From a candidate division FCPU426 bacterium (GTDB taxonomy: Bacteria; Oederibacteriota; JAAXVQ01; JAUVAV01), in NCBI GenBank assembly GCA_030591525.1, contig JAUVAV010000024.1, positions 1 to 49,761 of the forward strand: a stretch of 49,761 bases of DNA, in the 5' to 3' direction. The notes beneath the pieces were generated by a model. It did no database searches, had not been told where the DNA came from, and saw only the letters and a program-made list of their open reading frames with translations. Shown here piece by piece: positions 1 to 49,761 of the stretch (position 1 is the first letter of the stretch; the number at the start of each line of letters is the position of its first letter). Both the position numbers and the translations under genes were made by a program.

Positions 1-1087
1 CAAAACCTCCGCTGGTAGCGGTCAGGGTTTGGGAACCTGCCAACACCCGGCGAAGATCCACGTTAAACTGGGCAACTCCGCTGCTCATACTTTGGGGGCT
101 GTTAATCGAGCCTCCTCCTCCCAGGTCCGTAGCGCTCAGATTAACCGATGCGCTGGAAGAGACCCGGTTCCAGTAATCATCCGTGGCATATACTGATACG
201 CTGAAAGGCACACCCGCGGTCTGTTGGGCAACGGTTCCATAACGCCCCTCCCCGCTGGCAGCGCCCTCGCGCGGTGTCTGGCCCGGTCCCAGGATAATTA
301 ATTTCGTAGCTGAGCCGGCATTCACGGTAAAGGTACCGGAGGTGCTGGTAGTGATAGTCCCGGGATCAGGGCTGCAATTATAGGCTTCAAGATATATTCC
401 GCTGCTATTATAATACAACTGAATCCGGGGATAGGCCACGCCGTTCGTAAAGCTAACCGTATCCAGCAGCCCGGTGCTGGCTCCGTCCACGCCGCCGTTG
501 GGAGAGCGGAAAGAAACCGTGCCGTCAAAAGGCAGAACCGTGGCGCCCATATTATCCTGCGCCGTGACAGTAACATAATAAACTCCCCCCACATTCCAGG
601 TTCCGGGTAAAGTAAACGTGAATTGAGTCATGCGGAATACATGGATCGTCTTTTGTCCGGGATTAAAGCCCGTAGGACTGTCGGTGCCGGTATATACAGT
701 ATAATTACCCGTAGCGCCCGGAGTCAGGGTGGTGACAAACGGCGAATAACTGCTGTTTGAAATACCGGAATTTGTTTGATTTAAATATTGGGGACCGGTG
801 GGATTAAATGAGGCGGTAGTACTTGCCGTGTAAGTAACATTGGCATTCGTGGATACGTAATTATTACCATTAATCGAAGCGATTTTAAGATTAAAGGAAA
901 TACCGGCCACCTGGTCTTCTGCCGAACCGCTGAAACCGCTGCCATGAGTGAATGTTTCCCCTGGCGCTATGATTGCCAATTCATTCGTCGCGGCCCAGCC
1001 AGTGTTTGATACCGCCAATAAAAGGCCTAGAATAAATGGGAAAACCTTTACATATTTTAACCATAGAAAGCCATATTTATTAGGCAT
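1..1087 (-). CDS. Secreted Ig-like surface protein, 3' end cut by the window
   Basis: The frame is open from an ATG at 1087 to the window edge, giving about 362 residues with no stop, so the C-terminus is missing. Residues 1-33 form a signal peptide: a basic start, a hydrophobic stretch (VFPFILGLLLAVSNTGW) and an Ala-Ala cleavage region. The rest is rich in Thr, Ser, Gly and Asn with alternating hydrophobic residues, as in stacked beta-sandwich domains. The last visible part (DDYWNRVSSSASVNLSATD, then a GGSINSP segment) resembles the invasin/Big_1-type domains in other proteins of this window. The start is supported by AAAGGA nine bases upstream and by a consensus promoter at 1146-1174. It is probably a cell-surface or secreted protein, and by analogy with neighbours it may end in a FlgD-like sorting domain outside the window. 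Its specific function is unknown. Confidence 0.8.
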   Translation of the reverse strand, partial: MPNKYGFLWLKYVKVFPFILGLLLAVSNTGWAATNELAIIAPGETFTHGSGFSGSAEDQVAGISFNLKIASINGNNYVSTNANVTYTASTTASFNPTGPQYLNQTNSGISNSSYSPFVTTLTPGATGNYTVYTGTDSPTGFNPGQKTIHVFRMTQFTFTLPGTWNVGGVYYVTVTAQDNMGATVLPFDGTVSFRSPNGGVDGASTGLLDTVSFTNGVAYPRIQLYYNSSGIYLEAYNCSPDPGTITTSTSGTFTVNAGSATKLIILGPGQTPREGAASGEGRYGTVAQQTAGVPFSVSVYATDDYWNRVSSSASVNLSATDLGGGGSINSPQSMSSGVAQFNVDLRRVLAGSQTLTATSGGF

Positions 1088-1145
1088 CGGCTTTATTCCT
1101 TTCAAATTATTTGACAATATGTTTCAGCATGAACTAACATTTTTT

Positions 1146-1174
1146 ATTATACAAAAGGCTTAAATCTCTGTCAA
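1146..1174 (-). promoter_or_regulatory. Consensus sigma70 promoter for the 1-1087 gene
   Basis: Read on the minus strand, TTGACA (1174-1169) is followed by exactly 17 bases and TATAAT (1151-1146). Both hexamers match the housekeeping sigma consensus perfectly. The -10 lies about 58 bases upstream of the ATG at 1087. Confidence 0.75.
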
Positions 1175-1252
1175 ATTAAAACTATCTATCATATCTATCA
1201 TAATTAGTTTCGTCATTTAAAAATAAAACTTTACCTAAAAAAATACTTTTTT

Positions 1253-1430
1253 ATTTAGTATCTGTTGCGAAAAACCCTTTTTAACAGAATTCCCACACTT
1301 TGTCATTCCCAGCGCAGCGAGAAGTCTCCAAGGAAACTCTTATTTAAAAAAAATTCGTGGAGATTTCTCGGCTTCGCCTCGAAATGACAAGCTTAGGAAA
1401 ATTTACTTCCGTAACAGAAACTATTTAATA
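1253..1430. repeat. Nested repeat: TTAGTATCTGTTGCG shell around a TGTCATTC element
   Basis: The outer arms are ATTTAGTATCTGTTGCGAAA at 1253-1272 and an imperfect reverse complement, TTCCGTAACAGAAACTATTT, near 1407-1426. Inside lies a second inverted repeat, TTGTCATTCCCAGCGCAGCG at about 1300-1319, answered by CTCGAAATGACAA ending at 1390. The inner arms continue with GAGAAGTCTCC and GGAGATTTCTC. The same inner family occurs at 8510, 17110, 25295 and 36595, and the shell sequence recurs near 29858, 36690 and 47145. The right arm ends a few bases from the stop codon of the 1437-6368 gene. These look like small non-coding mobile (MITE-like) repeats. Confidence 0.7.
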
Positions 1431-1436
1431 TTTTTT

Positions 1437-4400
1437 CTATCTCACCAGGAATATTTTACCGGATTTTTTATCCCCATCTCCGGGATTTATTAAATATAAA
1501 TATATACCGGAAACGACATCTTCGCCGGCAGCGTTTTTTCCGTTCCAGGTCTGACGTCCGCAAACATTATCCAACCGGTGTACCAGCTCGCCGGAAACCG
1601 TGAAAATTTTAATCTCTGATTCCGGCGGCAGATTATCAAATTTCAAAACCCCTCCCTGCGCCTGACCCGGGTTAAAGGGATTCGGGAATACCACAATCTC
1701 TCCGGAATAAACCGGCGTGTGGGTCGGCGTTTTTGTCATAGTCAAGGTCGGCGTCGGAGTAATGGTCGGGGTATGCGTAAATAGCGGCGTTCGGGTCGGG
1801 GTAGGCGAAACAGTGCTCGTAACCGTGATCGTAGGCGTCAACGTACTGGTAGGAGTCGGCGTTCCGTTCGGAGACGCGGTGTAAGTCGCGGAGATAGTGC
1901 TGGTCATAGTAATAGTCGGAGTATTAGTAGGACTGCAAACCGGCGAATGGGACGGAGTCGGCGATATCGTGGACGTCCGGGTAATCGTCTGAGATGATGT
2001 CGCGGTCGGCGTAATAGTATAAGTAATGGTTCTGGTCGAGGTCATAGTAATGGTCGGTGTATTCGTGCCCGTAGCGCTGGGAGTCGGAGTCATGGTCCGC
2101 GTCGGCGTAAAAGTCCTGGTGCGTGTAACCGTGGAAGTAGGCGTAAAGACTGCCGCCTCGGTATGAACTATCCCGGAATAGGCCGTAAAAGGAGTTACCC
2201 CGCTCTTGTAATCCACGTGAGACTGGTTATCCCAGCCGGAAGCCGGAGCCGGATCAGTCAGCAGATAGGTCACGGTCAGATTCCCGCTCGCGCCGATATC
2301 CATGTTTCCCAGGTTCCAGGTAACCACTCCTCCGCCCGGAACCCCGCCGCCGGTGGATGAGACATAAGTCATGTTATCCGGTATGGGATCGGTCAGGATT
2401 ACGTCATAGGCAATACCCGAGAGATTCAGATAAGTAATCGAATATGTCAACTGTGATCCGATCTCAGCCTGGCCCGGCGCGGTCATGGTCAGATACATTT
2501 CCGGAACCGCTTCCGAGGCGGCCGGAGATTCAAACAGCGAATTATAAAAATAGCGCATCATGGGCGCGCGCGAATTACTGGTATATGGCAGGGAGTAGGA
2601 TGAGGTGTGCCCGATCAGGCAGGAGACCTTGCCCGCGCTGGTAATCCCGTGATAATACCCGTTCATGAATAAATAAGGATAGGCGTAATTCGGATCGCTA
2701 TCCAGCCGGGCCCGGTCAATTACAATAACCGAGGAAGAGCCGCCGTAAAACATGCTGCCATCGGCCAAACCGAAAGCGGCCTGGGAGGAACTGGGCAGAT
2801 ATGTCCATTGGCCCGTAGCCTGCCCGGCCGGAGCGTCCGGAAGCTCATTGACAAAACTCCAGGGCTTGACCGTGGTATCGATAAATCCCTGGGTAGTTAA
2901 CCAGTGGCCATGTCCGCCGTAAATCCAATCAGCCCGGGCCGGCGGCGTGGTGGAAATAACATCATTCTCAAAAGCATCAATGGAGATGCATTGCGCGTAA
3001 ATATGCGCATTGCCGTAAGTAAGATAAGTATCCAGTTCGGCTACGGTCTCTATGGCACTGTCAGTGGCCACGGCATTGGCCCGGCCCTCGTAATAAGCAA
3101 TGGAATAGTCACCGTACGAACCTCCGCCGTATCGCCCTATGGGATAAGCGCTCCAGTGCATCTGGATCAGCATGCTGTACTTGGGCAGGCCGCCGGCTCC
3201 CAGAAACATGGCGCCGTCATGATGATTGGCCGTGCTGGGACCCGCGATCTCGTCCTCATCCAGCACATCGGGCGAGGTGGAGGGCCAGTTATTGCCGTTC
3301 GTGTCCCGGATCCCGGCCGCGTTTAAATAGTTTCGGGCCGCGGTCCAGGTATTGCGGGGATCGGAATTTGCGCATATCGAGAAAAGCGGCGCGGCCCGCA
3401 ATTTGCGGAAAGTGGGAGCGTTAAAAGTCTCATCAGGATTAACCGGATCAAACTGGTGCACATGCACAATATTGGGCTGGCCCACATTCCAGGCCGTGAT
3501 AATTGTTGCGGCCGCGGTGGAATTGGAATGCGCGATTACAAAGGGACCGCCATGGTAAGCGGGGTTATTATAATAAGCATCCGTACGGATACACCGGGTG
3601 CGGGAAGGCGTGAAATCCGTCTCCTCGTATACCTTATAGGATTTAATGGTCCAGCATACCGGGATACCGTTCTTGAGCAGTTCGAAAACCAGACCATAGG
3701 CTCTCCACATGCCGTAATTCTGGTTGGTCCGGCTTCCATTAGTATCCATGGGAATGATCAGCGCGCCCCGTTCAAAAGTAATATCTGGATTCGGCGTAGC
3801 CGTAGGGCTTTGAGTCCAGGTTGAGGTAAGCGTAACGGTAGGCGTAGGCGTAGGACTGTAAACCGGGGACTCGGTCGGTGTGAGGGTAATCGTCGGCGTA
3901 GGGGTCATGGTCATGGTAATCGTGGAAGTGTAAATAACTATGGTAGGGGTCGGAGAAATTGTGGGAGAATGAGTATAAGTAGCGGAAATCGTAGGCGTCG
4001 GGGTGGTGGTCGGCGTGTGCGTCGGGGTGACAGTCGGGGTATTCGTGGGTGTGGCCGTAGGCGTAGGCGTGGGCGGGATTTCATATTCCAGGTTGATCTG
4101 TGAAATCCGGGGCGAGACACTGGAATCAGTGGTGACAAGCTCGGCCTTCCATTTCAAACGCATGCCCTCATACCCGCCATCGAAAATCACGGCCGCGCCG
4201 GGCGTGGCCTGAATCCAGTACTCATGCGGATCAGCCAACTGGCCATTGGCCGAGAGCCAGTAACTAACCGTGGTATCCGGGGGAATATTATCCGTGGCTG
4301 TCAGGGTAACCGAGTAGAAATTCTCCGTGGAATTCACCACAATGGTTGATTGGGCCCATCTGGGCTGCTCGTAAATCGGGCCGTATTTATTAATCCGGGC

Positions 4401-6368
4401 CTCCCCGCCACCCAGCAGCCAGTACTCCCCGTTCCAGTCCAGGGAATTGATGGATGAGGCCGCGTAATTGACCAGGTCAGCAGAGATATCCACGGCTGAT
4501 TCCCAGTCGTATTTATTCAGCTTGGCATTGGCGCCGCCGATAAACCAGTACTGGTCGTTCGGGCTGTAGGCCAGGGTCTTTACCGTATCGCTCTCAAAAC
4601 CCGGCAGTTCTTCCCATCCCCACCACCCGAAATCCTTATCATATATCCTCACCCTCTGGGGCGAGGTAACGCCGCCTACCAGAAAACGGTGATACCCGTC
4701 TACATTGGCATAACCAATGGCATTAATATCCGTAAAACCCGAGGTCAGGCTGGTAAAGCTTGAGCCGTCGTAGCGAGCCAGGCTTCCGGAACCTCCTCCG
4801 ATAAGCCATATGCCTCCCCCGGAACTTATGCCCTTAACCGCATCCGTGGCTCCAAACACTCCGGACAGGTCAAGATTGGTGAAACTGCTCCCATTGTAAC
4901 TTTTGAGCTGCCGGTCCGTGCCGCCGATCAGCCAGTATGACCCGTTCCAGCTGATGGATTTTACACTACCGCTGAATCCCGCGGTTAAATCCGAGGCGGT
5001 TGCGCCGTTATATCTCACCAGTTTGGCCGCGCTCCCGCCGATCAGCCAGTAGGTTCCATTTCCGTGCAGGGCCTGAACATTCTCACCGCCCCAGCCCGCG
5101 TTCGTGAGCGCATCACTGATATCCGCAAAAGAAACGCCGTTGTAGCGATTAAGGGTCTCATTGTTCCCTCCCAGCAGCACCACCCCGTTGCTGTCCGCAG
5201 CCATGGCATTGATTATCTCTATGCCGAAATCCTTGATATTGCCTGAAACATCAGAATATGTTTCGCTGGAAAAACTGTCGGTCCGGCTGTTCATGCGCGC
5301 CTGTCCGCCGCCCAGCAGCCATTGGCTGTTCCCGAATTCCAAGGCATAGACCGGATTATTGCTCCCGAACCCGTCAAGATTACCCGATTGATTATCCCAG
5401 GTGCTGCCGTCCCAGGCATACACGATTGCTGCCTGACCGGTCCCGTTGCCTCCCATCAGCCAATAGGTCCCGTTATGGTCCAGGGAAAAAACATTTATCA
5501 TGAGGGGGATATTGCTTGATAAATCCGCGAAAGTGCTGCCGTTATACGATACCAGCTTGCTGCCGCTGCCGCCGATCAGCCATAAGTTGTTGGTACTGTC
5601 CCATCCGATCGAACGCACGATGTTCGTTCCAAAGGCCGAACTCTGCAGCGCGGGACTCAGATCCGTAAATGTGCCTGACTTATATTTGCACAGATTGCCG
5701 CCGTCGCCGCCAATAAGCCAGTACTCGTCAGTATTGTTAAATCCTATGGCATAGGCATTGGTCGCACCGGCAAAGTATCCGGCCGAGCCGGCCAGGTTCG
5801 TAAACGAGCTTCCATTATATTTATTCAACCGGCCGCCATTTCCCGCGATCAGCCAGAAATTCTCGCTGGCGCCCCCGCCGTAGCGAATGGCATTAATATC
5901 TTCGCTCGTCCAACTTAAAAGATTTCCGGATTGGTCAATAAATGAGGCGCCGTTGTATGAATTCAGCTTTTTGCCGGCGCCGCCAACCAGCCATAAACCG
6001 TCATGGTACCAGACGGCATTGACCTGGCTGTTCTCAAAGCTTTGGAGATCCGCGGAGAGATTAGTCCAGATGGAACCATTGAAGCTATTCAGCTTGGCGC
6101 CCGCGCCTCCTGCCAGCCAGATGCTCCCATTATAATGAATAGAGCGAACCTGGCCGCCCCAATTTACCAGCCCGCCGGGCTGACTAAAAGTATAATTCGA
6201 GGGAAGATGCACCTCTCCACTTATTGTATCCCAAACTGCGGTAGTCGTGCCTGGATCTTTATAATTGGTGGTATTGAAATTCTCGGTAAAAGTGGCGGCC
6301 CGCGCTGCCAGGGGCCAGAGCAATAACCCGGCTGCGGCATATATTATCAGGCTGGATTTTCTTGGCAT
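1437..6368 (-). CDS. Giant secreted propeller-like protein with Thr/Pro linkers and FlgD-like C-terminal domain
   Basis: I place the start at the ATG at 6368 (1643 residues). The in-frame ATG at 6389 would put the GGGAG ribosome site inside the gene, and the 6368 start begins directly with a signal peptide ([20 protein letters not shown] then AARA). Residues about 40-690 hold roughly 14 repeats of about 47 residues built on W-L-I-G-G and a K-L-x-x-Y-N-G-S-S-F motif, as expected for beta-propeller blades. Two Thr/Pro linkers (about 763-860 and 1407-1552) flank an unrecognised domain containing IPMDTNGS and GGHGHW, followed by a DUF11-type domain ([17 protein letters not shown]). The protein ends with a FlgD/type IX-like domain starting PNPFNPGQ and finishing KIFLVR. 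It is likely surface exposed; its ligand is unknown. A weak promoter candidate is TTGCTT (6436-6431), 17 bases, TATTTT (6413-6408). Confidence 0.88.
1712..2148 (-). repeat. Low-complexity Thr/Pro-coding repeat, C-terminal linker
   Basis: A roughly 435-base tract encodes about 145 residues that are almost all Thr, Pro, Ser and Ile/Val (units such as [11 protein letters not shown]). It separates the DUF11-like domain from the C-terminal FlgD-like domain. It is a degenerate short-period repeat at DNA level and a likely site of length variation. Confidence 0.8.
3788..4078 (-). repeat. Low-complexity Thr/Pro-coding repeat, central linker
   Basis: About 290 bases encode a Thr/Pro/Ser-rich spacer ([17 protein letters not shown] type) between the propeller-like region and the unrecognised central domain. 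On the plus strand it reads as GT-rich runs, which create long but spurious open frames on both strands. Confidence 0.8.
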
Positions 6369-6530
6369 ATTACATAAATCTCCCAACATTTGTTAAAACC
6401 CAAAACCAAAATAAAAATTTCACAAAGTGGAAGCAACCGGTTTTAAAACAAGCCTCAAATCACGGAATTGGTCCAAATGAAAATTGACCTTTAGGATGAT
6501 TTCATTTTTGTCATTGCCGGCCACACGGAT

Positions 6531-6608
6531 GTAGGGGCGTTTAATTAAACACCCCTACACAAATGATATACTTGCCACTCTGCTGGGCGACGCCTGCGTC
6601 GCCCCTAC
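6531..6608. repeat. Two GTAGGGG palindromes, the second supplying a stop codon
   Basis: Positions 6531-6558 form a near-perfect palindrome with arms GTAGGGGCGTTTAA and TTAAACACCCCTAC. A second palindrome follows at 6585-6604 (GGGCGACGCC and TGCGTCGCCC) and continues CTAC to 6608. The stop codon of the PorV-OmpA gene is the CTA at 6605-6607, that is, part of the repeat's right arm. The family recurs at 12475, 27691, 29841, 43512 and 48433. Confidence 0.75.
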
Positions 6609-8254
6609 TGGGTTACCACCTCAAAAGAAACCAATGATTTCCCCGGCTGCTTTCCCGGTTCTCCGCTTTTAGTGATAATATTCGTGTGCTTGATGCGATA
6701 GCGCATGGTCAGAAACCGGGCCACATACTTGGCGCGAGCCCCGGCCAATTCCGTATTATTTCCGGCATAGCCGATAATTGTAATCCGATCGTCAGGATAT
6801 CTCTCCAGCAGGCTCCCCATCTGAGCCAGGGCGCGTTTAGCCTCGGAGACAAATGTTGTCTTATCCCGCTTGAAGGTGATAGGCGGCAGCATTCCGGATT
6901 TAATCCGACTTGAAATCCGTTGCAATGATTTACGCAATTGCTGCTGCCGGATTTTTTTTGCATTGGCTTGCGCCGCCGATTTAGTTTTGGTTTCAACTCC
7001 GCTTGCAAGCTTTGGGATATTAGTTTCAGATTTAATACTGGTTTGGGGTTCTGATTCTGATCCTGTTCCTTCCTGGGCTGTTGCTTTCAAACCTTTACCT
7101 GGCTGCTTTTTCGGCTTTGCTTTTATTCCGGGTAAAACTCCGGCTTTGGTTTGGGAAGGCGGAAGCAGATCCGCGGTTGCGGCCCGGGAAGACACAGCGC
7201 TCTTGCCGGGCAGAAAAACCACGGTCAGCGAAACACGATGAACGGATCCCAGTTCACCGTAAGGAACAAATGCATAATCCAACTGATATTTTAGGCCTTC
7301 GGTGCTGACCGCAAACCCGGCTCCTGTCGTCAGTCCGGCCAGGCCATCCATATCCTTTATTTCATGGCCCAGCTTATAACCCGCTCGTACCGCAAATTCG
7401 GTATGCGGAGTAATATGGGCATACTCCCCTCCCAGGGAAATTTTCACTTGATTGTCGATAGGGATTAAAACATCCAGCCCTAAGGTCCCCCGGCCGTAGG
7501 GAGACAAAACCTCTTGGGCGAGATATCCCGCTCCGACGCGAAAATTGATAGGCATCAACTTATCCGAGGTCATACCCAGATTCTGCGCCACCAGGCCCAG
7601 GCGCCATCCTTTATCCTGCACTCCGGATTTATACTCTCCCTGCCAGCCGCCGATCCGGATTAACTCCTGGGATGATAACTGCTCGGTCTGCCGCCAGATC
7701 GCGCCGATGTCCAGCCCTCCGCCGAAAATATTGGCCTCGTCTATAGTTTCGCTGACGAGCCTTATTCCGGCGCCGACCAATACATTTTGCAGAAAAGGAG
7801 TTCCGGTAGGAAATATTCGGGAGAGTTTCTGGGAAAAAACGCCGACTAAAGCGATTTGCAAAGCCGAAGCTTGGCCGTCCGTACCGGCATAATTGCCCGA
7901 GACATCTTCCAGGGTTTTTTCAATAGTCCCCCCGCGTACCACAGTAATTCCGCCGCCGGCCGCACCCAGAGGTCCCAGCGGCATGCCAAAAGCCAGATAT
8001 TCGGTACCGATATCCTGTACCCAAAAAGTATGGATAAAACCAGCTGTTGGAGCGGTAAGCTGGACCAGGCCGGCGGGATTCCAGTAAAGAGTATCCAGCC
8101 CGTCGCCCAGGGCAATATACGTTTCACCCATGGCAGCCGGCCGGACGCCTTGCCCGGCTTTGAGGAAATTGGCGTTCGTAGTCCCAGGGCCGCCGGCTTC
8201 GGCCGTTGAGATTATGAGAAATACTATACCCCATATTGCAATATATTTTTTCAT
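6605..8254 (-). CDS. PorV/PorQ-type outer-membrane barrel fused to an OmpA-like domain
   Basis: The 549-residue protein has a signal peptide (MKKYIAIWGIVFLIISTAEA). It then shows the PorV/UPF0164 signature: GQGVRPAAMGETYIAL followed by LYWNPAGL, then Gly-rich amphipathic strands to about residue 340. A polar linker rich in Lys, Gln, Ala and Ser spans about 350-450. Residues about 455-549 look OmpA-like: ITFKRDKTTF, a following IGYAGNNTE segment, and ARAKYVARFL, which matches the usual helix of peptidoglycan-binding OmpA domains. The fusion would tie a barrel to the cell wall. The start is supported by GAGGTGAG upstream and a promoter at 8336-8364. The last codon and stop overlap a palindromic repeat, so the original C-terminus may have been altered. 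The 1437-6368 gene downstream carries a type IX-like C-terminal domain and could be a client. Confidence 0.82.
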   Translation of the reverse strand: MKKYIAIWGIVFLIISTAEAGGPGTTNANFLKAGQGVRPAAMGETYIALGDGLDTLYWNPAGLVQLTAPTAGFIHTFWVQDIGTEYLAFGMPLGPLGAAGGGITVVRGGTIEKTLEDVSGNYAGTDGQASALQIALVGVFSQKLSRIFPTGTPFLQNVLVGAGIRLVSETIDEANIFGGGLDIGAIWRQTEQLSSQELIRIGGWQGEYKSGVQDKGWRLGLVAQNLGMTSDKLMPINFRVGAGYLAQEVLSPYGRGTLGLDVLIPIDNQVKISLGGEYAHITPHTEFAVRAGYKLGHEIKDMDGLAGLTTGAGFAVSTEGLKYQLDYAFVPYGELGSVHRVSLTVVFLPGKSAVSSRAATADLLPPSQTKAGVLPGIKAKPKKQPGKGLKATAQEGTGSESEPQTSIKSETNIPKLASGVETKTKSAAQANAKKIRQQQLRKSLQRISSRIKSGMLPPITFKRDKTTFVSEAKRALAQMGSLLERYPDDRITIIGYAGNNTELAGARAKYVARFLTMRYRIKHTNIITKSGEPGKQPGKSLVSFEVVTQ

Positions 8255-8335
8255 AATACACTCACCTCATATGTCCACAGTCTATCACAAAATATGCAAT
8301 TAATCCAGCAATTTATTTCTTCTATTATATATTCT

Positions 8336-8364
8336 ATTATATATCAACCTAGGCGTTTGAGCAA
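8336..8364 (-). promoter_or_regulatory. Probable sigma70 promoter of the PorV-OmpA gene
   Basis: On the minus strand TTGCTC (8364-8359) precedes TATAAT (8341-8336) with a 17-base spacer. A second TATAAT at 8329-8324 has no partner at a proper distance. The leader to the ATG at 8254 is about 80 bases. Confidence 0.55.
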
Positions 8365-8403
8365 TTAGTCGGTTTTTTGAGAGGAGGTAATAGAAAGTAG
8401 ACC

Positions 8404-8480
8404 GCATTTGAGATATTTTATCTAATTTCCACTATCGAATCTCAAATGCTCTGGAGCCTGAGCAAATAATTGCTCAGGCT
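8404..8480. repeat. Paired inverted repeats with a GCTCAGGCT hairpin
   Basis: AGCCTGAGCAA (8455-8465) and TTGCTCAGGCT (8470-8480) form a perfect 11-bp stem with a 4-base loop. Next to it, GCATTTGAGAT (8404-8414) pairs with ATCTCAAATGC (8439-8449). The core AAATGCTCnGGCTCC is shared with the middle layer of the nested element at 25352-25521. On the coding (minus) strand no U tract follows the stem, so an intrinsic terminator is not supported. Confidence 0.6.
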
Positions 8481-8509
8481 TCTGGTTTTTAGGGGCATTT
8501 GTGTTGCTT

Positions 8510-8598
8510 TGTCACTCTGAACGCACTGAGAAATTTCCATGGAAACGTTTAATTCAAAATGATGTTCGGGAATTCCTCGCTAAGGCCCAGGAATGACA
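8510..8598. repeat. TGTCATTC-family inverted repeat, diverged copy
   Basis: Left arm TTGTCACTCTGAACGCACTG begins at about 8509. The right arm is GGCCCAGGAATGACA, ending at 8598. The inner portions match the family pattern (GAGAAATTTCC and GGGAATTCCTC). It lies downstream of the HAMP gene and is the most diverged of the five copies. Confidence 0.6.
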
Positions 8599-8666
8599 TA
8601 CACAAGTTTACAACATTGCAACAAAACTTCTCAAGCAGGAAAAAAATCCTTATTCCTCAATAGAAA

Positions 8667-9227
8667 CTAAACAATATAAAAATCCGCAATTTGTTCCGTA
8701 GTTTCCCGAATATACTTGATTTCCTCAATGATTTTGTCTTTCTCGGGTTTTCCGACATTTTTGGCCAGGGAATCCTCGATTACTCCCACGGCCTCCTGTA
8801 TATCTTTAAGTTTCTGGCGGTCCTGCCGGACCTGGCTTCTGACCTTATCCGTCATATCATTAAAAGCCGACTCCAACTCCCTCATTTCATCGCCTTTCCG
8901 CAAATTAACCTGGATCTTGAAATTACCGTTTGCCAGTTCGCGGATGCACATAACAAAACGGAAAAGAGGACCGGCTACTTTGTGGGACAGATAAACGCCC
9001 ACTGTTATATTGCATAAGGTGAGAAAAAGAATGATCGCCAGTACAACTTTATAAATAAAATAAATATTCGCGCCCGGAATATCCGGCTTGGGCTGGGAAA
9101 AAACGTATAACAGAGCCAGTCCTACAATGACCATTTCTACAAACATGGTAAAAATCAAAACCAGCGAGTACTTAAATTGCAGATCCATATTAATGTAAAT
9201 CTGTTTTCTTTTAAATGTCTGAGCCAC
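8667..9227 (-). CDS. Small two-helix membrane protein with a HAMP domain
   Basis: The 186-residue protein starts at GTG 9227, with GAGGTG just upstream. It has two hydrophobic helices at about residues 20-45 and 58-82 with a short outer loop (FSQPKPDIPGANIYF). A HAMP-like segment follows: VAGPLFRFVMCIRELANGNF, then a DEMRELESAFNDM motif. The end is a coiled coil (about 130-186) with no kinase, GGDEF or methyl-accepting signalling domain. It resembles the N-terminal half of a chemoreceptor and is a clear relative of the 36010-36537 protein. It may pass a membrane signal to a partner or be a structural element of the surface apparatus. A weak promoter candidate is TTGAAT (9316-9311), 17 bases, TAAGAT (9293-9288). 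Confidence 0.8.
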   Translation of the reverse strand: MAQTFKRKQIYINMDLQFKYSLVLIFTMFVEMVIVGLALLYVFSQPKPDIPGANIYFIYKVVLAIILFLTLCNITVGVYLSHKVAGPLFRFVMCIRELANGNFKIQVNLRKGDEMRELESAFNDMTDKVRSQVRQDRQKLKDIQEAVGVIEDSLAKNVGKPEKDKIIEEIKYIRETTEQIADFYIV

Positions 9228-9360
9228 TTTTTCACCTCACATTTATTTAATATTATAGTATTTTTTTATATTCTTTTATATGCAGGCATCTTATCCGCTT
9301 CGCAGATATAATTCAACTTAAATTTGCTTGTTTTCTTTCCACGAGTTTTACCATCCCCTG

Positions 9361-10641
9361 CTATTCCAGCATCTCCACGGGCGAGACCCCCAAAGGAAGA
9401 ATGCTTTGGATATTAACAAAAATATCCGCTGATTTTTTAGTCCCGCCGGAGGCGTCTACCACTGCCAAGGTTACTTGGTACCTTCCATCCGGCATGGGAT
9501 TAGTATTATCCAGCAACCCGTCCCAAACCACATGATCCGGAGGCGAACCCTCCCCGGAGTATTTCTTTACCAGGGTTTTGGCTTCATTCCGGATTTCCAG
9601 GCTCCAAATCCGCAAGGGAAATTTGGTTTGACAATTTATCTTCAAGACCGATACCTTATTGATGCCCACCGGCGAAAAGATTTCAGGCTCAGCTTTCACA
9701 TCCATGATAAATCCGCCGAAGTAGTAGGACAGGGCCACCTTATGCATTATCTCCACGGTTTGGAAGATTGGGAACCCCAGAGCATAGTCCAGCTGAAATC
9801 CCTGGTATTGATAACCCGCGCCCATTCCTATCTCCGTATCATCAATTCCCGCCCGTAAAAACAGGCGGGGTATGGGCGAAACTTCCAGTCCCAGGCAGAG
9901 CTTGACCACATCCTGCTCCAGGTTCTTCGCAACGTCCAGATCTGCTTTTACTTTATCTTCAAAAACCTTCACCCCCACCCCTAATACCAGGTTCATGGGA
10001 TATTGTTCCTTTTCCTCTTTTAATTGAATTGCCGGAGCCAGCAGATTCCGGAATGTAAGACCCGTATTTAAAAACGGCCAGGGATGGTACATGAGGCCGG
10101 CATCCAGTCCGAAGCCGGTTCCCGAGATATTCATCAAGGTCTGGCTTACGATTTTCAAAGTTCCTCCGGCGGCCAGCTGGGGCGTGATATCCGATCCAAA
10201 ACCCAGCATAACGCCCAATTGGTTATGGGTAAAACTCTCGAGTACTTCATTATAAGAACTGCGGCCTTCGGCCTCGCCCTGATTCAGAAAAATCAAGCCC
10301 ACGCCGAGAGTGCCGATATAGGGAAGAATATGGTTGTAACCCAGATACTGGTAATTATTTCCATCTACCAGGGAGACGTACTGCACTATGACCTGGTTCT
10401 GCGTCAGGGCGGAAAGCCCGGCCGGATTCCAATACACTGCTGTGGCATCATCCGCCAAGCCGGTAAAGGCCCGGCCCATGGCCATGGCCCGGGCTCCGGC
10501 GCCATATGTCAGAAAAGCTCCGGGTTGTCCGGCATCGCCTTCCCCTGCCTTGGCCGGCGCCGGGAAAAAAGCCGCCGCGATCAGCAGGCCGGCCATGCCG
10601 AGCTGAAATACGCTTTGTTTTAGCAACCGCCTGGTTCTCAT
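9361..10641 (-). CDS. PorV/PorQ-family outer-membrane barrel with FlgD-like C-terminal domain
   Basis: The 426-residue protein has a signal peptide (about residues 1-32, ending FFPAPAKA). The PorV signature follows: GAFLTYGAGARAMAMGRAF, then VYWNPAGLSAL. Alternating strands suggest an outer-membrane barrel to about residue 310. The last 100 residues are an Ig-like FlgD-type domain: IWSLEIRNEAKTLVKKY, HVVWDGLLDN, and DGRYQVTLAVVD. Its ATG overlaps the stop of the upstream gene by four bases (ATGA), so the two are translationally coupled. That upstream gene encodes a secreted protein with a PNPFNP-type C-terminal domain, making this a likely barrel-cargo pair. In Bacteroidota PorV is the shuttle of type IX secretion; here this is inference from family and position. 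Confidence 0.83.
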   Translation of the reverse strand: MRTRRLLKQSVFQLGMAGLLIAAAFFPAPAKAGEGDAGQPGAFLTYGAGARAMAMGRAFTGLADDATAVYWNPAGLSALTQNQVIVQYVSLVDGNNYQYLGYNHILPYIGTLGVGLIFLNQGEAEGRSSYNEVLESFTHNQLGVMLGFGSDITPQLAAGGTLKIVSQTLMNISGTGFGLDAGLMYHPWPFLNTGLTFRNLLAPAIQLKEEKEQYPMNLVLGVGVKVFEDKVKADLDVAKNLEQDVVKLCLGLEVSPIPRLFLRAGIDDTEIGMGAGYQYQGFQLDYALGFPIFQTVEIMHKVALSYYFGGFIMDVKAEPEIFSPVGINKVSVLKINCQTKFPLRIWSLEIRNEAKTLVKKYSGEGSPPDHVVWDGLLDNTNPMPDGRYQVTLAVVDASGGTKKSADIFVNIQSILPLGVSPVEMLE

Positions 10642-12320
10642 TTCAGCACCCCCACCCGGCGTTTAAATTTCTGAGCCCCGGAACTTCCCCGCGCCGTGAT
10701 TTTAACCAGGTATATGCCATTGGCCACAATCCGCCCCTCGCCGTTTCGTCCGTCCCATTCCCAGTACGCGCCCCCGGCCGCAGTGGCATTCTGAGAGACG
10801 GAGTCTGCCGCGGTTTCACTTATATCCCGGGACAGTACCAGGCGGCCGAACGCGTCATAAATCCTGATCTCGACATTGCCACGGCTGTTTAAATAATAAT
10901 TTATGGAGGTTTTCTGGTCCTGGGCCGGATTAAACGGATTGGGATAATTAAGAATCGCTCCCGGCTGAGGCGGAGCCACGGATACTTTAACCGGCATTAT
11001 AGTCTCGGCATAAAGATGCTGCGTGACTGAATGTTCGGCCCGCACCCGGATACGGGCTTCCTCATTGACCACACCTCCGGTAAAATTGCAATACGCGTTT
11101 CCGTTTAGATCCGTGGCAGTCTGACTTACTGAAAGAAAACCGCTGCCCGAGACCTGGTCAAATTTTACTATGAAAGAATGGAGAGTGCTCCGGGTGGGAT
11201 TGCCATGCTGGTCCAGGATATGCGCCGTGATGTGCGTAGTGTGCTGGGCTTGCACCTCGGCCGGATCCAGTGTGGTCTGGATTGCTGCAGGAACATTGGG
11301 CAGTACTTCAATAGGCGTAGTAGAAACGCCGATTAGGGAAATTGATCCGCCGCTGGTTTTCTCGCCGCATAAATAGATGGACTCGGCCCGGTCGTAGGTA
11401 AAATCATCGCGGGAAAGTTGTCCATTGACCATAGTAAGATTCTCACTCGGGCCTCCCCAATTTCCCGAGGCCGGATCCGAAGTGCCGGATAGATAGCGGT
11501 TTATCTTGAACGTATCGCTGTTGGTGGTAAGCACCTGGTCCGGATCCCCCGGGCTGCTGGAAACCGTGGCGGTTAGTGCAAAGGGCGCACCAGCCGTAAT
11601 CTGGGAAGGCACTTTAAGATGCAGCCAGGCCACGGAAGCGGAATCTGAGTATACTTGTTTAGTATTACTAAACGGATCCGGAGAAGTAAAGGAAGTAGTA
11701 ATGAGTCCGGTCATAGTCAAGCGAAGAGTAAAAAAAGCCCGGCCGTCGCTGGTATTAAATGAGGCCGGCGTGATTTCGGCGCCTACGCCGGAACTATCTA
11801 TAGAAGTCATGAAACTCTTGTTCCAATTCCAAAGATCATCCACCACGTAAACCGTGACCGGATGATTAACGCCCTCTATAAGGTGAACGGGCTCGGTCGG
11901 GGTTACTCCCGGGGCAAACCCCGGAGTATGCGTCTCGCCCGGCACTAAAATCAAGAGCTGCGTTCCCAATCCGGCATAAACAGTGGTAATCGTGTTTCCC
12001 GTGGCTCCGCCATCCGTGCAGGTAAGCACTACTTCATCATCCGCTGCAAAAAACTTTACAGCCCCTTTCCATTCACCACCGGAGAAGTTCCCGGAAACTG
12101 TCGGCGACACAGTTCCGGGGTGAGGGCTGACAGTAAAATTAACCGTGCCGGTATAACCACCGTCCGGGCTAGGGCCAGTAAAAGCGTTTATTGTCACTCC
12201 CAGATAGTCGCCGGCCGTCCCGGAATCATCTATTTCGATTTTAAAAGAGTCTGCTGCTGACGCGCTCAAAGGCAGGCCCAAAAGTAAAATAAAAAGCAGA
12301 GTTTGAATAACACGTTTCAA
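10638..12320 (-). CDS. Secreted Ig-like protein with type IX/FlgD-like C-terminal domain
   Basis: I start at TTG 12320 (560 residues). A GTG at 12329 also opens the frame, but GAGG touches that codon, whereas it sits eight bases from the TTG. From the TTG the protein begins MKRVIQTLLFILLLGLPLSA, a clean signal peptide. Residues about 25-440 are beta-rich domains, including invasin-like segments such as DLNGNAYCNFTGGVVNEEAR. The C-terminal 90 residues start NYPNPFNPAQ and contain VEIRIYDAFGRLV, YWEWDGRNGEGR and ANGIYLVKI, ending KFKRRVGVLK: a FlgD fold of the type used as a sorting domain in type IX cargo. The stop overlaps the start of the PorV barrel gene 9361-10641. Confidence 0.82.
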   Translation of the reverse strand: MKRVIQTLLFILLLGLPLSASAADSFKIEIDDSGTAGDYLGVTINAFTGPSPDGGYTGTVNFTVSPHPGTVSPTVSGNFSGGEWKGAVKFFAADDEVVLTCTDGGATGNTITTVYAGLGTQLLILVPGETHTPGFAPGVTPTEPVHLIEGVNHPVTVYVVDDLWNWNKSFMTSIDSSGVGAEITPASFNTSDGRAFFTLRLTMTGLITTSFTSPDPFSNTKQVYSDSASVAWLHLKVPSQITAGAPFALTATVSSSPGDPDQVLTTNSDTFKINRYLSGTSDPASGNWGGPSENLTMVNGQLSRDDFTYDRAESIYLCGEKTSGGSISLIGVSTTPIEVLPNVPAAIQTTLDPAEVQAQHTTHITAHILDQHGNPTRSTLHSFIVKFDQVSGSGFLSVSQTATDLNGNAYCNFTGGVVNEEARIRVRAEHSVTQHLYAETIMPVKVSVAPPQPGAILNYPNPFNPAQDQKTSINYYLNSRGNVEIRIYDAFGRLVLSRDISETAADSVSQNATAAGGAYWEWDGRNGEGRIVANGIYLVKITARGSSGAQKFKRRVGVLK

Positions 12321-12342
12321 ATCACTCACCTCTTAAAAATTA

Positions 12343-12371
12343 TTTTAACTTTTTGTATTATAAATGGTCAA
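12343..12371 (-). promoter_or_regulatory. Possible promoter of the cargo-PorV pair
   Basis: TTGACC (12371-12366) and TTAAAA (12348-12343) are 17 bases apart on the minus strand. A competing reading uses the TATAAT overlapping 12358-12363 with a poor -35. The assignment is tentative. Confidence 0.35.
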
Positions 12372-12474
12372 CCGGAAATCACAAAGTGAAATATGATGGG
12401 AAAATGAAAAAAGTTTGGTCAACTGACGAATATCCCGGCATCCGGAAAAATAGGGGTTCATAAACATACTGGCC

Positions 12475-12502
12475 GTAGGGGCGACGCATGCGTCGCCCCT
12501 AC
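12475..12502. repeat. Perfect 28-base GTAGGGG palindrome, ACGCATGCGT core
   Basis: Both arms read GTAGGGGCGACGCA from their own 5' end, so the 28 bases are perfectly self-complementary. It sits in the gap between the CCA-type transferase gene and the cargo gene. The same core occurs at 27694-27721 and 43512-43533. A 65-codon open frame across it has no coding character. Confidence 0.8.
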
Positions 12503-12554
12503 AACTGCCGATAAAGCCGCAACTTTTAAACAACATCAACATATTACACTTCCC

Positions 12555-15182
12555 TCAACCATCTTTCTTAAAACCCCGGCGGACGAAATTTATTTCATCC
12601 TGCCGGCTTACGACTTTATTGTCCAGCCGGGCGGCCAGCAGGGACTTCAGGATTTTCTCGTACCGGGGCCCGGGAGCATAACCCAGCTTGGCCAAATCCC
12701 GGCCGGCCAGCAGGGGCCGGACCTTGCGCCAGCGGGTAAGGTAATCGCGGATCCGGCGGGCAGCCGCTTTCTTCCCGTACTTGGCCATCTCAAAAAGCAG
12801 GACTTCCGTAGGCAGGCGGACCAGTTGCTCCGCTACGATCGAGGCCCGGATTTCCTTCCCTGACTCGATTCTGCGGCGTTCCCGGTCTCCCCGGCTTTTC
12901 TGCTGCAAAAGAATTTCAGTAACCCGGCGCGAAAATTGGAAACCTTTGGCCATAGCCGCGGTCTGTACCAGGGAGAGATGATCAAGCATTGCCATGAGAT
13001 ACATCAATTTAGGATCTATCTCCTCTTCCAGGAAAAGCACGGCAAAGGCCAGGACTTCCCAAACGGACTCGAAAAGCCCGGCCGCGCGCCGGAGGTCCTG
13101 GGACGAGGTATTGATCCACGCGAGCACGTTAAACTCGCCCAGGCGCAATAAGGCCTGGTAGGGTTGATTTTCGTCCAGGATAAGCATAAGTTCGTCAAAG
13201 ATGCGCGGCAAAGATACTCTCCCCATCAGGTCCAGTTGCATGGCATTATGGAGGTACCGCTCGGTATCGGATTCCAGGTGAAAGTTGTAGCGCTGCTCAA
13301 AGCGCACGGCCCGGAAAATGCGGGTAGGGTCATCTACAAAACTCATGGAATAAAGTACGCGTATCAATCCATCCCGCAGATCCTGCCGGCCGCCGAAGAA
13401 ATCCCGAAACCGGCCGAAATCCGCGGAATTGATCTGGATTGCCATGGCATTAATACTGAAATCACGGCGCAGCAGATCGTACTTGATACCCGCGGCTTCC
13501 ACCTGGGGCAATGCTGCGGGGCGGATGTAGAACTCCGTCCGGGCAGTGGCGATATCCAGTTTCAGATGCCCGGGCAGGCGTATCCCGGCGGTCTGGAAGC
13601 GTTGATGGGTTTTTACTTCCCCGCCCAGGCAGCCGGCCAGTTGGCGTGCATACTCCATGCCGTTTCCTTCCACTACAATATCCACATCCCAATTGTCGCG
13701 TTTAAGCAGTATGTCCCGCACAAATCCCCCGACCACATAGGCTTTGATACCCATACGGTCGGCCGCTTCTCCGGCAGTATGTAAAAGATTAAGAATTCCG
13801 GCCGGCAAACGTTCCCGCATAAGGCTTCGCAATTCATCCCGGCCGGACTGAATCTCCGGACAATCTTCAGGATGAAACCGCGGGGAACTCAGCCGGCGTC
13901 TCTCCAGCAGGAATCTTAGTATATCCGTCCGGGTTACTATGCCGGCCAGCCGTCCCTGGTCCAAAACCGGAATATAGCTGATATGGTTTTCCAGCATATG
14001 GCGTTGAATCAAAGCCACGGTATCCTGAAGCCGGACTGTTACTATCCGGGTGGACATGTAATTACGCACCGGCGCTTTTTCCAGGCCGTGATGCAAGGCC
14101 TTATCCAGATCATGCAGTGTAATAATTCCCACCAAGGCCGCTTGGTCCACTACCGGCAGCCCGGAATGTCCGTAGCGCATCATAACCTGCCGCGCTTCGG
14201 ATACCGGAATCCCGGAGGATATGCTGATTACCGGCGAACTCATAATCGCTGAGATGCTCTGGGCCGGTTTTACCCCGGCTTTAATAATTTGGAGCAGGCG
14301 TTGGCGCAGCTTTTTAAGGTTGGTCTCTTTAATCGTGGCCGCGGCCGCGGTGGCATGTCCGCCGCCGCCCAGCTTTTGAATTATTTCGCCTACATCCACT
14401 GCTTCCCCACGGCTCCGGGCCACCAGGTGGGTCCGGTTACCCATCCGGCAGAGAGTGAATAATGCCGGGAGGTTTTCAATGTCCCGGAGTTTATTGGTCA
14501 ATACGGCTAAATCCTCAATATACTTCTCACGCTCGGCCAGGGCCAGACTGATATCCACGCCGTTGATGGTCAGAGTTTCCCGGGATTTGATTAAATCATT
14601 GAAGAGTTCCTGCTGTTCGGAACTTAGCCGGCGCTGGATGAAATCCGAGACCAGACTGAGATCCGCCCCGCAGCGGAGCAGGTAAGCCGCGGCCTGCAAA
14701 TCCCGGGGCGTGGTGGAGGTATACGTAAGATTGCCGGTTTCCTCGTAAATTCCCAGAGCATACACCGTGGCTTCAAAAGGCGCGACTGAGATCCGGTTTT
14801 TCCGCAACTCTTCCATTAAAATCGTAGTGTTGGCGCCCAGCGCCTTCAGCACTTCCTTATGCGCCGGGATTTTATCTTTCAACCGGGGATGATGGTCATA
14901 CCGGATAATCTCAACCTGGGGTACCTGCAAAAGGGATTTGAAATCACCCAGGCGTTCGGGCGCGCTGACATCCACCAGAATTAACCGGGTAATTTTTTCC
15001 TTGGTTAGATCGCGCGAACCCAGGGCCGGTATCACGTTCGGATAACGCCGGATAAAGTCCCGTACATTGCGCTCGTGAGATCCGGGGAAAAGAATTTTGG
15101 CCTGGGGATAAAGCCGCGCGGCCGCCAGGGCGGAGGCCAGTGCGTCAAAGTCCGTATTGAGGTGGGTTAAAATGAGTTCCAT
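12555..15182 (-). CDS. DHH-CBS-tRNA nucleotidyltransferase fusion (CCA- or A-adding)
   Basis: The 875-residue protein has three parts. Residues 1-300 are a DHH/DHHA1 phosphoesterase module with metal motifs DFDALAS (11-17), DVSAPE, DHH (96-98) and GGGGH (272-276). Residues about 305-430 are two CBS domains (MSSPVISISSGIPVSEAR and MSTRIVTVRLQDTVA). Residues about 450-870 are a class II nucleotidyltransferase head and RNA-binding region with GGFVRD (485-490), DVD (499-501) and RRDF (572-575). It would repair or complete tRNA 3' ends; the DHH part may act as a nuclease or phosphatase and CBS as a nucleotide sensor. In some phyla with this fusion the enzyme adds only the terminal A, with a CC-adding partner elsewhere. 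The sequence does not decide which applies. Its ATG directly follows the upstream TAA (TAAATG). Confidence 0.9.
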   Translation of the reverse strand: MELILTHLNTDFDALASALAAARLYPQAKILFPGSHERNVRDFIRRYPNVIPALGSRDLTKEKITRLILVDVSAPERLGDFKSLLQVPQVEIIRYDHHPRLKDKIPAHKEVLKALGANTTILMEELRKNRISVAPFEATVYALGIYEETGNLTYTSTTPRDLQAAAYLLRCGADLSLVSDFIQRRLSSEQQELFNDLIKSRETLTINGVDISLALAEREKYIEDLAVLTNKLRDIENLPALFTLCRMGNRTHLVARSRGEAVDVGEIIQKLGGGGHATAAAATIKETNLKKLRQRLLQIIKAGVKPAQSISAIMSSPVISISSGIPVSEARQVMMRYGHSGLPVVDQAALVGIITLHDLDKALHHGLEKAPVRNYMSTRIVTVRLQDTVALIQRHMLENHISYIPVLDQGRLAGIVTRTDILRFLLERRRLSSPRFHPEDCPEIQSGRDELRSLMRERLPAGILNLLHTAGEAADRMGIKAYVVGGFVRDILLKRDNWDVDIVVEGNGMEYARQLAGCLGGEVKTHQRFQTAGIRLPGHLKLDIATARTEFYIRPAALPQVEAAGIKYDLLRRDFSINAMAIQINSADFGRFRDFFGGRQDLRDGLIRVLYSMSFVDDPTRIFRAVRFEQRYNFHLESDTERYLHNAMQLDLMGRVSLPRIFDELMLILDENQPYQALLRLGEFNVLAWINTSSQDLRRAAGLFESVWEVLAFAVLFLEEEIDPKLMYLMAMLDHLSLVQTAAMAKGFQFSRRVTEILLQQKSRGDRERRRIESGKEIRASIVAEQLVRLPTEVLLFEMAKYGKKAAARRIRDYLTRWRKVRPLLAGRDLAKLGYAPGPRYEKILKSLLAARLDNKVVSRQDEINFVRRGFKKDG

Positions 15183-16079
15183 TTACGCTCTCGGATGATA
15201 CTGCCGGTGAACGGCCTGAAGCCGGCTGCGGTCCACGTGAGTATATATCTGGGTAGTATTGATATCCGCGTGCCCCAGCATTTCCTGTACCACTCTCAGA
15301 TCCGCGCCTCCGGCCAGAAGATGCGTAGCAAAAGAATGGCGCAAAGTATGCGGCGATATGGACTTAGTGATTCCGGCCCGCCGGGCGTAACGCCGGATCA
15401 TTTTCCAAAATCCCACGCGGGTAAAGCCCTTGCGCCCCCAGGAGAGAAAAAGCGGCTGTGCATTATCCCCGGCGCCGCGTTCCCGCCAGTAGCGCCGGGT
15501 AACGGCCAAAGCCGTAGTCCCGATAGGCACCAGGCGTTCCTTGCGGCCCTTGCCCTTCACCAGCAGGTAACCCTCTTCCCAGTTGATACGATCCGGGGTG
15601 ATTTCCACCAACTCTGTAACGCGCAGCCCGGTGGCATACAAAAATTCCAACATGGCGCGGTCGCGCAGGCCGTGGCGGGATTGTAAATCCGGGGCCCGGA
15701 GCAGTTTTCCCACTTCTTCGACATTAAGAATATCGGGCAGTTTTTTCCACAACCGGTAGGATTCAAAATCCTCCGTAGGATCACAGTTGTTCAGGCCTTC
15801 GTTGACAAGAAAGCGGTGCAGGGCTCGTAAAGAAACCAGTATACGCACAATTGTGGCGGAGGCTTTACGCCGGCTCATAAGCGCTCCTAAAAAATCCTGG
15901 ATCTTTTCCCGGCCGGGCGGACAGCGCGGATCAAAAACAAGGTTCTGACGTTTTAGGTATGCCAGGTACTGTGAAATGTCGCTGCCATACGCCGCCAGGG
16001 TATTGGCGGCAAGGCCTTTCTCCGCCGAGAGAAAATTGAAGAAATCCCCGAGCCAGACCGGCAGGTTAGGTGGAATCAC
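15183..16079 (-). CDS. xerD: Tyrosine recombinase, XerC/XerD type
   Basis: The 298 residues equal the usual length of XerD. The N-terminal SAM-like DNA-binding domain covers about 1-95 ([19 protein letters not shown]). The catalytic set is complete: R153 (ATGLRVTEL), Lys in [13 protein letters not shown]244 and R247 ([12 protein letters not shown]), H270 ([10 protein letters not shown]) and nucleophile Y279 (IYTHV). Xer proteins resolve chromosome dimers at dif sites. With only one copy in view, XerD rather than XerC is a guess from length and residue spacing. The start is GTG at 16079, overlapping the hldD stop by four bases (GTGA), and the gene abuts the downstream transferase, so these three are one transcript. 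No dif site or phage gene is visible nearby, which favours the housekeeping role. Confidence 0.88.
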
Positions 16080-17047
16080 AAATACGGATCATCCTGGAGC
16101 AGATAATTTTGAACATAATCCCGGACCCCGTCTTCCAGGGAATGGAAGTCTTCCGCATATCCGGCGCGCCGGAGTTTTTCGACCGCAGCCTCGGTCCTAT
16201 ACTGGTAGCGGTCGCGCAGATTCTCCGGCATTTCTATGAATTCAATTTGGAGCGGACGATCCATGGCCGTAAAGACGGCCTGAACCAGGTCTTTCCATGT
16301 CCGGGCCCGGCCCGTACCTATATTATAAATTCCATTTATTTGGGTCCGGCCCAGCAGCCACCATATGACTTCCACCACATCTTTGATGTATACGAAATCA
16401 CGGACCTGCTCTCCGTCCCGGTAGGCCGGCAAGTAGGATTTGAAGAGTTTAACCCGGTCTGCAGATTTGATCTGGCCCCAGGCTTTATGAACCACGCTGC
16501 GCATTTCGTCCTTATGATATTCATTAGGCCCGAAAACGTTGAAAAATTTTAAGCCGGCCAGATGCTTTATCGCTCCGGACCGGAGGGCCCACAGATCAAA
16601 GAGATGTTTGGAATATCCGTACATGTTCAATGGTTTCAAGCGACTGGTTGTTTCGTCCGAGTCTGAATAGCCCAGCGCGCCGTCGCCGTAAGTGGCCCCG
16701 GAACTGGCATAGATAAACCGCACCTTCCGGGACAGCGCCCATTCCGCGAGCCGCTGAGTGTACTGGTAATTATTCTGCATAAGATAATGAGAATCCCGTT
16801 CCGTGGTGGCGCTGCAGGCTCCCATGTGCACTACAGCCTTGATATTTCCGGGCAGCGTGTCAGCCTTGATTTTTTCCAGAAATTCCCTCTGGTCAAGATA
16901 ATCCGTAAAATGCCGGTTCACTAAATTCCGCCATTTGTCCGAGGTATCCAAAGCGTCTACGACCAGAATGTCCTTGATGCCCTCCGCGTTGAGTTTCCAA
17001 ATCATGGCGCTGCCGATAAAACCCGCCCCGCCGGTGACGACTATCAT
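16076..17047 (-). CDS. hldD: ADP-L-glycero-D-manno-heptose 6-epimerase
   Basis: The 323-residue short-chain dehydrogenase-like epimerase opens with the NAD(P)-binding [10 protein letters not shown] loop. The family pattern [20 protein letters not shown] follows, and the active-site Tyr-x3-Lys is in [23 protein letters not shown] and DFVYIKDVV are also characteristic of HldD (RfaD). The enzyme inverts C6 of ADP-heptose for the inner core of lipopolysaccharide, which indicates that the host is a diderm making heptose-containing LPS. AGGAG upstream of the ATG gives a good ribosome site. No other heptose genes are adjacent; the gene heads a short operon with the recombinase and the tRNA transferase. 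Confidence 0.92.
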
Positions 17048-17066
17048 GGGTTTGCTCCTTTGTTTT

Positions 17067-17254
17067 CCCCTCCCTTGAGGGGCTGTTTCATAACGTGGTA
17101 ACGTGTGAATGTCATTCCGAGCTTTAGCGAGGAATCTCCACTAAAACGCTTAATTTAAAAAGGCGTTTGGAGATTTCTCGGCTGCGCCTCGAAATGACAA
17201 ACTTACTGAAATTGCTTAAAAACAGAGTTGTGAAACAGCCTCTCAAGGGGGAGG
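17067..17254. repeat. Nested repeat: CCCTTGAGGGGCTGTTTCA shell around a TGTCATTC element
   Basis: Outer arms are CCTCCCTTGAGGGGCTGTTT (from 17069) and its complement AAACAGCCTCTCAAGGGGG (17233-17251). Between them lies a TGTCATTCCGAGC inverted repeat spanning 17110-17199, with right arm GCCTCGAAATGACA. The inner unit belongs to the same family as those at 1301, 8510, 25295 and 36595. The element separates cheB from hldD and leaves no room for a recognisable promoter other than in the repeat itself. Confidence 0.72.
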
Positions 17255-17315
17255 CGTTTACGGTGTTTCCGCAGTTCCGGCCTTACCCCGAGTAGGGAAC
17301 AGGCATGCCTGTTCC

Positions 17316-18377
17316 CTACTTTAGCGGCTTAATCCGGTGGATAATTTGATTCCTTATCTCGTTGATGGGATAAATCCCATCCGCCACCCCCGCCTCCTGC
17401 ACGGCTTTCGGCATGCCATAAACTACGCTTGTCTCTTCATTCTGCACTATGATTGTACCGCCCTTTTCCTTCATCATAACCGCGCCGTGGGTTCCATCCC
17501 GCCCCATGCCGGTTAATACCACGGCCAGCGTATTGTGTCCGAAGAGTTCGGCCACGGATTCCATGGTTACATCTGCGGACGGACGGACGCCGTAGCGCGT
17601 TGGTCCCTGGTGCAACTTGATTATTTCCCGCCCGTTCTCGTTGACGACTATCATATGATGTTTGCTCGGAGCCAAATAAACCTGGCCGGCCAATATAACG
17701 TCTCCCTCCTCCGCCTCCTTGACGTGCAATTCACTTACCTGATCCAGGCGTTTGGCCAGCAGATGAGTGAATCCCGGAGACATGTGCTGCACCACCAGCA
17801 CAGCGGCTGGAAAATCAGCCGGCAGCCCGGGAATGACTTCGTATAGGGCCCGCGGCCCGCCCGTGGAACTGGCAATCACCACGACCTGCTGGCCGGCTAC
17901 TAAAGCATGGAATGCCGGTATACTTTTTTTGAATTTTTCGAATTCCAGAAATTTAAGCCGGGAAACCTCAACGTGGGCTGCTATGCGTACCTTGGCCACA
18001 AGGCTGTCCGCCACCTCAGCCATATCCAGACTGATAGGCCCCGAGGGTTTGGAAACAAAATCAACCGCCCCGTACTCCAAGGCCTTCATAGTAGTCTTTC
18101 CGCCGCTTTCGGTATAGGCTGAGAGTATAACTACCGGGGTGGGACACTCGCTCATAATATAACCCAAGGTTTCCAGACCTGCCAACCTCGGCATTTCAAT
18201 ATCCAGGGTGAGTACGTCGGGTTTATAATCCGTTACTTTTTGTATGGCATCCAGACCGTCCCGGGCCGTAGCCACCACTTCCATGTCTTCGGCTTTATTC
18301 AGGATGGCGCTAATGGTCTTTCGCATGAAAGCGGAGTCGTCGGCCACTAAAACCTTGATGAGCTTCTGGGATTCCAT
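17316..18377 (-). CDS. cheB: Chemotaxis response regulator and protein-glutamate methylesterase CheB
   Basis: The 353-residue protein has an N-terminal receiver domain with D13/D14, phospho-acceptor D59 (LTLDIEMP) and K109. The C-terminal methylesterase has its catalytic triad at S171 (ASSTGGPR), H198 (VQHMSPGF) and D294 (GMGRDGTHG), spaced as in characterised CheB. It removes methyl groups from chemoreceptors and deamidates them when phosphorylated by CheA. It is the last gene of the chemosensory run, 18 bases after a cheY. No CheA or methyl-accepting receptor is visible in the window, so its substrates are encoded elsewhere. Confidence 0.95.
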   Translation of the reverse strand: MESQKLIKVLVADDSAFMRKTISAILNKAEDMEVVATARDGLDAIQKVTDYKPDVLTLDIEMPRLAGLETLGYIMSECPTPVVILSAYTESGGKTTMKALEYGAVDFVSKPSGPISLDMAEVADSLVAKVRIAAHVEVSRLKFLEFEKFKKSIPAFHALVAGQQVVVIASSTGGPRALYEVIPGLPADFPAAVLVVQHMSPGFTHLLAKRLDQVSELHVKEAEEGDVILAGQVYLAPSKHHMIVVNENGREIIKLHQGPTRYGVRPSADVTMESVAELFGHNTLAVVLTGMGRDGTHGAVMMKEKGGTIIVQNEETSVVYGMPKAVQEAGVADGIYPINEIRNQIIHRIKPLK

Positions 18378-18395
18378 AAATATTAACCGGCAGGG

Positions 18396-18761
18396 TTACT
18401 TCGCCAGTGCCCGTTCGACCGCTTCAATCACCCGCGGAGGCTGGAAAGGCTTGATTACAAAATCCTTGGCCCCGGCCGCAATGGCTTCTATCACCATGGC
18501 CTGCTGACCCATGGCGCTGCACATGATAATTACCGCGCGGCTGTCAAATCCAATAATCTCCTTCACCGCCTCAATCCCGTTAACCTCCGGCATAATGATA
18601 TCCATGGTTGTCAAATCCGGCCGCAACTGCTTGTACATTTCCACCGCCTCGCGCCCGTCTTTGGCCTCGCCGACAATTTCAAAATTTTGCTTGGTAAGGA
18701 TTCCCCTAATCATCACCCGCATGAAAGCGGCATCATCGGAAATGAGGATTTTAGCTGGCAT
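18396..18761 (-). CDS. cheY: Single-domain response regulator, CheY type
   Basis: The 121-residue stand-alone receiver has acidic pair D9/D10, phospho-acceptor D54 (TTMDIIMPEVNG), conserved Ser in CSAMGQQ and K104 (FVIKPFQPP). There is no output domain. The pattern SDDAAFMR and CSAMGQQ is typical of Thermotoga/Bacillus-type CheY. Its ATG overlaps the cheW stop by one base (TAATG). A second cheY lies at 20427-20798; the two share most motifs but differ in surface residues, so they may address different targets. Confidence 0.93.
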   Translation of the reverse strand: MPAKILISDDAAFMRVMIRGILTKQNFEIVGEAKDGREAVEMYKQLRPDLTTMDIIMPEVNGIEAVKEIIGFDSRAVIIMCSAMGQQAMVIEAIAAGAKDFVIKPFQPPRVIEAVERALAK

Positions 18762-19294
18762 TAATCTTCCTCCTGGTTTTGATTGCTTGGCATTTCCGGT
18801 TCCCTGCCCGTCAAGCTTTTGAGGGGAACCTCTTCAATTTGTTGCGTTTCCTGCTGGGAAAGAATCTTTTCAAAATTCAATAGTATAATGATACGGTTAC
18901 GCAGTTTGGCAATTCCATTCAGATATTCTCCGCCAATGTCGGCAATCATGGGCGGCGGCGGTTCAATGGCATCCAGCGGCACGCTGATAACCTCCGTGAC
19001 CGAATCCACGATCATGCCCAGAACCTGATTCTCTATCTCTACTTCCATAATACGTTGCTGGCCCACCGGTGTATTCAGGGGAAGATCAAAGCGCTGCCGC
19101 AAATCCAAAACCGGCATTACTTTGCCCCTTAGGTTAATCACACCTTCAATAAATTGGGGAGCACGCGGTACCCGGGTGATTTCCACCATGCGCAAGATTT
19201 CTTGCACCTGCTGAATGGGCGCCCCGAATTCTTCATCCCCCAACCGAAAAACCACAAATTTCATCTCATTTTTTATTGTTTGTTTTGCATACAT
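18761..19294 (-). CDS. cheW: Chemotaxis coupling protein CheW
   Basis: The 177-residue CheW fold opens KFVVFRLGDEEFGAPIQQVQ and contains the hallmark FIEGVINLRGKVMPVLDLR and the GMIVDSVTEVISV segment. CheW links receptors to the CheA kinase. The last 35 residues (after FEKIL) form a polar tail rich in Gln and Glu that normal CheW lacks. ATG 19294 is used, although the ribosome site is weak; an internal ATG at 19264 would remove ten residues and start at the conserved fold. A second CheW domain occurs in the fusion protein 23407-24048. Confidence 0.92.
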   Translation of the reverse strand: MYAKQTIKNEMKFVVFRLGDEEFGAPIQQVQEILRMVEITRVPRAPQFIEGVINLRGKVMPVLDLRQRFDLPLNTPVGQQRIMEVEIENQVLGMIVDSVTEVISVPLDAIEPPPPMIADIGGEYLNGIAKLRNRIIILLNFEKILSQQETQQIEEVPLKSLTGREPEMPSNQNQEED

Positions 19295-19299
19295 GGTAA

Positions 19300-19803
19300 T
19301 TATATATCCCGTTCTCCGGCCAATGCGGTTCGGACGCGCATAATACCGCTCTCCGCAAAAAATTCCACTGAGCGCCCCGCATTCCCGCCGGTATCTTCCC
19401 CCACCACCGGAATCCCGGTCTGCTCCAATTGCTCCTTGACGGCCATCACGTTGCGTTGCCCCACCTTTAAATTCCCCTCCACGGCAATCGTCCCCGCAAT
19501 GATAAACATGTTGGCTCCTCCGACTATCTTCGCTTGGAGCTGTTGCTTGGCAATCCCCAGTCTTGCAAAATTTTCAAGCATAAGCCTTAGCGCCGTATCG
19601 GCAAACTTTGCGGGATTGGTATCTTGACGAAACCGTAACTGTTTGGAATCCGGAAGCATGATATGCGCCATGGCCGCAGTCTTGGTTTTTTCATCCCGCA
19701 AACCCAAACCTACGCATGATCCCAAACCGAAAGTAACCAGGATATCCTGGCTCCGGGCCAGTTTCCAGTCTGCCATTCCCACTTTAATTCTATCCAATGT
19801 CAA
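19300..19803 (-). CDS. cheD: Chemoreceptor glutamine deamidase CheD
   Basis: The 167-residue protein matches CheD, which deamidates receptor glutamines and binds CheC. The catalytic residues fit the family spacing: T24, C30 (TFGLGSCVGLGL) and H47 (MAHIMLP). GGANMF and the NVMAVKEQLEQTGIPV segment are also typical. The gene starts with TTG, at 19803 or at 19797, where GGAG is nine bases upstream. Either start overlaps the end of cheC, so the two partners are translated together. This fits their known physical complex. Confidence 0.92.
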   Translation of the reverse strand: MTLDRIKVGMADWKLARSQDILVTFGLGSCVGLGLRDEKTKTAAMAHIMLPDSKQLRFRQDTNPAKFADTALRLMLENFARLGIAKQQLQAKIVGGANMFIIAGTIAVEGNLKVGQRNVMAVKEQLEQTGIPVVGEDTGGNAGRSVEFFAESGIMRVRTALAGERDI

Positions 19804-20422
19804 CCACTCCGGAAGTTTTTTGAATGACCGCGGTCATCGTCTCCAAAGCATTTTCTTCCGGTATCAGGAAAAAACTCCCCGAAATCTTGGTCTCAGTCTC
19901 TATAATTTCAGTCCGGAGCATTAAGGCATACCGATTCTCCTGGGAAAGTTCTGCCAATATAGTATCGAGAACTGCGGTAAAACTGTCAATGGCTAAAGCC
20001 GGCACGGAAGGAATCATGCGCAGGTCAAGAAATTTAGACATGGCATTCAGGTAGGCCCCGGATAATATGGTACCCAGTTCCTTCAAGGCGGACAGCTTTA
20101 GTTCATCCAGCGTGGAACCGGTTCCGACGGGCTGGTTCAGCATTAGGTCCGTAAGGCTTAACAGGTCTTTATACGGAAAAGTAACTAGTATCTTGGAGGG
20201 CACATCACCGTAAACCTCCAAATAAATACCCGCGACGGTTTCCTCCATGTCACCCACAATTTCGGGCACTCGCTCTATGGGAATGATCATAACCTCGGGA
20301 ACGGACATATTAATTGTCCGTCCGACCAATTGGGAAAGCGCCGTAGCGGCGTTCCCGGAACCAATATTCCCCAACTCTTGAAAAGCATCCCGGTAAAATT
20401 CGTTCAAACGGCTGGAATCCAT
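19790..20422 (-). CDS. cheC: CheY-P phosphatase CheC
   Basis: The 210-residue CheC/FliY-family phosphatase normally has two E-x2-N-x22-P active centres. The first is intact: E16, N19 and P42 (ELGNIGSGNAATA). The second has E115 and P141 at the right spacing, but threonine (T118) replaces the asparagine (KELGTILSGAYLNAM), so this centre may be weak or inactive. CheC dephosphorylates CheY-P and is stimulated by CheD, which is the next gene and overlaps by 14 bases. GAGGAG eight bases before the ATG supports the start. There are two cheY genes on either side of the cheC-cheD-cheW block. Confidence 0.92.
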   Translation of the reverse strand: MDSSRLNEFYRDAFQELGNIGSGNAATALSQLVGRTINMSVPEVMIIPIERVPEIVGDMEETVAGIYLEVYGDVPSKILVTFPYKDLLSLTDLMLNQPVGTGSTLDELKLSALKELGTILSGAYLNAMSKFLDLRMIPSVPALAIDSFTAVLDTILAELSQENRYALMLRTEIIETETKISGSFFLIPEENALETMTAVIQKTSGVVDIG

Positions 20423-20426
20423 TCAA

Positions 20427-20798
20427 TCACTCCTCTTCGCGTTCGACTTTTTGGATAGCTTCAATGACACTACTGGGTTGGAAAGGTTTAACAATGAAAT
20501 CCCGCGCTCCGGCTTGCATGGCTTCCACTACCAGGGCTTGTTGTCCCATAGCACTGCAGATAATAATTTTGGCGTCTCGATCCAGTTCGATGATTTTTTT
20601 CACCGCCTCAATCCCGCCCATCTCGGGCATGATTAAATCGATCAGGACAATCTCCGGTTTAATCTCTTGGTAGGTTTTCACCGCCAGCCGGCCGTTTTCC
20701 GCCTCACCCACCACCTCATAACCATGACTGCTCAAAACATTCCGCAGCATCATACGCATAAATGACGCATCATCCACGATTAAAATTTTAGTGCCCAC
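20427..20798 (-). CDS. cheY: Single-domain response regulator, CheY type (second copy)
   Basis: I choose the GTG at 20798 (123 residues, starting MGTKILIVDDASFMR). GGAGG lies just upstream of it, and a longer frame from ATG 20825 only adds nine residues (MNQQGGELK) that encode that ribosome site. Phospho-acceptor D54 (LIDLIMPEMGG), acidic pair D9/D10 and K104 (FIVKPFQPS) are present. No DNA-binding or enzyme domain follows. It lies five bases before cheC, its probable phosphatase. Its output partner may be the TPR proteins or the envelope machine upstream, but that is inference. Confidence 0.92.
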   Translation of the reverse strand: MGTKILIVDDASFMRMMLRNVLSSHGYEVVGEAENGRLAVKTYQEIKPEIVLIDLIMPEMGGIEAVKKIIELDRDAKIIICSAMGQQALVVEAMQAGARDFIVKPFQPSSVIEAIQKVEREEE

Positions 20799-20836
20799 TT
20801 TTAATTCTCCTCCCTGCTGATTCATTCCTTCATCAG

Positions 20837-21175
20837 CTATAGTGCCGCTTCTCCGGTCTCTCCGGTACGCAAACGCACCGTCTCTTCTACCGGCAAAACA
20901 AATAATTTCCCATCCCCCAGCCGTCCGGTCCCTACCGTAGTCTTCAGCTGTTGAATGGTCTTCCCGGTTTGCTCATCCGGCAACACTATTTCTAACATAA
21001 TTCGATGCTGAATATCAACCCTGTAATTCGGGTTTACTTTATTCTTCAACTGAGAACGATGGATGCCGAAACCCCTGACATCGTAAATAGTCATTCCTTG
21101 AATTCCCTTATCCAGCAGGGCCTGCTTAACCGCTTCCAGTTTCTCCTCCGGAATAATACACTTTATCAGTTTCAT
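20837..21175 (-). CDS. PII-family (GlnB-like) signalling protein
   Basis: The 112 residues align without gaps to E. coli GlnB. Y51, the uridylylation tyrosine, is kept (NYRVD), as are G37, K90 (LGDGKLFV), R101 and R103 (RLRTGE). Differences are concentrated in the T loop: Q39 is replaced by His, and residues 38-50 (IHRSQLKNKVNPN) do not resemble GlnB or GlnK. Classical PII proteins bind ATP/ADP and 2-oxoglutarate and touch nitrogen targets through the T loop. Here no amtB, glnA or glnD lies nearby; the gene sits between a TPR gene and cheY inside the chemosensory run, so it may deliver a metabolic input. GGAG seven bases upstream supports the ATG. Confidence 0.85.
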   Translation of the reverse strand: MKLIKCIIPEEKLEAVKQALLDKGIQGMTIYDVRGFGIHRSQLKNKVNPNYRVDIQHRIMLEIVLPDEQTGKTIQQLKTTVGTGRLGDGKLFVLPVEETVRLRTGETGEAAL

Positions 21176-21202
21176 GCCTTGCTCCTGGGGTTAATATCTT
21201 GA

Positions 21203-23410
21203 TTAACGAATTATCCGTTCCTGCCGGGCTCCCGGGGCATAACAAAAATGCTCCCTCCAATCCTGGATGGACCGCACTTTTTCCGCAGCCCGCATGGCGG
21301 CTTCGGTATTGGGCGCCAGCTTAATAAATAATTCCCAAACCGCAATGGCTTCATCCCACCAGTTACGCCGGCTGTATATTCGTGCCAAACGGTCATGTAC
21401 CTCTATATGTTTCGGATTTAAATCCAGGGTCCGGCAGTATGCCACTTCGGCTTCATCCAGCCAAGCCTTTTGGAAATAAACCTCCCCGAGATAATAATGC
21501 GCGTCGGGGTAATGGGGATTCAAGGCCACGGCCCGCAGTAAAACCGTAAGCGCCTCGTCCAATCTCACGGTTTTTTTATAAATCAGCCCCAGGTTAGTGC
21601 AGGCTTCCACATATTGGGGATTAATCTCCAGCGCCCGTTGGTATTCCCGGATGGCTTCTTCGAAACGATCGGTATTCCGATAGACATTTGCCAGATCATA
21701 GTGGGCGGCGGAATTTTCCGGATTCGCTTTAATATCCGCCTGCAATTTTTCAATCGCCTCATTAAAAATTTCCTTCTTTTTGGCGGCGGCCGTTAAATTA
21801 TGCCGGGCAGTTTCGTAATCCGGTTCAATTTCCAGCGCCCGTTGAAACTCTTCAATGGATTTGTCATAAATGCCGTTCTGATAGTAAACCACCCCCAGAT
21901 TGTTATAAGCCTTGGCATACTGCGGATTAAGCGCTATGGCCCGCCGGTATTCCTCTTGGGCATCGTCAAAATTCCCCGCACTTTTATAGGCCATGCCCAG
22001 GGAATTGTGGGCGATGGCATTGTCCGGATCAAGCACCAGGGCTTTCTGATATTCAATAATCGCTTCTTCAAAGCGGCCTTTTTCGGCCAGGGCCAGTCCC
22101 AAGTAAATATTGGCCTCACTATCCTGAGCGTAACCCGGTGAGAGCTCGACCGCCCGGCGGAATTCCTTCACCGCTCCGTCAAAATTATTATGGCGGTAAT
22201 AATAAATACCCAGTTGGTAATGGGCGGCGGCATAATGAGGATTTTTGGCAATCGCCCGTTCGATCTCGGTAATTGCCTTCTCCACCTTCCCGTGTTTGTA
22301 ATAGATAATACCCAGTTCATAATGGCCGCGGACATTGTCCGGTTCGTTCTGGAACACTTTCCGCAACTGATCCTCGGCCTCGTCAAAAAGCCCCTGCTGA
22401 CGATAAACAATTCCGGCATTGATATAGGCCTCGGTACATTTCGGGTCAACCTTTATCGCCTGGCGGAACTCCGCCAGCGCTTCCGGCAGCTTTTTAATCT
22501 CAAAATAAATTTCCCCCAGGTTATTTAGAAGTCCGGCATCATGGGGCTGCGCCTCTGCCGCCTTCCGGTACTGTTGCAGCGCTTCATTCAACAACCCCTT
22601 AAGCCGATAGACCTTGCCCATTTCCCGGTAAGCCGCGGCGGAATCGGTTTCCGGGGCGGCCCCGGGAGCTTCACCCTCAAGCGAAACCTCCTCCCCGGAC
22701 CGATAGTAATCAATCGCCAGATTAGTCGAGGACTGGGCATAACCGGGATTGATCTCAACCGCCCGCGCGAATTCTCTTTCCGCTTCCAGATTCATGCCTT
22801 TATCGCCATACGCAAAACCCAGATTATAATGCCCTACGGCAAATTCCGGGTTAATCTCAATAGCGGTTGAAAATTCTTTGATAGCCTGATCGTAAAGCCC
22901 CTTATTATAAAAAACCTCCCCCAGGGTATTATGCAGTTCGGCAAAATGGGGCGCCTGTTCAATGGCTTCTTGCAAAATTGCTATCGCCTCTTCAAACCTT
23001 CCCATACTTTTATATACGATGCCCAGGGCGTTCAAGGCAAAAAGATGGGAAGGAGTGATTTCTATGGCCTGCTTATATTCTGCGATCGCCTGCTCATAAC
23101 GTCCGGTATACCTAAAGGCATTACCAAGATTATAATGCGCTTCCGCATCTTCCCGGTACATCTCACTGGCCCGCTGGTAGGCTCCGATGGCGCGGTCATA
23201 AATACCGGTGTTTTTATTCACCGCCTGGAGATTCTCCATGGCTTGCGTCATGTTATGATCAATTTCCAACGCCCGTTTGAATTCCTTAACCGCCTCAACA
23301 TACATCCCCTTGGAGTAGTAAAAAACTCCCAGATTATTATGCGCTGAGGCATCATTTTGATCTATGCCATATTCAAATTCGGGCATACTCCGGTCATCGT
23401 CTTCGCTCAT
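21203..23410 (-). CDS. Large TPR protein within the chemosensory operon
   Basis: This 735-residue protein is almost wholly made of tetratricopeptide repeats of 34 residues (about 19-20), with the pattern A-x-x-N-L-G-x-x-Y and A-x-x-P as in NLGVVYYQNGIYDKSIEEF. There is no signal peptide or membrane helix, so it should be cytoplasmic. A short linker with SLEGEAPGAAPET near residue 230 divides the repeat array. The last 30 residues form a basic tail. Its ATG overlaps the stop of the MshEN-CheW gene by four bases, which argues for co-production. TPR stacks serve as protein-docking scaffolds; in this setting it may organise CheW/CheY partners. The function is not known. Confidence 0.85.
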   Translation of the reverse strand: MSEDDDRSMPEFEYGIDQNDASAHNNLGVFYYSKGMYVEAVKEFKRALEIDHNMTQAMENLQAVNKNTGIYDRAIGAYQRASEMYREDAEAHYNLGNAFRYTGRYEQAIAEYKQAIEITPSHLFALNALGIVYKSMGRFEEAIAILQEAIEQAPHFAELHNTLGEVFYNKGLYDQAIKEFSTAIEINPEFAVGHYNLGFAYGDKGMNLEAEREFARAVEINPGYAQSSTNLAIDYYRSGEEVSLEGEAPGAAPETDSAAAYREMGKVYRLKGLLNEALQQYRKAAEAQPHDAGLLNNLGEIYFEIKKLPEALAEFRQAIKVDPKCTEAYINAGIVYRQQGLFDEAEDQLRKVFQNEPDNVRGHYELGIIYYKHGKVEKAITEIERAIAKNPHYAAAHYQLGIYYYRHNNFDGAVKEFRRAVELSPGYAQDSEANIYLGLALAEKGRFEEAIIEYQKALVLDPDNAIAHNSLGMAYKSAGNFDDAQEEYRRAIALNPQYAKAYNNLGVVYYQNGIYDKSIEEFQRALEIEPDYETARHNLTAAAKKKEIFNEAIEKLQADIKANPENSAAHYDLANVYRNTDRFEEAIREYQRALEINPQYVEACTNLGLIYKKTVRLDEALTVLLRAVALNPHYPDAHYYLGEVYFQKAWLDEAEVAYCRTLDLNPKHIEVHDRLARIYSRRNWWDEAIAVWELFIKLAPNTEAAMRAAEKVRSIQDWREHFCYAPGARQERIIR

Positions 23411-24048
23411 GACATCTCAGCCGCCTTTCCCGGGTCAGCCGGCCAGGTCATCTCCACCATGATATTGGTCAATTGCAATAAAGTAATCAGCCGTTTCTCC
23501 GTTTTACCGACGCCGTAAATATAACGGGGATTTATACGCTGCAGGCTCCCCGGGTTGCTTTCGATGTGTTCCATCGGCAATTGCATAACCGATTCCACGC
23601 TGTCGACTACCAGACCGTATATCTGGGAGGCGGATTCCACGACGATAATCCTGGTATCATCGTTTACCGGACCGGACGGCAAACCCAGCCGCCGGGATAA
23701 ATTCACTATCGGTATAATGGCCTCACGGTGCTGTAATATTCCCGCAACAAATTGCGGCATGCTCGGCAATTTATTAACTTCCCGCCACCGGATGATTTCA
23801 CGCACGAAAAGCGCTTCAAAAGCAAAATCCTCTTTCCCTAAATGGAAAATAACCACCAGCAGCCCATGCAGCGCCTGCAGCACATCCTGCTCGCTGATAA
23901 AACCCATCCGAATCATAATTTTTCCCAACGGTTCGGCGCTGCGCTGTTGCTCCTGCAGCGCCCGGCTTAGTTCATCTTTTTTAATCATTCCGCTTTGCAA
24001 CAGCAGTTCACCCAGAGACCGTTCCTGCCTTCTTTCGATAAAAGCCAT
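23407..24048 (-). CDS. MshEN (GspE N-terminal type) domain fused to a CheW domain
   Basis: This 213-residue protein has two parts. Residues about 10-62 match the tandem MshEN motif: LGELLLQSGMIKKDELSRAL, then LGKIMIRMGFISEQDVLQAL. MshEN domains of type II secretion/pilus ATPases bind c-di-GMP. Here the first motif has Ser where Arg usually precedes LG, so binding is uncertain. Residues about 65-200 are CheW-like: LVVIFHLGKEDFAFEALFV, a FVAGILQHREAIIPIVNLSR hallmark, and YGLVVDSVESVMQL. The gene is coupled on both sides to TPR genes (overlap of four bases downstream, six bases upstream gap). It may couple c-di-GMP or a docking signal to the chemosensory array. Confidence 0.86.
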   Translation of the reverse strand: MAFIERRQERSLGELLLQSGMIKKDELSRALQEQQRSAEPLGKIMIRMGFISEQDVLQALHGLLVVIFHLGKEDFAFEALFVREIIRWREVNKLPSMPQFVAGILQHREAIIPIVNLSRRLGLPSGPVNDDTRIIVVESASQIYGLVVDSVESVMQLPMEHIESNPGSLQRINPRYIYGVGKTEKRLITLLQLTNIMVEMTWPADPGKAAEMS

Positions 24049-24054
24049 GACTTT

Positions 24055-25221
24055 TTATCCTTTTATGAATTTAATGTTGTTGCGCAAAATTTCGTTATTC
24101 GGGTCCATGGCCAAAGAAGTTTCCCAGGCCTGCAAAGCCTGCTCGCTCTCTTTCTGCTTATAATATATATTTCCCAGCTTCAGATACGCCTCGACATGGC
24201 TGGGTTCCAGCTTGATCACGGTTTGGAATTCCTTTATGGCCCGGTCATACTCACCAATGCGGTATAAAAGATTGGCCAATCCCAGGTGCAGGCTGACATC
24301 GGACATCATTCCCAAAGCTTGTGCATATTCTCGCAAAGCCTGCTCGACGTCGTTCTGCTGATCGTAGATAAAAGCCAGCATTTTGTGAAGGTTGGCGTCA
24401 TGCGGATTGATTTCCAAAACCTGCTTATATTCCTTAACGGCTTCTTCCCGCTTTCCCATTTGGGCGTAAATCTGTCCCAGCTGAGTATGCGCTTCCACGT
24501 TCAGGGGATTGATGTTTAGGGTCTCTTGCAGATAAGCCAGGGCTTCTTCCCAGCGTCCCATTTTCGTCAACAGGATTCCAAAATTCTGTAATCCCACGGC
24601 ATCCCGGGGATTGATTTCTATAACCCGCCGGTAGGCGGCTTCCGCCTCTTCAAACTTTCCGTTTTTAGTATGTATGCCGGCGATGATGTTATAAATTCCG
24701 GCATGCCGAGGATTTATCCGGAGGGCCGATTCGTAGGCGGTTACCGCTTCCGCATAATCCCCCTGACTTTCCAGGATATACCCCAATTTGAAATAAACCT
24801 CGGAAAGGTTGGGATTGATCTGCAAGGCCGCTTGATACTCCTTTTTGGCCCCGTCCAACTTTCCCTGTTTATAATAAACGTCTCCCAGATTATTATGAAG
24901 TCCCGAGTCCTGGGAATTAAGCTCCAGGACGTTCCGGTATTCTTCAATCGCCTCTTCCAACCGGCCGGTATTGGTATATATCAGTCCCAGTTTGCAGTGA
25001 GCATTTGCATGCTCGGGATTGGTGTTTAATACCTGCTGGTACTCTTCCACCGCCTGCTCGTACTTTCCAACATTCGAGTATAGCACCCCCAGCTGGAAAT
25101 GAACCTCGGCATCATGAGGATCTATCCGGAGCGCCTTCTCGAATTCATGAATAGCCTCCTTATACTTGCGGTTCAAGGAGAAGGCTATGCCTAAATTAAT
25201 ATGGTCTTGAATGCGTTCCAT
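24055..25221 (-). CDS. TPR protein within the chemosensory operon
   Basis: I start at ATG 25221 (388 residues, MERIQDHINLGIAFSLNRKY), where the first TPR begins. A TTG at 25293 also opens the frame, but it would add 24 residues without homology and begin next to the repeat element. About 11 TPR units follow, in the same style as the 735-residue protein (HCKLGLIYTNTGRLEEAIEE). No export signal is seen. It is followed six bases later by the MshEN-CheW gene. Upstream lies a 370-base gap of nested repeats, so this gene may begin its own transcript or be read through from cheR. Confidence 0.83.
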   Translation of the reverse strand: MERIQDHINLGIAFSLNRKYKEAIHEFEKALRIDPHDAEVHFQLGVLYSNVGKYEQAVEEYQQVLNTNPEHANAHCKLGLIYTNTGRLEEAIEEYRNVLELNSQDSGLHNNLGDVYYKQGKLDGAKKEYQAALQINPNLSEVYFKLGYILESQGDYAEAVTAYESALRINPRHAGIYNIIAGIHTKNGKFEEAEAAYRRVIEINPRDAVGLQNFGILLTKMGRWEEALAYLQETLNINPLNVEAHTQLGQIYAQMGKREEAVKEYKQVLEINPHDANLHKMLAFIYDQQNDVEQALREYAQALGMMSDVSLHLGLANLLYRIGEYDRAIKEFQTVIKLEPSHVEAYLKLGNIYYKQKESEQALQAWETSLAMDPNNEILRNNIKFIKG

Positions 25222-25294
25222 GGCAACCAGCTTTCCCGTAGTTAAAGCCCTGCCGCTAAAGATACTGTCTCCAATAAGCTTTTTCTCCCTCAAA

Positions 25295-25537
25295 TGTCAT
25301 CCCGAGCCGCAGGCGAGGGATCTCCAAGAAAAGGCTTGATTAACAAGTGCTCTAGGAGCCGGAGCATTTAGTTGATTTTAATATAAATAATTCCTCTCCC
25401 TCGAGGGGAGAGGTTAGGTGAGGGTGCGATTTTAAAAACTTTTATCACCCTCCCCTTTATCCCCTCCCGTCAAAAAGGGAGGGGAATACTTGAATTCTGG
25501 ACTAAATGCTCAGGCTCCTAGTCTTCTCGGAATGACA
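25295..25537. repeat. Three-layer nested inverted repeat
   Basis: Three inverted repeats sit inside each other. Outer layer: TGTCATCCCGAGC (25295-25307) and TTCTCGGAATGACA (25524-25537). Middle layer: CTAGGAGCCGGAGCATTTAG (from 25352) and CTAAATGCTCAGGCTCCTAG (25502-25521). Inner layer: CCTCTCCCTCGAGGGGAGAG (from about 25394) with TTAGGTGAGGGTG, answered by CACCCTCCCCTTTATCC and a CCCTCCC/GGGAGGGG hairpin ending near 25486. Each layer has relatives elsewhere in the window as a stand-alone or differently combined element. It fills the gap 25222-25593, which otherwise holds nothing I can call. Confidence 0.75.
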
Positions 25538-25593
25538 AAATCAGGGAAATTCCCTGAAAACAAGCTTTTAGCGACAGTCCCCTAAAACTTGGT

Positions 25594-26385
25594 TCATATC
25601 CGTTGGTAAATACGCTCGCGAATATTCAGAGTTTGATATTTATTCCGCATCTCGCCTAAAAGCGTCTCGGTTTTTCCCAGGATTAAAAACCCGCCCGGCG
25701 CCAAACACCGGTGAAATTCCCTAAACAATTTTTCCTGCAAAGCCCGCACAAAATAAATCAGTACATTACGGCAAACCACTAAATCAAAGGGCCCGCCGGG
25801 AATCGGGCCGGTCAAATCATGCCGCTTAAAGTCTATCCGGCGCTGGAGTTCTGGTTTTATCACCCAATCATCATTTTCCTGCCGGAAATATCGAGGTATA
25901 AAATCCTCTGGAAGAGTAGCTAACGCCCTGGCCTTGTAGACCCCTTTACGCGCCCGCTCTAAGCATATGGGATCAATATCCGTGGCTAATACCCTGACCT
26001 GGCAAAGCTTGGGCAATTCTTCCCGCAGCAATATTGCCAGGGAATAAGGTTCTTCGCCGTTGGCGCAGCCGGCGCTCCAAACACGCACGCTTAAATTTCG
26101 GCGCCAAGCCGGAAGCACTACCTGCTTTATTTGTTGATATACGCCGGGATCCCGATAAAACTGGGATACATTTATGGTTAAACGATCCAGCAACCTGTCA
26201 TATTCCTCCGCATCCCGCTCCAAAAATTTCCGATAGGCTTGATAAGTATTTTGCTGCGTAGCGCGCATGCGAACGTTTAATCGTCGTTTAAGATAACAGA
26301 TTTTATACTGCCGGCAATCCAGCCCTTTTTCTTTCAGCACCAGTTGCAGCAAAGCTTCAAATTGATCCTGGTTTTCATATATCAT
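25594..26385 (-). CDS. cheR: Chemotaxis protein methyltransferase CheR
   Basis: The 263-residue protein has the all-helical N-terminal CheR domain (about 1-75, ending TINVSQFYRD). The S-adenosylmethionine-binding domain follows: VWSAGCANGEEPYSLAI, VLATDIDPICLERAR, and FDLVVCRNVLIYF. It methylates receptor glutamates and opposes CheB. Its ATG overlaps the stop of the upstream secreted-protein gene by four bases, directly tying the chemosensory run to the envelope block. The usual CheR motif N-E-T-x-F-F-R reads N-V-S-Q-F-Y-R here. There is no TPR tail, although TPR genes follow. Confidence 0.93.
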   Translation of the reverse strand: MIYENQDQFEALLQLVLKEKGLDCRQYKICYLKRRLNVRMRATQQNTYQAYRKFLERDAEEYDRLLDRLTINVSQFYRDPGVYQQIKQVVLPAWRRNLSVRVWSAGCANGEEPYSLAILLREELPKLCQVRVLATDIDPICLERARKGVYKARALATLPEDFIPRYFRQENDDWVIKPELQRRIDFKRHDLTGPIPGGPFDLVVCRNVLIYFVRALQEKLFREFHRCLAPGGFLILGKTETLLGEMRNKYQTLNIRERIYQRI

Positions 26386-27608
26386 GGATAAGTACTCAGG
26401 TAAACCACATCTCCTTTTTCAATAATATCGTGAGCCGCGATCACCCGCGCGATGCTTAACTGGTTGTTAATCTCAAGAATTTTGAGTTTCCCGACCTTCT
26501 CGAACCAGGTTAACGGCCTGGACCCTATGCCGGGAAGACGTTTCTTCATCTTTTTATATATAAAATATTTTTCCTGCGGCCGGATGGTTTTAAAACCCGG
26601 GGTAGGTAAAAAAACGACATCGCCTACCGTAATCAGAAGGTGATCTTCGCGCTGCCGGGATATTTTTATGGAATTATTGATAATCTGCTTAGACTCGATT
26701 ATCTTAGCCTGGCTCCCGGCGTAAACTGGGGCAGAGGCTTCCATTTCCACTATCTCCGGCTCGTCCTCCGGGGGGAAAGGCAACTCCGAATCGGCTGCTT
26801 CCTGGGGTTCTTCCATCGGTGGCTGTGATATCCCGGCGGCCGGCTCCATGGATTCCGGTTCATAAGTGGGTATGCTTTCAGCGCTTTCCAACATAGCTTC
26901 CTCGGTTTTCGTTTCAACCGGTTCCTCCCAGGCGGGAGCCGGCGTGATTTCCCCCTCGGTTTCCGGTACAGATTGTAAATCCACGTCCTCAGCTCCCGCT
27001 AACACCGAAGGCTCCGCTTCGGTTGCGTCTTCTGCTTCCAAAACTCTTGGCTGCACATCCATAACAGCTCCAGTTGATGCCGGAGACCACCCCACCGCGG
27101 CCTCTGCTTCCAACTCCGGCGGTTCCACACCCGTGGCCTCCGCTTCCCAGTCCGGTGATTCCGCCCCTGCGGCCAATTCTTCCAATAGTTCAGCTTCCGG
27201 CGGCTCCGCCACTTTCTCGGCCGCCTGAAATTCTTGCTCCCTAACCGGTTCCACGGCTGCTGAAATTTCTTCAGCAGCTGGTTCTGCTTCCAGCGGTATC
27301 TCGGCCGAATCTGCCTCGTCATATGAAGGAGGTATCATCATGGCGCTTTTCTCAACCTCTTCTTCAGCCGCAGCCGTAGTTTCAGCCGGCGTCACGCTTT
27401 CCTGCGATTCCCAGGCAGCGGTTTCCTTTGCCGGAACCGGCGCTTGCTCGCCTCCCATCTGCCCTATCAACTCATCCAGAATCGAATTCATAGTATCATC
27501 GTCCAGAGCTAGAAGCTCTTCTTCCGCTTCATTCTGGGCCGGGGTTACTAAAGGCATGCCGGTAATTAAGCTTAATATCATCAGAAGCAAACCAAGTTTT
27601 TTTATCAC
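26382..27608 (-). CDS. Exported acidic protein with LysM-associated type C-terminal domain
   Basis: I start at GTG 27608 (408 residues). GGTGGTG lies about nine bases upstream, and from here the protein begins with a clear signal peptide (MIKKLGLLLMILSLITGMPL). A longer frame from ATG 27656 adds 16 polar residues ahead of it. Residues about 30-300 are a low-complexity Glu/Ala/Pro region, probably extended. The last about 110 residues are globular: LLITVGDVVFLPTPG, YFIYKKMKK, VGKLKILEINNQLSIARVI, and KGDVVYLSTYP. This resembles C-terminal modules seen next to LysM domains, but no LysM itself is visible. A periplasmic spacer or peptidoglycan-linked component is plausible. Its stop overlaps the cheR start. 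Confidence 0.72.
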   Translation of the reverse strand: MIKKLGLLLMILSLITGMPLVTPAQNEAEEELLALDDDTMNSILDELIGQMGGEQAPVPAKETAAWESQESVTPAETTAAAEEEVEKSAMMIPPSYDEADSAEIPLEAEPAAEEISAAVEPVREQEFQAAEKVAEPPEAELLEELAAGAESPDWEAEATGVEPPELEAEAAVGWSPASTGAVMDVQPRVLEAEDATEAEPSVLAGAEDVDLQSVPETEGEITPAPAWEEPVETKTEEAMLESAESIPTYEPESMEPAAGISQPPMEEPQEAADSELPFPPEDEPEIVEMEASAPVYAGSQAKIIESKQIINNSIKISRQREDHLLITVGDVVFLPTPGFKTIRPQEKYFIYKKMKKRLPGIGSRPLTWFEKVGKLKILEINNQLSIARVIAAHDIIEKGDVVYLSTYP

Positions 27609-27690
27609 GGCTTTTTCACCACCTTTTTCCGTATTTTCCAGCAAGTTACAAATCATGGGACTATCTCCAGCTGTGATATGCCACCCACGG

Positions 27691-27724
27691 GATGTAGGGG
27701 CGACGCATGCGTCGCCCCTACATC
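27691..27724. repeat. Perfect 34-base GTAGGGG palindrome, ACGCATGCGT core
   Basis: GATGTAGGGGCGACGCA and its reverse complement form an uninterrupted palindrome. It is preceded by CCACCCACGGG, which also precedes the related element at 29841. It lies between the exported FlgD/OmpA-like gene and the acidic protein gene. Confidence 0.8.
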
Positions 27725-27767
27725 GCTGCGCTCCCTCGGAATAACCAACTAACAGCCCTGACCACTC

Positions 27768-28724
27768 CTAGCGTTTACACCAGATATTGATATGCGCTAT
27801 GATTTCATCCTGGCTCGGCACTACCTTGATCTTAATATCCTCTTTCGGTATGGCCAGCTTATCAACAATGAAGTCTCTCACCGTTTCGCCCTGCCCCTGA
27901 CCCAATTTGGGATTCACAGCACTGACGGTTATAACCGTCATGCGTCCGATATCCTTTATAATATAATCACAGCTTTCGTTCATTAGGGAGACCCCGATAG
28001 CGGATAAATTTGATCGTATCTTTTTATCAAATAGCACGGAAGACAATATATCTATCTGCAGATTGTTTTTTTTGTAATAAGCCAGACTGCTGAGCTTCTT
28101 GGGTTTGGAGCTGGTAAACATCGGATTATCAGCTTTGTCAACCATGGTAACCGAATAATGAAAGCTCTCCCCCACACCTACCAGGCTGCCGTCCCGGCAG
28201 CGTCCATCCCAAATAAAATGTCCCGGAAGCCGGCTGCCGCCTTTTTTTATATATAAAATATTGCCGGTCTCATCGGTAATTACGAATTTCCAGGATTTGA
28301 TTCCCACTTCCCGTTTTTTAGTCTTTATCACCAAAACCGGCTGTTTGGTGATCAGGGTCAACCAGGGCGAAAAAGTCATGCGGCTTTTACTGATCATTGC
28401 GGCCTTTTCGGAAAGTGCGATTTCTTTCTCCGGCAAAATTTTCTGGGACAATTCAGAGGATTCCACCATCAATTTTTGGATGGGCTTGTCAACATCGACA
28501 AAGAGCAGGCGTAAAAGCTTATCGGAACGGACCTTTAGCTTATCCTCGCCGGAAACCACGAAATCCTTTCTCGCCTGCCCGGCTTCGGTTTCTTTTCCGG
28601 CCACGGGTTTTGGTTGGGAAGACTTAACCGGCCGTGCCCAACCTGGCCGAACCGAAATCAATAACAGGCACCCCAGACTCAAGCATAATACTATTATTTC
28701 TAATTTTTTTTGGACTATGGACAT
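27768..28724 (-). CDS. Exported protein with FlgD-type Ig domain and OmpA-like end
   Basis: The 318-residue protein has a signal peptide at about residues 1-30 (IIVLCLSLGCLLLISV). Residues about 125-215 form a FlgD-like Ig domain: IKSWKFVITDETGNILYI, HFIWDGRCRDGSLVGVG, and YSVTMVDKADN. The last 80 residues look like a worn OmpA-type domain, with QGETVRDFIVDKLAIPKEDI resembling the helix that follows the peptidoglycan-binding loop. GGAGGG before the ATG is a strong ribosome site. It is 39 bases after the TonB-like gene, so it probably belongs to the TolQRR/TonB block as a periplasmic or outer-membrane partner. The family is not recognised beyond these domains. Confidence 0.75.
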   Translation of the reverse strand: MSIVQKKLEIIVLCLSLGCLLLISVRPGWARPVKSSQPKPVAGKETEAGQARKDFVVSGEDKLKVRSDKLLRLLFVDVDKPIQKLMVESSELSQKILPEKEIALSEKAAMISKSRMTFSPWLTLITKQPVLVIKTKKREVGIKSWKFVITDETGNILYIKKGGSRLPGHFIWDGRCRDGSLVGVGESFHYSVTMVDKADNPMFTSSKPKKLSSLAYYKKNNLQIDILSSVLFDKKIRSNLSAIGVSLMNESCDYIIKDIGRMTVITVSAVNPKLGQGQGETVRDFIVDKLAIPKEDIKIKVVPSQDEIIAHINIWCKR

Positions 28725-28763
28725 ATCACCCTCCTCAAGACTTGAAACACACCGTTCCGGACT

Positions 28764-29792
28764 TCATCTTTTTAATCGGAAGGCAAAACGAATGCTTCCG
28801 TATTGGATCACTTGTTTCTTTTTCGCCGAGAGCGGCGCCCATACCGCTTGGGTGACGGATTGAACCGCCAGCTTATCCAATTGCGGATACCCGCTGGTGG
28901 ATTCTATATAAATACTGTTCTCGTCCACCAATCCATCCGCAAAAATTCCTACCCGAATCGCCACCGCGGCTTCGATGCCCTGTTCCTCTGCCCAGGCGGG
29001 ATACCGGGGCATTTTCATCCGCAGAATCTTCCGGTTCTTGATCTGTCCGAAAACCGCAAAGGCATCGCGAAAGCCTCCCAGATTGGCTCCCGAGCCTCCG
29101 CCGCGGCCGGCTGCCAGGCGCGCGCGTTTCCCGCGGCCTACTCCGGCGATAATCCCTCTAATATTAGAGCTTTTATGCACACTTAGAGCTCCCCGCTTAC
29201 CTTTCAGGGAAGCCGCGATATCCGCATCCACCACGCCTCTTCTTTGAGCCTGGGGTAGAGCCATGGACATGGCTAAATTCAACCGGCGTCCGCCGCCGCC
29301 CGTCCGCGCGCCCGGTCCTTTTTCCCACTTGGGAGTACCGGTACCGATGCCGCGCCCTATGGATTTTTTGGAAATCATGGGTTCAGCCATCGCTCTGCCG
29401 CGTGCCCGGCTGCCCGACAGCATTTTTTTTGAAATCAAAGGCGCTCCCCCAATATATCTCTTTTTCGGCGGTGCCGGTTTGGGGGCCGCCCGGCGCGGAC
29501 TGGCCGGAGCTGCTTTTTTACGAGTTTTAACGCTGGGCTTTTGCTTTACTGGAATCACTTTTTTCACCATTTGCAGGAGACTCTTCGGTTGAGGTTCTGC
29601 TATCTCTTCCTGCAAGGGAATCTCTTCCAGCTCCACGAAATCTATCTCGGTCAGTTGCAGCATCGGCGCCCGCTGCAACGCTTGTCCGAAAAAAAAGGCC
29701 AGTAAATATACGAGTCCATGTATGACTACCGAAATAGTTAAAGCTTGGCGCAGAACTCTATCATCTTTTAATCCCGCAAAATCCAATTTCAT
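28764..29792 (-). CDS. TonB/TolA-like energy-transducing protein
   Basis: This 342-residue protein has one N-terminal membrane anchor at about residues 17-38 (ALTISVVIHGLVYLLAFFFG). A short acidic stretch and a long basic Lys/Pro/Ala/Arg/Gly periplasmic region (about 70-240) follow, with a repeated ISKK motif. The C-terminal TonB-like domain (about 255-342) shows MPRYPAWAEEQGIEAAVAI, then DENSIYIESTSGYPQLDKLA. TonB proteins carry proton-motive energy from ExbB/ExbD to outer-membrane partners. Here the ExbB/ExbD genes are directly upstream. No TonB-dependent receptor is present in the window, so the partner is more likely one of the barrels or TPR proteins. Confidence 0.87.
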   Translation of the reverse strand: MKLDFAGLKDDRVLRQALTISVVIHGLVYLLAFFFGQALQRAPMLQLTEIDFVELEEIPLQEEIAEPQPKSLLQMVKKVIPVKQKPSVKTRKKAAPASPRRAAPKPAPPKKRYIGGAPLISKKMLSGSRARGRAMAEPMISKKSIGRGIGTGTPKWEKGPGARTGGGGRRLNLAMSMALPQAQRRGVVDADIAASLKGKRGALSVHKSSNIRGIIAGVGRGKRARLAAGRGGGSGANLGGFRDAFAVFGQIKNRKILRMKMPRYPAWAEEQGIEAAVAIRVGIFADGLVDENSIYIESTSGYPQLDKLAVQSVTQAVWAPLSAKKKQVIQYGSIRFAFRLKR

Positions 29793-29840
29793 GTTTTATC
29801 CTTCAAGCCCTTAAAAATCGAGTTATTCCACCCACGGGTT

Positions 29841-30017
29841 ATGTGGGCGTTTAATTAGTATCTGTGGCGGAAAGCCCGATAAATTCCTCCCCCTTGAGGG
29901 GGGAGGTTAGGTGGGGGTGTTTTTCCAAGGCTTTTTTCACCCTCCCCTTCATCCCCTCCCATCAAGGGAGGGGAATACTCTCTTTCCCCAAGAGATACTA
30001 ATTAAACGCCCCTACAT
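29841..30017. repeat. Composite repeat: GTAGGGG-type palindrome split by a TTAGTATCTG/CCTCCCC element
   Basis: Outer arms ATGTGGGCGTTTAATTAG (29841-29858) and CTAATTAAACGCCCCTAC (29998-30015) are the two halves of the palindrome seen uninterrupted at 6531-6558. Between them lie TATCTGTGGCGGAAAG-type shell sequence and an inner CCTCCCCCTTGAGGGGGGAG element (29886-29975) ending AAGGGAGGGG. The inner element matches those at 25394 and 47174. The insert sits between the exbD and tonB-like genes. Confidence 0.75.
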
Positions 30018-30054
30018 CTACTGCTAATGCCATAATGAACGATTAACACCTCAC

Positions 30055-30477
30055 TCATGGTTTAATTCTTTTTTTATATTCCGTGGCGAAATAGAGCTTT
30101 TCCGCCCCGGCCTTCTTGGCAATCGCCATAAGCCGCGTTATCCGGTTATAGGCCAACCGCTTATCCGCCCGGATGATTACCACTTTGTCCCGGCTCTTAA
30201 TCAGTTTAACCCTCAGCCTTTCGGTCAAAGTTCGAAAATTAACATCATCGCTGTCCAGCATGAGACGCTTCTCTTTGGTTACCGTAATATAAATTACCTG
30301 CTTGTTCTGCTCTGTCCCGCTATAAGCCTTGGGCATTATGATATCCACCAGGGGTTGAAAAAGCATGGGCACGGTCACCATAAAAATAATCACCAATACC
30401 AGGCATACATCCACCAGGGGCGTCACATTAATCTCGCTGATGCTTTTAAAGGCCGCTTTTGAGTTCGGACGAAACAT
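30055..30477 (-). CDS. ExbD/TolR-family proton-channel subunit (second)
   Basis: The 140-residue protein has a short cytoplasmic start, one membrane helix with the functional Asp at D23 (EINVTPLVDVCLVLVIIFMV), and a periplasmic domain of about 95 residues with VVIIRADKRLAYNRI. ExbD/TolR subunits sit inside an ExbB/TolQ pentamer and turn proton flow into mechanical work. It lies six bases after a paralogous exbD gene. Two different TolR-type subunits with one TolQ is the arrangement of the myxobacterial AglRQS gliding motor, and also occurs in some Tol/Exb loci. Confidence 0.92.
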   Translation of the reverse strand: MFRPNSKAAFKSISEINVTPLVDVCLVLVIIFMVTVPMLFQPLVDIIMPKAYSGTEQNKQVIYITVTKEKRLMLDSDDVNFRTLTERLRVKLIKSRDKVVIIRADKRLAYNRITRLMAIAKKAGAEKLYFATEYKKRIKP

Positions 30478-30483
30478 CGCGCC

Positions 30484-30951
30484 TTACCGCCGCTTTTTCC
30501 TAAAAACGAGTGTGCGCTCCAATAATCCTTCCTGATCATTCAGCATGGCCAGACGCCTCGCGCCGCTTTGCCGGGTGATATCCAGAACATCCACTACCCG
30601 GCCGTACCGGACCTTTCCCACGGCATTAATATAAACGGTTTTTTCCTGGTTTAATTCCAGAAGTTCCCGAAGCTTCAAGGACAATTTACTGAGTCTGATG
30701 GCACTGCCGTTAAGTTCTATTTTTTTCGCGGTAACTTTAAGGTAAATGGTTTCGACTTCCGGCTGGGATGATTTCTGGCCTTTATCGCCCACCTCTTTTT
30801 TAATGGAGTTGACCAGAATTCCATTTTGGGCAATCAAGGGGGCGGTCACCATAAAAATAATCACCAGCACCAGGCATACATCCACTAAAGGCGCTACATT
30901 AATCGAGGTAATCGGATTTGAGCCCTTGCGTTTGCTGCTACCTATGCCCAT
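30484..30951 (-). CDS. ExbD/TolR-family proton-channel subunit (first)
   Basis: I start at ATG 30951 (155 residues), which has AAGGAG ten bases upstream. An ATG at 30972 would add seven residues, and AAGGAG would then be inside the gene. The membrane helix carries the functional Asp at D24 (SINVAPLVDVCLVLVIIFMV). The periplasmic domain contains TIYLKVTAKKIELNGSAI and KTVYINAVGKVRYGRVV, and the tail is basic. The start overlaps the ExbB/TolQ gene by 14 bases, indicating coupled synthesis. It differs from the second copy mainly in the periplasmic domain, so the two may bind different partners. Confidence 0.92.
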   Translation of the reverse strand: MGIGSSKRKGSNPITSINVAPLVDVCLVLVIIFMVTAPLIAQNGILVNSIKKEVGDKGQKSSQPEVETIYLKVTAKKIELNGSAIRLSKLSLKLRELLELNQEKTVYINAVGKVRYGRVVDVLDITRQSGARRLAMLNDQEGLLERTLVFRKKRR

Positions 30952-31579
30952 CGCCGGCGCGCTCCTTGGCATAAAGCATCAGGATCAGGTTACGGGCGGC
31001 CACTTCCATATGGGTGTTAACGCCCTTGACCTTGTTGGAAAAATAATTAAAAAACATCAGTGCCGGAATCGCCACCACTAATCCCCCGGCCGTAGCCACC
31101 AAGGCCTCGGCAATGCCTTCGGCCACAACACTGGGACCGCCTCCGGAAGCGGCCGCCAAATCATGAAAAGCCCGGACAATGCCCAAAACCGTGCCTAATA
31201 ACCCGATAAAAGGCGTCAAACTTCCCAGCGTCCCTAAAATGTTAAGACGTTTCTCCAGCTTTAAATTTTCATCGCTGATTATATTGGTAAGAAAATCTTC
31301 CATATCCAGACGGGAAAGCGTGCGTTTCTGCAGCCCTTCACGGTAGATTAAGGATACCGAACTCTTCTGTTTGGAAAGAAAGCTGACCGCTTCCTGAAAC
31401 CGGCTCTCTAAAACATAACGCCGAATGCGCTTAATCAGCCACTGCATATCAACCGTATTACTCCGGAAGACCCACCAGCGCTCCAAAATAACCGTCAAGG
31501 CTACAATCGAACAGATAAACAAGACCACCAGGGTGGCGCTGCTCCTAAAAACCTGCATTACATCAATTTCTATACCCAT
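30938..31579 (-). CDS. MotA/TolQ/ExbB-family proton-channel protein
   Basis: The 213-residue protein has three membrane helices: about 12-32 (LVVLFICSIVALTVILERWW), about 115-140 (FIGLLGTVLGIVRAF), and about 155-178 (EALVATAGGLVVAIPALMFF). The channel-lining Thr residues of the family lie in the last two. A cytoplasmic loop of about 80 residues separates helices 1 and 2. It forms the pentameric stator around TolR/ExbD. GGAGG seven bases upstream supports the ATG. Neither TolA, TolB nor Pal in classical form follows, so this is not a standard tol-pal operon. Confidence 0.93.
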   Translation of the reverse strand: MGIEIDVMQVFRSSATLVVLFICSIVALTVILERWWVFRSNTVDMQWLIKRIRRYVLESRFQEAVSFLSKQKSSVSLIYREGLQKRTLSRLDMEDFLTNIISDENLKLEKRLNILGTLGSLTPFIGLLGTVLGIVRAFHDLAAASGGGPSVVAEGIAEALVATAGGLVVAIPALMFFNYFSNKVKGVNTHMEVAARNLILMLYAKERAGDGHR

Positions 31580-31634
31580 ATCAACCTCCGTTTTTTTTAA
31601 AACTATTTATTTAATCTCCTTTTTTCACCATCAC

Positions 31635-34600
31635 CTACGGCTGGGAGAGCAGCTTAACCCGTTTTGCGGCCTCTCGCCGCCATTCCGCCTTGGCGGCATT
31701 CTTGGCAATATCCCGGTACAACTTGATCGCCTGGGACCAGCGCTTCTGACGTTCATAAATTGCGGCCAACTGGGACATCGCGGTAATCCGGTAAATATTT
31801 CTCTTGGGCTGCGAGGGTATGGTCGCCTGGTAGAATTTAGCGGCCTGGCTCGGATTATTCATGTTTTCGTAACAATCACCGATGCGAAAATTGACCTCAG
31901 CCAGATGTTTAGTCTTCCGTCGCAACGTTTTCCGCAAAGTCTCGATGGCCAGATCCCAGAGCTGCTGATCCTGATAATAGATACCGATTTGAATCCGGGC
32001 CTCCACCGCCCGGGAACTTTTGGGATAGCGCTCCGCGAAATCCATGTACATGGCCATGGCCTCACTGGATTTTTTCATTTTTTCATAGCATACTGCAATA
32101 TTATAAAGCGCATCCTGAATATAGGGCTTGACCGGAAATTTATCCAGTATCTGGCGATAACTGCCAATCGCCTCCTCGAAATTGCCCAGCATAAAATGGA
32201 CCGCTCCCAGACGGCTGAGTACTTCCGGCATCAAGTCGTTTTTGGGATAAGTCTCGGCAAACAGTGAGTAAGCCGATATGGCGTCCGCATATTTCTTAAG
32301 CTGGTCATAACTGTCTCCCAGATAAAACATGCTGTTGGGAACCGCTTCGCTCCCCGGATAATTCAGAATCAGCTTATTGAATTCCCGGATGGCGGTGCTA
32401 TACTGCTTCCGTTTATAAAAGATCTCCGCCACTTGATACTGCACCTGGTTGGCGAATTTGCTTTTAGGATAGCGGGCTAAAAAATTCCTGAGATTCTGCA
32501 AGCCGGGTGTCTTTTTCATCTGCCGGAAAGCCGTATCCTCAATGCCGTCCTGGGCCAGCGCAGCGCTCTCATGGTTGGGAAATCGCTGGATAAACTGCTG
32601 ATATGCCATAATGGCTTTCTGATCAGAGCCCTGGTTGTAGTAAGTTTGGGCAATTCGGAGATGGGCCATAGGCACGGAGGAATTTTTCGGATAGCGTTGG
32701 ATAAACAATTTATACCGGGCCCGGGCCCGCTGGTAATCGCCGCCCCGGAACAAGGTATCCGCCACTTTTAATAGCGCCTCCCGGCTGAACTCGTTCCCCT
32801 TGGGCTGGGCAATAACTTTTTCCCAAATCTTCAGGGCGTTTTTAAAGATTTTCAAGCGGTAATAAGCGAGCCCCATAAGATATTGCACATTGATGCGCTC
32901 CGGGGCCCTGGGATTCTGCTCCAGCCAGAGCTTATAAGTGGTTAGAGCCTTTTTATATTGTTTCCGGTTGAAGAGGCAATGCCCTTTTACCAGCAGCATA
33001 TTCGAACGGATGCTCTTAGACAGCCGCCGGTCTTTGATTACTTTTTCCGCCTCCTGCAAGGCTTCGGTAAATTGATTCCTTTCGAACAGGGCCCATACCA
33101 GGCTCTCCTTGGAATAGGCATAAGCCGTGGTATCCCAATACTTGGTCACAATCTTCTCATGCAGTTTAATGGCCTCAGAGGGGCGTTTTTGCCGGTAATA
33201 AGCTTCCCCCAGAAAATATAGTCCCATGGCCCGGTAATTTCGGTTGTCCGGTTTAAAATGCTCTTCCATTTTCCTCAGGAAAGAAGACGTCTGGGAAATA
33301 ATCTGGTCCCACTGATTCATTTTTAAATAAGTAATCTGCATCTGCACCAGGGCGATTTCCAAAAGCATGGAATACTCAAAACGCGAAAGGATATTCCGGT
33401 ATGCGCGCGTTGCCTTGGTATAATTACGCATAAAATAATGGCTGTTCGCCACAATGAAATTAGCGGAAACCGCCCGGGGATTGCCGCTGAAATCCTGAAT
33501 ATACCGGTAAGCGGTCTTAATGGCCAGGGGATACTGCTTGTTTTTGTACAGTACCCAGGCGTATTTCAAAAGACAGGTTTCCAGAATCTGCTCGGGCGGG
33601 GACCCGGTTAATATCTCGCGAAAAATAGCCGACGCCTGTTTATAATGCTTTAAACCTACATAAATTTCAGCCCGCAAGTATTTCACAAAAATCCCGGACA
33701 GCGGCTGATGCTGGTCGGCCAGCAGGCGGTTGATATTGGCTAAGGCTTCCTTGTAGCGTTTTTGCCGGAGCAGAACCGCCGCTAACTTATAACGGGCGAA
33801 AAAGGCTATTTTGCCCCGCGGATACCTCCGTAGAAAAGCCGTATAGGCCTGCGTCGCGGCTTTGTAATTGTCCGCTTGAAAAAAGGCCTCGGCCTTCAAG
33901 TAGGCCGCATTTTTAACATAGACATGGTTTTTATGGAATTTAACGATTTTATCAAAATACGTCGCGGCTTCCTGATAACGTTTCAGGGCAAAAAGACTTC
34001 TCCCTTTAAGATAAAAAGCCTCCGGAATATTCAGCCGGGACAACCGCTTCAGGACCTCCGTGTACTTCTCATGGGCGAAATCTATCTGGGCCAGTCCCAC
34101 TAGAATGCTTTTGCGTTGCCGGTAATGAGGATAACGGGACAGCAGCGAACGATACCGGCCGGCCGCCTGATGCATCTGCCCTTGCTTCATTAATATTTTG
34201 CATTCATTGGTTTCCACTTCCGCGCGCAAATGGGTTTTAGGATAGCGCCGGCCCATGGCGTTCCACATTTCCTCGGCCTTATCAATCTGCCCCAGGTTAA
34301 AATAGCATTCCCCGATGCGGAACATGGCACTGTCACCAAATGCGATATGGTCCAGTTTGGTGGTTAGTTGCTTGTAATAAGCCAGCGCCTGGCTGTATTT
34401 CCCGCGGCGAAAGTAAATCTCACCCAGCATATATTCCACTATGGGTTTACGGCTGCTGCGGGGATAATGGTTCAAAAAGGTAATGGTCCGGCGCAAAGTA
34501 TCTTCGGCGGCCGGTTTTAACTCTATGCCTTTAATCAGAGCCACCCATGCCTGCCGTTCCGTGCCTTGGCCATTTGCTATCTGAACCGCGGTTAAACCAA

Positions 34601-34658
34601 GCAGGCCGGCTAAAAACAAATTGCCCAGCATTTTATATTTTCCGGTGTGCCCTCGCAT
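31635..34658 (-). CDS. Exported 1007-residue TPR protein (YbgF/BamD-like repeats)
   Basis: I start at ATG 34658, seven bases after GGGAG; a longer frame from 34700 adds 14 residues. The protein begins with a signal peptide (KMLGNLFLAGLLGLTAV, cleavage near IANGQ). About 25 TPR-like repeats follow with the periplasmic pattern seen in YbgF, BamD and Glt proteins: YPKSSRAVEARIQIGIYY and F-x-x-x-Y-P-x-S/G. Many Lys and Arg residues make it basic. It is directly upstream of the TolQ gene (55 bases) and downstream of a PorV-like gene (45 bases). It could be the periplasmic scaffold linking the motor to the barrel, as GltD/GltE-type TPR proteins do in myxobacteria, but this is inferred from position. 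Confidence 0.82.
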   Translation of the reverse strand: MRGHTGKYKMLGNLFLAGLLGLTAVQIANGQGTERQAWVALIKGIELKPAAEDTLRRTITFLNHYPRSSRKPIVEYMLGEIYFRRGKYSQALAYYKQLTTKLDHIAFGDSAMFRIGECYFNLGQIDKAEEMWNAMGRRYPKTHLRAEVETNECKILMKQGQMHQAAGRYRSLLSRYPHYRQRKSILVGLAQIDFAHEKYTEVLKRLSRLNIPEAFYLKGRSLFALKRYQEAATYFDKIVKFHKNHVYVKNAAYLKAEAFFQADNYKAATQAYTAFLRRYPRGKIAFFARYKLAAVLLRQKRYKEALANINRLLADQHQPLSGIFVKYLRAEIYVGLKHYKQASAIFREILTGSPPEQILETCLLKYAWVLYKNKQYPLAIKTAYRYIQDFSGNPRAVSANFIVANSHYFMRNYTKATRAYRNILSRFEYSMLLEIALVQMQITYLKMNQWDQIISQTSSFLRKMEEHFKPDNRNYRAMGLYFLGEAYYRQKRPSEAIKLHEKIVTKYWDTTAYAYSKESLVWALFERNQFTEALQEAEKVIKDRRLSKSIRSNMLLVKGHCLFNRKQYKKALTTYKLWLEQNPRAPERINVQYLMGLAYYRLKIFKNALKIWEKVIAQPKGNEFSREALLKVADTLFRGGDYQRARARYKLFIQRYPKNSSVPMAHLRIAQTYYNQGSDQKAIMAYQQFIQRFPNHESAALAQDGIEDTAFRQMKKTPGLQNLRNFLARYPKSKFANQVQYQVAEIFYKRKQYSTAIREFNKLILNYPGSEAVPNSMFYLGDSYDQLKKYADAISAYSLFAETYPKNDLMPEVLSRLGAVHFMLGNFEEAIGSYRQILDKFPVKPYIQDALYNIAVCYEKMKKSSEAMAMYMDFAERYPKSSRAVEARIQIGIYYQDQQLWDLAIETLRKTLRRKTKHLAEVNFRIGDCYENMNNPSQAAKFYQATIPSQPKRNIYRITAMSQLAAIYERQKRWSQAIKLYRDIAKNAAKAEWRREAAKRVKLLSQP

Positions 34659-34703
34659 ATTCACACTCCCATTTTTTGATGTTTTTTTCAAAAAGCCCAA
34701 ACC

Positions 34704-35942
34704 CTACTTAACCCGTATAAACTCCGGGGCTTTACTGCTGATAACTATAATTTCCACCACATTGGAGCTTAATTGATTTCCTTCGTAATCATAACCGCCC
34801 AAAACACAGCGATAACGTCCGTCGGCTACAATCCGGCTTTTTTGATCCCGGCCTTCCCAGACGATTGACCTCGGCAATTTATGCTTACCTTTAAAATATT
34901 TTACCATTTTTCCCTGGGAATTACGAATAGTAAGCTTCCACTTTTTTAACAATACCTCCCGGGTAAAATCAAAAGTAAATTCAACCCGCGGCTTCATACC
35001 TTTCTTGGTTAAATACCGGGAGGAAGTTTTAAGCCCCGCATGGTATGCCCCGAATCTGAAATGCAGACCTATCCGATGGTGCATCTCGCTGACTTGAAAA
35101 TCCGAGCGCCAGCCGTAATCCAACCCCCAACCATCGGCGCAGTAACCGGTTCCGGCGTAAAAAGCCCCGGTATCCACACCGCCCCGGATAATCCAATGGC
35201 GGGAAAAAACACTCTCCAGTCCAAACGCGGCCCGATACGTCATTTCCTGCTCCAGTTCCTGAGTAAACTCCAGCCCGGCCTTGATAACCTTCTGCCATGC
35301 GGCGCCCAGAGTCAGTTGTAACTTCCGGGGATAAGCCACCTCTTCCAGCGAGGTTCGGATTTGCGGTTGAAGAATATTATAGGCCGTGAGTCCTCCCCAA
35401 ACCAACGAGGTAAACTGGAGACGCAGTCCCAAATCAATACTCTCGCCCGCGCTGGCCCGCCCATCATGCTCCACCCGCAGGGCCCGAATCCGCACGCCGG
35501 CGAAAAAGCCGGGGTTAATCGCCCGGCTAAAGCCTAATAAAACCGCCTGTTCCCGCATTGGCAGGGCAGTTGAAGCTTCATCCCAATCCGTCTCCCCGGC
35601 CGGCATTAGCAGGGATATTCCCAGTCCGAACTTACCGACACCCATTAGGGGCTGGACATAGCTAAAAGCAGAGGCTACCCCTCCTTTTGGAAACATGCCC
35701 AGATCAGCCTTTATATCGGTATGCCGGAGTGTTTGCAAGTTAGCCGCATTTCCAAAGATCGCATCCGCTCCCTCCTGGGCGCCCTGCAGGGCCCCGGCTC
35801 CCAGACTACCGGCGGAAAGGCGGGGATTAAAGTATAAATCAGCATAGTGATCATAAGCATGGCCGGCCGAAAAACATATTAAAATCAAACCCAGGCCGGC
35901 CAGCAGGCGGCAAGCTCCATCTGATATTTTTTTTAATTTCAT
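34704..35942 (-). CDS. PorV/PorQ-like outer-membrane barrel with FlgD-type C-terminal domain
   Basis: The 412-residue protein has a signal peptide of about 29 residues (LLAGLGLILICFSAGHA). The PorV-like start NPRLSAGSLGAGALQGA and IFGNAANLQTL takes the place of the usual Y-W-N-P-A-G motif, so this is a diverged member. Amphipathic strands continue to about residue 310. The last 95 residues are a FlgD-like domain: KWKLTIRNSQGKMVKYF, RSIVWEGRDQKSRIVADG, and YRCVLGGYDYEGN. AGGAG upstream fits the ATG. Followed by the large TPR gene and the TolQRR motor genes, it is the likely outer-membrane part of that block. Unlike the other barrels, it has no type IX-like cargo gene beside it. Confidence 0.78.
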   Translation of the reverse strand: MKLKKISDGACRLLAGLGLILICFSAGHAYDHYADLYFNPRLSAGSLGAGALQGAQEGADAIFGNAANLQTLRHTDIKADLGMFPKGGVASAFSYVQPLMGVGKFGLGISLLMPAGETDWDEASTALPMREQAVLLGFSRAINPGFFAGVRIRALRVEHDGRASAGESIDLGLRLQFTSLVWGGLTAYNILQPQIRTSLEEVAYPRKLQLTLGAAWQKVIKAGLEFTQELEQEMTYRAAFGLESVFSRHWIIRGGVDTGAFYAGTGYCADGWGLDYGWRSDFQVSEMHHRIGLHFRFGAYHAGLKTSSRYLTKKGMKPRVEFTFDFTREVLLKKWKLTIRNSQGKMVKYFKGKHKLPRSIVWEGRDQKSRIVADGRYRCVLGGYDYEGNQLSSNVVEIIVISSKAPEFIRVK

Positions 35943-35987
35943 AACCAGGCTCCTTTAATGCTTTTCTACCTCCCGGATCAAAATATT

Positions 35988-36003
35988 CCGCCCTTCCGGA
36001 CGG
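35988..36003 (-). other. Short hairpin after the HAMP gene
   Basis: On the minus strand CCGTCC, loop GGAA, GGGCGG can form a six-pair stem (one G-U pair), followed by AATATTTT. It might act as a weak terminator between the HAMP gene and the PorV-like gene, but the stem is short. Confidence 0.3.
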
Positions 36004-36009
36004 AGCATT

Positions 36010-36537
36010 TTAATCCAATTTAAAGAGCGCACCCTCCGATTTTTTTAATCGGCGCGGCTGCGCGCCAGTCGTCCTTTTTCCTGGTTGTTCCCGTTTTTTA
36101 CTGCTTCCGGATTGAAGTATCATCACCCGGTCCCGAATACTGCTCATCATGTTATTAAATTCGTTTTTCAAATCCTGTAATTCATCATTATCCCGAAACT
36201 TTGCCAGCACGGATAAGTCGCCGGAAGCCGCCTGCTGCATGCTTTGCTTCAGGCGGAAGACCGGCCCGGCAATGCGATGGGACAACCAGACGGCCAGATA
36301 AATATTTAAAACCGTCAGGCCGGCCAGTACCAGGGCGATTACCATTACAAATTTATAAAAAATCACGATATGATCCCCGGCCGGGATCCAAATACTGGTC
36401 ATGGCCACGGACATCATAATCACGCAGGCGATCAATACTTCGACGGCCGAAATAATGCTCCCGATAAAAGCCAGCTTCATCTGGAACGGCGGTTCAATTA
36501 ATAATCTGCGTCGTTGGTTTTTTTTTGGTGCTTTCAT
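36010..36537 (-). CDS. Small two-helix membrane protein with a HAMP domain (second)
   Basis: The 175-residue protein has two membrane helices (about 22-48 and 62-88) joined by a short outer loop. A HAMP segment follows (IAGPVFRLKQSMQQAASGDL, then NDELQDLKNEFNNMM) with a short coiled coil. It ends in a basic, disordered tail (SSKKREQPGKRTTGAQPRR). There is no enzymatic or receptor output domain. It parallels the 8667-9227 protein in length and layout, and both lie next to PorV-like barrels. The start is supported by AAGGAA upstream. It may sense the envelope or anchor a partner at the inner membrane. Confidence 0.8.
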   Translation of the reverse strand: MKAPKKNQRRRLLIEPPFQMKLAFIGSIISAVEVLIACVIMMSVAMTSIWIPAGDHIVIFYKFVMVIALVLAGLTVLNIYLAVWLSHRIAGPVFRLKQSMQQAASGDLSVLAKFRDNDELQDLKNEFNNMMSSIRDRVMILQSGSSKKREQPGKRTTGAQPRRLKKSEGALFKLD

Positions 36538-36594
36538 GGTAATTCCTTTCTGTTAGAAGTATCGTTAAAATAACTTTTTTTATTATATTTTTTT

Positions 36595-36706
36595 TGTCAT
36601 TCTGAGCCGAAGGCGAAGAATCTCCCGTGGACCTGATAATTCAGGCGTTTCCTTGGAGATTCCTCACTTCGTTCGGAATGACAAACATAAAAAAATACGC
36701 TTCCGC
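36595..36706. repeat. TGTCATTC-family inverted repeat with half of the TTGCGGAAG shell
   Basis: Arms are TGTCATTCTGAGCCGAAGGC (36595-36614) and its partner CACTTCGTTCGGAATGACA (ending 36683). The inner parts are GAAGAATCTCC and GGAGATTCCTC. On the right, CTTCCGCAACAGCTATTATT (from about 36699) is the shell arm known from 1253-1430; the left shell arm is not recognisable. The repeat runs up to the stop codon of the giant gene at 36715. Confidence 0.68.
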
Positions 36707-36714
36707 AACAGCTA

Positions 36715-39700
36715 TTATTTAATAATAACTACCTTTCTCTTCTTGAGGCTGACGGTTCTGCCGTCAGCATAATGTATCTTCATCAGAGCCCAGTATACCC
36801 CCGGCCCCACGCGCAAGGTATTCCAATCCAGCACTTCTCCCTGCTTGGCAGCGCCGTAACGTTCGGTCACACAGGAGACTTTATCCCCCAGCAAATTGAG
36901 CATAACCAGCTCGACCCGGGCCGGTCCCTTTAGATTGAAGAAGAAACGAACCCGGCCCTGACTGCTGGGATTAGGCGCCGGTACCATTTCTTCATCCCGG
37001 ATCGAAATTAAGATATCATAAGGCAGGTCCAGGAACTCATAACTCTGGTTGCTCTTGATTTTCAGCGCATAATGTCCGGCCGCCGGATTGATAATCCCGG
37101 CGGTCTCCAAAAGCAAAACCGTGAACAAACTGTTTTTCGGCATGGTCACCGGAACCACCAAAGACAAATCCCGGTTAGTAATATTAGACCCGGATACCGG
37201 GACATGGTTTAAAAGCAGATCACCGGAAGAAATCGCAGCCGGCAGGCCGGTGCCGGCGGGGAATTGAATGGTTATCTCGTCGACCCCGGCTACCAGGGCA
37301 TTAAGGGAATTCACGTACGCCTCGATTTGATACTCGGCCGTCATGACCTCCATGGCCGGTTTCACTGCCAGCCGGCCGCCGTACATTTTTGACAAAACGA
37401 ATTCCAACTGGTCCGTCACCTCGCCGCTGTCCGCAAAACCGGAAGCCGATTTGGCGCGCAAGGTCGCTATACCGGATTCCCGGGCCCGGCTCCGGACTGT
37501 AAACACCGCCCGGCCGTCCGAGCCGGTGGTAACCTGGATGCCGTCCAGAATGGCATCCGCGTCCGGAGTAATTATATCACCGAGGGAAGAAGAAACCGTG
37601 ATTAAAGTTCCCTTCGCGACCAGGGTTCCCGGATGATTGCTCAGATAGATGGGCGAGGTGGTAATAACGGCCTCGCTGGTACCGTCGGCCGGGACAATAT
37701 GCGGATCCGCAGTAAGCGTGATTATTCCGCCGGCAGAGTAGTAATGGAAGTATATACTCTCCACTTGGCTGGTATTTCCCACCATGTCCGCCACAAAACA
37801 GTTAGCAAAATAGAACCCATCCTTTACTACCGGGATATTGGGCAGGCTGCCGATAATGCATAATCCGTCATGGCTATATGTAGCCGGGATTTTCCAGCCG
37901 ATAACATAGGAGGCTGTAGAGATTAAACCCGTAATATCGATGGAGCCGTTCGCATCCACTGCGGTGGCGGTAACGTAAACAAAACTCTTCCGCCCGTATT
38001 CCACCCCGACCTGCTGATCAATATCCCATATCTTAAATACACTTACCGGTTCCCCGTTTAATAATTGGTTCTGCGGTCCGGTAAAAGGCCCATCCGCGTG
38101 GATGTGGCCGTCCTCGGGATTCTTCCAAAACTCCTCCAGCCCGGCGTAAATCTCCACTGCGCAGGCGGTTAAATTCAAGCCGGAACCGGGATAAACTTCT
38201 CCCCCACTGAAGGGCGCGCGCAAATCCGGTTCCATGATAGTGGCCTGGACGTCGGGGAAATTCGAACTAATATCATCCGGCTGAGGTATCGTAGAAAAGG
38301 GATTCCAGGATACCAGGCGCGGAGGCGTGAGATCGTTGAAAAAGTAATAATCCACATCCCGGGTATTGGGATTCCCGCTTAAGTCTGAAATGGTATCTTC
38401 CAGGTGTATGCGTATAGTATACCGTCCCTCAATAGTATTGCCGATGTACTCCGGAATCGGAAAAATCGGCGGTTCGGTTTTCGCTATATCCGCCATGAAC
38501 ACATTAACCTGGTCAGTGTTGCGGCGTTCCCAGCCATTCTCGATCCCGAGCCCGGTAACCTGGGTCATGGCATAAATTACATTATCCGGATTGAAAAAAG
38601 TCACACTGGAAGCCGTAAGACTAACCCGGTGCGGAAAACCGCAGTCCGCAAACATGTCATTGCGGTCAAAAGGCTCGTCATGCGCATAGACCGAGACTTT
38701 TTGCGGAGCCTCGGTTATAAGATCATAGCTTCGCATATATTTATCCCCGTTCAGGGATAGGTAAAGATACGGCGCATTCGGGCTCTCCGTGCTCTGGGTC
38801 GGGAAAACTGCGTCTTCCACGGGCGGTATATCATCCACCAGGAACCGGGGAAGTTCTGTATCCCGGTGATGGTTCTGGTAATTCGCCCAGTCCCGCGCGC
38901 AGACTGATATTGAATATACACCGCTTAGGGGCGAGTAATCGCCCGGCAGGGTCAGAAAACCTTGATAAGTTATACCGCTGGTTGCGGCATAGGTATTGCT
39001 GATTCCGGAAGGATTCACTTCAACCAGGGGAGTGCCTTCATAATAAAGCCGCATTTCCGAGGGCTGATAAATATGATGAGAAATGCCGCTGCCATTTAAC
39101 GAGGTATGCCCGCCCCAATCATTTGACGCGCCCTTGGTATCTGAGATCGCGGCGACAAAACAATCACCTGCCAGGGGGAAATGCGTTCCCCGGATTACGC
39201 GGTTATTGGCGTTGAGAACTCCTTGCGGAGCCAATATGTCGGATATTTGTATATTCCATATTTCCGGAGGATCCTCGTCTTTCATAAAGTGGCGCGCGTA
39301 GGTTTGGTTGTTCCCGGCCAGATCCTGTACTACCACGGTAACCGAGTAAAACGCCCCGTTTGCGAAATGAGTATGCACAAATCCCGCCCAATCCAGGGTA
39401 TGATTAGTCTGGTTTTCGCTCCCTCCGCCCGGAGCCGGGTCAATAGTAATTTGGGTATTTCCATAATCAATCGCATCTCCGAAATCTTCAGTAACCGTGG
39501 CATTTAAAGTCGCCCAGATGCGGGTTAAATCCTCGCCCATATAATAAGAAGGAGGAGAAGTGCCTCTATGGGGATTTTCCCATTGAATAGTAGCCCCGGG
39601 ATTCTGGTAGTCAAACCGGAAGTCTTTGGTACTAACATACACGTTCTCAGCCGTATCATAAATAGTGGCCGTAACCGTATAGCGAATATTATGAGTGAAA

Positions 39701-42318
39701 TCCTTATCATCCGAACCGTCGCTCTCCGGCCACCCGCCAGTGGGGTTGAAATCAAAGCGATCAGTCAGGTTATTGGAATTCGTTCCTCCAATACCGCTCA
39801 CACTTACCGTGCTTCTGGTCCAGTCTATGCCCGACTCAAACGGCAACCCGTTGGGATCATCTACTATGCTCCATATACTTGAGAGATTAGGCCCTACGTA
39901 GCCGCAATCCAGCGTATTCTGCCAATGAATTTCTGCAGTGGGACGCAGATAGTCAAACCAGAAGGTTTCCGTCGTGTTTATTTCGGCCTCATTGCCCGCC
40001 TGGTCCTGGATCACAGCCGTAACCGTATAGTTCGTCTTGTCAACAAAATCATACGAGTCGGTCCCATCGTTCTCCGGCCAGTTATTGGTAGGAGTAAAGT
40101 GGATGCTGCCCCCGGCATTCCAATTGCTGCCTCCCACGCCGTTATCCAGCAAGAGCGTACTGTTGGCCCAATTAATTCCTGACAAGGCATCGCTGACCGG
40201 GGCCCAGATATCCGAGAGATTCGGTCCCACATGAGTATGATCAAGCGGATCTTGCCAGTGAATGTCAGTTATAACCGGATCAACATAATCGAACGTGAAC
40301 AAGTTTGCATTGTTTACGCTCACATTCCCGGCATCATCCTGAATCGTGGCGGTTATAGTATAGATCGTGTTATGCGTGAAATCCTTGTCATTCGAACCGT
40401 CGCTCTCCGGCCACCCGCCAGTGGGGTTGAAATATATATTCCCTCCCACGTTCGAATTGGTATGCGCTATGCCCGGACTCAATACCAGTGTACTATTCCC
40501 CCAGTCTACGCCTGACAAGGCATCGCTCACCGCGGCCCGGATCTCCGACAAATTCGGCCCCACATACGCTCCGTTCAGCGGATTATGCCAATGCACCGTG
40601 GTTATGCTTGGCCCTACGTAGTCAAAGATGAAGGAACTTGAGTCGTTTACGCTTACATTCCCGGCATCATCTTGAATCGTGGCGGTTATAGTATAGGTCG
40701 TGTTATGCGTGAAATCCTTGTCATCCGAACCGTCGCTCTCCGGCCATCCGCTCGTGGGATTAAAGTAAATACTTCCTCCTACGTTTGAATTGGTATGCGC
40801 TATGCCCGGACTCAATACCAGTGTACTATTCCCCCAGTCTACGCCTGACAAGGCGTCGCTCACCGCGGCCCGGATCTCCGACAAATTCGGCCCCACGTAT
40901 GGCCCGTTCACCGGGTTCTGCCAATTCACCGTGGTTATGCTTGGACCTACGTAGTCAAAGGTAAAGGAATTCGAGTTGTTGACGCTCACATTCCCGGCAT
41001 CATCCTGAATCGTGGCGGTTATGGTATACGTCGTGTTATGCGTAAAATCCTTGTCATCCGAACCATTGCTCTCCGGCCACCCGCCAGTGGGGTTGAAATA
41101 TATAGTTCCTCCCTCGTTCGAATTGGTATGCGCTATGCCCGGACCCAATACCAGCGTGCTGTTTCCCCAGTCTACACCTGACAAGGTATCGCTCACCGCG
41201 GCCCGGATCTCCGACAGGTTCGGTCCCACGAATGGCCCGTTCACCGGATTGTGCCAATGCACCGTGGTTATGCTTGGCCCTACATAGTCGAAGATAAAGG
41301 AATTCGAGTTGTTCACGCTCACATTCCCGGCATTATCCTGGATTGTGGCGGTTATCGTATAGGTCGTGTTATGCGTAAAATCCTTGTCATCCGAACCATT
41401 GCTCTCCGGCCACCCGTTCGTCGGATTGAAGTATATACTTCCTCCCGCATTTGAATTGGTATGCACTATGCCCGGACCCAACACCAGCGTACTATTGCCC
41501 CAGTCTATGCCTGACACGGCATCGCTTACCACGGCCTGGACCTCCGACAAATTCGGCCCTACATGCGTCCCGTTTACCGGGTTATGCCAATGCACCGTAG
41601 TGATGCTTGGTGCCGTGTAGTCTAAGGCAAACTGGTCCGTATTAACGCAGACGTTTCCTGCCAGATCATAAATAATAGCAGTAATGGTATATATTGTATT
41701 GTCTGAAAAATCCTGGATATCTGAACCGTCGCTCTCCGGCCACCCGTGCGTGGGGTTAAAGTATATATTCCCTCCGCCATTCGAATTGGAATGCGGTACT
41801 GCAGGACTTAATACCAGCGTGCTTTTACTCCAATCAATCCCTGAACCACCGGTATCATTGACCGCGGCCCGGATCTGGGATAGATTCGGCCCCACATAAG
41901 CGCCATCCACCGGAGCCTGCCAGTGGATATCGGGCAGATCCGGAGCAGCCGTATCCACAACAATATTTTGTTCATTGGAATATTGCGCCGCTATAACCCA
42001 CGCGCGAACTATTTGAACCGCATCGATATCCGGAGCGTTAAAATTACAACTAAAATTTTCTCCAGTATCAGAGAGCGTGGTCTGTACCTCTACTCCATCC
42101 ACTTCAATATGAACAGTCTTCTCTTTCCCCGCTTTGGTCCCATTCAAAGAAATATTATTGGCGTGATTTATATAAAGTGTGCCGCCGCTGGCAGCCTGGC
42201 CGTCAATAACGCTTATGGTGATAGTAGTTGCTCCCCAGGCCGGAGCGGCCCCGCTCCAGCTTAATAAACCCAGCCCCATCAGGCAATATATCGCGGTAAA
42301 CCATTTCAAATTTTTCAT
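36715..42318 (-). CDS. Giant surface protein with eight ~111-residue repeats and type IX/FlgD-like end
   Basis: I start at ATG 42318 (1867 residues); AAGGTG sits six bases upstream, and the in-frame GTG at 42327 belongs to that ribosome site. A signal peptide ends near PAWGA. Residues about 120-1010 carry eight beta-sandwich repeats of about 111 residues, with VHWHNPVNG, VGPNLSEIRAAVSD, SGVDWGNSTLVL and GWPESNGSDDKDFTHNTTY in each; four are nearly identical in DNA. A long middle region is shared with the 43576-47124 protein. An invasin-like domain (VITTSPIYLSNHPGTLV, GRAVFTVRSR) follows near 1560-1670. The last 90 residues are a FlgD/type IX-like domain (PAPNPSSQGRVRFFF, ending RKVVIIK). It probably forms a long stalk on the cell surface. 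The PorV gene just upstream is likely its shuttle. Confidence 0.87.
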   Translation of the reverse strand: MKNLKWFTAIYCLMGLGLLSWSGAAPAWGATTITISVIDGQAASGGTLYINHANNISLNGTKAGKEKTVHIEVDGVEVQTTLSDTGENFSCNFNAPDIDAVQIVRAWVIAAQYSNEQNIVVDTAAPDLPDIHWQAPVDGAYVGPNLSQIRAAVNDTGGSGIDWSKSTLVLSPAVPHSNSNGGGNIYFNPTHGWPESDGSDIQDFSDNTIYTITAIIYDLAGNVCVNTDQFALDYTAPSITTVHWHNPVNGTHVGPNLSEVQAVVSDAVSGIDWGNSTLVLGPGIVHTNSNAGGSIYFNPTNGWPESNGSDDKDFTHNTTYTITATIQDNAGNVSVNNSNSFIFDYVGPSITTVHWHNPVNGPFVGPNLSEIRAAVSDTLSGVDWGNSTLVLGPGIAHTNSNEGGTIYFNPTGGWPESNGSDDKDFTHNTTYTITATIQDDAGNVSVNNSNSFTFDYVGPSITTVNWQNPVNGPYVGPNLSEIRAAVSDALSGVDWGNSTLVLSPGIAHTNSNVGGSIYFNPTSGWPESDGSDDKDFTHNTTYTITATIQDDAGNVSVNDSSSFIFDYVGPSITTVHWHNPLNGAYVGPNLSEIRAAVSDALSGVDWGNSTLVLSPGIAHTNSNVGGNIYFNPTGGWPESDGSNDKDFTHNTIYTITATIQDDAGNVSVNNANLFTFDYVDPVITDIHWQDPLDHTHVGPNLSDIWAPVSDALSGINWANSTLLLDNGVGGSNWNAGGSIHFTPTNNWPENDGTDSYDFVDKTNYTVTAVIQDQAGNEAEINTTETFWFDYLRPTAEIHWQNTLDCGYVGPNLSSIWSIVDDPNGLPFESGIDWTRSTVSVSGIGGTNSNNLTDRFDFNPTGGWPESDGSDDKDFTHNIRYTVTATIYDTAENVYVSTKDFRFDYQNPGATIQWENPHRGTSPPSYYMGEDLTRIWATLNATVTEDFGDAIDYGNTQITIDPAPGGGSENQTNHTLDWAGFVHTHFANGAFYSVTVVVQDLAGNNQTYARHFMKDEDPPEIWNIQISDILAPQGVLNANNRVIRGTHFPLAGDCFVAAISDTKGASNDWGGHTSLNGSGISHHIYQPSEMRLYYEGTPLVEVNPSGISNTYAATSGITYQGFLTLPGDYSPLSGVYSISVCARDWANYQNHHRDTELPRFLVDDIPPVEDAVFPTQSTESPNAPYLYLSLNGDKYMRSYDLITEAPQKVSVYAHDEPFDRNDMFADCGFPHRVSLTASSVTFFNPDNVIYAMTQVTGLGIENGWERRNTDQVNVFMADIAKTEPPIFPIPEYIGNTIEGRYTIRIHLEDTISDLSGNPNTRDVDYYFFNDLTPPRLVSWNPFSTIPQPDDISSNFPDVQATIMEPDLRAPFSGGEVYPGSGLNLTACAVEIYAGLEEFWKNPEDGHIHADGPFTGPQNQLLNGEPVSVFKIWDIDQQVGVEYGRKSFVYVTATAVDANGSIDITGLISTASYVIGWKIPATYSHDGLCIIGSLPNIPVVKDGFYFANCFVADMVGNTSQVESIYFHYYSAGGIITLTADPHIVPADGTSEAVITTSPIYLSNHPGTLVAKGTLITVSSSLGDIITPDADAILDGIQVTTGSDGRAVFTVRSRARESGIATLRAKSASGFADSGEVTDQLEFVLSKMYGGRLAVKPAMEVMTAEYQIEAYVNSLNALVAGVDEITIQFPAGTGLPAAISSGDLLLNHVPVSGSNITNRDLSLVVPVTMPKNSLFTVLLLETAGIINPAAGHYALKIKSNQSYEFLDLPYDILISIRDEEMVPAPNPSSQGRVRFFFNLKGPARVELVMLNLLGDKVSCVTERYGAAKQGEVLDWNTLRVGPGVYWALMKIHYADGRTVSLKKRKVVIIK
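39290..41958 (-). repeat. Array of eight ~333-bp coding repeats
   Basis: Unit boundaries (codon for the Asp of D-Y-x-x-P) fall near 41958, 41623, 41290, 40957, 40624, 40291, 39957 and 39614. Five successive spacings are 333 bp or within a base of it. Units 2-5 (40292-41623, exactly 4 x 333) differ by only scattered substitutions; units 1, 6, 7 and 8 are older. This pattern indicates recent tandem amplification in the middle of an older array. Confidence 0.85.
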
Positions 42319-42330
42319 GAAAATCACCTT

Positions 42331-43362
42331 TTATTTTTCAAGGTATTCATACAGATATTTGCTCTTCTCTTTCTTCGTCTTACGGCCTTTGCGCCCGTGC
42401 TCCCCGCGGGGCCCGAACTGCGCCACCAAGCTTATCCGGTGACCGTCGCCGATCAGCGCATCAGGCGAATACGCGTAATGCAGTGAATACTCCATGAATT
42501 TTATCCCCATGCCCAAGGAAAAACCGGTCAAAAAACTCCCGGTCATGCGCGCATCCCCGGTATGATATCCGGCGCGAATACTTACTAACTCGAGCAGGGT
42601 ATATTCCAGGCCCAGCGCGCCTTGCAAAGGCTGGTCCTGGGGCAGGATCCCGTCCAGCGCCAGGACCAGCTCATCCGGTTGAAAAAATCCCAGCGGGATT
42701 TTATACTCCGCCCCGATCTGCGTCAGCAGGGGCAGAAAAAATTCCGCAAACTTCTTCTGGCCGAGATTTTTTACTGCCGCGCCCACTCTCAGGCCTTCCA
42801 GACCTGTGACCACCTGTAATCCCAGGTCCCAGGCCAGAAAATAAAATTTCTTATCCACTAAATCTTCCTGCATGAATTTAGTGCTTACTCCCAGGCTCAA
42901 GGCCGGACTGAGAGACTTGGCCGCCCCCAGTTCCGCAATCAAACTAAAGGGCTCGATACTCTGGTTGGTGCGGATAGGATTATTATAAGCGTCCAAATCA
43001 AAACGTTCAATCGCGCCATATCCGAAATAGCTGATCAAAGCGCCCAGGGAAATCCAGGGCATTTGGCAGCTATATCCCACGGCGGCCGCATTCATATCCT
43101 CATAAAGACTTGTGTAATCGGCAAATACTTCATGTTGGCTGCCGGATGTCAGGCCGGCCGGATTCCAGACCATTGATTCCACACCTTGGGTATTGGCCGC
43201 TAATCCTCCTCCCATAGCCGTGCCTCGTGCGCCTATGGGAAGTTTAAACAAAATCCCGGTTCCTCCTGAGCTGCCAAAATCCTTTTGTTCAGCTGAGGTA
43301 TGAAAATAAAGTAAAGATGAAAATAAAAGGGTAAAAAGAGAAATTTTGAAATAATTTTTCAT
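42331..43362 (-). CDS. PorV/PorQ-family outer-membrane barrel (copy A)
   Basis: The 343-residue protein has a signal peptide of about 24 residues (ISLFTLLFSSLLYFHTSA). The PorV signature follows: FKLPIGARGTAMGGGLAA and MVWNPAGLTSG. Repeated amphipathic strands run to the end, with a GHRISLVAQFGPRG closing strand and a basic Lys-rich tail. It closely matches the 47288-48334 protein over its whole length. It is the first gene behind the consensus promoter at 43402-43430, and the giant surface protein starts 12 bases after it, so the two are made from one transcript. In type IX systems PorV carries cargo by its C-terminal domain; here that role is inferred. Confidence 0.87.
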   Translation of the reverse strand: MKNYFKISLFTLLFSSLLYFHTSAEQKDFGSSGGTGILFKLPIGARGTAMGGGLAANTQGVESMVWNPAGLTSGSQHEVFADYTSLYEDMNAAAVGYSCQMPWISLGALISYFGYGAIERFDLDAYNNPIRTNQSIEPFSLIAELGAAKSLSPALSLGVSTKFMQEDLVDKKFYFLAWDLGLQVVTGLEGLRVGAAVKNLGQKKFAEFFLPLLTQIGAEYKIPLGFFQPDELVLALDGILPQDQPLQGALGLEYTLLELVSIRAGYHTGDARMTGSFLTGFSLGMGIKFMEYSLHYAYSPDALIGDGHRISLVAQFGPRGEHGRKGRKTKKEKSKYLYEYLEK

Positions 43363-43401
43363 GTTATACCCCTAAATTACTACTCAATATCTCACAAAAT
43401 A

Positions 43402-43430
43402 ATTATATTGTTTTAAAGCGCATTTGTCAA
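43402..43430 (-). promoter_or_regulatory. Perfect sigma70 promoter of the PorV copy A operon
   Basis: TTGACA (43430-43425), 17 bases, TATAAT (43407-43402) on the minus strand. The -10 is about 40 bases from the ATG at 43362. AGGGG six bases before the ATG gives the ribosome site. Confidence 0.8.
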
Positions 43431-43483
43431 TCTATATTATATAAAAGACTATTAATTACCCTGTAACATGGTTGGATTATTTT

Positions 43484-43540
43484 AAAATCCCCCCAGCCCC
43501 CTTTTCCAAAAGGGGCGACGCATGCGTCGCCCCTACAACT
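43484..43540. repeat. Fused repeat: AATCCCCCC/CCCCCTTTT element with GTAGGGG-type palindrome
   Basis: TAAAATCCCCCCAGCCCCC (about 43481-43503) and TTTTCCAAAAGGGG form one G/C-run element. Its end merges with GGGGCGACGCATGCGTCGCC at 43512, a copy of the palindrome family lacking its left GTA. It lies upstream of the PorV copy A promoter and downstream of the 43576 gene stop. Confidence 0.6.
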
Positions 43541-43575
43541 GTCTGATTTTCCATAACCAACTACAAAAAAACACT

Positions 43576-46500
43576 CTACTTTATTATAACTATTTTCTTC
43601 TTTTTTATTTTTACCACGCGTCCGTCATTATAATGGATCCTCACTAATGCCCAATAAATACCCGGACCAATGCTTTGGGTATTCCAATTCAGCACTTCCC
43701 CCTTATTGGCCTCTCCGTAATGCTCCATTACGCGTGAAACTTTATCCCCTAAAATATTGAGAACCAAAAGTTCTACCCGGGCCGGGCCGTCCAGGTTAAA
43801 GAAGAAACGTACCCGTCCGATAGTGCTGGGATTAGGCGCTGGAATAACTTCCGCCTCCGGGATAAACAGCAGGATATCATAGGGGATGCTTTCTGGTCCG
43901 TGATTCTGGGTGCTCTGGATATCCAGAGTGTAATGACCGGAAGCAGGATTTGCAAAACCCAGTTCTTCAGGAATCAATATCTCGAAGAGACTGCGGGCCG
44001 CCAGAGTGATGGGCATTATAAAAGACAGGGTCTGCCCCGCCAGGGCGGGCAGAGGAATGGGCGTATTATTGATAAATATCACGTTGGGCAAAATCGCAAC
44101 CGGCATTCCTGTTCCCGCCGGGAATTTCATGGAAATCTTATCAATGCCGCTTACCAGCTCATTGATTGCATTAACTTGCCCCGCAATTTTATATTCCGCT
44201 ATCATGTTTTCCATGGCCGGTTTAACCGTAACCCGCAGGTCCGTCATATTCGCTAAAACGATTTCCAACTGATTATTAACATCGCCGCTGTTCGCAAAGC
44301 CGGAGGCTGTCCTGGCGCTCAGCGTCACTTTCCCGGCCTCGCTGTGCCGGCTGCGCACTGCAAAAGTCACGATTCCTTCCAGGGTTTCAACTTGAAACCC
44401 ATCTAGTATGGGATCGGCATCCGGGGTAATAATGTCTCCCAGGGAGGAAGAAACCGTAACCAGGGTTCCATCGCTGACCAGGGTTCCGGGGCTGTCGCTT
44501 AAATAAATCGGAGAGGTTGTAATAACCGATTCGCTGACGCCGTCTGCCAGGATAACATGCGGATCCGCAGTAAGGGTAATGACCCCTCCCGCTGAAATAT
44601 AATTGAAATCTATGCTGTCTATCTGGCCTGTATTGCCGACCGCGTCGGCCACGAAAAAATTCACAAAATAAAAGCCATCCCGGACCACGGGCGTGTTGGG
44701 AATACTGCCGATAGTTCCAATACTGTCATGGGCATAAGTGGAGGGTATTTTCCAGCCCACCATATAACTCGCCCCGGGAATTAAACCATTGACCTCAACT
44801 CCATAGGTGGGATCAATTACAGTAGAGGTTTCAAAAACAAAGCTTTTCCGTGTATAAAAATACTCGGTTTCAGTCCAGTTGTGATAATCTCTGACCGCCT
44901 GGTCAATATCGTTGATTTGGAAGATTTCTGCAGTCTCACCAGCCAAGGGCTGGTATCGATGCCCTAAAAAAGGACCTGGCAGTTTAATCTCTCCGGATTC
45001 CGAAGCCTTGACACTGCCTTCAGACAAGCCGACGTAAATATCCACTGAGCAGGCATCCAGGTTAAGACCTGAGCCGGATGAGCCGTCCCGCAGATCCGGA
45101 TCCATGATCGTAGCTTGAACATCGGAAAAACTGGAAGAAAATGAGCCGGGAACCGGTCTGGTGGAAAAAGGATTCCAGGACACTAAGTGGGGCAGACTGA
45201 CATCATTATAGAAAACATAGGAGGCATTCCTGACATTGGGTGAACCGAAGTTGGCGGTAATCTGGTCTTCCAGATGAATCTGGATGGTATGCCGGCCCTC
45301 GACCGTGTTGCCGCCGAAGTCGGGGTATGGAAATATTGCCGGATCGCTCTGCGTAATATCAGCGTCAAAAACATTGTTCAAGTCACTGCCATAACGCTCC
45401 CAGTTATTGTTCGAGGTCAGACTGCATTCATTACTCGGACTATCCGGATTCCACAGACGGACTGTTGATGCCGCGAGATTAAGACGGTCGGCAAAGCTGT
45501 AGTTACGATCCGCAGGCTGATCCTGTGCCGCCACTGAGATATTCTTGGGATAAACCGAGAGGTCGTAGGCTTTGATATAAATTGAATTATTTACCACAAA
45601 GTCATTCGGCGGGATCAGGAGGGGCATTTGTACATGATCCACCTGCGGCGGGATATCATCCACCAGGAACCTGGCCTCCATATCATCCTCGTGATCCGCA
45701 AGGCCGTAATAGGCCCAGTCCCGCGCCTCGTTTAACAGCCTATGCACTCCGCTCTCCGGCGAGTGGGCGCCGGGCACTATGAAGCGTCCCTGGTAATTTT
45801 GAAGACCCAACGCCGTGTAGTTAAGGTTTCCGCTGACCGAATTCGTGTCTTCCTCGTAAATATATATGCGTGAGGGTGCATAGCTGTGATAGGAAATACC
45901 GGAACCATTCAGCGAGGTATGTCCGCCCCAATCATCGGGAGAATCCGTGATATCCGAAATAAAGTAATAAGGAGTTCTCATTTGCGAACCGCGCATTACA
46001 ACATCATTCGGCGTAAGATTGACCGGATTCATGAGTGCATTGATAACCTTAACATTCTGAATCACCGGACCAATATTATCTTTCTTGAACTCACGCGTAG
46101 CCGTGGCGTTTTTGCCGGCTTTATCTTCCAGATAAGCCGAGACCTTGTAGAGCAGGCCATGAGCAAAATTGGTATGGTAATCAGGCGGAGTGGGTATGTG
46201 CCAGTCGATTACTCCATCGCCATCTAATTGAATCCCCGCGTTCGGAGCCGGCAAGGGCGAAACAGTCAGTGTTGACTTAGTGAATTCAATTATAGAAGGG
46301 TTGCAGGAGGTGCAACCACACTCAACCCAGATGCGGGTTAAACCCTGACCCATATAATATGAAGGCGGGGAACCCCGGTTGCGCGATTCCCACTGGATAA
46401 GCGGCTCAGGTACATCGCCGTTATAGCAGAAACTACCATTGGTATTACTGGAATTGTCGGCCATATCATAAATCTCGAGAAAGAGGTAGTACATTGAGCC

Positions 46501-47124
46501 CGTATGAAAGTCGTGACCGCCAGGGTTGTCAGCGGGATAACCGTTTTCAGGTATAAATTCCAGCCTTTCAGCGGCGGTTTTTGATGTTGACCCGGGGACC
46601 GAGGAAACCGTGATATTGCAACGGTCCCAGTCTATGCCGGTTCCGCCCACCGGATCCGAGAGCGGATCAGTAGTATAAATGGTAAAAAGATTTGATGCCA
46701 TGCATGGTTGCCTATCAGGAACTTTCCAGCGGAGCTCCGGCGTATCCGGAGGCGTAATATCCACCCAAATAAGCTGCGGAACCGAGGTAGAGTTTTGCGC
46801 CTCGGCGCGCACTGTCACCGCAGAACCGGTTTCCCCACAATCAAAAGTGCAATTGAAATTACCCGCGTGATTCGAGGTGTCAAAAGCCGTGTCCACGCCG
46901 TCAACCGTAATGGTAACCGCATTGAAAGAACCCGCGTTATTCCCGTCTATGGTAATATTGTTGGTTTGATCGATATAAATAATCTCAGTTCCACCCAAAG
47001 CCGGCTGATTGTCAATGTTATTTATAATAGGGACAGCTCCCCAAGCCGGCCCCACCGTACTCCAGCTAAATAAACCCATTCCCAGTAAGCAACATATAAA
47101 CGTAAGATGTTTTAGATTATTCAT
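43576..47124 (-). CDS. Giant surface protein, paralogue with two repeats and type IX/FlgD-like end
   Basis: I start at ATG 47124 (1182 residues), six bases after AAGGTG, the same layout as in its paralogue; the GTG at 47133 opens the frame but is inside the ribosome site. A signal peptide ends near PAWGA. Only two units of the 111-residue type are present (about 130-345: ELRWKVPDRQPCMASNL and LIQWESRNRGSPPSYYMG). The rest matches the 36715-42318 protein step by step: GGHTSLNGSGISYHSYAP, HLVSWNPFSTRP, the invasin-like VITTSPIYLSDSPGTLV, and a final PAPNPSTIGRVRFFF domain ending KIVIIK. The length difference (685 residues) equals about six repeat units. Its PorV partner is the next gene upstream. 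Confidence 0.86.
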   Translation of the reverse strand: MNNLKHLTFICCLLGMGLFSWSTVGPAWGAVPIINNIDNQPALGGTEIIYIDQTNNITIDGNNAGSFNAVTITVDGVDTAFDTSNHAGNFNCTFDCGETGSAVTVRAEAQNSTSVPQLIWVDITPPDTPELRWKVPDRQPCMASNLFTIYTTDPLSDPVGGTGIDWDRCNITVSSVPGSTSKTAAERLEFIPENGYPADNPGGHDFHTGSMYYLFLEIYDMADNSSNTNGSFCYNGDVPEPLIQWESRNRGSPPSYYMGQGLTRIWVECGCTSCNPSIIEFTKSTLTVSPLPAPNAGIQLDGDGVIDWHIPTPPDYHTNFAHGLLYKVSAYLEDKAGKNATATREFKKDNIGPVIQNVKVINALMNPVNLTPNDVVMRGSQMRTPYYFISDITDSPDDWGGHTSLNGSGISYHSYAPSRIYIYEEDTNSVSGNLNYTALGLQNYQGRFIVPGAHSPESGVHRLLNEARDWAYYGLADHEDDMEARFLVDDIPPQVDHVQMPLLIPPNDFVVNNSIYIKAYDLSVYPKNISVAAQDQPADRNYSFADRLNLAASTVRLWNPDSPSNECSLTSNNNWERYGSDLNNVFDADITQSDPAIFPYPDFGGNTVEGRHTIQIHLEDQITANFGSPNVRNASYVFYNDVSLPHLVSWNPFSTRPVPGSFSSSFSDVQATIMDPDLRDGSSGSGLNLDACSVDIYVGLSEGSVKASESGEIKLPGPFLGHRYQPLAGETAEIFQINDIDQAVRDYHNWTETEYFYTRKSFVFETSTVIDPTYGVEVNGLIPGASYMVGWKIPSTYAHDSIGTIGSIPNTPVVRDGFYFVNFFVADAVGNTGQIDSIDFNYISAGGVITLTADPHVILADGVSESVITTSPIYLSDSPGTLVSDGTLVTVSSSLGDIITPDADPILDGFQVETLEGIVTFAVRSRHSEAGKVTLSARTASGFANSGDVNNQLEIVLANMTDLRVTVKPAMENMIAEYKIAGQVNAINELVSGIDKISMKFPAGTGMPVAILPNVIFINNTPIPLPALAGQTLSFIMPITLAARSLFEILIPEELGFANPASGHYTLDIQSTQNHGPESIPYDILLFIPEAEVIPAPNPSTIGRVRFFFNLDGPARVELLVLNILGDKVSRVMEHYGEANKGEVLNWNTQSIGPGIYWALVRIHYNDGRVVKIKKKKIVIIK

Positions 47125-47144
47125 GGGCGCCACCTTCTTCTTAT

Positions 47145-47295
47145 GTTAGTTATTATTGCGGAAAGAGCAAATTCTCCTCCCTTGATGGGAGGGGATTAAG
47201 GGGAGGGTGAAATAAGCTTTGAAAACACCCCCACCTAACCTCGCCTCTCAAGGGGGAGGAATTTATTTTGACTTTCCGCAACCGTCACTATTTAA
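47145..47295. repeat. Nested repeat: TTGCGGAAAG shell around a CCTCCC element
   Basis: Outer arms TTAGTTATTATTGCGGAAAG (47145-47164) and CTTTCCGCAACCGTCACTAT (from 47272) enclose CTCCTCCCTTGATGGGAGGGG and AAGGGGAGGGTG on the left and CACCCCCACCTAACCTCGCC and TCTCAAGGGGGAGG on the right (47174-47262). The inner part is the 29886-29975 element in opposite orientation. The right shell arm overlaps the last codons and stop of the PorV copy B gene at 47288. Confidence 0.7.
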
Positions 47296-48334
47296 GATAT
47301 TCATACAGATACTTACCCTGTTTTTTCTTCTTCGCCTTTCGGCCTTTACGCCCCGGCTCCCCGCGCGGACCGAACTGCGCCAGCAAACTTATCCGATGCC
47401 CGTCACCAATAAGCGCGTCAGGCGAATACGCGTAGTGCAGTGAATACTCCCTGAGCTTTATTCCCATCCCAAAAGCAAAGCCGGTCATAAAATCTTCCGC
47501 CCCCCGCACGTCGCTGGTATGATATCCGGCGCGAATACTTACTATTCCGAGCAGGGTATATTCCAGGCCCAGCGCGCCTTGCAACGGCTGGTCCTGCGGC
47601 AGGATCCCGTCCAGGGCCAGGACCAGCTCATCCGGTTCAAAAAATCCCAAGGGGATTTTATACGCCGCCCCGATCTGCGTCAGCTGGGGCAGGGAAAAAT
47701 CCGCAAACTTTTTCTGGCCGAGATTTTTTACTGCCGCAGCCACTTTCAGGCCTTCCAGACCCGTAATAATCTGCAATCCCACGTCCCAGGCCAGAAAATA
47801 AAATTTCTTGTCCACCAAATCTTCCTGCATGAATTTGGTGTTTACGCCCAGGCTCAAGGCCGGGCTAATGGATTTAGCTGCTCCCAGTACCGCGATCAAA
47901 CTAAAGGGCTCGATACTCTGGTTGGTACGGATAGGATTATTATAAGCATCCACGTCAAAACGTTCAATCACACCGTATCCGAAATAGCTGATCAGAGCGC
48001 CCAGGGAGATCCAGGGCATTTGGCAGCTGTATCCCACGGCAGCCATATTTATTTCCTCATAAAGACTTGTGTAATCGGCAAATATCTCATGTTGGCTGCC
48101 GGATGTCAGACCGGCCGGATTCCAGACCATTGCTTCCACGCCTTGGGCATTGGCTGCTAATCCTCCACCTATGGATACACCTCTGGCTCCGATGGGAAGT
48201 TTAAATAAAATTCCGGTTTCGCCGGCGCTGCCATAATTAGTTTGTTCTGCCTGAACAGTAAAACCGTTCAGGAAAAAAGCAATAATGAATATAACGCATT
48301 TAATTTTAAGAAAATTTTTCACGGCAGACTCCAT
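47288..48334 (-). CDS. PorV/PorQ-family outer-membrane barrel (copy B)
   Basis: The 348-residue protein is a close paralogue of the 42331-43362 protein (shared FKLPIGARG, VWNPAGLTSGSQHE, RTNQSIEPFSLIA, GHRISLLAQFGPRG). It has a signal peptide (CVIFIIAFFLNGFTVQA). Two starts are possible: ATG 48334, with AGGA eight bases upstream, and GTG 48322, with GGAG six bases upstream, which would align with the start of the paralogue. A near-consensus promoter lies at 48364-48392. Downstream, after the nested repeat, comes the giant surface protein paralogue, repeating the barrel-plus-cargo order of copy A. Confidence 0.87.
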   Translation of the reverse strand: MESAVKNFLKIKCVIFIIAFFLNGFTVQAEQTNYGSAGETGILFKLPIGARGVSIGGGLAANAQGVEAMVWNPAGLTSGSQHEIFADYTSLYEEINMAAVGYSCQMPWISLGALISYFGYGVIERFDVDAYNNPIRTNQSIEPFSLIAVLGAAKSISPALSLGVNTKFMQEDLVDKKFYFLAWDVGLQIITGLEGLKVAAAVKNLGQKKFADFSLPQLTQIGAAYKIPLGFFEPDELVLALDGILPQDQPLQGALGLEYTLLGIVSIRAGYHTSDVRGAEDFMTGFAFGMGIKLREYSLHYAYSPDALIGDGHRISLLAQFGPRGEPGRKGRKAKKKKQGKYLYEYLK

Positions 48335-48363
48335 AAATAAATTCCTGGATATTTAACAAAATA

Positions 48364-48392
48364 ATTATACCACAAAAGTTACCCTTTTGCAA
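48364..48392 (-). promoter_or_regulatory. Sigma70 promoter of PorV copy B
   Basis: TTGCAA (48392-48387), 17 bases, TATAAT (48369-48364) on the minus strand. A short palindrome CAACTTCAAGTTG (48390-48402) overlaps the -35 and could be a regulator site, although no regulator is known. Confidence 0.65.
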
Positions 48393-48432
48393 CTTCAAGT
48401 TGTAACATTATTTAATTGTGGAGGGAGTATTA

Positions 48433-48454
48433 CCGTAGGGGGCCGCCCCTACGG
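48433..48454. repeat. Short GTAGGGG-type inverted repeat
   Basis: CCGTAGGGG (48433-48441), GCCG loop, CCCCTACGG (48446-48454). It lies just past the stop of the diguanylate cyclase gene and is the shortest member of the palindrome family in the window. Confidence 0.6.
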
Positions 48455-48497
48455 AATACAACGAGATAAACAACAACCTTTCAAAGCGGGATTAATT

Positions 48498-49761
48498 TCA
48501 AATCCGCCGGCAGACTCGATTTCTTCCATTTCTCTTGGCCTCATATAATGCTTCATCCGCCCGTTGAATTATGCCCGGCACTGTATCCTCTTCTCCGCCT
48601 ATAAATGAAGTTACACCCATGCTTATGGTAACGTTTACGGTTTTCCCATTATAAGTATATTTGGATATTTCCACCAACTTCCGCAATTTTTCCGCTACTA
48701 TTAGGGCTTCCTTGATCACCGTTTCGGAGAGGATAACTCCAATTTCTTCCCCACCATACCGGCCGACAATGTCAGTCTCCCGGGTCTCCTCCCTGAATAT
48801 CCGGGCGGTTTGCGACAACACTTTATCACCCAGCAGGTGACCATAGGTGTCATTAAAAAGTTTAAAATGGTCTATGTCTATCAGTATAAAGGACAGAGCG
48901 TGATTATAGCGTTTCGTCCGTTTGATCTCTTTTTCCATGGCATTTATAAGGTAGCGCCGGGTATATAACCCGGTCAGGTTATCCCGCTGGTGACTAATTT
49001 CGCGCTGTTTAACGTTTTGCTTAAAAAAATAGAACATTTGATTCATGATATTGGCGACCTGCTGAGTAAAGGCAAATTCCCGAGCCTCAAACTTGATATC
49101 ATAATTACCCATGAAAATATCCTTCAGGCTATGCTCGATTCCGCGAATCGCTTTTACCATCCGCCTTCCCAGGACCAGCGTGATCAGCCATAATAAAAAG
49201 ATCAGGAGAAGAACCAAAGGCATTCCCATCACTGCGGAAAGCCGGCCCAAGCGAACCCAACTTTTCGTCAGATCGAAGCAGAAGAGATATTTTTTCCCAC
49301 TCAATTGATATTTCCAAAGCGGCCAAGCGGACGGAATCAACCTGACCCGACCTTCGGATCCGGCCGGCACCCGTTCGAGCTCAGCCACCATTTGGGAAGG
49401 ATGGAAACCGGCGTTGGCAGGATGTCCCCAGAAATAATAAATTCTTTTGGTATGGTCATACCAGATCAGGAACTCCAAGCCCGGCAGGCGAATTAGTTGA
49501 CCGGCAAGTAGAGACGGCACCGAAATCATTTCATGCTGAGCCGGTTTTTTCAGAGATGAAGCCTTGTCGCCATTATCGGATATCGGCAGGTCGGCCCAGG
49601 GCGGCGTGGAACCCCCGGCCGGCCGTGCATTCACCGTCTCCGGCCACCAAATACTATCGGTCCGCTCCCGTACCATCTGCCGGCACCATTGATCGAAAAT
49701 ATACCCAGCGCCGACGGCCCCCAGTACCACACCAAGTAAAATTACCAGGGTAAAATACCCC
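48498..49761 (-). CDS. Membrane diguanylate cyclase (GGDEF), N-terminus cut by the window
   Basis: The frame stays open through the window edge (preceding codons read GYFTLVILLGVVLGAVGAGY, a membrane helix), so the GTG at 49730 is probably internal and the gene starts outside. About 420 residues are visible: a first helix, an outer domain of about 130 residues (KRIYYFWGHPANAGFHPSQ), and a second helix (MPLVLLLIFLLWLITLVLG). A HAMP-like linker and a C-terminal GGDEF domain follow, with DNLTGLYTRRYL, DIDHFKLFNDTYGH and the active GGEEI. The inhibitory-site RxxD (RETD) lies five residues before GGEE, so product feedback is expected. It makes c-di-GMP, which could act on the MshEN-CheW protein or on surface-protein production. 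Confidence 0.9.
   Translation of the reverse strand, partial: GYFTLVILLGVVLGAVGAGYIFDQWCRQMVRERTDSIWWPETVNARPAGGSTPPWADLPISDNGDKASSLKKPAQHEMISVPSLLAGQLIRLPGLEFLIWYDHTKRIYYFWGHPANAGFHPSQMVAELERVPAGSEGRVRLIPSAWPLWKYQLSGKKYLFCFDLTKSWVRLGRLSAVMGMPLVLLLIFLLWLITLVLGRRMVKAIRGIEHSLKDIFMGNYDIKFEAREFAFTQQVANIMNQMFYFFKQNVKQREISHQRDNLTGLYTRRYLINAMEKEIKRTKRYNHALSFILIDIDHFKLFNDTYGHLLGDKVLSQTARIFREETRETDIVGRYGGEEIGVILSETVIKEALIVAEKLRKLVEISKYTYNGKTVNVTISMGVTSFIGGEEDTVPGIIQRADEALYEAKRNGRNRVCRRI

Follow-up and report, generated by a model that had tools for sequence, protein, structure and literature searches.

An MshEN_N-type domain fused directly to CheW, a candidate entry point for c-di-GMP into the chemosensory array of Goldbacteria/FCPU426

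What could a domain related to the c-di-GMP-binding part of pilus ATPases be doing on a chemotaxis coupling protein? This question is raised by one gene in the window analysed here (the whole stretch of 49,761 nucleotides from a candidate division FCPU426 bacterium), in which the following features were assigned to the fusion protein:

23407..24048 (-): MshEN-CheW gene, 213 aa, ATG start
23860..24018 (-): MshEN_N-type domain, aa 11-63 of the fusion protein (NCBIfam NF053729, hmmsearch, fold match)
23458..23856 (-): CheW domain, aa 65-197 of the fusion protein (PF01584, Foldseek)

The N-terminal part reads ...SLGELLLQSGMIKKDELSRALQEQ-QRSAE-PLGKIMIRMGFISEQDVLQALHGL... and is followed by CheW; its two motifs of 24 residues each (aa 11-34 and aa 40-63) are separated by the canonical 5-residue spacer (aa 35-39). 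Both domain calls of the sequence-only reading, an MshEN domain in front of a full CheW, proved correct. The NCBIfam model NF053729 (c-di-GMP_motif, MshE-related) scored 61.2 bits over aa 12-61 (curated cut-off 38), and Pfam CheW (PF01584) scored 114.4 bits over aa 65-197 (curated cut-off 23.5; E 4e-33). The MshEN-CheW protein was not among the matches of the Pfam MshEN model PF05157, whose only match in the genome of the window was a PilB-like ATPase. In addition, a profile built from the N domains of the fusions matched 5htl (hmmsearch, E 1e-11) as well as PilF and PilB structures. Structure prediction, the check on which the MshEN call had been said to depend, returned the four-helix MshEN fold: AlphaFold, run with 26 orthologues, gave a four-helix N part and a CheW fold with a mean pLDDT of 83. 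Foldseek aligned 51 columns of the N part with 5htl (c-di-GMP-bound MshE) at 0.9 Å (0.9-1.3 Å across the 5htl superpositions) and superposed it on Thermus thermophilus PilF GSPII-B at about 1.0 Å; the E-values were weak (0.007 to 0.1) because the MshEN_N domain is short, with a probability of 1.00 and a concordant sequence profile. The CheW part matched the CheW structures 2qdl, 8c5v and 2ch4 (E 1e-10 to 1e-15), and R108, an Arg in the receptor-contact stretch of CheW, is invariant in 26 of 26 fusions. An MshEN_N-type four-helix domain thus sits directly on the N-terminus of CheW, which starts at aa 63-65 and is joined without a linker. The MshEN_C subdomain is absent (Pfam, AlphaFold model), and Pfam found no receiver domain, so the protein does not have the CheW-plus-receiver composition of CheV. 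The same domain order was found in 26 orthologues, which excludes a chance fusion. A proposed capping of helix 1 by Ser11-x-x-Glu14 in a ligand-ready state was abandoned because the two models place the beginning of helix 1 differently, at residue 12 for the whole protein and at residue 2 for the isolated domain.

Full-length MshEN-CheW proteins were found in 27 of the 45 Goldbacteria/FCPU426 genomes (155-291 bits), and none of the matches listed in 339 genomes outside the phylum spanned both domains; a divergent fusion may exist outside the phylum, beyond the weaker matches listed for those 339 genomes. A further 195 genomes of one other phylum gave no match at E 1e-33, a strict threshold with no positive control inside the set. 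A contig scan with the single protein as query gave no matches, and an alignment-based scan, resting on one narrow motif, matched the phylum only and is uninformative on other phyla. N-terminal extensions in L035 and L046, at one point taken for TPR fusions, turned out to be low-complexity out-of-frame sequence. In a tree of MshEN domains, built on 55 columns only, a single branch (97/90 support, recovered in 98% of the bootstraps) separated the CheW-fused domains from the PilB MshEN domains, and the sequence comparison shows a single origin of the fusion in the phylum. It also shows the MshEN part to be more strongly constrained than the CheW part: mean pairwise identity was 58% for the former and 35% for the latter (49.5% for plain CheW), and within one family these values were 95% and 66%. 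Two genomes of the same order as that of the window (G006 and G007, family f2), both of which have flagellin genes, keep the operon except for MshEN-CheW, which is cleanly absent from between TPRa and TPRb (L103 = G006:C89 and L104 = G007:C152), and a remnant was sought at both loci and not found. The gene is therefore dispensable, and since it occupies that position in families that are more distantly related, loss in f2 is the simpler reading.

The fusion is encoded within a chemosensory operon, whose other genes in the window are:

25594..26385 (-): CheR methyltransferase (PF01739, PF03705)
24055..25293 (-): TPRa, the TPR protein directly upstream of MshEN-CheW
21203..23410 (-): TPRb, the TPR protein directly downstream of MshEN-CheW
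20837..21175 (-): P-II family protein of the che operon, conserved across the phylum (PF00543, alignment)
20427..20825 (-): CheY1 receiver protein
19790..20422 (-): CheC phosphatase
19300..19803 (-): CheD
18761..19294 (-): plain CheW, the other coupling protein
18396..18761 (-): CheY2 receiver protein
17316..18377 (-): CheB methylesterase

Across the phylum the order is CheR-TPRa-MshEN-CheW-TPRb-P-II-CheY1-CheC-CheD-(MCP, several families)-CheW-CheY2-CheB-(CheA-CheC); it is kept in nearly all loci, with intergenic gaps mostly of a few bases, and in the window the MshEN-CheW gene begins 6 bp after the TPRa gene and overlaps the TPRb gene by 4 bp. The f14 genomes have CheR-TPRa-MshEN-CheW without TPRb, and in two genomes, L037 and L041, these same genes stay together but are not followed by TPRb or the remainder of the operon. 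Furthermore, families f7, f10 and f16 include eight loci (L039:13374-14780, L040:12200-13582, L042, L043, L044, L045, L047 and L048) in which the gene immediately preceding CheR encodes a membrane HD-GYP phosphodiesterase whose HDIGK and HHExxDGxGYP motifs are intact. Over 24 aligned loci the operon P-II keeps the TGRxGDGK and RTGE nucleotide-binding stretches and has a T-loop unlike that of GlnB; the genome of the window has three P-II genes besides this one, and the array may be informed of nitrogen or energy status through the operon P-II. Next to the chemosensory genes, the stretch 1437-12329 (-) encodes proteins of the PorV family and proteins with type IX secretion sorting domains.

The genome of the window holds one CheA, two CheW, 4 MCPs, a PilB with MshEN, PilT and about 15 GGDEF domains, and a search for flagellin in it found none. 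CheA, CheC and an FtsA/PilM-like gene adjoin on another contig (L077:7619-12422, G000:C33), away from the main che operon, and L042 has a similar FtsA/PilM-like gene after CheA-CheC. Flagellin was found in only 4 of the 45 genomes of the phylum, a lineage that is mostly unflagellated and bears type IV pili. The diguanylate cyclase that the sequence-only reading had pointed to in the same window is present as a GGDEF gene, but it is uninformative because it lies 24 kb away in a genome that has about 15 of them, and it was dropped as support for a link to c-di-GMP. Its product (48498-49730 (-)) has GGEEI in place of GGDEF/GGEEF, and its activity is uncertain.

We compared the ligand-contact positions, in the numbering of V. 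cholerae MshE (PMC5013675), between 26 aligned fusions and 30 PilB MshEN domains of the phylum. The contacts L10, G11, L29, Q32 and G40 (L12, G13, L31, Q34 and G42 in the fusion) are kept in all 26 fusions, and the changes are conservative at L25 (L27; L/I/V), L39 (L41; L/I/F), L54 (V56; I/V) and L58 (L60; L/M). The Arg9 position carries S, T or G in every fusion versus R, K or L in 28 of the 30 PilB domains, and the Gln61 position L, M or I in every fusion versus Q in 29 of 30; since the PilB domains keep both residues and all 26 fusions have replaced them, exactly two ligand contacts have been given up. The Gln61 position, Leu63 in the protein of the window, is the junction with CheW, so that half-site 1 keeps G13 and Q34 (fusion numbering) and half-site 2 is without its Gln. 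The Arg38 position is Pro in 23 of the 26 fusions (Pro40 in the window), as it most commonly is in the PilB domains of the phylum. Arg (or Lys or Leu) at each motif start together with Gln61 is a combination that the fusions do not have. The earlier doubt over ligand binding, raised from Ser11 at the Arg9 position, was thus well placed; the replacements at Arg38 and Gln61 had been overlooked.

Published mutants cut both ways on what these changes would cost. In MshE, mutation of R9 or Q32 lowers binding at most about fivefold, hydrophobic positions cost more than tenfold and the Gly mutants show little or no binding, L10, G11, L29 and G40 being the residues whose mutation costs most (PMC5013675). 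In PilF, the Arg-free GSPII-B binds c-di-GMP at 6 nM, GSPII-C, with Pro at the start of motif II, at about 460 nM, and the K167L variant at 2 nM, so Arg is not required (PMC11731258). Single Q-to-E changes in PilF cost 77- to 158-fold and binding by GSPII-B is abolished when both Gln are changed (PMC11731258), of which the fusion retains one; T. thermophilus GSPII-A, in which motif II begins with Ser and neither Gln is kept, does not bind (PMC12002112). With Arg dispensable and the loss of Gln costly, the odds that the MshEN_N of the fusion binds c-di-GMP would be about even.

The claim that the fusion brings c-di-GMP control into the array is therefore partly supported and has to be weighed against other readings. 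In its favour, the residues that are costliest to mutate and Gln32 are invariant or conservatively kept, the related PilF GSPII-B binds without Arg (PMC11731258), and an HD-GYP gene adjoins the operon in the eight loci named above; against it, R9 and Q61, kept by the PilB MshEN domains of the phylum, are replaced in every fusion. This same loss of two contacts in all 26 members underlies the chief rival, a serious one that we nevertheless consider somewhat improbable: MshEN_N may have lost nucleotide binding and become a docking module for protein partners of the array, for example the TPR protein of the adjacent gene or the type IV pilus machinery. Docking would fit the constraint on the whole N domain, which includes the invariant non-pocket residues Q8, E53 and G62, and the persistence of CheR-TPRa-MshEN-CheW in L037 and L041; a related domain is carried by the pilus ATPase, and the N-domains of PilB bind PilZ in Xanthomonas (7lkm and others). 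However, all 26 fusions retain G13, Q34 and G42 (fusion numbering), which correspond to residues that contact the ligand in MshE, the non-binding XpsE domain deviates at several positions of this kind (PMC5013675), and the partner is hypothetical.

The asymmetry of the pocket, with Gly and Gln kept in one half-site and Gln lost from the other, could suit an asymmetric ligand, and MshEN binds cGAMP weakly (PMC5013675); re-tuning to cGAMP or another guanine nucleotide is nonetheless unlikely in a genome in which canonical c-di-GMP enzymes are plentiful. The absence of the gene from G006 and G007 would also fit an N domain that is an inert remnant on an otherwise ordinary second CheW, but such a remnant is very improbable, given that no other part of the protein is as well conserved as this domain (58% versus 35%).

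The reading that we prefer, with a probability of about one half, is that of an accessory, CheV-like coupling protein of the single array, whose MshEN_N takes a cytoplasmic signal, most likely c-di-GMP at altered affinity. The CheW part would take places in the CheA-P5/CheW rings beside plain CheW, and MshEN_N would receive the signal, its affinity having been altered by the replacement of Arg9 and Gln61. Ligand binding would shift MshEN_N against CheW, because helix 4 runs straight into strand 1 of CheW via the invariant Gly62, and in this way would alter receptor-CheA coupling. The output in most members would be surface motility by type IV pili, given the small number of genomes with flagellin. 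A broader version, which we hold only tentatively and as clearly less probable than the accessory coupling role itself, is that c-di-GMP adjusts the coupling of receptors to the kinase phylum-wide, being sensed in an MshEN_N pocket that has no Arg and in which the junction with CheW closes the second half, with a dedicated P-II alongside that possibly informs the same array of nitrogen or energy state.

c-di-GMP meets chemotaxis at CheR through MapZ and also at motors, and a coupling protein with an MshEN domain would be a different entry point. Entry at the chemoreceptors is already known from Cbp1 and Tlp1, which resemble the present case in bringing c-di-GMP into the array itself and differ in doing so through a PilZ domain on the receptor (PMC6454048), whereas here the candidate entry is the coupling protein. 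Like CheV, a CheW-receiver fusion, the protein would act as an extra coupling protein that bears a regulatory domain, but its input is an N-terminal MshEN_N in place of the receiver, and it is not a CheV. With the MshEN/GSPII domains of the MshE, PilB and PilF ATPases (PDB 5HTL, 8PDK) it shares the two 24-residue motifs, the 5-residue spacer, the four-helix fold and the Leu, Gly and Gln32 contacts, and with many PilB proteins of the same phylum and PilF GSPII-C the Pro at the start of motif II; it differs in being without MshEN_C and ATPase, in the replacement of Arg9 and Gln61 in all members and in having CheW as the carrier. Fusions of MshEN to CheA, CheX, REC and HD-GYP were named by Wang et al. 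2016 (PMC5013675), and those likewise join MshEN to chemosensory or signalling parts; CheW is a different partner, absent from the main text of that paper, and our search of the main texts of open-licence papers found no description of MshEN-CheW.

Lastly, the phylum offers a natural series in which the fusion has been kept for the age of the phylum with two fixed pocket changes and with clean natural deletions in two genomes, and its PilB MshEN domains, in which both residues are kept, provide the comparison set for the pocket changes of the fusion.
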